DNA of 38,684 nucleotides from the NCBI GenBank assembly GCA_017380615.1, contig JAFODQ010000111.1:1-38684 (forward strand), in the 5' to 3' direction. The notes under the pieces are model-generated. The model worked only from the letters and a program-made list of their open reading frames with translations. It was not told where the DNA came from and searched no databases. This DNA is from Clostridia bacterium (GTDB lineage Bacteria > Bacillota > Clostridia > Oscillospirales > Acutalibacteraceae). Position numbers and translations under genes: made by a program. Shown here one piece after another: positions 1-38,684 of the stretch (the stretch's first letter is position 1; every line of letters starts with the position of its first letter).

Positions 1-61
1 CTTCTCTTAATTTGAGTATTTCTTTTTCATAATCCTTTATATGTAGATAATTTCTAGGCAT
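1..61 (-). CDS. IS3-family transposase OrfA, N-terminal 20 residues (partial)
   Basis: The frame starts at an ATG at 61 and runs off the left edge. The visible residues are MPRNYLHIKDYEKEILKLRE. The part YEKEILKLRE resembles the start of the helix-turn-helix of IS3 OrfA proteins, which bind the element's ends and are joined to OrfB by programmed frameshifting in that family. A strong ribosome binding site, AGGAGGAG (67-74 on the minus strand), lies five bases upstream. Its position just inside an IS3-like terminal repeat supports the call. Only 20 residues are visible, so subgroup and function are inferred. Confidence 0.65.
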   Translation of the reverse strand, partial: MPRNYLHIKDYEKEILKLRE

Positions 62-68
62 AAAAACT

Positions 69-101
69 CCTCCTATGGTAGTTTTATTCTACCATAGGAG
101 G
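69..101 (-). promoter_or_regulatory. Hairpin sequestering the transposase ribosome binding site
   Basis: A perfect 13-bp stem (69-81 with 89-101) has a 7-base loop. On the minus-strand transcript the 3' arm contains most of the AGGAGGAG ribosome binding site of OrfA, and five U follow directly. A transcript entering from outside the element would form the stem and hide the site or terminate. On the plus strand a T-run follows at 105-111, so it may also act as a terminator in that direction. This matches the known way IS elements protect themselves from outside transcription. Confidence 0.6.
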
Positions 102-115
102 TCGTTTTTTTCTAT

Positions 116-140
116 TGTCCGTTTTTACTGGACTTGTTCA
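116..140 (-). repeat. Terminal inverted repeat of the IS3-family element
   Basis: Read on the minus strand from 140, the sequence begins TGAACAAGTCCAG and continues to GGACA at 116. This resembles the TG-starting ends of IS150-type elements, with their characteristic GGACA end. The partner repeat is outside the window. Confidence 0.6.
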
Positions 141-210
141 AAATGCAGTCGGTTTTATTTTATGGCAAAATGGAGATAATATTACAAAATAATATTAAGG
201 TGGAATTATT

Positions 211-1410
211 ATGCTGACGGAGAATATTTTAAAAGAAGCTGAAGCAATGCAGGATGAATTGGTTGAAATAAGAAGATATCTTCACAGTAATGCTGAGATT
301 GAATTTCAGTTGGATGAAACAGTGAGATATGTTAAAGCGAAACTTGCTGAGTATGGATGCGATTTTGCAGACTGTGGCAACAATGGTGTTGTTTGTAACA
401 TTGGAAAAAATAATGGGGATAGCTCAATCCTTTTAAGAGCAGATATGGATGCCTTGCCCGTGAAGGAGGCAAGTGGTCTTGATTTTGCTTGTGATAACGG
501 AAATATGCATGCTTGTGGTCACGATATGCACACTGCAATGCTCCTTGGCGCAGCGAAGCTTCTGAAAAAATATGAAGCGGAAATGAAATGTAATGTAAAG
601 TTAATGTTTCAGCCTGCAGAGGAAACACTATCAGGTGCAAAAAATATGATTGACAACGGAGTTCTTGAAAAACCGTGTGTCAAATGTGCAGCAATGCTTC
701 ATGTTATGTCAGGTGTGCCCATAAAGACCGGCACCTTCGTTGTGTCAAGTGGGGGAATAGGAGCACCTGCAGCTGATTATTTTACTATAAATGTTCAGGG
801 TAAGGGGTGTCATGGTTCAACACCTCAGCAGGGAGTGGATGCTCTTACAATTGCAGCTCATATTCTTATTGGTCTTCAGGAAATTTCTTCTCGTGAATTG
901 GGTGTTTCAGATGAAGTGCTTGTAACAATAGGCTCGCTTCACGGAGGCACTGCAGGCAATGTGATTGCAGATACAGCAACTCTTCAGGGGACAATGAGAG
1001 CATATAGCGATGATTTAAGAGAACGCATCAGGAAAAGAATTTCGGATATTTCCGAATCAATCGGCTGTGCTTATAGGGGGAAGGTTTGTGTAAGCTTTGG
1101 GAGTGGCTGTCCGACCTTGAAAAATGATAGTGAATTATCTGTGATGTTTGAGAATTCTCTTGTTGAATTGTTTGGGAAAGAAATGGTGTTGAATTCCGAT
1201 ACAATCGGACAACGATCCTCCCGCAGTGGTGGCTCGGAGGATTTTGCATATATAAGCAATCAGGTGCCATCTGTTATGATTGCTCTTGCGGCAGGAGAAC
1301 CGGAAAAAGGTTTTCAGTATCCTTTGCATCATCCTAAAGTAATGTTCGATGAGAGTGTTTTGTGTAAAGGTGCTGCAGCTTTAACATTTATTGCATTAAA
1401 TACACTTTAA
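211..1410 (+). CDS. M20-family metal-dependent amidohydrolase (N-acyl amino acid / peptide hydrolase)
   Basis: The 399-residue cytosolic protein has the full length of M20D enzymes (hippurate hydrolase, IAA-amino acid hydrolase, N-acyl-diaminopimelate deacetylase), which remove an acyl group from an amino acid using a di-metal centre. Visible ligand motifs are ACGHDMH (101-107), QPAEE (134-138), H164, GSEDFAY (341-347, usually GAEDFAY) and LHHPK (372-376). Residues about 185-295 form the inserted dimerisation domain. The ATG at 211 follows AAGGTGG at good spacing. It stands alone next to the IS end, so nearby genes do not reveal the substrate; hippurate-like or N-acetyl amino acids are possible. 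Confidence 0.88.
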   Translation: MLTENILKEAEAMQDELVEIRRYLHSNAEIEFQLDETVRYVKAKLAEYGCDFADCGNNGVVCNIGKNNGDSSILLRADMDALPVKEASGLDFACDNGNMHACGHDMHTAMLLGAAKLLKKYEAEMKCNVKLMFQPAEETLSGAKNMIDNGVLEKPCVKCAAMLHVMSGVPIKTGTFVVSSGGIGAPAADYFTINVQGKGCHGSTPQQGVDALTIAAHILIGLQEISSRELGVSDEVLVTIGSLHGGTAGNVIADTATLQGTMRAYSDDLRERIRKRISDISESIGCAYRGKVCVSFGSGCPTLKNDSELSVMFENSLVELFGKEMVLNSDTIGQRSSRSGGSEDFAYISNQVPSVMIALAAGEPEKGFQYPLHHPKVMFDESVLCKGAAALTFIALNTL

Positions 1411-1463
1411 ATTTCAGGAAATATATGTTAAAATAAAGTATAATATAATCTGGAGGGTTAATT

Positions 1464-1808
1464 ATGCCATATATCAATCTTAAAACAACAAAGACAGTTT
1501 CAGCTGAATCTTGTGAAATGATTAAATCAGCCTTCGGAAAGGCTATTGAATGCTTTCCGGGCAAAAGCGAAGCGTATCTCATGGTAGGTATTGAGGATGG
1601 CGCAAAGCTTTGGTTCAGAGGTGATGCATCATCAGACAGCGCTGTTGTTGATGTTGAGCTTCTTGGCTCTGTTAATTCAGCAGCGAGTGAAAATATGACA
1701 GTGGAAATTTGCAATATTCTTGAAAAAGAACTCGGTATTTCACCTGACAGAGTGTATGTAAAATACAAAGGCTACACTGATTGGGGCTGGAATAAAATGA
1801 ATTTCTGA
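1464..1808 (+). CDS. MIF-like tautomerase (macrophage migration inhibitory factor family)
   Basis: The 114-residue length and fold signature match MIF/D-dopachrome tautomerase, a trimeric enzyme that interconverts keto and enol forms of phenylpyruvate-like compounds. Pro2, which becomes the catalytic N-terminal proline after Met removal, is present (MPYINLK). Lys34 lies where MIF has its active-site Lys32, and the motif ISPDRVYVKY (92-101) matches MIF ISPDRVYINY, with Tyr98 kept and the Asn changed to Lys100. A GGAGGG ribosome binding site precedes the ATG, and a TATAAT lies at 1439-1444 without a clear -35. The native substrate of bacterial MIFs is not established. Confidence 0.88.
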   Translation: MPYINLKTTKTVSAESCEMIKSAFGKAIECFPGKSEAYLMVGIEDGAKLWFRGDASSDSAVVDVELLGSVNSAASENMTVEICNILEKELGISPDRVYVKYKGYTDWGWNKMNF

Positions 1809-1835
1809 TTCACATCTGTTTGGTGTGCAATTCCG

Positions 1836-1864
1836 TTGACTTTATGTGAAATTTTTGGTAAAAT
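1836..1864 (+). promoter_or_regulatory. Sigma-A-type promoter for the ceramidase-like gene
   Basis: TTGACT (1836-1841) and TAAAAT (1859-1864) are separated by 17 bases. They lie about 45 bases upstream of the ATG at 1909, which has a CGGAGG ribosome binding site. Confidence 0.65.
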
Positions 1865-1908
1865 ATAAATGAATATAATATCATTTTACTAAAAACGGAG
1901 GTATTATT

Positions 1909-3336
1909 ATGGGTATAAACGAATTTGCTGCAAAGGCTGTCCGTTCAATCGGTCGCAAAAGCGGTAAAAAGTTATTGAAAAAAATGGGTCCTGCTCCTGC
2001 ATTGCCAAGAGAGCTGCCCACTGTTATAACCGGTGAAAAGTATGTTTGCGGATATTCCTCAAGGGTTGTTATGCCTGAGGACATCCATGCGAAAAAATAT
2101 TGGATTGCAGGTCACGGTATGGGTCATGTTATCGACAGTGTTCACGACCCAATTACTGTAAGTGCTATGTGGATTGGAGCAGATGATAACGGTGGTTATG
2201 TTCACATCGCTGCAGATATCATCGGCTTGACAAATTTCGAGCTTAATCTTGTTCGTGACAATCTTAAGGATTTCATGGCAGACAGCAAGTGTGCAGGTGT
2301 ATTCCTTTCTTGCTCACATACTCACGCAGGCTTTGATACTGTTGGTTATTGGGGTCAGCTTTACAAGCTTCAGACAGGTAAAGATAAAGCTTATATGGAG
2401 CTTCTTCTTAAGTCTCTTGAGGAGGTTGTAAGAGAGTGTTATACAAATCGTAAGCCAGGTAAGCTTTATATTGGCAAGACTCATGTTCCGGGTGCACAGC
2501 TTGATAAACGTGAACCAATCATTCTTCACGATGTTCTCACAAGAACCCGCTTTGTTCCTGAGGATGGCTCAGTAGAAACCTGGTTTATCAACTTTGCAGC
2601 TCATCCAAACACCTTAGGTGGCAGCAACCGTACAGTGAGTGCTGACTATCCATACTGGCTCAGAAAGTCAATCAACGATGCAAAAGAGACCAATGTTCTT
2701 TTCGGTCCCGGTATAATCGGTGGTGTTGACCCCGGCGATTATTCAGAAGATGTGTGGGAGAGAACACAGACTCAGGGCGAAACTCTCGGCAAGGCTGCTC
2801 TTGAAATTACCGATGATGCTGAGATGCCTGTTGAAATCACTGTTTGTCAGCACAAATATTATTCTCCTGTTGATAATGGTCTTCTTGCACTCATGGTAAC
2901 AATCGGAGCATGCTCAGGTCAGCGTTATCCTTGTGATAAGGGCGACCTCGGTCTTGCTCTTCTCACAGAGATGGTTTACATAAAGCTTGGTACACAGCAG
3001 ATTCTTATGCTTCCGGGTGAGCCATTCACAGAGGTTGTTTATGGTGGATCGCCTGATGCCGATAAATCAGCAACAGGTAAATCTAACAGCATCAACCCAA
3101 CACCTATCATAGATATCGTTGGTGACAAGGAGCTTCTCGTATATGGTGTTGCAAATGATATGACAGGCTATTGTGTAGCTCCTAATGACTACATTCTCCA
3201 CGAAACTCAGGCTTACATTGAGCAGGGTAGAGATATCTATGACAGAAGACACTATCATGAAACAAACTCTCTCGGCTATCTTACAAATGAGGCAATTGCA
3301 GAGAATGTTGCTGAATTGATGAAGCGTGTTAAATAA
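1909..3336 (+). CDS. Neutral/alkaline ceramidase-like hydrolase
   Basis: The 475-residue protein resembles the catalytic domain of neutral (non-lysosomal) ceramidases, zinc amidases that cleave the N-acyl bond of ceramide. Recognisable parts are SCSHTHAG (134-141, compare ATHTHSG of the family), FAAHPNTLG with His232, and LPGEPFTE near residue 370, the place of the family's zinc-binding Glu. There is no signal peptide: the N-terminus is basic and amphipathic, so the protein looks cytosolic, unlike the secreted Pseudomonas enzyme. It is also shorter than classic ceramidases (over 600 residues) and lacks the C-terminal domain. The real substrate may be another N-acyl lipid. It is a single gene with its own promoter and terminator. 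Confidence 0.7.
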   Translation: MGINEFAAKAVRSIGRKSGKKLLKKMGPAPALPRELPTVITGEKYVCGYSSRVVMPEDIHAKKYWIAGHGMGHVIDSVHDPITVSAMWIGADDNGGYVHIAADIIGLTNFELNLVRDNLKDFMADSKCAGVFLSCSHTHAGFDTVGYWGQLYKLQTGKDKAYMELLLKSLEEVVRECYTNRKPGKLYIGKTHVPGAQLDKREPIILHDVLTRTRFVPEDGSVETWFINFAAHPNTLGGSNRTVSADYPYWLRKSINDAKETNVLFGPGIIGGVDPGDYSEDVWERTQTQGETLGKAALEITDDAEMPVEITVCQHKYYSPVDNGLLALMVTIGACSGQRYPCDKGDLGLALLTEMVYIKLGTQQILMLPGEPFTEVVYGGSPDADKSATGKSNSINPTPIIDIVGDKELLVYGVANDMTGYCVAPNDYILHETQAYIEQGRDIYDRRHYHETNSLGYLTNEAIAENVAELMKRVK

Positions 3337-3352
3337 ATTTATGAAATAAATG

Positions 3353-3377
3353 AAAGGGAGTATTCGTACTCCCTTTT
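3353..3377 (+). terminator. Rho-independent terminator with TTCG tetraloop
   Basis: A perfect 10-bp stem (3353-3362 with 3367-3376) is closed by TTCG, with a short T-run in the 3' arm. It starts 16 bases after the ceramidase-like stop. It overlaps an in-frame ATG at 3350 of the next gene, one reason to place that gene's start further downstream. Confidence 0.75.
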
Positions 3378-3400
3378 CAGTATATATTGAGGTTATAAAG

Positions 3401-3961
3401 ATGTATATAAATTCACAGGTGTTTACAAAACACCCTGAAACAACAGCCACACAAAAGGAGATGGATAGCTATCTCTTTCTTGAAAGCAATGGTGTTGAAT
3501 ATATCCGTGCAGAGCACGATGAAGCTGCAACAATTGAGCTTTGCGAGGAAATTGAGAAGGTTATTGATGCAAAAATCTGCAAAAATCTGCTTCTTTGCAA
3601 CCGTCAGCAAACAAAGTTTTACATGCTGCTTATTCCCGGTGATATGGTGTTTAAAACAAAGTATCTGTCTGCCCAGATAAATTCTGCTCGTCTCTCCTTT
3701 GCAGGGGGAGATAAGATGGAGGAGCTTCTGAATGTGACACCGGGCTCTCTCACGGTTCTTTCGCTTATGTATGATAAGAATAAAGAGGTTGAGCTTCTTA
3801 TTGAAAAGAATGTTTTCAAGGAAAAATATTTTGGTTGTCATCCTTGTGTTAATTCTGCAACTGTCCGTTTTCTTACTGCAGACTTGAAGGAGAAAGTGCT
3901 TCCTGCTTTGGAAAGAGAATACACAGTTGTTGATCTGGAGTGTCCTGAAGATGAAGCGTAA
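3401..3961 (+). CDS. ProX/YbaK-type aminoacyl-tRNA deacylase (prolyl-tRNA editing family)
   Basis: The 186-residue protein matches free-standing ProX (PrdX) proteins, which hydrolyse mischarged Ala-tRNA(Pro) to protect translation. Features include the N-terminal helical region followed by LESNGVEY, the central KNLLLCNRQQTKFYMLLI with the conserved editing-domain Lys, and GSLTVLSLMYDK followed by FGCHPCVNSATVRF, typical of the YbaK fold. The start at 3401 is chosen because GAGG lies upstream at 3389-3392. The ATG at 3350 in the same frame sits in the previous gene's terminator. The stop overlaps the start of the phosphatase gene, so the two are probably co-translated. Confidence 0.85.
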   Translation: MYINSQVFTKHPETTATQKEMDSYLFLESNGVEYIRAEHDEAATIELCEEIEKVIDAKICKNLLLCNRQQTKFYMLLIPGDMVFKTKYLSAQINSARLSFAGGDKMEELLNVTPGSLTVLSLMYDKNKEVELLIEKNVFKEKYFGCHPCVNSATVRFLTADLKEKVLPALEREYTVVDLECPEDEA

Positions 3962-4601
3962 GGCAGTTTTGTTTGATCTTGACGGGACAATTCTTGATAC
4001 CTTGGGCGACTTATCAAATAGTGTTAATTTTGCCTTGCAGGAAAATAATCTTCCGCCTCGCAGCATTGATGAGGTGAGAAGCTTTGTTGGTAATGGCATT
4101 CGTCTTCTCATTGAAAGAGCAGTTCCCGAAGGCACCGACACATGTGTCGTTGATAAGTGCTTCAACGATTTCAAAAAACATTACAAAGACAATTCTGCAA
4201 TTCTGACCAAGCCGTATGATGGTGTTATTGAGCTTGTGAAGATTTTGAGGGGCAAAGGCTATAAGACAGCTGTTGTGTCTAATAAGGCAGATTTTGCTGT
4301 TCAGTCTCTCGTTGAACAGTATTTTGAGGGTCTTTTTGATTTCGCTGTAGGTGAAAAAGAGGGTGTAAGAAGAAAGCCCAGTCCCGATTCTGTTTATTCT
4401 GTTTTAAAGGATATGAATATAAATCCAGACGAAAGCATATACATAGGTGATTCGGAAGTTGATGTTGAAACCTCTCGCAATGCAGGTGTTGAATGCGTCT
4501 GCGTTACCTGGGGCTTCAGAGACAGAGAACTCCTTGAAAAGGAAAAGCCTGATTATATCGCAGACAGCATAAGTGAAATATTAGAAATAATAGGTGAGTA
4601 A
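3951..4601 (+). CDS. HAD-family phosphatase, phosphoglycolate phosphatase-like
   Basis: The 216-residue HAD hydrolase carries FDLDGTILDT (8-17) with nucleophile Asp9 and acid/base Asp11, VVSNKADF (motif II Ser), RRKPSPD with the motif III Lys, and GDSEVD (motif IV, metal binding). The alpha-helical cap after motif I and the overall sequence fit the Gph/phosphoglycolate phosphatase group, which removes phosphate from 2-phosphoglycolate; PpaX-like or nucleotidase roles cannot be excluded. The ATG at 3951 overlaps the upstream stop by 11 bases. The gene sits in the middle of a tight trio, with the flavoprotein starting one base after its stop. Confidence 0.85.
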   Translation: MKRKAVLFDLDGTILDTLGDLSNSVNFALQENNLPPRSIDEVRSFVGNGIRLLIERAVPEGTDTCVVDKCFNDFKKHYKDNSAILTKPYDGVIELVKILRGKGYKTAVVSNKADFAVQSLVEQYFEGLFDFAVGEKEGVRRKPSPDSVYSVLKDMNINPDESIYIGDSEVDVETSRNAGVECVCVTWGFRDRELLEKEKPDYIADSISEILEIIGE

Positions 4602-4602
4602 T

Positions 4603-5229
4603 ATGAAAGTTTTATTGGTTAATGGTGCGCCACACGAAAAGGGCTGCACATACACAGCTCTTTGTGAAATTGAAAAAGAGCTTAATAATGAGGGTGTTGA
4701 AACAGAAATATTCTGGCTTGGTAACAAGCCTGTGAGAGGTTGTATCGGTTGTGGAGGTTGTGCATCCAATGGTAAAAGATGCGTTTTCGACGATGATGTT
4801 GCAAATGTACTCATAGATAAAGCAAAGGAAGCCGATGGCTTCATTTTTGGCTCTGCCGTTCATTATGCTGCTCCTTCGGGTACGATTTGCGCTGTTCTTG
4901 ACAGAGCCTTCTATGCTGGTGCAACAAATTTTCGTTATAAACCGGGTGCAGCAATTCTCAGCTGTCGCAGAGCAGGATCGACAGCTGCCTTTGATGTGCT
5001 TAATAAGTATTTCACAATCAGCAGTATGCCTGTTGTTTCATCCGGCTATTGGAATATGGTGCATGGTGCAAAGGCAGAGGATGTTCTTAAGGATGAAGAG
5101 GGTCTTCAGATTATGAGAACACTTGGTAAAAATATGGCTTGGCTTCTTAAATGCATTGAGAATGGAAAGCAGAATAATATCCTTCGTCCGGCATCGGAAG
5201 CAAAAATACGCACTAATTTCATCAGATAA
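4603..5229 (+). CDS. Iron-sulfur flavoprotein (NADPH-dependent FMN reductase family)
   Basis: The 208-residue protein has the flavodoxin-like FMN-binding start KVLLVNGAPHEKGCT and a compact cluster motif, C47-x2-C50-x2-C53-x6-C60, typical of Isf-type iron-sulfur flavoproteins of anaerobes. These pass electrons between ferredoxin and oxidised acceptors, including O2 and peroxide. FIFGSAVHYAAPSG matches the FMN phosphate/isoalloxazine-binding loop. The ATG at 4603 follows AGGTGAG and begins one base after the phosphatase stop, so the gene is the last of a three-gene operon. The physiological partner is unknown. Confidence 0.85.
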   Translation: MKVLLVNGAPHEKGCTYTALCEIEKELNNEGVETEIFWLGNKPVRGCIGCGGCASNGKRCVFDDDVANVLIDKAKEADGFIFGSAVHYAAPSGTICAVLDRAFYAGATNFRYKPGAAILSCRRAGSTAAFDVLNKYFTISSMPVVSSGYWNMVHGAKAEDVLKDEEGLQIMRTLGKNMAWLLKCIENGKQNNILRPASEAKIRTNFIR

Positions 5230-5258
5230 TTGATTTTATCTATTTATAGTGATATAAT
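5230..5258 (+). promoter_or_regulatory. Sigma-A-type promoter for phosphoglucomutase
   Basis: TTGATT (5230-5235), a 17-base spacer and a perfect TATAAT (5253-5258) begin directly after the upstream stop codon. Confidence 0.7.
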
Positions 5259-5291
5259 TTTAAGGTATAAATTTTTGAAAGGATGTTCTTT

Positions 5292-6995
5292 ATGAACGAT
5301 ATTAATGCACTTTACAAGGTCTGGAAAGAGAAGGCAGTGCTTGATGCTGATTTGCAGGATGAATTGTCAGCAATCGATGGCAAGCAGGAAGAAATTCTTG
5401 ACCGTTTTTATAAAAATCTTGAGTTTGGCACAGGTGGTCTTCGTGGCGTAATTGGTGCCGGCACAAACCGTATGAATGTTTACACAGTAGGTCAGGCAAC
5501 GCAGGGACTTGCCGATTATCTTAATGAGGCGTTTGATGAGCCTTCTGTTGCAATTGCATACGATTCACGAATCAAGTCAGATGTTTTTGCTGAGTGTGCT
5601 GCAGGTGTTCTTGCAGCAAACGGAATCAAGGTGTATATCTATCCGGAGCTTATGCCAACACCAATGCTTTCATTTGCAGTGAGAAGATTGGGCTGCTCAT
5701 CAGGTATTGTGCTCACAGCAAGCCACAATCCCTCAAAGTATAACGGTTATAAGTGCTATGATCCAAGAGGCTTCCAGATAACAGACGAAGCTGCAGCAAA
5801 AACATATGAATATATGAAAAAGGTTGATATGTTTGATGGCGTTAAGAGAATGTCTTTTGAAGACGCTCTTGCTGAGGATATGGTTGATTACATTGAGGAT
5901 TGGCTCAAGGATGAGTTTATTGATGCTGTAATGGCGTGTTCGGTTAATAAGGATGTTGTTAAGAATTCCGGTATCAAGATTCTTTACACACCTCTTAACG
6001 GCACAGGTAACAAGCCGGTTCGCCGTGTTCTTAAAAAACTCGGTGTCAGTGAGCTTCAGGTTGTTAAATCTCAGGAAAAGCCGGATGGCAACTTCCCGAC
6101 TTGTCCTTATCCAAACCCTGAAATCCGTCAGGTTTTTGAGGAAGGTCTCAAAATGACAGAGGAATTCCCTGCAGATCTTATGATTGCAACTGATCCTGAC
6201 TGTGATCGTGTGGGTATTGCTGTGCGCGATAACGGAGAATATAAGCTAATGACGGGTAACGAGGTCGGTGCAATGCTTTGTGAGTACCTTCTTACGCAGC
6301 TCAAGGAAAAGGGTAAGCTTCCTGAAAATCCGGTTGTTGTTAAAACAATTGTTACAACACCACTTATTTCCGCAATCTGTAAAGAATATGGTGCGCAGAT
6401 GGCAGATCTTCTCACCGGATTTAAATATATCGGTGAGCTTGTAACAGAGCTTGAAGAGAAGGGTGAGGCAGAGAATTATGTTCTCGGTCTCGAGGAAAGC
6501 TATGGCTATCTCACAGGCATACACGCCCGTGACAAGGATGGCGTAAATGCAGCAATGATAATCTGCGAAATGGCAGCATACTACAAAACAAAGGGCATAA
6601 CACTCTGGCAGTTTATGAACAGCATCTATGAGAAATATGGTTATTTCTTCAATCAGCTTGATAACTATGCCTTTGAGGGTGCTGCAGGTATGCAGAAAAT
6701 GGCAGAAATGATGGATGAATTAAGAACAAACCCACCTAAGGCACTCAACGGTAGTCCGATAAATTGGGTTGGTGACTATAAGACTGGTATTACCACAGAT
6801 GGTGAAACTGGTCTTCCTAAGTCCAATGTTCTTTCATACAGAATGGAAAGTGGAGATACATTTATCGTAAGACCTTCAGGCACAGAGCCAAAGATTAAGA
6901 TTTACATCACCGCTAAGGCAACATCAAGAGAGGAAGCAGAAGAGAAACTTTCCGTTCTTTCGGAATGCATAAAGAATCTTCTTGGTATTGAGTAA
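5292..6995 (+). CDS. Alpha-phosphoglucomutase / phosphomannomutase
   Basis: The 567-residue enzyme interconverts glucose 1-phosphate and glucose 6-phosphate, linking glycolysis to polysaccharide and envelope synthesis. All four family motifs are present: LTASHNP with phosphoserine Ser144, the metal loop DPDCDRVG (301-308), the sugar-binding GLEESYGY, and the phosphate-binding RPSGTEPK near the C-terminus. The length and EFGTGGLRG near residue 50 fit the longer PgcA-type group, not the 450-residue GlmM group. The ATG at 5292 has GAAAGG nine bases upstream; the ATG at 5283 is too close to that site. Its stop overlaps the start of a tiny membrane peptide. Confidence 0.92.
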   Translation: MNDINALYKVWKEKAVLDADLQDELSAIDGKQEEILDRFYKNLEFGTGGLRGVIGAGTNRMNVYTVGQATQGLADYLNEAFDEPSVAIAYDSRIKSDVFAECAAGVLAANGIKVYIYPELMPTPMLSFAVRRLGCSSGIVLTASHNPSKYNGYKCYDPRGFQITDEAAAKTYEYMKKVDMFDGVKRMSFEDALAEDMVDYIEDWLKDEFIDAVMACSVNKDVVKNSGIKILYTPLNGTGNKPVRRVLKKLGVSELQVVKSQEKPDGNFPTCPYPNPEIRQVFEEGLKMTEEFPADLMIATDPDCDRVGIAVRDNGEYKLMTGNEVGAMLCEYLLTQLKEKGKLPENPVVVKTIVTTPLISAICKEYGAQMADLLTGFKYIGELVTELEEKGEAENYVLGLEESYGYLTGIHARDKDGVNAAMIICEMAAYYKTKGITLWQFMNSIYEKYGYFFNQLDNYAFEGAAGMQKMAEMMDELRTNPPKALNGSPINWVGDYKTGITTDGETGLPKSNVLSYRMESGDTFIVRPSGTEPKIKIYITAKATSREEAEEKLSVLSECIKNLLGIE

Positions 6996-7090
6996 TGTTT
7001 TCAGATAAAGCAAAAAAGGCAATATGTTTCATTCTTGCAGCACTTATGATTTTAAGTGTGGGCAGTGTAGTGTTAACTGTAATATTTTAA
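6995..7090 (+). CDS. 31-residue single-pass membrane peptide, possibly Prli42-like
   Basis: The ATG overlaps the phosphoglucomutase stop (TAATG), a typical coupled start. The peptide has a short basic head (MFSDKAKKAI) and one membrane helix (about 10-31), and ends directly before a strong terminator. Size and layout resemble the stressosome-associated Prli42 / DUF4044 peptides of Firmicutes, but sequence similarity over such a short hydrophobic stretch is weak. I infer it is real from the exact overlap and the terminator spacing; its function is open. Confidence 0.5.
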   Translation: MFSDKAKKAICFILAALMILSVGSVVLTVIF

Positions 7091-7095
7091 AAGCA

Positions 7096-7132
7096 AAGCC
7101 TCCGTTCAGAAGAACGGAGGCTTCTTTTTTTT
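7096..7132 (+). terminator. Rho-independent terminator after phosphoglucomutase
   Basis: A perfect 12-bp GC-rich stem (7096-7107 with 7112-7123) has an AGAA loop and an eight-T run (7125-7132). It separates the plus-strand unit from the converging small Cys-rich gene. Confidence 0.9.
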
Positions 7133-7137
7133 AACAA

Positions 7138-7287
7138 TTAGCAGCAACCGCAGTTGTTGCAGCCACAGTCGTTGGAAATAGCATTTGTTCCACAACCGTT
7201 GTTACCCTGATTGCAGCATACCAAGATGATGATAACAAGGATAATAATCCATGTGCAGCTGTTACCGCCGTTGAATAAGCAACCCAT
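7138..7287 (-). CDS. Cys-rich 49-residue membrane peptide
   Basis: The ATG at 7287 has an excellent ribosome binding site (AAAGGGGG, eight bases upstream). The peptide begins MGCLFNGGNS, has one hydrophobic stretch (about residues 12-25, rich in Ile and Val), and ends in a Cys/Asn/Gly-rich tail with CGCNNCGCC at the C-terminus; it contains ten Cys. I do not recognise a family. Short Gly/Cys/Asn-rich membrane peptides are common in spore-forming Firmicutes and some are spore-coat components, but that is only a guess here. The Cys pairs could bind metal or form disulfides. Confidence 0.65.
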   Translation of the reverse strand: MGCLFNGGNSCTWIIILVIIILVCCNQGNNGCGTNAISNDCGCNNCGCC

Positions 7288-7400
7288 TCTTAATCCCCCT
7301 TTCAATGCATAATATGAGTGTGGGCAAAATATGTTACAGATTGAATATAAATAAAATTTGAGAACAAAATATATGTACTGATTTTTTGGAGGATTGATTT

Positions 7401-7544
7401 ATGAGTTATTCGTTTGATTTTGAAAAGTACAGAAAGCACGATCCACGCGATTATTCCGATTTGATTGACGATGAGTATGATTATGAATATTCAGAGGAGT
7501 TTGTTTTTGAAGATGAATTCGGTGAGGAAGGAAGATATATTTAA
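7401..7544 (+). CDS. Small acidic protein (47 residues), unknown function
   Basis: A TGGAGGA ribosome binding site lies eight bases upstream of the ATG. The sequence begins MSYSFDFEKYRKHDPRDY and becomes extremely acidic and aromatic (DDEYDYEY, EEFVFEDEF). It has no Cys, no membrane helix and no family I recognise. It lies just upstream of the promoter of mcsA-mcsB and divergent from the Cys-rich peptide. The strong ribosome binding site and biased composition make it a credible gene. Confidence 0.6.
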   Translation: MSYSFDFEKYRKHDPRDYSDLIDDEYDYEYSEEFVFEDEFGEEGRYI

Positions 7545-7558
7545 TTTCATCTGTGTTA

Positions 7559-7587
7559 TTGAATTGTTGAGATAAAAGTTGTATAAT
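7559..7587 (+). promoter_or_regulatory. Promoter for mcsA-mcsB
   Basis: TTGAAT (7559-7564) and TATAAT (7582-7587) are 17 bases apart, about 33 bases before the GTG start. I see no CtsR-type direct heptad repeat around it. Confidence 0.6.
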
Positions 7588-7619
7588 AACAATATAAGCG
7601 ATTTTAAGAGGTGAGTTGT

Positions 7620-8102
7620 GTGATTTGTCAGAATTGTAATAAGAATGAAGCAAATATGCACATGAAACGTATTGTAAATGGCAGGGCGGCAGAGGTTCAT
7701 CTTTGTAAGGATTGTGCCCGTTCTCTCGGTTATGGTGAAGCCTTTACCGGTTTTGGCTTCGGTGGCCTTCTCGGTGAGCTTTTGTCAAAGGGTGAGCAGA
7801 TAGGTAGCTCTGTGCGTTGCAGCTTTTGTGGTAAAAGCTTTGAAGAGATTGCCGGTGATGGGAAAATGGGCTGTGCCGAGTGTTACAATATTTTTTATGA
7901 TAAATTGTTGCCATCTCTTAATCGTATTCACGGAAAAGCCTCATATTCAGGCTCAAGACCACAGAAAGAAGCCTCAGTGGAACTAAGAATTGAAGAGCTA
8001 AAGGTTGCTCTTAAAGCGGCTGTTGAACAGCAGAATTTTGAACTTGCTGCAACTCTCCGTGACAGAATAAATGATATTTTGGCTGAAGGGGGAGAGCAGT
8101 AA
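7620..8102 (+). CDS. mcsA: McsA, zinc-finger activator of the arginine kinase McsB
   Basis: The 160-residue protein has four CxxC pairs (C3/C6, C29/C32, C67/C70, C85/C88), the two zinc-binding units of McsA, and a C-terminal UVR motif (RIEELKVALKAAVEQQNFEL, about 123-155). McsA binds McsB and stimulates its kinase activity in the protein-arginine phosphorylation stress pathway that marks proteins for ClpCP. The GTG at 7620 is chosen over the GTG at 7611 because AGAGGTG lies at the right distance and the resulting MICQNC start matches known McsA proteins. Its stop overlaps the mcsB ATG (TAATG). Usual neighbours ctsR and clpC are absent here. Confidence 0.9.
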   Translation: MICQNCNKNEANMHMKRIVNGRAAEVHLCKDCARSLGYGEAFTGFGFGGLLGELLSKGEQIGSSVRCSFCGKSFEEIAGDGKMGCAECYNIFYDKLLPSLNRIHGKASYSGSRPQKEASVELRIEELKVALKAAVEQQNFELAATLRDRINDILAEGGEQ

Positions 8103-9112
8103 TGGGTGCAAAATGGTATCTTGGCACAGGTGCACAGAATGATGTTGTCATTAACACAAGCATTCACATTGCCCGTAATATAAGGAGCTTTCCTTTTCCC
8201 TCAAGGTTGTCTCTGCCTGAAAAATTAAAGGTTAACTCTGTCATAAGAGATGCTTCTGAAGCAATTGATGATTATTCCTTTAATTATGCAGAGATGAAGA
8301 TGCTTTCTCAGTCTGAGGTTGTTTCTCTTGCTGAAAGACACCTTGTAAGTCCTGAGTTCGCTTCTTCAAGAGATGGTCGAGCACTTCTCCTCACGGAGGA
8401 TGAAGCTGTCAGTGTTATGCTCAATGAGGAAGACCACATCCGTTTGCAGGTTATGTATGCAGGCTTTGCTCTTGATGAGGCCTTCAAAACAGCCTCTTCA
8501 ATTGAGGAGCAGCTTTCACGGAAGCTCGATTTTGCTTTTGATGACAAATTGGGGTATCTCACACAAGACCCTGTTGCTTTAGGCACAGGCATGAAGGCTT
8601 CTGTTGTGCTTCATCTTCCTGCCCTTGTTTCAACCTCGCAAATAACAAAGCTTATTGCAACTGTTTCAAAGCTTGGACTCTCTCTTCGTGGATCCTATGG
8701 TGAGGGTGCAGCTGCTAAGGGTGATATGTTCCGTTTAAGTAACACAATAACTCTTGGCATAAGTGAGCTTGCAGCGATTGAGAATCTCAAATCAATCGCG
8801 TTGCAGATAGCAGCCCAAGAAAGAGCTGCAAGAGAGGAAATCTTCAAAACACCCGTGATAGAAGATAGAATATACAGAGCCTATGGTGTTCTTAAATATG
8901 CCCGTATGATAGACACAAATGAGTTTATGGAGCTCATATCTCTTGTGAGACTCGGTGCTGTTAAAGGACTTATAAAGATGGATTGTGCATCAATTGAAGC
9001 ACTCATGATTCATATGCAGCCTGCAACCATTTCGCTTTCTGTTGACAGACCTCTTGACAGGGTTGAGAGAGACAAACTGCGTGCAGCAATGGTAAGGCAA
9101 AATTTAGGATAA
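8102..9112 (+). CDS. mcsB: McsB-family protein arginine kinase with altered ATP-binding arginines
   Basis: The 336-residue protein aligns over its whole length with McsB, which phosphorylates protein arginines to target them to ClpCP. Conserved parts are LNEEDHIRLQ (107-116, catalytic Glu), GTGMKASVVLHLPALV (161-176), RGSYGEG (196-202), SNTITLG (213-219) and the C-terminal phosphoarginine-binding RDKLRAAMVR (323-332). The N-terminal nucleotide-binding motif, normally SSRVRLARN, reads NTSIHIARN (18-26), so both phosphate-contacting arginines are gone. GLRAS reads GMKAS (Lys165), and the regulatory Cys of the TSCP motif is Asp. It may be a weak kinase or a pseudokinase reader of phosphoarginine. 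A terminator follows, with no clpC. Confidence 0.87.
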   Translation: MGAKWYLGTGAQNDVVINTSIHIARNIRSFPFPSRLSLPEKLKVNSVIRDASEAIDDYSFNYAEMKMLSQSEVVSLAERHLVSPEFASSRDGRALLLTEDEAVSVMLNEEDHIRLQVMYAGFALDEAFKTASSIEEQLSRKLDFAFDDKLGYLTQDPVALGTGMKASVVLHLPALVSTSQITKLIATVSKLGLSLRGSYGEGAAAKGDMFRLSNTITLGISELAAIENLKSIALQIAAQERAAREEIFKTPVIEDRIYRAYGVLKYARMIDTNEFMELISLVRLGAVKGLIKMDCASIEALMIHMQPATISLSVDRPLDRVERDKLRAAMVRQNLG

Positions 9113-9127
9113 ATATTTAAATCAGAA

Positions 9128-9163
9128 ACACCGAAAATAGTAAAGACTATTTTCGGTGTTTTT
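9128..9163 (+). terminator. Rho-independent terminator after mcsB
   Basis: A perfect 13-bp stem (9128-9140 with 9147-9159), six-base loop and a T-run continuing to 9163. Confidence 0.9.
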
Positions 9164-9230
9164 ATTGCTTTTAAAATTCTATTATGATAGTATATTGACT
9201 GTTGTTTTATTAATTTTTTAGAGGATGTTT

Positions 9231-10169
9231 ATGGAAGAAAAAATCAAAAGAAGAAAATCCTTTGTTGCCTCGCTGTTGCTCACACTGGCAGCTTTTATAT
9301 GGGGCACAGCCTTTGTTGCACAAAGCACGGGTCTTGAAATAATCGGGAATTTTACATTTCTTTGCCTCAGGTCATGTCTTGCTGTTGTGGTGCTCACACC
9401 TGTATCCTGGTTTATTTACAGAAATAACAGAAGAAAGTCTGGTGAAGGTGAGCACGGTGAAAACAAAACCTTTATATCAAAACGTCTTGTTCTCGGCGGT
9501 ATATTGTGTGGTGGTTCTGTTTGCCTTGCTTCTCTTGTTCAACAGTATGGAATCATTCTTTCGAGTGTTGGTAAATCAGGCTTTCTGACAACACTGTATA
9601 TTCTTATTGTTCCTTTACTCGGGTTGCTGTTCAGGCGTCGCGTGAAGCCTGTTCTGTGGCTTTGTATTGCCATTGCCACTTGTGGAATGTATTTCCTTTG
9701 TGTAACCTCTGCAGGTACAATCGGAATAGGAGATGTGCTTCTTGTAATGTGTGCTTTTCTCTTTGCTGTGCAGATAATGATTGTGGATCATTTTGTGCAG
9801 ACGGTAGATGGTGTAAGGCTTTCTCTTATTCAGTTTGGCGTTTCAGCTGTGGTATCGGCAATTGGAATGTTTGTGTTTGAAAATCCCGACCCTGTTGCAA
9901 TAGGTGAGGCGTGGCTTTCAATTTTCTATGCTGGTGTACTTTCCTCGGGCATTGCTTTTACATTGCAGATTGTGGCACAGAAGAATCTCAATCCCACGGT
10001 TGCAAGCCTTATTATGAGTCTTGAATCAGTTTTTGCCGCATTAGCAGGTGCATTTTTCGGAGAAAGACTTTCAGGAAGAGAAATCTTCGGCTGTGCACTT
10101 GTTTTCCTTGCAATAATAATAGCCCAGCTTCCATTTGAAAATTTCATAAAGAAAAAATCCGTTGATTGA
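9231..10169 (+). CDS. DMT-superfamily transporter (EamA family)
   Basis: The 312-residue membrane protein has ten predicted helices in two EamA repeats (about 12-145 and 160-305). Signature pieces are AAFIWGTAFVAQ in the first helix and ASLIMSLESVFAALAGAFFGERLS in the second repeat. EamA proteins mostly export amino acids or other small metabolites. The ATG at 9231 is preferred because GAGG (9221-9224) leaves six bases of spacing; the ATG at 9225 directly abuts it. TTGACT at 9195-9200 could be a -35, but no good -10 follows. It is a single gene whose stop lies inside its own terminator. The substrate cannot be told. Confidence 0.85.
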   Translation: MEEKIKRRKSFVASLLLTLAAFIWGTAFVAQSTGLEIIGNFTFLCLRSCLAVVVLTPVSWFIYRNNRRKSGEGEHGENKTFISKRLVLGGILCGGSVCLASLVQQYGIILSSVGKSGFLTTLYILIVPLLGLLFRRRVKPVLWLCIAIATCGMYFLCVTSAGTIGIGDVLLVMCAFLFAVQIMIVDHFVQTVDGVRLSLIQFGVSAVVSAIGMFVFENPDPVAIGEAWLSIFYAGVLSSGIAFTLQIVAQKNLNPTVASLIMSLESVFAALAGAFFGERLSGREIFGCALVFLAIIIAQLPFENFIKKKSVD

Positions 10170-10185
10170 ATCAACGGATTTTTTT
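10152..10185. terminator. Bidirectional terminator overlapping the DMT stop codon
   Basis: A near-perfect palindrome, 16-base arms (10152-10167 and 10169-10184), with AAAAAA on the left and TTTTTT on the right, so it works on both strands. It contains the TGA of the plus-strand transporter and lies just after the stop of the minus-strand leucine-rich-repeat gene. Confidence 0.88.
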
Positions 10186-10193
10186 AAAGCTAT

Positions 10194-11408
10194 TTATTCT
10201 CTTTCAGCATCAAATTTAACATCAATGTATTTCTTGAAAAGTAGGTAGTCGTATTGAGGTTTCCAATGGTCGCCTGCAACAACGATTCTTTCAAACTCTT
10301 CTTCAGAAACAGCAAGATTTATTACGCTAACACCTTTAATTTCGCCGTCTTCCTTATAACAGGTGTCCCAGAATGCGTGGTGTCCGATATAGGTTACAGT
10401 TTCCGGAATATAAACATAGGTGAGGTTCTGGTTGTAGCTGAAAGCGTCAGAGCCGATATATTCAAGTCCTTCGGGAAGTGAGATGTAAACGTCACCCAAA
10501 GCCTCATCGCTTGTGAAATGCGGACCCTCAATATTATCTGCCGTGTAGGTGTAAACATTGGAGAGTGAAGGGTTAGTGCTCCACTGGTCAATTCTCTCGT
10601 GAAGCTTGAAAACAGCAAGTGTTTCAATTCTCTTAAGACCTTCAGGAAGATATATCTTTCTCAGGTTTGCATAGTTGAAGCACATTTCACCAAGTTTTAT
10701 AACGGTGGAGGGCACCACATAGGTCTGAATATCCCTTTCATATTCGGGAGTGACCTCGTTCATATAAAGCTCTTTTTCATAGCCGAATTTCTTTCTGAGA
10801 TATTCATCGTGATCGCAAGGGTAACAGAGAATTTCTGTTTTATCCTTGTTGTAAAGTACACCATCAATATCACAGTAGTTGGGGTTGTTTTCATCAACCT
10901 CAATATTTTGCAATGCCCAGCAGGAATAGAATGCCTTAGGGTCAACAAATTTAACATTTTCTCCAATTGTGATTGTTGTTATTTTATCATCACAGTTTAG
11001 TGTGAATTGTCTTACTGATGTTATAGGCTTCGTTTCATCCTTCACAATCTTGAAGTTTGTTGCAGGGTCATTGTTGCCGGGGATGTATTCAATATTGGTA
11101 GCATAGTCGATTTCAAGCTCGGTTATATAACCTGTGTTGCTGAATTTTGAGAATTCAAGTCCATTTTCTGTGGCTGTGTATTGGAATGTGTCATTCTGAA
11201 GAGCCATAACACTGAAGTAAATGGAAAGTGAAACAGCGACAATGATAACAATAACAAATATTGCTTTCTTGAAATTATAATACTTATAAGGCTTATTGAT
11301 GTGTGGCGCAGCAAGCCCGGGCACCTGATAAGTCCAGATTTCGTCTTCGGGGATGTCAAGCTGAACATCGGTCTGCCAATCAAGAGGTTTTTTTTCTTTT
11401 TTGCTCAT
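10194..11408 (-). CDS. Membrane-anchored leucine-rich-repeat (BspA/LRR_5-like) protein
   Basis: The 404-residue protein has a cytosolic N-terminus rich in charge, one membrane helix (about 49-70) and an outside domain with LRR_5-type repeats, e.g. LPEGLKRIETLAVF, LPEGLEYIGSDAF and IPETVTYIGHHAF. Such repeats mediate protein or surface contacts in gut bacteria; there is no enzyme motif. The start at 11408 (MSKKEKK) follows GGAGGTGG; an upstream in-frame ATG overlaps that site. It begins 15 bases after the start of the stop codon of the GPH-like transporter and is its operon partner, which hints at a shared, still unknown role at the membrane. Confidence 0.75.
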   Translation of the reverse strand: MSKKEKKPLDWQTDVQLDIPEDEIWTYQVPGLAAPHINKPYKYYNFKKAIFVIVIIVAVSLSIYFSVMALQNDTFQYTATENGLEFSKFSNTGYITELEIDYATNIEYIPGNNDPATNFKIVKDETKPITSVRQFTLNCDDKITTITIGENVKFVDPKAFYSCWALQNIEVDENNPNYCDIDGVLYNKDKTEILCYPCDHDEYLRKKFGYEKELYMNEVTPEYERDIQTYVVPSTVIKLGEMCFNYANLRKIYLPEGLKRIETLAVFKLHERIDQWSTNPSLSNVYTYTADNIEGPHFTSDEALGDVYISLPEGLEYIGSDAFSYNQNLTYVYIPETVTYIGHHAFWDTCYKEDGEIKGVSVINLAVSEEEFERIVVAGDHWKPQYDYLLFKKYIDVKFDAERE

Positions 11409-11422
11409 ACAATCCACCTCCA

Positions 11423-13192
11423 TTAACCTTTATATCCGCCGGAAACGGAAACGCCCTCTTCTTCTGCCTTCTTTTCAGTAACTTCGGCACGGCGCTTGAG
11501 AACTTCCATAACCATATTTTGTTTCTTGTTGTCGTAATCCCAGAAAAGATAGGGGATTGTCATAAGGAAAAATCCGATAGCATCGACAATAATAGGAATG
11601 ATAATTATGTTTCTTCTTGAACCGTCATAGAAAAGAATTTCCCAGTTACTGTTGAAGCCGTATTTGAGCAGGAATATAGGAATGATAAGTCCAATAAATG
11701 ATGTAATGGGACCTGTAAACCAGCCGAAAATTCCTGTGAAGCTTTCAAGTCTTTCGCCTGAAAGATACATCTGATAATCGTTGATTCGAACACCCATATC
11801 ATGACCTGCCGTTGTGGGCACTGTCTTTGTCATTTCCATAAAGAAGAGCACAGCAATACAGATTGTGCCACAAAGAGCAAGATTATCACCACATGTCCAC
11901 ATTGCAACAGCGATGATGACATTTCCGATTGCTCTTGTGAGCTGGTAGAAAATCATGATCTGTTTGTATGAAAATCTCTTGAGGAAGTATGGTGAAAGCA
12001 AATCGGGGGGAGTTCCCGCGAAGGAAATGAGAGCAACAATCAGACTGTATGGTAAGCCACTCAGACGGAATGTATAGAAATATAGAATTGTTGCAAACGG
12101 AAGCATACCGTTGCCAAGTGCATCAATAAGGTCAACAATTGTTTTGATGCGAAGATATTTGTTTTTAAGAACACCGAGCATACCATCCCAGAATTTAATC
12201 TGTACCTTCTTTTCAAGAGGTGGCTGAGGGATTCTTTCCTTGATTCGTCCTGAAAGGTACATTGTAAATGCTGCTGAAATGCAGAATGTTACAGGAATAA
12301 CCCATCTGTAGAAGTTGATATCAGCCCATTCGTGGCGAAGCATACCAACAACTGCAGGAAGGATAATTGCAAGAATTGAGTTGAATATGTGTGAAAGCTT
12401 AACGGGATAGCTTCTTACGAGAATTCTTTCCTGAAGATTTGGGCTGATTCTCTTGGAGCATTCTTCAAGAACATTACCAAAGCCGAATACATTGTATGTG
12501 GCGAAAAGAAGGTTTGCAACCCACACTCTTGTTGCAACATCGGGGATATTGTAAACAGGGAGCCAACCAATGAGTATAACCATCACACATTTCGGAATAA
12601 CATCACAGTAAAGGCTGTATTTGTATCTTCCGTATTTTGGAATGAGCTTCTTTCGCCAGAAAATGTTTCGGGCTCCAACCCAGCCCGTGTATAGGAAATG
12701 GGTGCCGAAGGTTTTAAAGCACGCCGTGGCATTCATACCTTCAAAGCTATTGAGAACTGTTATAAATGAGCCTGATTGGTTGAATAATGTTGAAAAGTCG
12801 AACATGAGCGTTGAAATACCAAACGCCATCATAAGACCATATGTAAGATAAACCTTTCTTTCTGTTTTCTTGGGAAGGAAGCCGAGGTTATCACATACAT
12901 ACCACCAGATAAGCGCTGAAATATAACCAAGAGGCATGTTCAGTAAACCAATAACAGAGAATGTCAGATATGGCAGCTTGTAGTGGTGCATAATGAGAAA
13001 GCAGCTTGACCAGAAGCCGATATACTCAAGTGTTTTAGAACCGGCATAGTTTGCGCCGACACCGATAATAACATCCTTATATTCTTTATAAGGAACATAT
13101 TTACCCTCTGCCGGAGTGCTCCAATGGTCTTTGAGTTCTGTAAACAGCTCTTTTCCTTTATCGAAAAGGGATGCTTTTTCACTGTTTGCCAT
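11423..13192 (-). CDS. MFS transporter, GPH (glycoside-pentoside-hexuronide) type
   Basis: The 589-residue protein has about twelve membrane helices and long cytosolic ends. The region YLSGERLESFTGIFGWFTGP near residue 485 and the repeated polar loops resemble GPH symporters such as MelB, which move sugars or glycosides with cations. Similarity is distant, and the protein is over 100 residues longer than typical GPH members, with extra N- and C-terminal charged segments. The ATG at 13192 has AAAGGAG upstream and a clear promoter. It is co-transcribed with the downstream leucine-rich-repeat protein. The substrate is not known. Confidence 0.65.
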   Translation of the reverse strand: MANSEKASLFDKGKELFTELKDHWSTPAEGKYVPYKEYKDVIIGVGANYAGSKTLEYIGFWSSCFLIMHHYKLPYLTFSVIGLLNMPLGYISALIWWYVCDNLGFLPKKTERKVYLTYGLMMAFGISTLMFDFSTLFNQSGSFITVLNSFEGMNATACFKTFGTHFLYTGWVGARNIFWRKKLIPKYGRYKYSLYCDVIPKCVMVILIGWLPVYNIPDVATRVWVANLLFATYNVFGFGNVLEECSKRISPNLQERILVRSYPVKLSHIFNSILAIILPAVVGMLRHEWADINFYRWVIPVTFCISAAFTMYLSGRIKERIPQPPLEKKVQIKFWDGMLGVLKNKYLRIKTIVDLIDALGNGMLPFATILYFYTFRLSGLPYSLIVALISFAGTPPDLLSPYFLKRFSYKQIMIFYQLTRAIGNVIIAVAMWTCGDNLALCGTICIAVLFFMEMTKTVPTTAGHDMGVRINDYQMYLSGERLESFTGIFGWFTGPITSFIGLIIPIFLLKYGFNSNWEILFYDGSRRNIIIIPIIVDAIGFFLMTIPYLFWDYDNKKQNMVMEVLKRRAEVTEKKAEEEGVSVSGGYKG

Positions 13193-13223
13193 GTTAAAAC
13201 TCCTTTCAGAATAATTTTAATTT

Positions 13224-13252
13224 ATTTTATCATATTTGCTAAAAACTTTCAA
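13224..13252 (-). promoter_or_regulatory. Promoter of the GPH transporter / LRR operon
   Basis: On the minus strand TTGAAA (13252-13247) and TAAAAT (13229-13224) are 17 bases apart, upstream of the ATG at 13192. Confidence 0.65.
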
Positions 13253-13287
13253 TCGTAGAAATGAAATTTCTATGTGGTTTGACAAGA

Positions 13288-13322
13288 AAAAAGCAACCCG
13301 ACTTTTTGTCGGGTTGCTTTTT
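13288..13322 (-). terminator. Rho-independent terminator after comM
   Basis: A perfect 15-bp stem (13288-13302 with 13308-13322) with a five-base loop, followed by a U-run on the minus strand. It overlaps the first base of the comM stop codon region and ends the yfhO-comM unit. Confidence 0.88.
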
Positions 13323-14853
13323 ATGCTTTCCAGAATTTTCTGTCAAGGCTTCTGTATTGGATTGCCTCAAGAATATGCTTGTTTTCAATTTTTTCACTTT
13401 CGTCAAGGTCTGCGATTGTTCGTGCAACCTTCAGAATTTTATCATAAGCTCTTGCTGAAAGACCAAGTTTCTCAAAGGAAATTTCAAGGGTTTTTGCTGC
13501 TGACTCTGAAAGCACACAGTATTTTCTTGTAAGTGATGATGTCATTTTAGCATTACAGGTTATGTTTGTGTCCCTGAATCTTTCCTGCTGGATTTTTCTC
13601 GCTGCATTGACTCTTTGTCTGATTTCTGCAGAGCTTTCTCCACACTCGGTGTCGGAAAGCTGATTGTATTCAACAGGGGGTACCTCAATGTGAATGTCCA
13701 ATCTGTCAAGAAGCGGACCGGAAACCTTTGAAAGGTATCTTCCCGGAGCACCATTAGGACAAGAGCATTTTCTTGTGGGATGCCCATAATATCCACAAGG
13801 GCAGGGATTCATAGCACAAATAAGCATAACGGAGCAGGGGTATGTAAGTGCACAGGCAGCACGGGAGATTGTTATTTTTCCGTTTTCAATAGGTTGTCTT
13901 AAAACCTCCATTGTGCTTCTGTTAAATTCGGGTAGTTCATCAAGAAATAGCACACCATTGTGAGCAAGTGATAATTCACCGGGCTTGGGAATTGTGCCGC
14001 CACCTGAAAGACCGGCAGGTGAAACGGAGTGGTGTGGTGCTCTGAAGGGTCTGTAATTCACAATTGGTTTGTCCTTTGAGAGATTTCCGGAAAGTGAATA
14101 TATCTTTGTTGTTTCAAGGGCTTCGTCAACTGTGATATCTGGAAGAATTGTTGGAATTCTTTTTGCAAGCATGCTTTTTCCGGAGCCGGGAGGACCAATC
14201 ATCATAACATTGTGTCCGCCCGCAGCAGCAACCTCCAATGCTCTTTTTACCTCATATTGTCCCTTAACATCCTTGAAATCCGGGAGGAAATCAGGCAACT
14301 CGTAGTGCTTGAAGGGAACAAGCTCAAGAGGAGATAATTTTTTAATATCATTTATGTGCTCTGCAAGCTCTTTAACTGTACTGACAGGGTAAATGTTTAT
14401 TCCGTCAATCACAGCAGCCTCGGAGGCGTTGTCAGCGGGGATGTAGATATCCCTGAGTGCATTTGCTTTCGCAGCCATAACCATAGGCAGAATTCCTTTA
14501 ACGCCCTTTATTTCTCCTGAAAGAGAAAGCTCACCGATAAAGGCTGCATTTTTGTAATCACCCATAATCTGTTTTGTTGCTGAAAGAACAGCAATAGCCA
14601 TGGGAAGATCGTAAATCGAGCCTTCTTTCTTTATGTCTGCCGGTGCAAGGTTAAAGGTGTAGCGTGATGTCAGGTGCATCTCGAAGCCTGAATTGTGAAG
14701 CGCTGCAATGATTCTGTCACGGGCTTCGCTGACTGCTGTGTCGGGAAGTCCGACAATTTCAACAGTATGCTTGCCCGATGAAATGTTAAGCTCCACATCA
14801 ATCATATATGAATCAAGACCAAGCAAGCCTAAGCTTTTAATTATACTGAACAT
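13321..14853 (-). CDS. comM: YifB/ComM-family AAA+ ATPase (Mg-chelatase-like)
   Basis: The 510-residue protein has the N-terminal Lon-like S5 domain (1-165), a Mg-chelatase-type AAA+ core with Walker A GPPGSGKS (220-227) and Walker B VLFLDE (301-306), a Cys-rich insert (NPCPCGYYGHPTRKCSCP) and the C-terminal helical domain. In naturally competent bacteria ComM is a hexameric helicase that drives branch migration during transformation; in non-competent hosts its role is less clear. Length is full for the family. The start follows the yfhO stop by two bases, and its GAGGAA ribosome binding site lies within the end of yfhO, so the two genes are translationally linked. Confidence 0.92.
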   Translation of the reverse strand: MFSIIKSLGLLGLDSYMIDVELNISSGKHTVEIVGLPDTAVSEARDRIIAALHNSGFEMHLTSRYTFNLAPADIKKEGSIYDLPMAIAVLSATKQIMGDYKNAAFIGELSLSGEIKGVKGILPMVMAAKANALRDIYIPADNASEAAVIDGINIYPVSTVKELAEHINDIKKLSPLELVPFKHYELPDFLPDFKDVKGQYEVKRALEVAAAGGHNVMMIGPPGSGKSMLAKRIPTILPDITVDEALETTKIYSLSGNLSKDKPIVNYRPFRAPHHSVSPAGLSGGGTIPKPGELSLAHNGVLFLDELPEFNRSTMEVLRQPIENGKITISRAACALTYPCSVMLICAMNPCPCGYYGHPTRKCSCPNGAPGRYLSKVSGPLLDRLDIHIEVPPVEYNQLSDTECGESSAEIRQRVNAARKIQQERFRDTNITCNAKMTSSLTRKYCVLSESAAKTLEISFEKLGLSARAYDKILKVARTIADLDESEKIENKHILEAIQYRSLDRKFWKA

Positions 14854-14855
14854 TT

Positions 14856-17702
14856 TTATTCCTCGGACTGATTTTCATCAGCTTCTTCATCAATAATAAT
14901 CTCTTCTGTAACTATTTCGTTTTCTTTTGCATCTTCAGTTTCACTGGTTTCTTCAGCTTCATCGGTTTCTTCCTCTTCATAAAGCTTTGGCTTGAATTCG
15001 AAAATGCCTGTTTTAATCATACTGCAAACAAGAAGCATCAGGATAAGAGCTGTTATTGAAATCAACATGCCGAGAATCAAGCCCTCAGGCATATATTTGA
15101 ATTCAACAGTGTGCTCTCCTGCTGTAATGTTCACGCCAAGAAGGGCGTCGTTACCAATTGAAACAATGTCTGATGAAGAAACCTTTTCACCATCAATGTA
15201 AACAGACCAACCTGTATCATAGTTGATTGAGGTGTAAAGAACACCATCCTCGGAAGCATTTATTGTTCCCTTAATGCTCGTGTCTTCGAATTCTGTAACA
15301 TTGAGTGAATCCTTCTTTAACTTGTCGTATCCATCCTTGAATGCCTTCTGATCAAGTGTTACACAGTACATATAGAGATATGCATCGTTTCCATCAGTTA
15401 CGGGTGCATAAATTTCAACTGTTTCGCCTGCAACAAGGAAGCCAAGATCAAGAATGTGAGGCTTCGTATCAATTGATTGGTTAACAATTGTACCATCGGG
15501 AAGTGTAACAGTAATTGCATCAATATCATTCATGCTTGATTTCAGGTAAAGGTAACCGTTACCGCTTTGTGCGGCTGTGTATTGGAAGGAAAGTGCTGCA
15601 TTTGAGGAATCAGTTATTGTGTAAGGGAAGTAACCATCATCCTCAAAGCTTATATCTGTGCATTGAGCACCATCACCTGAGTAATCTGTAAGCTCCATAT
15701 CAGCAAACACATTGTGGATTCCTGTTGAATTGCCGAATAATCCGCTTTGCACCTCAAATGGATTGGGGTTGTCGTGGGACCATTCCTTAATGTCATTGTT
15801 GACTCTGAATGCAATAGGCAGACTGTAAAGGTTTTCGTAAGCTGTATATTTTGAAACGGATGCAATCTCGGTATATAGCTGACTATTCATTTCAGCCTTT
15901 TCAACAGTAGAGTTATCAACAATATAATCAAGTGCAAAGAATGCATTGTAAACAGGAGTCTGTCTGTTGTAAGTGTAGCTGTTTATATAGTTGCTGAACA
16001 TACCAAGGTGAGATTGCATATTTGAAACACGCTCATATGCCATTGATGTGAAGGTTGAAACACCGTTGTAGTTATACCAGCAGGGGTCCATTCTTGCACG
16101 AAGGCTTGTGAGCTCCATTCTGTAATGGTCATCGCCCTCACGTTTGTCAAGAATGTCCTTTATTTCACGGAAATTATCGTAGTCGCCGACAAAGTTAACC
16201 TTCGCCTGATTCATGCTGTAGTTGTTTGTGTTTGCAACAGTGTATTCAGCGCAGCAGGAGCAAAGAACGAGGGCTGCTGCCGCGATATATGGATATTTAT
16301 CGTTTTTAAGAATTCCCAGGGCAAGGCAATAGATGAAAATGAACGCAACACAAATCCACATACCTGTTTCCGAGAAGTTCTTTGAGCCGATTTCTTGCAC
16401 AAGAATGATGAATGCGAGGGTTGCCACACCAACCCCGATTATCTGACGGTTGGTATATTCCTTGATAAGGTTAATGGCTCTGAATCCGAGCATAAGAAGA
16501 ATGAAGGAATACATGTAAGAGAATCTGTATGGTAAGTCATTGGGGAAATGGAAGCCGTGCCAGATATAGTTGAGATAGTTTGTGTAGAAGGATGCAAACA
16601 TAACACCCAGCAAGCCTACACTCATGAGCTTTTCCTTGAAAGGAACTTTTTTTGAGAAAATGTAAAGAGGCACAAGCATAACAGTGAGAATACCACAATA
16701 AACATTGGGTAATACATCAGTGCCGCTGCTACGGATTGTTGGGTCAAGATACGCAAGGTGATTTGCAAGAAAATCAAAAACAGAGAAATATGTTTTAAAT
16801 TCCTGTGGGAATGTGCCCGAGGTTGCAGAGCAATTCATAAGAATAAAGTAAACAGGAAGAATTGCAAAGGCACTTAGTAATGCAGCACCCACGGATGAGA
16901 ATGCAAATCTTACACCACTATCAAAGAATTTGCTGTTTCTCAGGTTGTTGTAGCCCCAGGAGAAGAAGCCTTTGATTCCTTTTTCTCTCGTTGCAAGCTT
17001 TTCATAATATTTTTCAGTGAAATCGTGATTTGCAAAGTAATAGTAAATGAAATAAATTACCGAGAAAATGCAAACCATGTAGCCCATGTAGTAGTTTGTG
17101 ATGAGGGTCATGGCAAGAGCAATTGTGTAAAGCTTCATTTTTCTCTGGGAAATGAGCTTCTCAATTCCTAAGATTACAAGAGGGAAAAGATAGAAGGAAT
17201 CAAGCCACATTATATTCCAGTAATATGCAATGAAATATCCACTGCAGGCATATAAAACACCAAAAGCAGCTGTGAGAGGATTCTGAATTTTGAATTTTTT
17301 AGATATGAAATATGAAAAGGTGAAGGAAGCAACAGCAGCCTTTGTGAGCACCATAGCAGCAATAGCCTCGGGCATATTTTCGTGACCGAATAAAAGCATA
17401 AATATGGCTGTGGGGGATGCAAGATAGTTGTAGAAGTTTCCAAGGAATGAACTGCCGCCGCCTGAATTCCATGAGTAGAGGAGCGAATCAAAGCCTGTTA
17501 TTCTGTCATATAACTCAGCAAAGAGAGGTCCGTATTGGTGATAAAGATCCATTCGTAGAATTGTGATGTCACCAAATGGCGACATGTCGTAGCAAAAATA
17601 AACCACCATCATAATAAATGCAGTGCACAGTGCTGCGAGCAGACAATATCTGTTGTTAAAGCCTGCTTTGAATAAAGGGTTGTTTCTGAGCTTTTCCTTC
17701 AT
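14856..17702 (-). CDS. yfhO: YfhO-family polytopic membrane protein
   Basis: The 948-residue protein begins with a long polytopic part of about a dozen helices (roughly 18-490), continues with an extracellular beta-rich domain (about 500-850) and has one last helix (near 870-890), then a very acidic C-terminal tail rich in Glu. This is the layout of YfhO (PF09586), a GT-C-like family; the B. subtilis member is implicated in glycosylating lipoteichoic acid. Early acidic motifs in the first loop (DMSPFGDITILRMDLYHQYG) match the family's predicted active-site region. The ATG at 17702 has AAAGGATGG upstream. It is the first gene of a two-gene unit with comM. Confidence 0.85.
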   Translation of the reverse strand: MKEKLRNNPLFKAGFNNRYCLLAALCTAFIMMVVYFCYDMSPFGDITILRMDLYHQYGPLFAELYDRITGFDSLLYSWNSGGGSSFLGNFYNYLASPTAIFMLLFGHENMPEAIAAMVLTKAAVASFTFSYFISKKFKIQNPLTAAFGVLYACSGYFIAYYWNIMWLDSFYLFPLVILGIEKLISQRKMKLYTIALAMTLITNYYMGYMVCIFSVIYFIYYYFANHDFTEKYYEKLATREKGIKGFFSWGYNNLRNSKFFDSGVRFAFSSVGAALLSAFAILPVYFILMNCSATSGTFPQEFKTYFSVFDFLANHLAYLDPTIRSSGTDVLPNVYCGILTVMLVPLYIFSKKVPFKEKLMSVGLLGVMFASFYTNYLNYIWHGFHFPNDLPYRFSYMYSFILLMLGFRAINLIKEYTNRQIIGVGVATLAFIILVQEIGSKNFSETGMWICVAFIFIYCLALGILKNDKYPYIAAAALVLCSCCAEYTVANTNNYSMNQAKVNFVGDYDNFREIKDILDKREGDDHYRMELTSLRARMDPCWYNYNGVSTFTSMAYERVSNMQSHLGMFSNYINSYTYNRQTPVYNAFFALDYIVDNSTVEKAEMNSQLYTEIASVSKYTAYENLYSLPIAFRVNNDIKEWSHDNPNPFEVQSGLFGNSTGIHNVFADMELTDYSGDGAQCTDISFEDDGYFPYTITDSSNAALSFQYTAAQSGNGYLYLKSSMNDIDAITVTLPDGTIVNQSIDTKPHILDLGFLVAGETVEIYAPVTDGNDAYLYMYCVTLDQKAFKDGYDKLKKDSLNVTEFEDTSIKGTINASEDGVLYTSINYDTGWSVYIDGEKVSSSDIVSIGNDALLGVNITAGEHTVEFKYMPEGLILGMLISITALILMLLVCSMIKTGIFEFKPKLYEEEETDEAEETSETEDAKENEIVTEEIIIDEEADENQSEE

Positions 17703-17760
17703 CGTGTTCCATCCTTTTAGATATATATATTTATTATGTTATTTTTGTAAAGATATATAA

Positions 17761-17789
17761 ATAATACCATATATAAAGTCTTCTTTCAA
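17761..17789 (-). promoter_or_regulatory. Promoter of yfhO-comM
   Basis: On the minus strand TTGAAA (17789-17784) and TATTAT (17766-17761) are separated by 17 bases. It lies in the 175-base gap shared with spoIIIAA, where I could not place a convincing sigma-E promoter for the other direction. Confidence 0.65.
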
Positions 17790-17877
17790 TGAAATTTATG
17801 TAAATAAATTTTGTTTTTAAAATCAGTTCTATTTTCGGACAAGTGATAATAAAATTCTTTTGAAAGGAATGATAAAA

Positions 17878-18792
17878 ATGAATGCGTATCTGAATGCACT
17901 TTCGCTTCTGCCTGAAGAATTTAAAAAGCCATTGTCAGCGGTCTCTGAAAATATTGCTTGTAAAATCAAGGAGATACGATTTCGTTCAGGTGAACCGATT
18001 GTCCTTTATTCGGATAAAATCTATTACATAACAAAGAGTGGTTTTGTAACATCTTTGTGCAGTTCATCGCTTCTTGTGGCAGATGAAAAGCAGATGTATG
18101 ATGTTGTTTTTGCACTTTCGAGGCGTTCTCTTCACACCTATCAGGATATGATTGCAAAGGGCTACATACCTCTTCGGGGTGGCTGTAAGGCAGGTGTTGC
18201 AGGAAGGGCTGTTATGAAAAATAATGTTGTTTACTCTGTTTCTGCTTTTAACTCGGTAAATATCAGAGTTTCCCGTGAATATGATGGCTGTGCAGATGAG
18301 CTTCTTGCCGCAGTTGGAGATTGCACATCATATCTTATAATCGGCTCGCCAATGTCAGGAAAAACAACATTATTGCGTGCTCTTTGCAGATTCTATTCAG
18401 GTAAATCAGCAATTCCGCCAAAGAAAATTGCAATAATAGATGAACGGGATGAGATTGCCTCACGGACATTTGGTTGCTTTGTTGATGTTGGTGTTCATAC
18501 GGATGTTCTGACACTGTACCCGAAAGCAATCGGAACAGAAATTGCCCTACGTACTCTTTCACCTGAAATAATTATTCTTGATGAAATCGGCACAGTGGAG
18601 GAAGCCGGGGCATTGCTTTCTGCTATGAACAGTGGTGTTGATTTTATTGCCACAGCTCATGGAGGCTGCTTTGAAGAGGTGCTGAGGAGACCTAATATCA
18701 AAGCCTTAATCAATGCGGGTGTTTTCAAAAAAGCAATTGTCCTTGAAGGTAAACAAGCTCCGTGCAGGGTGAAGGATGTTGTTTCGTTTTGA
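17878..18792 (+). CDS. spoIIIAA: SpoIIIAA, stage III sporulation ATPase
   Basis: The 304-residue cytosolic P-loop ATPase resembles secretion-system motor proteins. It has Walker A GSPMSGKTT (156-164), a PKKIAIIDERDE motif and Walker B IIILDEIG. It powers the SpoIIIA-SpoIIQ channel linking mother cell and forespore during engulfment. The start at 17878 is chosen because AAAGGAA is nine bases upstream; the ATG at 17869 directly abuts this site. It is the first gene of an eight-gene operon (AA-AH); its last codons overlap spoIIIAB through TTGA. In other spore formers the operon is sigma-E controlled. Confidence 0.93.
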   Translation: MNAYLNALSLLPEEFKKPLSAVSENIACKIKEIRFRSGEPIVLYSDKIYYITKSGFVTSLCSSSLLVADEKQMYDVVFALSRRSLHTYQDMIAKGYIPLRGGCKAGVAGRAVMKNNVVYSVSAFNSVNIRVSREYDGCADELLAAVGDCTSYLIIGSPMSGKTTLLRALCRFYSGKSAIPPKKIAIIDERDEIASRTFGCFVDVGVHTDVLTLYPKAIGTEIALRTLSPEIIILDEIGTVEEAGALLSAMNSGVDFIATAHGGCFEEVLRRPNIKALINAGVFKKAIVLEGKQAPCRVKDVVSF

Positions 18793-19235
18793 GATTTTTT
18801 ATTGTAATAACTGTTTCAGCTTTTATTATTATATCAGTTTTTTCGGATTATTTTTCGGAAAGGAAAAATATCAGTGTTTTGGAAGACATTGTTGAAATGA
18901 TAAGACTTTTCAGAAACGAAATCAGCTTCCGTAAATCAGATGTAAATGAACTGCTTCAATGTGCACAAAAAAGAGCTTTTAGTTATATCTCGTTTGATGA
19001 TAACAAAATTTGTCTTTGTGGTATAAAAGATGAAGAAATTAAGGAAGAATTTGAGTCATTTGTCAATAAAATCGGTACAACCGATGCAGAGGGGCAGCTT
19101 AATATCTGCAATGAGGAAATCAATGTTTTTGAAGCGATGCTCTGTAAACACAAGGAGAAAGAAACAGTGAAAAGAAATGTGAATTTATCTCTTTCTTTGC
19201 TTGGTGCTTTGTGTATAATTATTATTTTCATTTAG
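18789..19235 (+). CDS. spoIIIAB: SpoIIIAB, stage III sporulation protein
   Basis: About 148 residues with an N-terminal membrane helix, a cytosolic helical middle (EDIVEMIRLFRNEISFRKSD) and a C-terminal hydrophobic helix, the layout of SpoIIIAB, which resembles GspF-type platform proteins. A TTG start at 18789, sharing TTGA with the spoIIIAA stop, gives an N-terminus (M-RFFIVITVSAF) matching known SpoIIIAB proteins that begin right at the membrane helix. A GTG at 18762 is also in frame. GAAGGA lies about twelve bases upstream of the TTG. Confidence 0.85.
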   Translation: MRFFIVITVSAFIIISVFSDYFSERKNISVLEDIVEMIRLFRNEISFRKSDVNELLQCAQKRAFSYISFDDNKICLCGIKDEEIKEEFESFVNKIGTTDAEGQLNICNEEINVFEAMLCKHKEKETVKRNVNLSLSLLGALCIIIIFI

Positions 19236-19243
19236 GTGAGCGT

Positions 19244-19438
19244 ATGGACATAACCATAATTCTTAAAATTGTTGTGGTAGCAATTACAGTTGCCATTGTC
19301 AATCAGCTTTTGCAAAAGGCAGGCAAGGAGGAATATACGCTTATTATCACAATTGCCGGTCTTGTAATTGCTTTAATGATGTTTTTGCCTGCGTTACTGG
19401 AGTTAAAGGATGAGTTGTTTTCCATGATGAGCTTTTGA
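19244..19438 (+). CDS. spoIIIAC: SpoIIIAC, stage III sporulation protein
   Basis: A 64-residue protein with two membrane helices around the hallmark QKAGKEEYTLIITIAGL (compare VGKEEYAHWVTLLGF of SpoIIIAC). The length is typical. The ATG at 19244 follows AGGTGAG eight bases after the spoIIIAB stop; an upstream in-frame start would overlap spoIIIAB and lacks a binding site. The stop overlaps the spoIIIAD TTG start. Confidence 0.92.
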   Translation: MDITIILKIVVVAITVAIVNQLLQKAGKEEYTLIITIAGLVIALMMFLPALLELKDELFSMMSF

Positions 19439-19824
19439 TTATATTAAAAGTTTGTGTTCTCGCTGTTATTGGAGCTGTTTGTTTGCTTCTGGTGAAACAT
19501 AACGCCCCGGTAATATCCTCTGTGCTGCGTATTGGAATGATAGTTTTACTTGTTATGGGAGTTTTACCGGAAATTAAAAATCTCTTGGCTGTTTTAAATG
19601 AGTTTAATTATATTGACGGCATTAGTAAGGAATCGATAAAAATATTGCTGAAATCATTTTCTGTTCTGGCTATTGGCTCTGTGTGTGCTGATATATGCCG
19701 TGATAATGGCGAGGGAGCACTTGCTGGTGTTGTTGAATTGTGTGTAAAGTTTGTTGCTGTTGGTCTGAGTGTGCCTGTTATAACAGCTGTCCTTACTGTA
19801 GCCACAGCTTTTGTGAATAGGTGA
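19435..19824 (+). CDS. spoIIIAD: SpoIIIAD, stage III sporulation protein
   Basis: The 129-residue polytopic protein (four hydrophobic segments) fits SpoIIIAD in length, composition and operon position; DICRDNGEGALAGVVELCVK resembles the family's conserved core. No ATG exists near the beginning; the TTG at 19435, which overlaps the spoIIIAC stop as TTGA, is the best start and implies translational coupling. Part of the mother-cell secretion-like complex. Confidence 0.9.
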   Translation: MIILKVCVLAVIGAVCLLLVKHNAPVISSVLRIGMIVLLVMGVLPEIKNLLAVLNEFNYIDGISKESIKILLKSFSVLAIGSVCADICRDNGEGALAGVVELCVKFVAVGLSVPVITAVLTVATAFVNR

Positions 19825-19828
19825 AACA

Positions 19829-20947
19829 ATGAAAAGGATTATTAAAATTATATTACTTTCAAGCGTCCTCTGCTTTGTGATATCAATTTCTGTGGGTGCA
19901 TTTGACGGTAACATCGATTCTTACCTTGAAGAGTTTGAAACAGATAATGTGTTTTCAAGTCTTGATAGTGCAACCTTGAATATATTGGAAGAGATTGGCA
20001 TAACAGAAATAAGCTATCAATCAATTTTTTCACTTTCACCACAAAAGGTTTTTAATGCACTGTTCAATATTGTTTCATCTGCAATAAAGGAGCCTGTCAG
20101 ATATGGAATAATTATTGTCGGTATTTTGCTTATCACATCTTTAGCGACGTCATTTATATCGAAGAGTGAGGCTGTCACCATAATCGGTGGTGGTGCACTT
20201 TCCCTTTGTATAGCGGTACCTGTTTCAAGTTCGGTTTCCACAGCATTTTCTGTCCTTCAATCTCTGCTTGCTTTTACAACCGGATTTTCGGGAGTGTTTT
20301 GTGGGATTGTTTCTGCTTCGGGAAACATTGCACTGGCAACATCCCACGGTGCATTAACCGTATTTCTTAATAATATTCTTTCCTTCTTCCTTGTTGAGTT
20401 TTCTCGTCCTGTTGTTAATGCAATGTGCTCCATGGGCTTCTTATCCTGCTTTGATGTTTATCTTTATACAGGAAGATTTGTTTCAATATTAAAAAAGGTG
20501 TATGTTTTTTTCCTCAGCTTATGTGGAACTATTTTTTCAGGGCTTGTAACGCTAAAGGGGGTGCTTAGTGAGGGTGTCGATTCTCTATCGTCACGAAGCA
20601 TCAGGTTTGTAATCGGACAAAGCCTCCCAATTGTGGGGGGTGCTGTCAGCGAGACCTATTCAACACTCATTTCGAGTCTCAGTCTGATAAAAAACACAGT
20701 AGGTGTTTTCGGTATAATTACAGTTGTTGTTTTTGTTCTTCCCACACTCATTGAGCTTCTGTTGTGGTTGCTGACTCTTGAAATAACACTCAGTGTATCA
20801 CAAGCAACGGGCACAGCAAATGTTGGCTGCCTTCTGGATATTTTTAAAAACTGTCTTGTTATTTTAATTGCAACAATTGTAATGGTTGCAACAGTGTTCA
20901 TAATTTCTGTGGGCGTGTGCATTGCTGTGAAGGGTGGTATTTCTTGA
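19829..20947 (+). CDS. spoIIIAE: SpoIIIAE, stage III sporulation membrane protein
   Basis: The 372-residue protein has an N-terminal signal-like helix (RIIKIILLSSVLCFVIS), a short outside region, then about seven or eight membrane helices, as in SpoIIIAE. Motifs such as GFSGVFCGIVSASGNIALA and LKGVLSEGVDSLSSRSIRF are typical. The ATG at 19829 starts four bases after the spoIIIAD stop. It is thought to be the polytopic, export-apparatus-like part of the channel. Its stop overlaps the next gene by TTGA. Confidence 0.93.
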   Translation: MKRIIKIILLSSVLCFVISISVGAFDGNIDSYLEEFETDNVFSSLDSATLNILEEIGITEISYQSIFSLSPQKVFNALFNIVSSAIKEPVRYGIIIVGILLITSLATSFISKSEAVTIIGGGALSLCIAVPVSSSVSTAFSVLQSLLAFTTGFSGVFCGIVSASGNIALATSHGALTVFLNNILSFFLVEFSRPVVNAMCSMGFLSCFDVYLYTGRFVSILKKVYVFFLSLCGTIFSGLVTLKGVLSEGVDSLSSRSIRFVIGQSLPIVGGAVSETYSTLISSLSLIKNTVGVFGIITVVVFVLPTLIELLLWLLTLEITLSVSQATGTANVGCLLDIFKNCLVILIATIVMVATVFIISVGVCIAVKGGIS

Positions 20948-21405
20948 GTGATGTTATAAAAAATGTTTTCGTTAATTATATTATCTGTGCGGTTGTGGGT
21001 GGACTTCTTGAGTATATATCACCCGATAAGGTAAAGAAAAGCATAAGAATATGTGTTGTAATTATCCTTCTTCTTGCTGTTGTTGCGCCGTTATCAAAAA
21101 CGGATTTTCCGGGGTTTGATGTTCAGCAAACAGAGAGTGAGAAAGACTATAATGTACTGATGCACACAGCAAATCTCATAGAAAAGAATCTGTGGAATGA
21201 AACGAAAAATATACTCATAAATCTTTCGGTGGATGAATATGAAATATATATAACTACCGGGATTGATGAAGAAGAAAACACTGTGTATCTTGAAGAACTG
21301 AAAATTGAAGTTGATAAAGCATTTGAATCAAAAATATCTGAAATTATTGAGTCTATACCCAAGGAATATCATCAGGTTTTAAAAGTCGGTGTTAAAAATG
21401 AATGA
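20944..21405 (+). CDS. spoIIIAF: SpoIIIAF, stage III sporulation protein
   Basis: About 153 residues: two N-terminal membrane helices (VFVNYIICAVVGGLLEYI and ICVVIILLLAVVAPL) and a soluble C-terminal domain, the SpoIIIAF layout; the soluble domain has the ring-building-motif fold seen in secretion systems. A TTG start at 20944 overlaps the spoIIIAE stop (TTGA) and follows GAAGGGTGG. No ATG lies in a better place. Confidence 0.88.
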   Translation: MSDVIKNVFVNYIICAVVGGLLEYISPDKVKKSIRICVVIILLLAVVAPLSKTDFPGFDVQQTESEKDYNVLMHTANLIEKNLWNETKNILINLSVDEYEIYITTGIDEEENTVYLEELKIEVDKAFESKISEIIESIPKEYHQVLKVGVKNE

Positions 21406-21937
21406 GCTGTTAAATAAAATCAAAGAAATGAAGTTGAACAAGAAAACTGTTTTTTTGTTTGCTGCTGGCATACTTGCTGTTGTTGTTTTTATTTTTGCTG
21501 AAACGAGTGAGGGTGAATATGTGGGCTCGGCATCCTCGCAATATTCAGTTGTTTCATCTTCAGAATACATAAGAAATACAGAAAAAGAGCTTGAAAGGCT
21601 TATCAGTGAAATTGGTGGAGTAGGGGAAACAGATGTTATGATAACTCTGGAAAGCTGCTATGAAAATGTTTATGCCAAATCATATAAAAATGATAAATCA
21701 CAATCAGACAGCAAGGATGAAGATGCTTTTGAGGAAGAATATGTGATAATAAAAAAAGGCTCAAGTAATGAAGAGAGTCTTGTTATAAAGGTCTATGAGC
21801 CTCAAATAAAAGGTGTTGCTGTTGTTTGTCGGGGTGGTGATGTGCCATTAGTGAAAAAAGCAATAACAGAAACGGTTTGTGCTTTGTTTGATATAAGCAG
21901 TGCTGATGTTTCTGTTTCAAAAATGACTGATAGTTAG
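21398..21937 (+). CDS. spoIIIAG: SpoIIIAG, stage III sporulation ring protein
   Basis: The 179-residue protein has one membrane helix (about 20-36) and a soluble domain with ELERLISEIGGVGETDVMIT and PQIKGVAVVCRGGDVPLVKK, the latter typical of the ring-building motif in SpoIIIAG, which forms a very large ring between the two membranes. The ATG at 21398 overlaps the spoIIIAF stop by eight bases; a GTG at 21389 in frame is an alternative. A low-complexity Lys/Asp/Ser/Glu stretch (near 110-125) marks the insertion seen in this family. Confidence 0.92.
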   Translation: MNELLNKIKEMKLNKKTVFLFAAGILAVVVFIFAETSEGEYVGSASSQYSVVSSSEYIRNTEKELERLISEIGGVGETDVMITLESCYENVYAKSYKNDKSQSDSKDEDAFEEEYVIIKKGSSNEESLVIKVYEPQIKGVAVVCRGGDVPLVKKAITETVCALFDISSADVSVSKMTDS

Positions 21938-21947
21938 GAGAGTTAAT

Positions 21948-22475
21948 ATGAATATTATTCTTAAAAGACGCCAATTGATTCTTGCAGTGCTCGTTGTGGC
22001 TTTAGGTGCTGCTGTGTTTGTTAACTGGTATTATACGGGAAACAGCACACTTTCCGAGGAGGGCACAACAAATGCTGAATATGTGCAGAATCTCGGTGAG
22101 GCAAAGTATGTTAATGCAACTCAGGAGGCAAAACCAACCTTCGAAGAAATGAAATTTGAAAGAAAGAAGAAAAACGATGAGGCTCTTGATAAGCTGAATA
22201 AATCTCTTGAAGCTGCAGGTAAGGGTACAGATGAAGCAAAAAGCATTACAGAATCCATAAATGAAATAACACGCACATCAAAGCTTGAAACAGATATGGA
22301 AACACTTATAAAAGCAAAGATCAATAACGAATGCTTTGTTACAATAACAAAGGAAAGTGCGCAGATTGTTGTGAGTGCTAATGTGCTTAATGAAGCAACT
22401 TCGTTGCAGATTCTTGAAATTATAACCACAAACGCAGATATTCCTGCAGATAAGGTTGTTATGTCGGAGCAATAA
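21948..22475 (+). CDS. spoIIIAH: SpoIIIAH, stage III sporulation ring protein
   Basis: The 175-residue protein starts with a basic head and one membrane helix (about 8-27), then a Lys/Glu-rich helical linker and a C-terminal ring-building domain with NECFVTITKESAQIVV and ADIPADKVVM. In B. subtilis SpoIIIAH docks with forespore SpoIIQ across the intermembrane space. TAGGAGAG lies ahead of the ATG. It is the last gene of the operon, followed by a terminator. Confidence 0.93.
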   Translation: MNIILKRRQLILAVLVVALGAAVFVNWYYTGNSTLSEEGTTNAEYVQNLGEAKYVNATQEAKPTFEEMKFERKKKNDEALDKLNKSLEAAGKGTDEAKSITESINEITRTSKLETDMETLIKAKINNECFVTITKESAQIVVSANVLNEATSLQILEIITTNADIPADKVVMSEQ

Positions 22476-22478
22476 AAA

Positions 22479-22508
22479 ATAACACCGAGCTGTTTTGCTC
22501 GGTGTTAT
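22479..22508. terminator. Bidirectional terminator between spoIIIAH and the converging synthase gene
   Basis: A perfect 12-bp stem (22479-22490 with 22497-22508) with a six-base loop. A-rich sequence to the left gives a U-run for the minus-strand gene; T-rich sequence to the right is weaker for spoIIIA. Confidence 0.8.
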
Positions 22509-22513
22509 ATGTT

Positions 22514-23443
22514 TTATTCATCAAAAAGGGGAGTTGAAAAGTATCTTTCAGCGGTGTCGGGGAGAATAGCCAGAACTGTTTTACCCTTGCCAAGCTTCTT
22601 TGCAAGCTTTATTGCTGCAGCAACATTTGTGCCGCTGGAGATACCGCAAAGAATACCTTCCTTTTTAGCAAGAAGCTTTGCTGTGTTAAGAGCTTCTTCG
22701 TCAGAAATAATGCAGATGTCACTGTAAATTTCAGTGTTAAGAATTGGTGGAATGAGACCATCGCCAATACCCATCTGAATGTGTGTTCCGATAAGTCCAC
22801 CGGAAAGGATTGCTGCATCCTCAGGTTCAACAGCCCATATTTCAATGTCAGGGTTCGCTTCCTTTAATGTTTCTCCGATGCCCGTGAGAGTGCCACCTGT
22901 ACCGATACCGGCGCAGAAGCCATCAATGGGTTTACCTACCTGCTCAAGAATCTCTGTTGCAGTGCGTTTTCTCTGTACATCTGCGTTTGCAGGGTTTTCA
23001 AACTGCTGGGGAACAAAAACATTTTTGTTTTCTCTCTGCATTTTTAAAGCAAGCTGTAAGCATTCGTCAATGCATTTACCAATATTTCCTGCATCGTGAA
23101 CAAGCATAACCTCTGCACCGTAGTGTTTAACAAGCTTTCTTCTCTCTTCGCTCACAGAGTCAGGCATAATTATTATTGTTTTGTAGCCCTTAACAGCTCC
23201 AACAAGTGCAAGACCGATTCCCTGGTTTCCGCTTGTGGGTTCAACAATAATTGTATCCTTATTTATTTTCCCTTCCTCTTCTGCCTTGAGGATCATATTA
23301 TAAGCGGTTCTTGTTTTGATTGAACCACCAACATTGAGACCCTCAAACTTAACAAGAATTTCAGCACTGTCATCCTCAACAAGATGGTTGAGACGGATAA
23401 CGGGAGTGTTTCCGATTGCTTCAAGAATATTATTACAAATCAT
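22514..23443 (-). CDS. Cysteine synthase-family PLP enzyme with altered active-site loops
   Basis: The 309-residue protein aligns throughout with CysK (O-acetylserine sulfhydrylase), which makes cysteine from O-acetylserine and sulfide. PLP Lys43 is in GGSIKTR (39-45); most CysK proteins read GSVKDR, so Asp is Thr44 here. The substrate loop usually TSGNTG reads TSGNQG (70-75). PQQFENPAN, GIGTGGTLTG and ILCGISSGTN are preserved. Two changes beside the active site suggest a related beta-replacement enzyme or a different nucleophile. GAGGTG precedes the ATG. It is a single gene with its own promoter. Confidence 0.8.
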   Translation of the reverse strand: MICNNILEAIGNTPVIRLNHLVEDDSAEILVKFEGLNVGGSIKTRTAYNMILKAEEEGKINKDTIIVEPTSGNQGIGLALVGAVKGYKTIIIMPDSVSEERRKLVKHYGAEVMLVHDAGNIGKCIDECLQLALKMQRENKNVFVPQQFENPANADVQRKRTATEILEQVGKPIDGFCAGIGTGGTLTGIGETLKEANPDIEIWAVEPEDAAILSGGLIGTHIQMGIGDGLIPPILNTEIYSDICIISDEEALNTAKLLAKKEGILCGISSGTNVAAAIKLAKKLGKGKTVLAILPDTAERYFSTPLFDE

Positions 23444-23504
23444 CAGTACACCTCAAAGATGGATTATTTGTTTATTATATGTTTTTTCTAAAACACAAGA
23501 CACA

Positions 23505-23533
23505 AGTTTATCACAAAATTATATGCTTTTCAA
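23505..23533 (-). promoter_or_regulatory. Promoter of the cysteine synthase-family gene
   Basis: On the minus strand TTGAAA (23533-23528) and TAAACT (23510-23505) are 17 bases apart. I see no S-box or CymR-type site. Confidence 0.5.
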
Positions 23534-23550
23534 TAGAATTTTAATATAAA

Positions 23551-24345
23551 CTATATTTTAAGCAATCCTTCTATATTCTTGGCGAATATTTTTTCAAGTG
23601 TCTGATCGGAATAGCCGAATGATAAAAATCTTTCAATTTCATCTGCTTGCTTCCATATAGGATAATCACTACCGAATATAACCTTATCCTCACCATATTT
23701 ATTTATTATTTTTTTGGCGTCTGTGTCTGATAATAAATATAGCGACGAGCAAGTGTCAACGAAGAAATTATCATATTTGTGAAGCTTTTCTGCAGCCTCT
23801 TGCCAGAGAGACCATCCGCCAAAATGCGCACCAATTACAGTAAGCTTCGGGAAATTCTCAAGTATATTTGCGATTCTGTCGGGGTTTGAATTGTCATAGC
23901 GTGAGTCTCCGGTGTGCATAAGCACAGGAATATTGAGCTCTGAGCATAAGTCATATATTTTTTTGTACCCATCACAATCAGCCTTGAAGCCTTGTATGTC
24001 GGGATGTGTTTTAATACCCTTAAGGTTCAATTCTTTAACGAGCTTAACATCCTCAGTTAATGTTTTGCTTTCAGGATGAACAGCACCAAATCCGATAAAT
24101 CTGTCAGGATGGAGCTTCATCTGGTCAGCAACAAAATGGCTGAGCTTCTGTGGTTGGCGTGGATTTGTTGCCACCATTGCAACAACGCACTGTGAAACTC
24201 CGCTTTGCTCACACTGTTCAAGGAGGCTGTTAACGCTTCCGTAATATGCTGTGTGTGGAATATCATAGAATTTTTGTGTGTTTTGGGTCGCAGTAACAGA
24301 AAGCTTGTCGGGGAATATGTGACAATGTGCATCAATGATTTTCAT
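23551..24345 (-). CDS. Amidohydrolase-2 (TIM-barrel metal-dependent hydrolase/decarboxylase) family protein
   Basis: The 264-residue protein has the ligands of the amidohydrolase superfamily: HCH (7-9) after the first strand, LMHTGD, IGAHFGG and the Asp in FGSDYPIW. This is the PF04909 layout, whose members include ACMSD-type decarboxylases and lactone hydrolases. The start at 24345 (MKIIDAHCH) follows GAAGGACG; a TTG at 24360 overlaps this site. It lies downstream of the acyl-CoA synthetase fusion on the same strand but after a hairpin, so co-transcription is possible only by readthrough. The substrate is not known. Confidence 0.8.
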   Translation of the reverse strand: MKIIDAHCHIFPDKLSVTATQNTQKFYDIPHTAYYGSVNSLLEQCEQSGVSQCVVAMVATNPRQPQKLSHFVADQMKLHPDRFIGFGAVHPESKTLTEDVKLVKELNLKGIKTHPDIQGFKADCDGYKKIYDLCSELNIPVLMHTGDSRYDNSNPDRIANILENFPKLTVIGAHFGGWSLWQEAAEKLHKYDNFFVDTCSSLYLLSDTDAKKIINKYGEDKVIFGSDYPIWKQADEIERFLSFGYSDQTLEKIFAKNIEGLLKI

Positions 24346-24363
24346 AATTTCGTCCTTCAATAA

Positions 24364-24397
24364 AATATAAAGTCGGACAGGCGCCCGACTTTATATT
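24364..24397 (-). terminator. Terminator after the TIM-barrel/acyl-CoA synthetase gene
   Basis: A perfect 13-bp stem (24364-24376 with 24385-24397) with an eight-base loop and a U-rich tail on the minus strand. The tail is imperfect, so some readthrough into the amidohydrolase is possible. Confidence 0.7.
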
Positions 24398-24414
24398 ATT
24401 TGTTATGAATCTTC

Positions 24415-26868
24415 TTAAAGACCATATTTTTCAATAGCAATTTCTCTCATTTTGTATTTGAGAATCTTACCTGCAGCGTTCATTGGGAATTCATCAACAA
24501 ACATAAAGTATCTTGGCACCTTATGTCTGGCAATTGAAGCATTTCCGTATTCCTTCATTTCATTTTCATCGGCTGTTTCGCCCTTATGAAGGATAACCCA
24601 GGCACAGCATTCCTCGCCATAACGTTCGTCGGGAACGCCAACAATCTGCACATCTCGTACCTTGGGGTTTGTAAGATAGAATTCTTCAATTTCTCTGGGA
24701 TAGAGATTTTCACCACCACGGATAATCATATCCTTAAGTCTGCCGGTGATTTTATAGTAGCCATCGTTTGTTCTGCAGGCAATGTCACCTGTGTGAAGCC
24801 AGCCTTCAGCATCAATTGCCTGTGCTGTTGCTTCAGGCATCTTGTAGTAGCCCTTCATAATGTTAAAGCCACGGGCAACAAATTCACCATTTTCACCATC
24901 GGGAAGATCGAGACCTGTTTCAGGGTCAATAATCTTACACTCAACACCAGGGAATGCGCTTCCTACGGTGTCAACACGGTGGTCAAGATCTTCATTAACT
25001 TCGCCCATGGTACAGCCGGGTGAAGCTTCGGTCTGACCGTAAACTGAAATGATTTCTCGCATGTTCATTTCAACAGAGGCACGTCGCATAAGGTCAGCGG
25101 GACAGTTTGCACCTGCCATGATTCCTGTTCTCATATATGAGAAGTTCGTTTTTGCGAAATCGGGGTGGTTGAACATTGCAATGTACATTGTTGGAACACC
25201 GTTGAAGCAGGTGATTCTCTCATCATTTACACAAGCAAGTGAGGACTTTGGTGAAAAATACGGGATAGGGCAAAGTGTACCACCGTGAGTCATCATAGAT
25301 GTCATTGAAAGCACCATGCCGAAGCAGTGGAACATTGGCACCTGAATCATCATACGGTCGGCAGTTGATAAATCCATTCTGTCGCCGATTGTTTTACCAT
25401 TGTTCACTATGTTACGGTGTGTAAGCATAACTCCCTTCGGGAAGCCTGTTGTACCCGAGGTGTACTGCATGTTGCAAACATCGTCAGGCTTAACAAGTGA
25501 GGCACGTCTGCGCACCTCTTCGCGTGGTATGAGTGCAGAGCGTGATAACATCTGCTCCCAATTAAGGCAGCCGTCCATATCGAAGCCAACAGTAACAACA
25601 TTGCGAAGGAAGGGAAGGTTCTTTGAGTATAATGGTGAGCCGGGTTCAAGGCTTTTGAGTTCAGGACAAAGCTCTTCAATGATTTCCTTGTAGTTGATAT
25701 CCTTGCAATATTCAATCATAACAAGAGTATGAGTATCTGATTGCTTGAGCAGATATTCAATTTCGTGGATTTTATATGCTGTGTTAACAGTAACAAGAAC
25801 AGCACCTATTTTGGTTGTTGCCCAGAAGGTGATGAACCATTGCGGCACGTTGGTTGCCCAGATAGCAACATGGTCACCGGCTTTTACACCGAGGGAGATG
25901 AGAGCAGCAGCGCACTCGTCAACATCACGGCGGAATTGCTCGTATGTTCTTGTGTAATCGAGTGTGGGATATTTAAATGCATACTGGTCAGGGTAAGTTT
26001 CTGCCATTGTGTCAAGCACATCGGAGAAGGTTGCATCAATGACATCATACTTTTTCCAGACAAAAGTACCTGTCTTATCACGATTATAATAAGCACGGTC
26101 GTAGGATTTTTTTTCGCGTCTTAAAGAAGAAAGGTAGTTTGTGAAGTGGGTAAGAACAATGTCTGCATCACTGATTTCCTCGTTCCATGCAGCACAAATG
26201 AAGCCTTCATAGTTTAATGAGGAAAGAGCATTTATTAATTTTTCAACCTCCAAATCACCTTCACCGATTAAAACAGTTTTTCCATCCTTCATATCACCAA
26301 GACGTACATATTTGATATATGCACCAAGGTTTTTGATGGTCGTTTCAGATGTTTCTCCGGCATCAAAATATGTACCTCTTACATTCCATGATGCACCGAT
26401 AGCAGCAGAAGCAAAGTGATTGATGATGCCGATAACCTTTTCGCTTCTTGCAAGTGCACCAACTGTTTCAAAAAGAATGTTAACATCATTTGCCTCGGCA
26501 CGTTTTATTGCTGGAGCAAGTTTATCATCAAGCACATCAAAGGTGGTTTTCTCTTCAGTTCGCACAATAATATTTTCAATACCTGAAGCAGCTGCCATGC
26601 TTACATATTTCTCAACAAGCTCAGGTGTTGTTTCTTCACTTTCAATAGGTGAGGGGAGACGCAAAGCTGAAACACATAGATTTCTGTTAACGAGCTTTCT
26701 TTTGGCGTCTGCAATACGCTCGCGTCTTAAAATGCTATCGTGATGTAAGCTTCTTTCTTTTATGGCATCATAGATTTCAAAGCCCTCAAAACCATAGTCA
26801 AAGGCATAACGGCAAGTGTCAAGAAAGGAGGCTCTGCTCACATTCTTGGTCGAAAAAACGATTTTCAT
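24415..26868 (-). CDS. Fusion: xylose-isomerase-like TIM barrel plus AMP-forming acyl-CoA synthetase
   Basis: The 817-residue protein has two units. Residues 1-250 look like an AP-endonuclease-2/xylose-isomerase TIM barrel (FDYGFEGFEIYDAI, ILFETVGAL, GEGDLEVEKLINALSSLNYEG), with some metal ligands changed: the C-terminal Glu position reads CAAWNEE. Residues about 275-817 are a complete acyl-CoA synthetase of the FadD/medium-chain type with TSGTTGFPKG (470-479), YGQTEAS, WLHTGDIA, GRLKDMIIRGGENLYP and the C-terminal catalytic Lys in AAGKILK. It should activate a carboxylic acid to its CoA ester using ATP. The ATG at 26868 has GAGGAGG, inside the end of the LeuA-like gene, one base after its stop. 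The pair shares T-box 1. Confidence 0.85.
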   Translation of the reverse strand: MKIVFSTKNVSRASFLDTCRYAFDYGFEGFEIYDAIKERSLHHDSILRRERIADAKRKLVNRNLCVSALRLPSPIESEETTPELVEKYVSMAAASGIENIIVRTEEKTTFDVLDDKLAPAIKRAEANDVNILFETVGALARSEKVIGIINHFASAAIGASWNVRGTYFDAGETSETTIKNLGAYIKYVRLGDMKDGKTVLIGEGDLEVEKLINALSSLNYEGFICAAWNEEISDADIVLTHFTNYLSSLRREKKSYDRAYYNRDKTGTFVWKKYDVIDATFSDVLDTMAETYPDQYAFKYPTLDYTRTYEQFRRDVDECAAALISLGVKAGDHVAIWATNVPQWFITFWATTKIGAVLVTVNTAYKIHEIEYLLKQSDTHTLVMIEYCKDINYKEIIEELCPELKSLEPGSPLYSKNLPFLRNVVTVGFDMDGCLNWEQMLSRSALIPREEVRRRASLVKPDDVCNMQYTSGTTGFPKGVMLTHRNIVNNGKTIGDRMDLSTADRMMIQVPMFHCFGMVLSMTSMMTHGGTLCPIPYFSPKSSLACVNDERITCFNGVPTMYIAMFNHPDFAKTNFSYMRTGIMAGANCPADLMRRASVEMNMREIISVYGQTEASPGCTMGEVNEDLDHRVDTVGSAFPGVECKIIDPETGLDLPDGENGEFVARGFNIMKGYYKMPEATAQAIDAEGWLHTGDIACRTNDGYYKITGRLKDMIIRGGENLYPREIEEFYLTNPKVRDVQIVGVPDERYGEECCAWVILHKGETADENEMKEYGNASIARHKVPRYFMFVDEFPMNAAGKILKYKMREIAIEKYGL

Positions 26869-26869
26869 C

Positions 26870-28258
26870 TTATGCCTCCTCGAATACAATTTTGTTCAAA
26901 GCATTGATATATGCTCTGATGCTTGCAGCAACGATGTCTGTTGATGTACCGTTACCTGAATAAAGCTTTCCGTTGTTACGGAGTCTTACAAGGGCAGAGC
27001 CGAGGGCTTCTTTGCCTTCTGTCACTGACTGTACCTGGAAGTCATCAAGCTCATAGTGATGTCCGATGCACTGTTCAATTGCGCGGAAGACAGAGTCGAT
27101 AGGACCATCTCCGTTACTTACACCGCAAATGATTTCGTCATTGCACTTTAATGTAACCTGGGACATAGAGCTTGACATATTGCTGCTTGTGGTTGTGTAG
27201 GTTTCAAAGTGATATGTTGAAGGAGCCTGCATAGCGGAACTTGCAATAACAGCCTCAAATTCCTTGTAGCCAACGGCACCCTTCTTCTCGCAAATCTGCT
27301 TGAGTACCTTGTGAACATTACCAACATCGGAATCGGATAATTCGTAGCCCAAAACAGCAGCAGCCTGAGCAACCTGAGCAACTGTGGAGTCAGAGTCAAT
27401 AAGAATCTTTTTCCCCTCACTCACTGTCTTTTCGGTATCATAAGCATCGTGGTTGATGCTTGATACCATATCATCAATGCTTGCATGGATTTTGGTGTTG
27501 TTCAATTTGATTTCTGCATCAAGCTGTGCACCGCAAGCAATCATAGCATCTGAAAGCTCGCCGGTAAGAAGCACATTCTTGCCAACCATTGCACACTTGA
27601 TACCATCAGCACCACATCTGATTGCAGAAAATGCTGAAGCAACTGCCATATTGATGCGGTCTGAAACCTGTACATACACAGGTATGCTTACAGCGTCTTT
27701 TACCTTTGAAACCAAATTTGCAATGTCATCGGGAGTTGAAACACCTGCATCGTCACAGATGGTAACTATGTCTGCGCCACAAGCCTCAGCTTCCTTTGCT
27801 GCAGCAATAAGGAAATCCTCATCTGCTCTTGTTGCATCAAGTGCTGAAAATTCAACATCAGCACATAATTCTTTCGCCTTTTTAACAAGCTCTGCGATTT
27901 TCTCAAGCATCTTTGCCTGTTTGAGGTGATATGTATATTCCATCTGAATTGTGGAAACGGGAAGCTCTACCTGAAGACGAGGCAGCCTTGCTTCCTTGAT
28001 ACAATCCCAGGCAATATCAACCTCTTCGCAGCTGAAACCAACAGGGATTGCAAGAACAGCATTCTGTACATTCTGTGCAATAGTTTTGTAAATGATTTTA
28101 TCCTCGCGAGGGGATTTTACTGCAGGAAATTCAATTACATCTGCACCGAGTTTATCTGCACAGTTTGCAATAGCTGCTTTTTCACGGAAAAGCAAGGACA
28201 CATCTTTATCCTCTGAAATCTTTTTATGTGTGATGTCTGAAATTCTGATTTGCTTCAT
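26870..28258 (-). CDS. LeuA-like protein lacking catalytic motifs but keeping the leucine regulatory domain
   Basis: The 462-residue protein aligns with 2-isopropylmalate synthase: TIM barrel (1-290) with CADVEFSALDATRADEDF (132-149), and C-terminal LeuA dimer domain (about 330-462) ending in STDIVAASIRAYINALNKIV, almost the canonical sequence. The catalytic parts are missing: DTTLRDGEQ is replaced by SDITHKK (7-13), the metal-binding HCHDDLG by QVSDRIN (197-203), and NGIGERAGN by CAMVGKNVL. It cannot bind metal in the usual way, so isopropylmalate synthesis is unlikely. It may be a leucine sensor or a new activity. It is first in an operon with the TIM/acyl-CoA synthetase fusion, under T-box 1. 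It could also be called a divergent HMGL-like protein. Confidence 0.8.
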   Translation of the reverse strand: MKQIRISDITHKKISEDKDVSLLFREKAAIANCADKLGADVIEFPAVKSPREDKIIYKTIAQNVQNAVLAIPVGFSCEEVDIAWDCIKEARLPRLQVELPVSTIQMEYTYHLKQAKMLEKIAELVKKAKELCADVEFSALDATRADEDFLIAAAKEAEACGADIVTICDDAGVSTPDDIANLVSKVKDAVSIPVYVQVSDRINMAVASAFSAIRCGADGIKCAMVGKNVLLTGELSDAMIACGAQLDAEIKLNNTKIHASIDDMVSSINHDAYDTEKTVSEGKKILIDSDSTVAQVAQAAAVLGYELSDSDVGNVHKVLKQICEKKGAVGYKEFEAVIASSAMQAPSTYHFETYTTTSSNMSSSMSQVTLKCNDEIICGVSNGDGPIDSVFRAIEQCIGHHYELDDFQVQSVTEGKEALGSALVRLRNNGKLYSGNGTSTDIVAASIRAYINALNKIVFEEA

Positions 28259-28305
28259 ACTGAAAACTCCTTTTGATTTTCGCTTGTTACTTTCATTGTT
28301 GCCTT

Positions 28306-28583
28306 GAGAAAAACGAAAGCCCGCCCCAAAGCTTCATATTTGCTTTGAGACGGGTGTAAATTACTTAACACTCGCGGTACCACTCAAATTGCAGATTAAA
28401 ATCTGCCACCTTATCGAAGTCTGTCAACTTCTATGCACTTACGTAGCAAACACGGGGCGCCCTACACATTTTCACTTCAGGTTTCCTGCTCAGAAGGGAG
28501 AGGCACAAGCTCTATATAGTCAGTTCACACCAACCACTGACTCTCTGGATATATCCGTCTTGCCCATTCTTCTTCAACGCTTT
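28306..28583 (-). ncRNA. T-box leader 1 (probably leucine) for the LeuA-like operon
   Basis: On the minus strand it has the Stem I AG-bulge/distal motif (AGAGAG followed by GTGGTTGGTG), the T-box core TGGTACCGCG (28382-28373) preceded by TTTGAG, and a terminator stem (28354-28342 with 28332-28320) followed by a U-run. Folding Stem I by hand with the rule 'GA(A/G)-codon-purine-helix', the 3' strand reads GAG-CTT-G-TGCC opposite GGGCA, giving specifier CUU (Leu). TGGT in the core calls for discriminator A73, as in tRNA-Leu. Uncharged tRNA should prevent termination and turn on the two genes. Confidence 0.9.
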
Positions 28584-28601
28584 GAATATTTAATTTTCAT
28601 T

Positions 28602-28630
28602 ATATTACTATGCTTAACAGAAATTGTCAA
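28602..28630 (-). promoter_or_regulatory. Promoter of T-box leader 1
   Basis: On the minus strand a perfect TTGACA (28630-28625) and TAATAT (28607-28602) are 17 bases apart, about 20 bases upstream of the leader. Confidence 0.75.
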
Positions 28631-28735
28631 GCATCAAAAGTGATAATTTAATATGTTTTATAAATATGCATAAAATAATATAGCATAAATTCCTTAATTT
28701 TGTGTGGTTTGTTTTCGGAAAGTATTGTCAGGCTA

Positions 28736-28764
28736 TTGACATATAAATTTAATTGTGATAATCT
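28736..28764 (+). promoter_or_regulatory. Promoter of T-box leader 2
   Basis: TTGACA (28736-28741) with a 17-base spacer to TAATCT (28759-28764); GATAAT at 28757-28762 is a second option for -10. The roughly 100-base gap between the divergent promoters 1 and 2 shows no gene. Confidence 0.65.
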
Positions 28765-28789
28765 TTACTAAATTAAAAATATCACAAAT

Positions 28790-29051
28790 AAAAGCTGTGA
28801 CGAAGACGGTTGAAGATTGTGTCTTTCAGAGAGTCGGTGGTTGCTGTGAAGCCGGTAGATAGATTTTCAAAACCTATCCCTTCTGAGCTGAAGAGCTGAA
28901 CATTACAGTAGGCTTCTTCCGAATGTGCTGCGTTAGTGCAACGGGGTTGATAGACCTTAAGAGGCGAGCTTTTGCTTGCAATTTGAGTGGTACCGCGGAT
29001 AATTTTTATTCGTCTCAAAGAGAAACCGTGTTTCTTTTTGAGATTTTTTTA
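28790..29051 (+). ncRNA. T-box leader 2 (possibly phenylalanine) for the first sensor-ligase fusion
   Basis: It has AGAGAG followed by GTGGTTGCTG (Stem I distal part), CTTCTGAGC at the end of Stem I, the core TTGAGTGGTACCGCGG with TGGTACCGCG at 28988-28997, and a 14-bp terminator stem (29013-29026 with 29030-29043) with CGT loop and a T-run. The Stem I specifier region reads GATTTTCAAAACC opposite GGTT; TTC-A (Phe) is the likeliest reading, but TTT, TCA or an ATA further up are not excluded. TGGT fits tRNAs with A73 (Phe, Leu, Ile, Val) and argues against Trp or Gly. Confidence 0.9.
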
Positions 29052-29096
29052 TTTGTGCATTTTTGATTTCATATTTCCTTTGAAAGGGTGAATTTA

Positions 29097-31367
29097 ATGA
29101 ACAAATCATATGAAAACAAATTGGTTGAGGTTGCCGAGCGAATTAAGGAGCTCAGGGATATATACAGTCTCACTGATGTTGAAATGGCAGAGAAAACAGA
29201 GGTTAGTCTTGAGGAATATCGTGCTTATGAAAATGGCACCGATGATATGCCGTTCTCTTTTGTTCACAAATGTGCACTTGCATTTGGTGTTGAGCTTACA
29301 GATCTTCTTGAGGGTCAGAGTGCGAAGCTTACCACATACAATGTAACTCGAAGAGGCAAGGGTCAGACTACCGCAAACGAAGAAGGTATTCTCATTCAGA
29401 ACCTTGCTCCGAAGTTCAAGAATAAGCTTGCTAATCCATATTGGGTTAAGTATGAATATTCAAGTGAAAATCAGAATAAACCAATCGAGCTTGCAACTCA
29501 TTCAGGTCAGGAGTTTGACCTTGTTATCAAGGGTGCTCTTAAGGTTCAGATTGGTGATCACATTGAAATTCTTCACGAAGGAGACAGCATTTTCTATAAC
29601 AGCTCTATCCCTCATGGTATGATTGCTGTTGATGGTGAGGATTGTCTCTTCCTTGCAATGGTTATGGCTGAGGATGAGCTAGAGGCTGATAACCACATGA
29701 GCAGCGTCAACACAGGTAAATCTGCAACAGAGGAAAAGCTTGTTTGCGATAAATTCATCACAACCACACTGGATGAAAATGGTGTTTGTAACGGAATTGA
29801 ATTTCATAATGAGGATAAATTCAACTTTGCCTTTGATGTTGTTGATGAAATTGGTAGAAAATATCCGGAAAAGCTTGCAATGATTCATATCTCTGATGAT
29901 ATGACAGAGCGCAGATTCACCTACAAAGAAATCAAAGAATGTTCTTCTCAGGCAGCAAACTATTTCAAATCTCTCGGTATCAAAAAAGGCGACAGAGTCC
30001 TTCTTGTTCTCAAAAGAAACTATCAGTTTTGGTTCGCTATTCTTGGACTTCATAAGCTTGGTGCTGTTGCGATTCCCGCAACAAATCAGCTTGTTGTTCA
30101 TGATTATGAATATCGCTTTAATTCAGCAGGTGTAAGTGCAGTAGTGGTTACTGCGGACGGTAAGGCAACAGATTACATTGACGAAGCGCAGAAGAATTGT
30201 CCGAGTCTTAAAACAAAGATTGTTGCAAATGGCTCAAAAGATGGTTGGCACAATTTCGACGAAGAGTTTGGTCTGTTCAGTCGCAGATTTGTCCGCACAG
30301 AGGATTCAGCTTGTGGCGATGATCCGTTGATTATGTTCTTTACATCAGGCACAACGGGTTATCCTAAAATTGCAACTCACAGCCATAAATATCCTCTTGG
30401 TCACTTCATTACAGCTAAGTATTGGCATTGTGTTCAGCGTGATGGTGTTCACTTCACAATTTCAGAAACCGGTTGGGGTAAAGCACTCTGGGGTAAGCTC
30501 TATGGTCAATGGCTTTGTGAAAGCTGTGTATTTGTATATGACTTTGAGCGTTTTGATGCCTCAAAGATACTTCCGATGTTTGCAAAATATAACATCACAA
30601 CATTCTGTGCACCACCAACAATGTACAGAATGCTTATTAAGCAGGATATTTCGCAGTATGACTTATCCTCCATTGTTCATGCAACCACAGCAGGTGAGGC
30701 TCTTAACCCTGAGGTTTTCAAGCAGTTTGAAAAATCAACAGGCTTAAGAATATATGAAGGCTTCGGTCAGACCGAAACAACTCTTTCAATTGCAAACCTC
30801 AATGGCACAAAAATTAAAATCGGCGCAATGGGTAAACCATCACCACTTTATGATATTGATATCGTTGATCCCGATGGCAGACCGGTTGCAGATGGTGAAA
30901 CCGGTGAAATTGTTGTCAGAATTGATGAGAAGAAGCCTTGTGGTCTGTTCCTTGGCTACTATGCTGACGAGGAAAAGACAAGTGAAGTAATGCACGATGG
31001 TCTTTATCATACCGGCGATACTGCATGGCGTGATGAGGATGGTTATCTCTGGTATGTCGGCCGTGTTGATGACGTTATCAAATCCTCAGGCTACCGTATT
31101 GGACCATTCGAGATTGAAAATGTTATTATGGAGCTTCCGTATGTTCTCGAGTGTGGCGTTTCGGCTGCCCCTGATGAGGTCCGTGGTCAGGTTGTTAAGG
31201 CAAGCATTGTTCTCACAAAGGGCACAGAAGGCACCGAGGAGCTTAAGAAGGAAATTCAGGATTATGTTAAGAAGAACACAGCACCTTACAAATATCCAAG
31301 AATTGTTGTCTTCAGAGATGAGCTTCCAAAAACAATCAGTGGTAAGATAATGAGAAATAAGCTTTAA
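29097..31367 (+). CDS. Fusion: XRE helix-turn-helix, cupin, AMP-forming acyl-CoA synthetase (copy 1)
   Basis: The 756-residue protein has an XRE DNA-binding domain (about 8-72), a cupin (about 110-192; THSGQEF with H135/E139, and IPHGM with H173), and a full acyl-CoA synthetase (about 240-756): TSGTTGYPK (416-424), EGFGQTETT, YHTGDTAW, GYRIGPFEIE and the catalytic Lys in ISGKIMRNK. The ligase part is of the ACSM/medium-chain type, which includes a methanogen enzyme acting on 2-methylbutyrate; branched or aryl acids are plausible substrates. XRE-cupin proteins normally regulate genes in response to a small ligand, so this looks like a sensor-enzyme. The ATG at 29097 follows GAAAGGGTG. It is under T-box 2, and no strong terminator follows. 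Confidence 0.88.
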   Translation: MNKSYENKLVEVAERIKELRDIYSLTDVEMAEKTEVSLEEYRAYENGTDDMPFSFVHKCALAFGVELTDLLEGQSAKLTTYNVTRRGKGQTTANEEGILIQNLAPKFKNKLANPYWVKYEYSSENQNKPIELATHSGQEFDLVIKGALKVQIGDHIEILHEGDSIFYNSSIPHGMIAVDGEDCLFLAMVMAEDELEADNHMSSVNTGKSATEEKLVCDKFITTTLDENGVCNGIEFHNEDKFNFAFDVVDEIGRKYPEKLAMIHISDDMTERRFTYKEIKECSSQAANYFKSLGIKKGDRVLLVLKRNYQFWFAILGLHKLGAVAIPATNQLVVHDYEYRFNSAGVSAVVVTADGKATDYIDEAQKNCPSLKTKIVANGSKDGWHNFDEEFGLFSRRFVRTEDSACGDDPLIMFFTSGTTGYPKIATHSHKYPLGHFITAKYWHCVQRDGVHFTISETGWGKALWGKLYGQWLCESCVFVYDFERFDASKILPMFAKYNITTFCAPPTMYRMLIKQDISQYDLSSIVHATTAGEALNPEVFKQFEKSTGLRIYEGFGQTETTLSIANLNGTKIKIGAMGKPSPLYDIDIVDPDGRPVADGETGEIVVRIDEKKPCGLFLGYYADEEKTSEVMHDGLYHTGDTAWRDEDGYLWYVGRVDDVIKSSGYRIGPFEIENVIMELPYVLECGVSAAPDEVRGQVVKASIVLTKGTEGTEELKKEIQDYVKKNTAPYKYPRIVVFRDELPKTISGKIMRNKL

Positions 31368-31396
31368 TGTAATATTTTTGTTCAATAAAAATACTA

Positions 31397-31425
31397 TTGA
31401 CTTTTTCAAATAATTGTGGTATTCT
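31397..31425 (+). promoter_or_regulatory. Promoter of T-box leader 3
   Basis: TTGACT (31397-31402), a 17-base spacer and TATTCT (31420-31425), located after the stop of the first ligase. Confidence 0.65.
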
Positions 31426-31439
31426 TTGAGAAATTGAAT

Positions 31440-31702
31440 ATTAAAGGCGTTGAAGAAAAGGGCACAGCTTGCTGAGCTTCAAGAGAAATGACGGTTGGTG
31501 CAAGTCATAGCAAGGCTTCTGTAGTTTGTAGTTTCTGAGCCGGGAGGAAGAAAGGCATTTGCTTAGTAGAACCTCTCCGTGATTGCTGCGTAAAGGCATA
31601 GAGGTTGATTGACCTCGAGAGTGGCAGGTTTTTCTGCAATTTGAGTGGTACCGCGGGTTATATTTAACTCGTCTCAAAGAATATCTTTGGGACGAGTTTT
31701 TT
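31440..31702 (+). ncRNA. T-box leader 3 for the ligase / oxidoreductase / aminotransferase operon
   Basis: It has the Stem I distal part (AGAGAAATGACGGTTGGTG), TTTCTGAGC, the core TTGAGTGGTACCGCGGG with TGGTACCGCG at 31646-31655, and a 15-bp terminator stem (31666-31680 with 31684-31698) followed by six T. The Stem I 3' strand (AGCAAGGCTTCTGTAGTTTGTAG) can be aligned in several ways (TTT before G, GTA before G, CTT), so I do not assign an amino acid. TGGT again requires a tRNA with A73. It should control the seven genes to 38387. Confidence 0.9.
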
Positions 31703-31731
31703 GTTTGTCCCGCACACAGGAGGAAAAATTG

Positions 31732-34020
31732 ATGGATAAAATGACGGGTCTTGATTTTAAAATCAAAGAAATGGCCGCCAGAATCAGAGAGCTTCGTGAA
31801 ATTGAGGGCTATACAGCTGCACAGATGGCTGACAAAACAGGTGTTTCCGAGGCTGAGTACATAGCTTGTGAAAATGGTGAAAGTGACCTTAACTTTGCAT
31901 TTATTTATCGTTGTGCGCTTGCATTTAACGTGGATGTTACAAGCATTATTGAGGGTAGCACACCAAAGCTCACAAACTATGTTTATACAAAATCCGGTAA
32001 GGGTCAGAAGATCGAAAAGGCTCACGGAATGACTTATTTCAACCTTGCTGCAAAGTTCAAAAACAAGATTGCAGAGCCTCTTTATGTTGAGGCTACATAC
32101 AGCGAGGAAGATCAGAATAAGGATATTGAACTCACCTCCCACGATGGTCAGGAGCTCGATATTGTTATCGAGGGTAAGCTTAAGGTTCAGGTGGGTGAGC
32201 ATTCAGAGATTCTCGGTCCCGGAGACAGCATTTATTATGATTCACTCACTCCTCACGGAATGATTGCCGTTGACGGAAAAGATTGTCTTTTCTATGCTAT
32301 CGTTCTTAACCCTAATGGTGAGCCTATTCCTGAGCTTCAGACAGCCAAGCTTGTTAAGGACACCAAAGCAGGTGTTAAGGATACAAAAGACCGTATATAT
32401 AAAAAGTACGTTGATGTTACCGAGAATGAAAACGGCACACCAACCTCAATTACATTCAAAAACACAGAGAAATTCAATTTTGCATTTGATCTTGTTGATG
32501 AGCTTGCAGATAAAGAGCCTGAAAAGCTTGCAATGCTTCACATTTCAAAGGATAAAACTGAAAGAAGAATTACCTTTAAGGATGTTAAAAAGAACTCAGC
32601 TCAGGCTGCAAACTATTTCAAGTCACTCGGTATCAAAAAGGGTGACAAGGTTATGTTGGTTCTCAAGCGTCATTATCAGTATTGGTATGCAATGATTGGT
32701 CTTAATAAGCTTGGTGCTATTGCAATTCCTGCACCGAATCAGCTTCAGGAACACGATTTTGAGTATCGTTTCCAGGCTGCAGGTGTTAAGGCTATTCTTT
32801 GCACGGCAGATGGTGATACAGCAAATCAGGTTGATCTTGCTTCCAAAACCTGTCCGGCACTTGAACATAAAATCATTGTTAATGGTGAGAGAGAAGGCTG
32901 GAGGAACTTCGATGAAGAAAGAGTTCTTTTCAGCACTCACTATGAAAGAACTGCAGATGCTCCGGGTGGCGACGACCTTATGCTCATGTTCTTTACATCA
33001 GGCACAACAGGTTATCCGAAGATTGCAGCTCATAACTATAAATATGCTCTCGGACATTTCCATACAGCAAAGTACTGGCATAATGTTGACCCGGAAGGTC
33101 TTCATTTCACAATATCTGATACAGGCTGGGCAAAGTCCATGTGGGGCAAGCTTTATGGTCAGTGGTTTTGTGAGGCAGCCACATTCGTGTATGATTTTGA
33201 CAGATTTGATGCTGCTGATATTCTTCCGATGTTTGCAAAGCACCATATCACAACCTTCTGTGCACCACCAACAATGCTCAGAATGATGATAAAGCAGGAT
33301 ATCTCAAAATATGATTTCTCATCTGTTAAGCATATGACAACAGCAGGTGAGGCTCTTAACCCGGAGGTTTACCGTCAGTTTGAAAAGGCAACAGGTCTTC
33401 AGATTCTTGAGGGCTTCGGTCAGACCGAAAGCACAATGATTATCGGTAACATGACAGGCGCCGATCATAAAATTGGTTCAATGGGTAAGCCTGCACCAAT
33501 CTATGATGTTAAGCTTGTTGATGCAGATGGCAACGAGGTTCCTGTTGGTGAAAATGGTGAAATTGTTGTTAATGTTAAAGATGGTGCACCATGTGGCTTG
33601 TTTACCGGGTACTATAACGATGAAGCCAAAACAAAAGAAGTATGGCACGATGGCTTCTATCACACAGGCGATGTTGCTTGGCAGGATGAGGATGGCTTCT
33701 ATTGGTATGTTGGTCGTGTTGATGATGTTATCAAGTCATCAGGCTATCGTATCGGACCATTCGAAATAGAAAGTGTTATCATGGAGCTTCCTTATGTTCT
33801 TGAGTGTGGTGTTTCAGCTGCACCCGACGAGGTCCGTGGTCAGGTTGTTAAGGCAAGCATTGTGCTTGTTAAGGGCACCGAGCCAACGGATGAACTCAAG
33901 AAGGAAATTCAGCAGTATGTTAAGGATAAAACAGCTCCTTATAAGTATCCACGAATAGTTGTGTTCAGAGATGAGCTTCCAAAAACTACAAGTGGTAAGA
34001 TTATGAGAAACAAATTATAA
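31732..34020 (+). CDS. Fusion: XRE helix-turn-helix, cupin, AMP-forming acyl-CoA synthetase (copy 2)
   Basis: The 762-residue tandem paralogue of the preceding ligase has the same domain order and long identical blocks (e.g. VDDVIKSSGYRIGPFEIE). XRE domain about 15-77, cupin about 115-197 (TSHDGQEL, TPHGM), ligase about 250-762 with TSGTTGYPK, EGFGQTEST, FYHTGDVAW and TSGKIMRNK. The N-terminal sensor regions differ more than the ligase parts, suggesting similar chemistry under different signals or acids. The ATG at 31732 has AGGAGG eight bases upstream. It is the first gene of an operon with the MinD-like ATPase, 2-oxoacid:ferredoxin oxidoreductase and aminotransferase, with gaps of 25 bases or less. 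Confidence 0.88.
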   Translation: MDKMTGLDFKIKEMAARIRELREIEGYTAAQMADKTGVSEAEYIACENGESDLNFAFIYRCALAFNVDVTSIIEGSTPKLTNYVYTKSGKGQKIEKAHGMTYFNLAAKFKNKIAEPLYVEATYSEEDQNKDIELTSHDGQELDIVIEGKLKVQVGEHSEILGPGDSIYYDSLTPHGMIAVDGKDCLFYAIVLNPNGEPIPELQTAKLVKDTKAGVKDTKDRIYKKYVDVTENENGTPTSITFKNTEKFNFAFDLVDELADKEPEKLAMLHISKDKTERRITFKDVKKNSAQAANYFKSLGIKKGDKVMLVLKRHYQYWYAMIGLNKLGAIAIPAPNQLQEHDFEYRFQAAGVKAILCTADGDTANQVDLASKTCPALEHKIIVNGEREGWRNFDEERVLFSTHYERTADAPGGDDLMLMFFTSGTTGYPKIAAHNYKYALGHFHTAKYWHNVDPEGLHFTISDTGWAKSMWGKLYGQWFCEAATFVYDFDRFDAADILPMFAKHHITTFCAPPTMLRMMIKQDISKYDFSSVKHMTTAGEALNPEVYRQFEKATGLQILEGFGQTESTMIIGNMTGADHKIGSMGKPAPIYDVKLVDADGNEVPVGENGEIVVNVKDGAPCGLFTGYYNDEAKTKEVWHDGFYHTGDVAWQDEDGFYWYVGRVDDVIKSSGYRIGPFEIESVIMELPYVLECGVSAAPDEVRGQVVKASIVLVKGTEPTDELKKEIQQYVKDKTAPYKYPRIVVFRDELPKTTSGKIMRNKL

Positions 34021-34044
34021 TTCAAGTTATGGAGGTCGATTAAG

Positions 34045-34707
34045 ATGCAGCATAAAAGAATAACACTGTTTGCTGGGCACTATGGTAGTGGCAAAACAAA
34101 CATTGCAGTTAATTATGCAATGCATCTTAAAGCCCTCGGTGAAAATGTTGTTGTTGCTGACCTTGATATAGTTAACCCGTATTTTCGAACAAGAGATAGT
34201 CTTGAGGATTTTGAGAAAGCCGGCATTCGGCTTATTTCATCAGAGTTTGCTTCATCGAATGTGGATTTACCGGCACTTCCTCAGGATGTTTATTCAATTC
34301 TTGATAATCCCACAGAATGTGCTATAATGGATATCGGTGGCGATGACAGAGGTGCCTATGCACTTGGTAGATATGCAGATTCTATCAAGTCAGAAAACAA
34401 TTACGAAATGCTTTTCATTTTCAATAAATATCGTCCTCTTACTCCTACTGCACAGGATGCGGCAGAGATTATGGCAGAAATTGAAAATGCATGTCACATT
34501 AAATTCACAGCAATCGTAAACAACTCCAATCTTGGTGGGCTTACGACAGCTGAGGATATATTGAGCTCGGTAGGGGAAACCCAAAGGCTCAGCGAGATAA
34601 CAGGTCTTCCTGTTAAAATGACTTCGGTCAGAAGTGATTTAGTTAATAATCTCAACGGAAAAGTCGAAAACCTCTTTCCGCTGACTTTACAAAAAAAGAT
34701 AGTATAG
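34045..34707 (+). CDS. MinD/ParA-like P-loop ATPase (SIMIBI class)
   Basis: The 220-residue cytosolic protein has Walker A GHYGSGKT (11-18), switch I-like VVVADLDIVNPYFRTRD (35-51) and Walker B AIMDIGGDDRGA (about 92-103). It lacks the extra signature Lys of true MinD/ParA (KGGxGKT), so dimer-type activation may differ. It belongs to the CobQ/CobB/MinD/ParA group and I know of no proven role. Its position between an acyl-CoA ligase and ferredoxin oxidoreductase subunits suggests a job in assembling the oxidoreductase (e.g. Fe-S cluster insertion, as for Mrp/NBP35 relatives), which is inference. GGAGG precedes the ATG. Confidence 0.75.
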   Translation: MQHKRITLFAGHYGSGKTNIAVNYAMHLKALGENVVVADLDIVNPYFRTRDSLEDFEKAGIRLISSEFASSNVDLPALPQDVYSILDNPTECAIMDIGGDDRGAYALGRYADSIKSENNYEMLFIFNKYRPLTPTAQDAAEIMAEIENACHIKFTAIVNNSNLGGLTTAEDILSSVGETQRLSEITGLPVKMTSVRSDLVNNLNGKVENLFPLTLQKKIV

Positions 34708-34717
34708 GGTGAGGAAA

Positions 34718-34924
34718 ATGGCAAAAGTAACATTTGCAGAAAATGTATGCAAGGGTTGCGGTTTATGCGTAACTGCTTGTCCCAAAAAGATTGTGGAGCT
34801 TGACTCTGCAAAGCTCAATGCAAAAGGGCATCATCCTGCTCATTGTGTTGATGAGAGTCAGTGCATAGGTTGTGCATTCTGTGCAACAATGTGTCCTGAC
34901 TGTGCAATAACTGTGGAAAGGTAA
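34718..34924 (+). CDS. 2[4Fe-4S] ferredoxin-like (delta) subunit of the 2-oxoacid oxidoreductase
   Basis: The 68-residue protein has two complete cluster motifs, CKGCGLCVTACP and CIGCAFCATMCP. It is the electron-transfer subunit that links the oxidoreductase's internal electrons to external ferredoxin. The ATG at 34718 follows GGGTGAGG; a GTG at 34709 overlaps this site. It lies ten bases after the ATPase stop and ten before the alpha subunit, matching the delta-alpha-beta-gamma order of four-subunit enzymes (vorD in some naming). Confidence 0.88.
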   Translation: MAKVTFAENVCKGCGLCVTACPKKIVELDSAKLNAKGHHPAHCVDESQCIGCAFCATMCPDCAITVER

Positions 34925-34934
34925 GGTGAAAAAA

Positions 34935-35999
34935 ATGGGTGAAAAAGTTTTAATGAAAGGTAATGAAGCTATCGCCGAATCTGCTATCAGAGCAGGCTGT
35001 ATGCACTATTTCGGTTATCCCATTACCCCTCAGACAGAAATTGCTGCTTATATGGCAAAGCGTATGCCAAAGGTAGGTGGCGTATTCCTTCAGGCAGAAA
35101 GTGAAATCGCTGCAATCAATATGGTTCTTGGTGTTGCTGCCACAGGCAAACGAGTAATGACATCATCTTCAAGCCCAGGAGTTTCTCTCAAGAGCGAAGG
35201 TATCTCATACATAGCAGGTAGCGATGTTCCTGCTCTTATTGTTAATGTTCAGCGTGGTGGCCCGGGTCTCGGTGGTATTCAGCCTTCACAGTCTGACTAT
35301 TTCCAGGCAGTCAAGGGTGGCAGCCATGGTGATTTCAAGAAGGTTGTTCTTGCTCCTGCATCAGTTCAGGAAATGGCAGACCTTACAGCAACAGCATTTG
35401 ATCTTGCAGATAAGTACAGAGTGCCTGCAATGATTCTTGCTGATGGTACACTCGGTCAGATGATGGAGCCTGTTGAGCTTCCTGATTCAGCTCCCAAAGC
35501 ATTTGATAAGCCATGGGCACTCACAGGCACAAAGTGTCAGAGAAAGCATAATATCTGCAATTCTCTCTATCTCAAGCCTGAAGAATTAGAGAAAACAAAC
35601 TTCGAGCGCTTTGCAAGATACAAGGAAATTGAAGAAAACGAGGTTCTCTTTGAAGAATATCTTATGGATGATGCAGAAATCTGTGTTGTTTCATTTGGTA
35701 TTACAGCTCGTGTAGCAAAGAATGCAATTGTTGAAGCAAGAGCAAAGGGTATCAAGGTTGGTATGATTCGTCCAATCACTCTCTGGCCATTCCCTGAAAA
35801 GGTTTTGAGAGCCGCAGCAGATAAGTGCAAGGCATTCCTTTCAGTTGAAATGAATATGGGTCAGATGATTGAGGATATCAAGCTTGCAACAGAGTGCAAG
35901 AAGCCTGTTTACCTTTGCAACCGCACAGGTGGTATGATTCCTTCACCTGAAGAGGTTCTTGCAAAGATTGTTGAAATCAACGAAGGAGGCGACAGATAA
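34935..35999 (+). CDS. vorB: 2-oxoisovalerate-type ferredoxin oxidoreductase, alpha subunit (VorB)
   Basis: The 354-residue subunit pairs with the TPP-binding subunit to interconvert a 2-oxoacid plus CoA with an acyl-CoA, CO2 and reduced ferredoxin. FGYPITPQTE (26-35), FLQAESEIAAINMVLGVAA and TSSSSPGVSLKSEGISYIAG are hallmarks of this subunit; the last resembles the clostridial proteins named VorB closely. Substrate preference (branched, aryl or 2-oxoglutarate) cannot be fixed by sequence alone; the aminotransferase neighbour favours branched-chain 2-oxoacids. The ATG at 34935 follows AAGGTG. The stop overlaps the beta start (TAATG). Subunit letters differ between databases. Confidence 0.88.
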   Translation: MGEKVLMKGNEAIAESAIRAGCMHYFGYPITPQTEIAAYMAKRMPKVGGVFLQAESEIAAINMVLGVAATGKRVMTSSSSPGVSLKSEGISYIAGSDVPALIVNVQRGGPGLGGIQPSQSDYFQAVKGGSHGDFKKVVLAPASVQEMADLTATAFDLADKYRVPAMILADGTLGQMMEPVELPDSAPKAFDKPWALTGTKCQRKHNICNSLYLKPEELEKTNFERFARYKEIEENEVLFEEYLMDDAEICVVSFGITARVAKNAIVEARAKGIKVGMIRPITLWPFPEKVLRAAADKCKAFLSVEMNMGQMIEDIKLATECKKPVYLCNRTGGMIPSPEEVLAKIVEINEGGDR

Positions 36000-36757
36000 T
36001 GGCAGTAGTATTTGAAAAATCAAAAGTATTGACCGATGCACCTCTCCATTATTGCCCCGGTTGTACACATGGTATCATTCATCGTCTTGTTGCTGAAGCT
36101 ATTGAGGAGTTAGGCATTGAGGGCAGAACAATTGGTGTTGCACCTGTTGGATGCTCAGTTATGGCTTATGATTACTTCACAACAGACTTTATTCAGGCAC
36201 CTCACGGCAGAGCTCCTGCTGTTGCCACAGGTGTTAAGCGTGCAGACCCTGAGAACAACATTGTTTTCACATATCAGGGAGACGGTGACCTTGCAGCTAT
36301 CGGTACTGCAGAAACAGTGCACGCAGCTGCTCGTCGTGAAAATATTACAGTTATTTTCGTAAACAATGCAATTTATGGTATGACAGGTGGTCAGATGGCT
36401 CCAACAACACTTCCCGGTCAGGTTACACAGACATCACCTTACGGAAGAGATGTTGAGACAGTTGGTTACCCGGTAAAGGTTTGCGAGCTTCTTTCAAATG
36501 TTGATGGTGCAGCTTACCTTGAGCGTGTTGCAGTTAATAACCCTGCAAATGTTAAAAAGGCAAAGAAGGCTATCAAGAAGGCTTTCCAGAATCAGATTGA
36601 TGGCAAGGGCTTCTCTCTTATTGAGGTTGTTTCAACTTGTCCCACAAACTGGGGCATGACACCAGAGAAGGCTCTCAAGTGGCTTGAGGATAATATGCTT
36701 CCTTACTATCCACTTGGTGTTTATAAAGATATCTATGCAGAGGAGGAGGCAAAATAA
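35999..36757 (+). CDS. 2-oxoacid:ferredoxin oxidoreductase, beta (TPP-binding) subunit
   Basis: The 252-residue subunit carries the catalytic thiamine diphosphate. CPGCTHG (19-25), VGCSVMAYDYF and the TPP/Mg motif GDGDLAAIG (94-102) with the following NNAIYGMTGGQMAPTT are complete. In the reductive direction this site would add CO2 to an acyl-CoA-derived carbanion. Start and stop overlap the alpha and gamma genes by one base each, indicating equimolar coupled translation. In some naming schemes it is vorA. Confidence 0.9.
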   Translation: MAVVFEKSKVLTDAPLHYCPGCTHGIIHRLVAEAIEELGIEGRTIGVAPVGCSVMAYDYFTTDFIQAPHGRAPAVATGVKRADPENNIVFTYQGDGDLAAIGTAETVHAAARRENITVIFVNNAIYGMTGGQMAPTTLPGQVTQTSPYGRDVETVGYPVKVCELLSNVDGAAYLERVAVNNPANVKKAKKAIKKAFQNQIDGKGFSLIEVVSTCPTNWGMTPEKALKWLEDNMLPYYPLGVYKDIYAEEEAK

Positions 36758-37290
36758 TGAGTGCGTGTAATATACTTTTTGCCGGCTTCGGTGGTCAGGG
36801 TATCCTTTTTGCAGGTAAATTCGTTGCATATAAGGGTCTTCTTGAAAACAAGCAGGTTTCATGGCTTCCTTCATACGGTCCTGAGATGCGTGGCGGTACA
36901 GCAAACTGTAGTGTTATCGTAAGTGATGAGCCAATCGGCTCACCAATCGTTGGCAAACCGGATGTTCTTGTTGCAATGAACCTTCCATCACTTGATAAGT
37001 ATGAAAATGAGGTTGTTTCAGGCGGTAAGATTTTCATTGATTCAACACTCATCACCCGTAAGGTTGAGCGAACAGATGTTGATGTTTTCTATATCCCTGC
37101 AACAGAGATTGCGAATGAAAAGGGTATGAGCACCCTTGCAAATATGATTATCACAGGCAAGCTTCTCAAGGAAGTTCCGATGATTGGCTTTGATGGTATT
37201 GATGCACCTCTCTCAAAGGTTGTTTCAGCCCGTCACCAGGATCTTCTGGAGGTTAACAAGACAGCTCTCAAACTTGGCTATGATTATTGA
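36757..37290 (+). CDS. 2-oxoacid:ferredoxin oxidoreductase, gamma subunit
   Basis: The 177-residue subunit has FAGFGGQGILFAGK (8-21), WLPSYGPEMRGGTANC and a C-terminal GYDY, the standard POR gamma domain, which completes the CoA-binding part of the complex. It overlaps the beta stop by one base and ends 20 bases before the aminotransferase. Together with the three genes before it, it forms a complete four-subunit enzyme (vorC in some naming). Confidence 0.9.
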   Translation: MSACNILFAGFGGQGILFAGKFVAYKGLLENKQVSWLPSYGPEMRGGTANCSVIVSDEPIGSPIVGKPDVLVAMNLPSLDKYENEVVSGGKIFIDSTLITRKVERTDVDVFYIPATEIANEKGMSTLANMIITGKLLKEVPMIGFDGIDAPLSKVVSARHQDLLEVNKTALKLGYDY

Positions 37291-37310
37291 TTGAAAAGAG
37301 GTTATTTTCA

Positions 37311-38387
37311 ATGAGCTATAATTTTAAGATTGAAAAAACAACAGCACCTAAGGCAAAGCCTGCCGATGAAAGCAAGCTTGGCTTCGGTAAAATCTTCACT
37401 GACCACATGTTCATTATGAACTATGATGAGGGTCAGGGCTGGCATGATGGCAGAATTGTTCCTTACGGTCCACTTCAGCTTGAGCCGTCAGCAATGGTTT
37501 TCCACTATGCACAGGAGCTTTTCGAGGGTCTCAAGGCATATAGAATTGCAGACGGAAGCATTCAGCTTTTCCGTCCGCAGAAGAACATTGAAAGAATGAA
37601 CAACACCTGTGACAGACTTTGTGTTCCTCGCATTGACCCTGATTTGGCTCTTGCAGCAATCAAGGCAGTTGTTGATGTTGATAAGGATTGGGTTCCTCAC
37701 AATGATGGTACATCACTTTACATTCGTCCATTCATCATTGCAACAGACGCATTCCTTGGTGTTCATGCTTCTCACAGCTATATTTTCTGCATCATTCTTT
37801 CACCTGTTGGCTCATACTATGCAAATGGTATGGACCCTGTAAAGATTTTCATTGAGAGAGAATATGTTCGTTGCGTTAAGGGTGGCACAGGTATCGCCAA
37901 GTGTGGTGGTAACTACGCTGCATCTCTTATTGGTCAGGAAAAAGCAGATAAGCTTGGCTATGCACAGGTTCTGTGGCTCGATGGTGTTGAGAGAAAGTAT
38001 ATCGACGAGGTTGGTGCGATGAATGTTTTCTTTGTAATTGACGGCGTCGTTATCACACCTTCTCTTGAAGATGGTAACATTCTTCCCGGTGTTACAAGAG
38101 CATCTTGTATAGAGGTTCTCAAGGCTAATGGCTACAAGGTTGAAGAGAGAAAGCTTTCAATCGATGAGGTTAAAGAGGCTTACAAGGCAGGCAAGCTCAC
38201 AGAATCATTCGGCACAGGCACAGCAGCTGTTATTTCACCTGTTGGTGAATATATTGACGGTGATGAACACCTTGTTATCAATGATTCCAAGATTGGTCCT
38301 GTTGCTCAGTTCCTTTATGATGAACTCACAGGCATTCAGTGGGGCAAGAAGGAAGATAAGAATAACTGGATTGTTAAGGTTAACTAA
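37311..38387 (+). CDS. ilvE: Branched-chain amino acid aminotransferase
   Basis: The 358-residue class IV aminotransferase has PLP Lys197 in AKCGGNYAASL, the N-terminal FEGLKAYR, YIRPFI, and LEDGNILPGVTR, as in eukaryote-like BCATs. It transfers an amino group between glutamate and the 2-oxoacids of Val, Leu and Ile. The ATG at 37311 follows AAGAGG; an earlier in-frame codon at 37287 overlaps the gamma stop. As the last gene of the T-box 3 operon it completes a carboxylic acid to acyl-CoA to 2-oxoacid to amino acid route if run reductively. Aromatic 2-oxoacids are also possible substrates. Confidence 0.92.
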   Translation: MSYNFKIEKTTAPKAKPADESKLGFGKIFTDHMFIMNYDEGQGWHDGRIVPYGPLQLEPSAMVFHYAQELFEGLKAYRIADGSIQLFRPQKNIERMNNTCDRLCVPRIDPDLALAAIKAVVDVDKDWVPHNDGTSLYIRPFIIATDAFLGVHASHSYIFCIILSPVGSYYANGMDPVKIFIEREYVRCVKGGTGIAKCGGNYAASLIGQEKADKLGYAQVLWLDGVERKYIDEVGAMNVFFVIDGVVITPSLEDGNILPGVTRASCIEVLKANGYKVEERKLSIDEVKEAYKAGKLTESFGTGTAAVISPVGEYIDGDEHLVINDSKIGPVAQFLYDELTGIQWGKKEDKNNWIVKVN

Positions 38388-38464
38388 TCCTGATAAATCA
38401 AGAGATTTTCTCTGTTTTCACTGTGCCAACGGTGTAGTGCATCAAAATTAATTTATCCCATAAG

Positions 38465-38501
38465 AAACCCCTCACAGATTTTGAATCTGCGAGGGGTTTT
38501 T
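38465..38501 (+). terminator. Rho-independent terminator after ilvE
   Basis: A 16-base arm (38465-38480) pairs with 38484-38499 with one mismatch (A74/C90 position) and a TTG loop; T-run to 38501. It ends the T-box 3 operon. Confidence 0.88.
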
Positions 38502-38542
38502 AATATAATCAAAGCTCAATAAAATAATTGTTGTTGTCAAGA

Positions 38543-38684
38543 GGTCCACCGATTCAGGCTCGCTACAAAGAACTTATTAATGATAAAAAATACCTTGAAG
38601 AGTGCATGAAGATGGGTGCCGATTTGGCAACACGAATCTCTCAGCGAACACTCGATAAGGTTATGAAGAAAGTCGGCTTTTATC
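38543..38684 (+). pseudogene. Fragment resembling the C-terminus of tryptophanyl-tRNA synthetase
   Basis: An open frame that continues past the window edge reads GPPIQARYKELINDKKYL, then MGADLATRISQRTLDKVMKK. This fits the last 45 or so residues of bacterial TrpRS (typically ...PIQxRYxEL...GAxxAxxxAxxTLxxVxxxxGF). An in-frame TAA lies at 38525-38527, and no start codon with a ribosome binding site, signature motif or ATP-binding part precedes it. It therefore looks like a 3' remnant left by recombination, not a gene. The part beyond 38684 is unseen, and short length limits certainty. Confidence 0.5.

Follow-up and report, generated by a model that had tools for sequence, protein, structure and literature searches.

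Why acyl-CoA ligases should stand behind T-box leaders for branched-chain amino acids is the question raised by a 38,684-nt stretch of DNA (the window) from an uncultured gut bacterium of the Acutalibacteraceae, which bears three T-box-headed gene sets for Leu, Ile and Val.

Organization of the locus

A sequence-only reading of positions 28306..38501 had claimed three T-boxes, and all three were recovered with the Rfam model RF00230 (Table 1). The Leu and Ile leaders score above the gathering score of 93 bits, whereas the Val leader stays below it with an E-value of 1.1e-16; its homologues reach the gathering score in three of eight relatives examined (L045, L046, L048) and remain below it in the other five. 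The Leu T-box is oriented opposite to the Ile and Val T-boxes. In the Val unit, the genes after the leader encode the ligase ACS2, a P-loop protein, the four subunits of a VorB-type 2-oxoacid:ferredoxin oxidoreductase and a branched-chain aminotransferase; in the Leu unit, the LeuA-like protein comes first and a third ligase, ACS3, second. The statement that each T-box controls a ligase is thus correct for the Ile and Val T-boxes, which precede ligases, but needs correction for the Leu T-box, where the first gene encodes the LeuA-like protein. The genes for the LeuA-like protein and ACS3 are located outside the range of the sequence-only reading, and the Leu unit may end with the Amidohydrolase_2 gene.

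Table 1. Features of the locus with the evidence for their annotation (positions refer to the window).
Feature	Position	Strand	Evidence
Amidohydrolase_2 protein	23551..24360	-	Pfam 120 bits; short gap to ACS3
ACS3, N-terminal xylose-isomerase-like TIM barrel fused to acyl-CoA ligase	24415..26889	-	AMP-binding 314 bits, AP_endonuc_2 42 bits
LeuA-like protein, 462 aa	26870..28258	-	Pfam LeuA_dimer 107 bits, HMGL-like 99.7 bits
T-box leader, specifier CUC (Leu) at 28498-28500	28343..28586	-	Rfam 98.7 bits; 7-nt spacing
T-box leader, specifier AUC (Ile) at 28876-28878	28788..29020	+	Rfam 113.2 bits; terminator 29012-29044
ACS1, HTH-cupin-acyl-CoA ligase	29097..31367	+	Pfam; pocket Gly codon 30477-30479; best solved relative 3etc, 618 bits
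Promoter-like site	31397..31425	+	TTGACT-17-TATTCT just 5' of Val T-box; consensus match only
T-box leader, specifier GUA (Val) at 31528-31530	31441..31679	+	Rfam 82.3 bits; terminator 31666-31698
ACS2, HTH-cupin-acyl-CoA ligase	31732..34020	+	Pfam; pocket Ala codon 33130-33132; 3etc 620 bits
P-loop NTPase, CbiA/MinD-like	34045..34707	+	Pfam 24.4 bits, slightly below cut-off
2x[4Fe-4S] ferredoxin-type (delta) subunit	34709..34924	+	Pfam Fer4 matches; ORF
VorB, alpha subunit of 2-oxoacid:ferredoxin oxidoreductase	34926..35999	+	NF005507 555 bits vs cut-off 399
Beta (TPP) subunit	35999..36757	+	TPP_enzyme_C 81.6 bits; PorB_KorB 121 bits, below cut-off
Gamma subunit	36757..37290	+	POR 113.6 bits
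Branched-chain aminotransferase, IlvE type II	37287..38387	+	NF009897 497.6 bits vs 307; TIGR01123 417 bits vs 250

The complete oxidoreductase and the branched-chain aminotransferase previously noticed in the third unit could be confirmed. All four subunits are present, the alpha subunit exceeds the VorB subfamily cut-off, the beta and gamma subunits stay under narrower NCBIfam cut-offs, and the aminotransferase lies above both curated cut-offs. Among 72 loci with VorB and KorB, the P-loop protein is found in 71 and IlvE in 59. The third unit had been described as free of internal terminators, and only weak matches were indeed found inside it by a terminator scan, which gave seven matches for 28200-38684 (7.8 +/- 2.6 in shuffles), two of them the long T-box terminators. 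Beyond the sequence-only reading, Pfam shows an HTH and a cupin domain fused to the N-terminus of both plus-strand ligases, the third unit contains the P-loop protein, and the specifiers are readable as Leu, Ile and Val.

Specifier codons in the window and in relatives

Specifiers were called by a 7-nt spacing rule set on the Phe, Thr and Trp T-boxes of the source genome (UUC, ACC and UGG); the rule fails for the Ala T-box of this genome (8 nt), and its Asp T-box was left out of the calibration. The genes behind the Phe, Thr, Ala and Asp T-boxes were recognised by eye, trpB by NCBIfam. In all three leaders of the window the specifier matches the amino acid of the proposed pathway, and this match is conserved in relatives; each leader is apparently switched by its cognate uncharged tRNA.

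The T-box core was searched in relatives by a regular expression, which misses degenerate T-boxes, and several loci came out without a leader in this search. It yielded 205 distinct leaders beside ACS1, ACS2 or LeuA-like homologues, of which 200 were readable without manual help or hand-set specifiers; two of the five unreadable ones belong to the divergent locus L209. By an ungapped test, an earlier near-identical leader exists for only two of the 200 that were read. The ACS1-type leaders read AUC (Ile) in 76/76 cases, the ACS2-type leaders Val in 89/96 (GUA 79, GUC 9, GUG 1) and AUC in the remaining 7, and the LeuA-like leaders Leu in 26/28 (CUC 22, CUG 4), with CUC as second choice in both deviating leaders (L053, L149). 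Since the zero shift is uniform by construction when leaders are grouped by the called amino acid, the register control was repeated with leaders grouped by gene. The called register then gave the most uniform amino acid, with synonymous codons, for ACS2 and LeuA-like leaders. For ACS1, register +1 was equally uniform (Ser in 76/76), so codon variation does not single out the Ile register, and the Ile reading depends on the spacing rule.

Ligases of the Ile and Val arms and their pocket residue

MbcS (NF047394) is the top NCBIfam family for ACS1 and ACS2, which score 441 bits each, about half of the cut-off of 850; both are relatives of MbcS and not members. MbcS from Staphylococcus aureus is described in PMC10026030 as using 2-methylbutyrate and isobutyrate well and isovalerate very poorly, and MacsMa from Methanosarcina acetivorans (PDB 3ETC) as preferring 2-methylbutyrate in PMC10455477. 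Together with ACS1 and ACS2 these enzymes form one ligase family, in which the ligases of the window differ by the HTH-cupin fusion, the existence of Ile- and Val-linked versions and the T-box control. That the best-matching ligases hardly take isovalerate agrees with the Leu arm having a ligase from another family.

At the position following a GW pair, all of the 83 Val-specified ligases have Ala, and 80/81 Ile-specified ones have Gly. Residue and specifier agree in 163 of the 164 ligases that were readable (8 truncated ORFs were set aside), and this column is the sole one among 517 catalytic columns with an overlap under 0.1. By alignment to an acetyl-CoA synthetase we place this putative pocket residue within the 'WIT' motif, which in fungal acetyl-CoA synthetases is described as surrounding the acyl chain (PMC8383264). 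From family and pocket residue, ACS1 is proposed to be a 2-methylbutyryl-CoA ligase and ACS2 an isobutyryl-CoA ligase.

In a catalytic-domain tree of 68 ligases, five of whose specifiers were assigned manually from the leader sequences, the Val label needs four changes, at least three of them forced by well-supported branches. The catalytic domains of the Ile and Val arms look as if they had been exchanged by gene conversion, whereas the HTH-cupin domains divide cleanly, in a single split, into two types that agree with the specifier. This apparent exchange, as well as the acceptance of more than one acid by MbcS and 3ETC (PMC10026030 and PMC10455477), could be taken to indicate that amino acids are made by broad ligases, with T-box identity being no guide to the acid and the leaders merely balancing pools. 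We consider this unlikely, because the pocket residue tracks the specifier almost without exception through the forced label changes in the tree.

The Leu unit and its LeuA-like protein

The LeuA-like protein shares the HMGL-like and LeuA_dimer domains with the 2-isopropylmalate synthase LeuA, but reaches 243 bits against the curated LeuA cut-off of 532. Alignments to 3ewb, 3eeg and 3rmj revealed that it lacks the Asp and the HxH motif which we take to be the metal-binding site of LeuA. The Asp and both His are gone in 14/14 LeuA-like proteins examined, window copy included, and the Arg neighbouring the lost ligands is retained in two of them (L059, L089). A function as working isopropylmalate synthase is improbable given this loss, and the protein is probably a catalytically dead pseudoenzyme. 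The LeuA_dimer domain is kept far above its cut-off of 24.9 bits, and by our own count 41 of the 65 invariant columns of 13 LeuA-like sequences fall into it. With the metal ligands lost but the leucine-binding-type domain kept, the protein is probably a leucine sensor. Unlike LeuA, it occurs mostly where LeuD is missing. ACS3 gave 667 bits with NCBIfam NF009233, under the cut-off of 832; the two grounds for its proposed role as isovaleryl-CoA ligase are the T-box of its unit and the association with LeuD.

Loss of IlvC, IlvD and LeuD

The source genome, a draft, gave no match for IlvC or IlvD, and its single LeuD-type match is an aconitase beside isocitrate dehydrogenase. Because this genome is 91% complete, these absences rest partly on the congener G057 (97% complete), in which IlvC and IlvD are also absent and no LeuD exceeds the cut-off. 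In the source genome, the module seems to stand in for the usual IlvC/IlvD/LeuCD routes.

Among 150 genomes of the family, IlvC is missing in 20/23 with a Val-type ligase versus 45/127 others (Fisher p 4e-6, phylogeny ignored), IlvD in 18/23 versus 41/127, and LeuD in 31/34 genomes with the LeuA-like gene versus 29/116 others (p 2e-12, phylogeny likewise ignored). The LeuA-like gene is present in all 23 Val-type genomes; three of these (G056, G133, G148) keep IlvC, IlvD and LeuD. Within the 25 genomes that have the fusion or split pair without a Val-type ligase, three of them without a found T-box, no tie is seen to the loss of IlvC (13/25, p 0.23) or IlvD (10/25, p 0.56). The link between fusion and IlvC loss thus holds for Val-type genomes but not for these 25. 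The search for missing biosynthetic genes suggested by the sequence-only reading succeeded for IlvC and IlvD with the Val-type ligase and for LeuD with the LeuA-like gene, but not for Ile-type-only genomes.

A proposed module for reductive carboxylation of branched acids

The gene content, leaders, codons, covarying pocket residue and gene losses were obtained by computation. As best reading, to which we assign a probability of about 0.86, the locus serves an amino-acid-matched, starvation-switched synthesis of valine, isoleucine and leucine from isobutyrate, 2-methylbutyrate and isovalerate, respectively; for substrates and direction this is what we infer. Upon shortage of one amino acid, its uncharged tRNA would switch on the matching arm via the T-box. 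In the Ile arm, under the AUC T-box, ACS1 would convert 2-methylbutyrate to 2-methylbutyryl-CoA; in the Val arm, under the GUA T-box, ACS2 would form isobutyryl-CoA from isobutyrate; and in the Leu arm, under the CUC T-box, ACS3 would form isovaleryl-CoA from isovalerate, with the dead LeuA homologue probably gauging leucine. The VorB-type enzyme of the Val arm would then form the 2-oxoacid from acyl-CoA, CO2 and two reduced ferredoxins, and the aminotransferase of the same arm would perform the last step to the amino acid, so that the Ile and Leu arms would depend on VOR and IlvE of the Val arm.

The earlier view that the cluster serves biosynthesis from branched acids and not breakdown gains support from the specifiers, the pocket residue, the loss of IlvC, IlvD and LeuD, the ligase relatives and the VorB/IlvE assignments. 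VOR-type enzymes work in both directions and take part in the fermentation of amino acids by archaea, hence the enzymes could run oxidatively from amino acids via 2-oxoacids and acyl-CoA to acids, yielding ATP and reduced ferredoxin. This is very improbable, because control by the uncharged tRNA of the same amino acid would activate catabolic genes just when their substrate is lacking, the ligases are of the AMP-forming type, whose members spend ATP, and the module accompanies the loss of the biosynthetic route. A supply of branched-chain acyl-CoA primers to membrane fatty acids, the role of MbcS, the best NCBIfam match of ACS1 and ACS2, in Staphylococcus aureus (PMC10026030), has a similarly slight chance in view of the amino-acid-specific T-boxes and of the genes beside ACS2, with IlvE present in most VorB+KorB loci. 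A side flow of acyl-CoA into lipids is possible.

Candidate aromatic units and a wider proposal

The acid list of the sequence-only reading fits isobutyrate, 2-methylbutyrate and isovalerate as probable substrates, but the window has no genes for the phenylacetate named with them. Units that are candidates for an aromatic role occur elsewhere in the source genome. A Tyr-type unit with specifier UAC comprises a ligase, IorA and IorB. A T-box core lies within 1.5 kb of the Tyr-type ligase in only 5/30 loci examined, source copy included, which speaks against a conserved aromatic branch; Rfam detected no T-box in 15 of the other 25 loci, where more distant upstream leaders would escape. A phenylacetate-CoA-ligase-like gene is followed by an ACT-domain pair; the specifier of its leader is either UUC (Phe), if the spacing is 8 nt, or UCC/UCA (Ser), if it is 7 nt. 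An upstream leader was found in 5/30 phenylacetate-ligase loci examined, source copy included, and in a sixth a T-box core follows about 0.7 kb after the end of the match. Because PheA and TyrA matches are kept in the source genome, the aromatic units are at most supplementary.

With somewhat less than even odds, amino acids may be sensed at two levels in each arm, by the T-box through uncharged tRNA and by a sensor dedicated to the ligase or to the gene encoding it. In the isovalerate arm this would be the dead LeuA, with its leucine-binding domain recruited to gauge leucine, the HTH-cupin domains would act as sensors that make the Ile and Val ligases regulators, and the phenylacetate-CoA-ligase-like gene with its ACT-domain pair would be the aromatic parallel; the whole would replace branched-chain synthesis, with dependence on the acids of neighbours.

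Relation to known systems and significance

Rumen work since the 1960s has reportedly found that leucine, isoleucine and valine are built from branched volatile acids, with the 1962 isovalerate-to-leucine work, reportedly by Allison, involving a reductive carboxylation step. The use of isovalerate for leucine in rumen bacteria is the subject of a 1962 J. Bacteriol. paper among the references of PMC7356843. The proposed module would use the same acids as precursors, yet the rumen physiology is described without a dedicated gene set in the accessible parts of these sources, whereas here each arm has its own amino-acid-matched T-box and ligase. A ruminant or other herbivore host is given for 41 of 80 named contigs examined (counted by eye). 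Like the T-box leaders of biosynthesis operons (RF00230), the leaders have a stem I with specifier, an antiterminator and a terminator; unlike them, they target acid-CoA ligases and an oxidoreductase, and no such targets appeared when the main texts of two T-box surveys (PMC2494555, PMC3766115) were searched by keyword. Literature searches, mostly outside subscription journals, returned no paper on this gene set. As far as searched, the chemistry is known and its dedicated genetics new.

Such a genetic signature would allow one to predict from sequence which uncultured gut bacteria have the trait, the codon and one pocket residue would predict the acid of each ligase, and species dependent on cross-feeding would become predictable as well. 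Moreover, branched-acid feed supplementation would be linked to defined genes, ligase specificity would become accessible to single-residue tests, and the conserved dead enzyme and the fused HTH-cupin domains would be likely new amino acid sensors. If the proposed module is true, these bacteria would depend on branched acids released by neighbouring microbes.

Gene units and leaders

The window makes up a single contig of a 91%-complete draft genome of 1.97 Mb, and three T-box leaders were recovered in it by Rfam, as the sequence-only reading had claimed. Each plus-strand leader faces a protein in which an AMP-forming ligase is joined to HTH and cupin domains (ACS1 behind the Ile leader, ACS2 behind the Val leader). 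Hence, the proposal that the T-boxes control three acyl-CoA synthetases holds directly for these two, but behind the minus-strand leader a LeuA-like gene comes first and a TIM-barrel-ligase fusion (ACS3) second. ACS2 is followed by a P-loop protein, a ferredoxin-type subunit, VorB, the beta and gamma subunits and an aminotransferase, which confirms the predicted four-subunit oxidoreductase plus aminotransferase behind the third T-box. Inside this unit, for which a lack of internal terminators had likewise been predicted, the terminator scan gave only weak matches; of its 7 matches in total, against 7.8 expected, two are the long terminators of T-boxes and the others are weak. The hairpin at the unit end was recognised by sequence inspection and is absent from the scan list. 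Full-length homologues (>700 aa) of the TIM-barrel-ligase fusion occur at 7 loci, the window included, among the first set of fetched stretches.

Features of the window and of two further T-box units of the same genome
Feature	Position	Strand	Remark
T-box (Leu, CUC)	28343-28586	minus	Rfam, above gathering
T-box (Ile, AUC)	28788-29020	plus	Rfam, above gathering
T-box (Val, GUA)	31441-31679	plus	Rfam, below gathering, E = 1.1e-16
CbiA/MinD-like P-loop NTPase	34045-34707		between ACS2 and ferredoxin gene
G+C-rich hairpin with T run	~38466-38501		unit end
Xylose-isomerase-like TIM barrel-ligase fusion (ACS3)	24415-26889		barrel at N-terminus of acyl-CoA ligase
spoIIIA sporulation operon-like genes	17860-22475		judged by eye
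Tyr unit	G000:C111 (L101:5299-9280)		T-box UAC, ligase, IorA (715 bits vs 651), IorB-like protein
Phenylacetate-ligase-like unit	G000:C59 (L102:3081-4843)		T-box, phenylacetate-CoA-ligase-like gene (531 vs 646), ACT-domain pair

Specifier codons

Specifier triplets were located by their spacing of seven bases ahead of the AGC at the base of Stem I. The Phe, Thr and Trp T-boxes of the own genome served to set this rule; the Ala T-box of that genome has a spacing of eight and falls off it. Applied to the window leaders, the rule gave the codons listed in the table. The wider sample comprised 56 stretches around fusion relatives from 150 family genomes and the best 80 of at least 562 stretches from a named collection; the two collections overlap, exact duplicate leaders were removed, and 2 of 200 leaders have a near-identical partner. 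Automatic calling in this sample yielded 205 distinct leaders beside ACS1, ACS2 or LeuA-like homologues, of which 200 were read. With the named stretches restricted to these best 80, AUC was called in 76/76 ACS1 leaders, a Val codon in 89 of 96 ACS2 leaders (GUA 79, GUC 9, GUG 1; AUC in the other 7) and a Leu codon in 26 of 28 LeuA-like leaders (CUC 22, CUG 4). When the leaders of the same sample were sorted by gene and the frame was slid by 1-3 bases, the commonest amino acid fell to at most 80 of 96 for ACS2 and at most 23 of 28 for the LeuA-like gene. The ACS1 leaders are equally uniform at shift +1 (Ser in 76/76), hence the Ile register depends on the spacing rule.

Acyl pocket and history of the ligases

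We compared 68 ligases whose leader had been read, in five cases by hand. Of 517 catalytic columns, a single one sets Val- apart from Ile-specified enzymes near perfectly (overlap 0.02, runner-up 0.15). It is the residue after GW, which is Ala with Val and Gly with Ile; in a larger set, including the best 80 of at least 562 loci and excluding 8 truncated ORFs, Ala was found in 83/83 Val-specified and Gly in 80/81 Ile-specified ligases, the exception being locus L069. Alignment to a solved acetyl-CoA synthetase, which has GWVT there, places this residue in the middle of the 'WIT' motif, which in acetyl-CoA synthetases of fungi encloses the acyl chain (PMC8383264). For 3ETC, which carries Gly at this position in our alignment, a preference for 2-methylbutyrate is given in PMC10455477. 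An Ala at the pocket position is reasonable for the enzymes expected to take the smaller acid.

In the catalytic-domain tree the Val label requires 4 changes, at least 3 of them forced by strong branches, and in the HTH-cupin tree (66 of the 68 rows) it forms a single clean split (100/99). The simplest reading is that tandem copies exchanged catalytic domains while keeping leader, HTH-cupin type and pocket residue; repeated change is an alternative. At four loci (L094, L095, L096, L098) two neighbouring genes encode the HTH-cupin part and the ligase, and these split-gene relatives suggest that the fusion was derived from adjacent genes.

Distribution

A search with residues 1-330 of the ACS2 fusion gave matches in 69/291 class genomes at E <= 1e-60, spanning 23 families as counted from the listing. 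Of the record titles of the best 80 of at least 562 named loci, 41 refer to samples from goat, sheep, deer, buffalo, yak, cattle, reindeer or horse, and no other host was seen by eye in the remaining titles. Within the fetched stretches of 72 VorB+KorB loci, some of them cut short by contig ends, the P-loop gene and ferredoxin were each found at 71, KorC at 68 and IlvE at 59.

Loss of the standard routes

Neither IlvC (PF01450) nor IlvD (PF00920) was found in the own genome or its congener G057; they are present in 85/150 and 91/150 family genomes, respectively, and each in 14/14 controls. The LeuD-family matches of both genomes lie under a cut-off exceeded by 90/150 genomes, and the sole Aconitase_C match of the own genome is an aconitase adjoining isocitrate dehydrogenase (both recognised by eye). 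We classed 23/150 genomes as carrying a Val-type ligase, and all 23 have the LeuA-like gene. IlvC is absent from 20/23 of them versus 45/127 others, IlvD from 18/23 versus 41/127, and LeuD from 31/34 genomes with the LeuA-like gene versus 29/116 without, in statistics that ignore phylogeny. A tie between the cluster and missing ilv or leu genes, which the sequence-only reading had proposed to look for, holds for these groups, but not for 25 genomes that carry the fusion or the split gene pair but no Val-type ligase, where no association appeared when phylogeny was ignored (IlvC absent in 13, p 0.23; IlvD in 10, p 0.56). Missing phe genes were also to be looked for; the own genome retains PheA as well as TyrA matches.

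Three exceptions (G056, G133, G148) retain IlvC, IlvD and LeuD. In G148, of another genus, the plus-strand genes of contig C31 (L043) are 80-97% identical to those of the window and in seven of eight genes nearer to it than the congener, and the LeuA-like and ACS3 genes are just 43-56% identical. This pattern would reflect either recent transfer or a mixed assembly.

The proposed leucine arm

The LeuA-like protein has HMGL-like and LeuA_dimer domains and scores 243 bits against a cut-off of 532. Alignment to solved synthases revealed replaced RDGEQ-type and HxH motifs. The window and the first 56 stretches hold 14 LeuA-like proteins longer than 380 residues; the metal-binding Asp and both His are lost in 14/14 of them (L088 has Glu for Asp), and the neighbouring Arg in 12/14. 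By our count the regulatory domain holds 41 of the 65 invariant columns. The lost motifs and the concentration of invariant columns in that domain suggest that the protein probably acts as a leucine sensor. The ligase family of ACS3 differs from that of ACS1 and ACS2, in line with the account in PMC10026030 that isovalerate is a very poor substrate of MbcS.

Aromatic units

The Tyr and phenylacetate-ligase-like units elsewhere in the genome look like the same idea applied to aromatic amino acids. Tyrosine might possibly be made from 4-hydroxyphenylacetate by the former; in the latter, the specifier reads UUC (Phe) at one spacing and UCC (Ser) at another. Both leaders are rare among the relatives examined. 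A Trp-specified T-box also precedes trpB (NCBIfam) and trpA (by eye) on contig C65 (L104).

Discussion

Rumen bacteria convert branched short-chain acids and phenylacetate to amino acids by reductive carboxylation. According to PMC7356843, which gives references, rumen fermentation uses isobutyrate, 2-methylbutyrate and 3-methylbutyrate as precursors of valine, isoleucine and leucine, and phenylacetate as that of phenylalanine. The words ferredoxin, acyl-CoA and CoA ligase are absent from the main texts of two surveys of T-boxes or RNA regulons (PMC2494555, PMC3766115), and no published account of the gene set was found in the literature searched, which takes in few subscription journals. The acids used by the ligases, the direction in which the oxidoreductase runs and the roles as sensors are inferred. 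Collectively, our best reading, with a probability of about 0.86, is a dedicated, starvation-switched and amino-acid-matched gene set that builds Val, Ile and Leu out of branched acids. Starvation for an amino acid would act through the T-box of the respective arm and switch on the synthesis of the matching valine, isoleucine or leucine from its branched acid.
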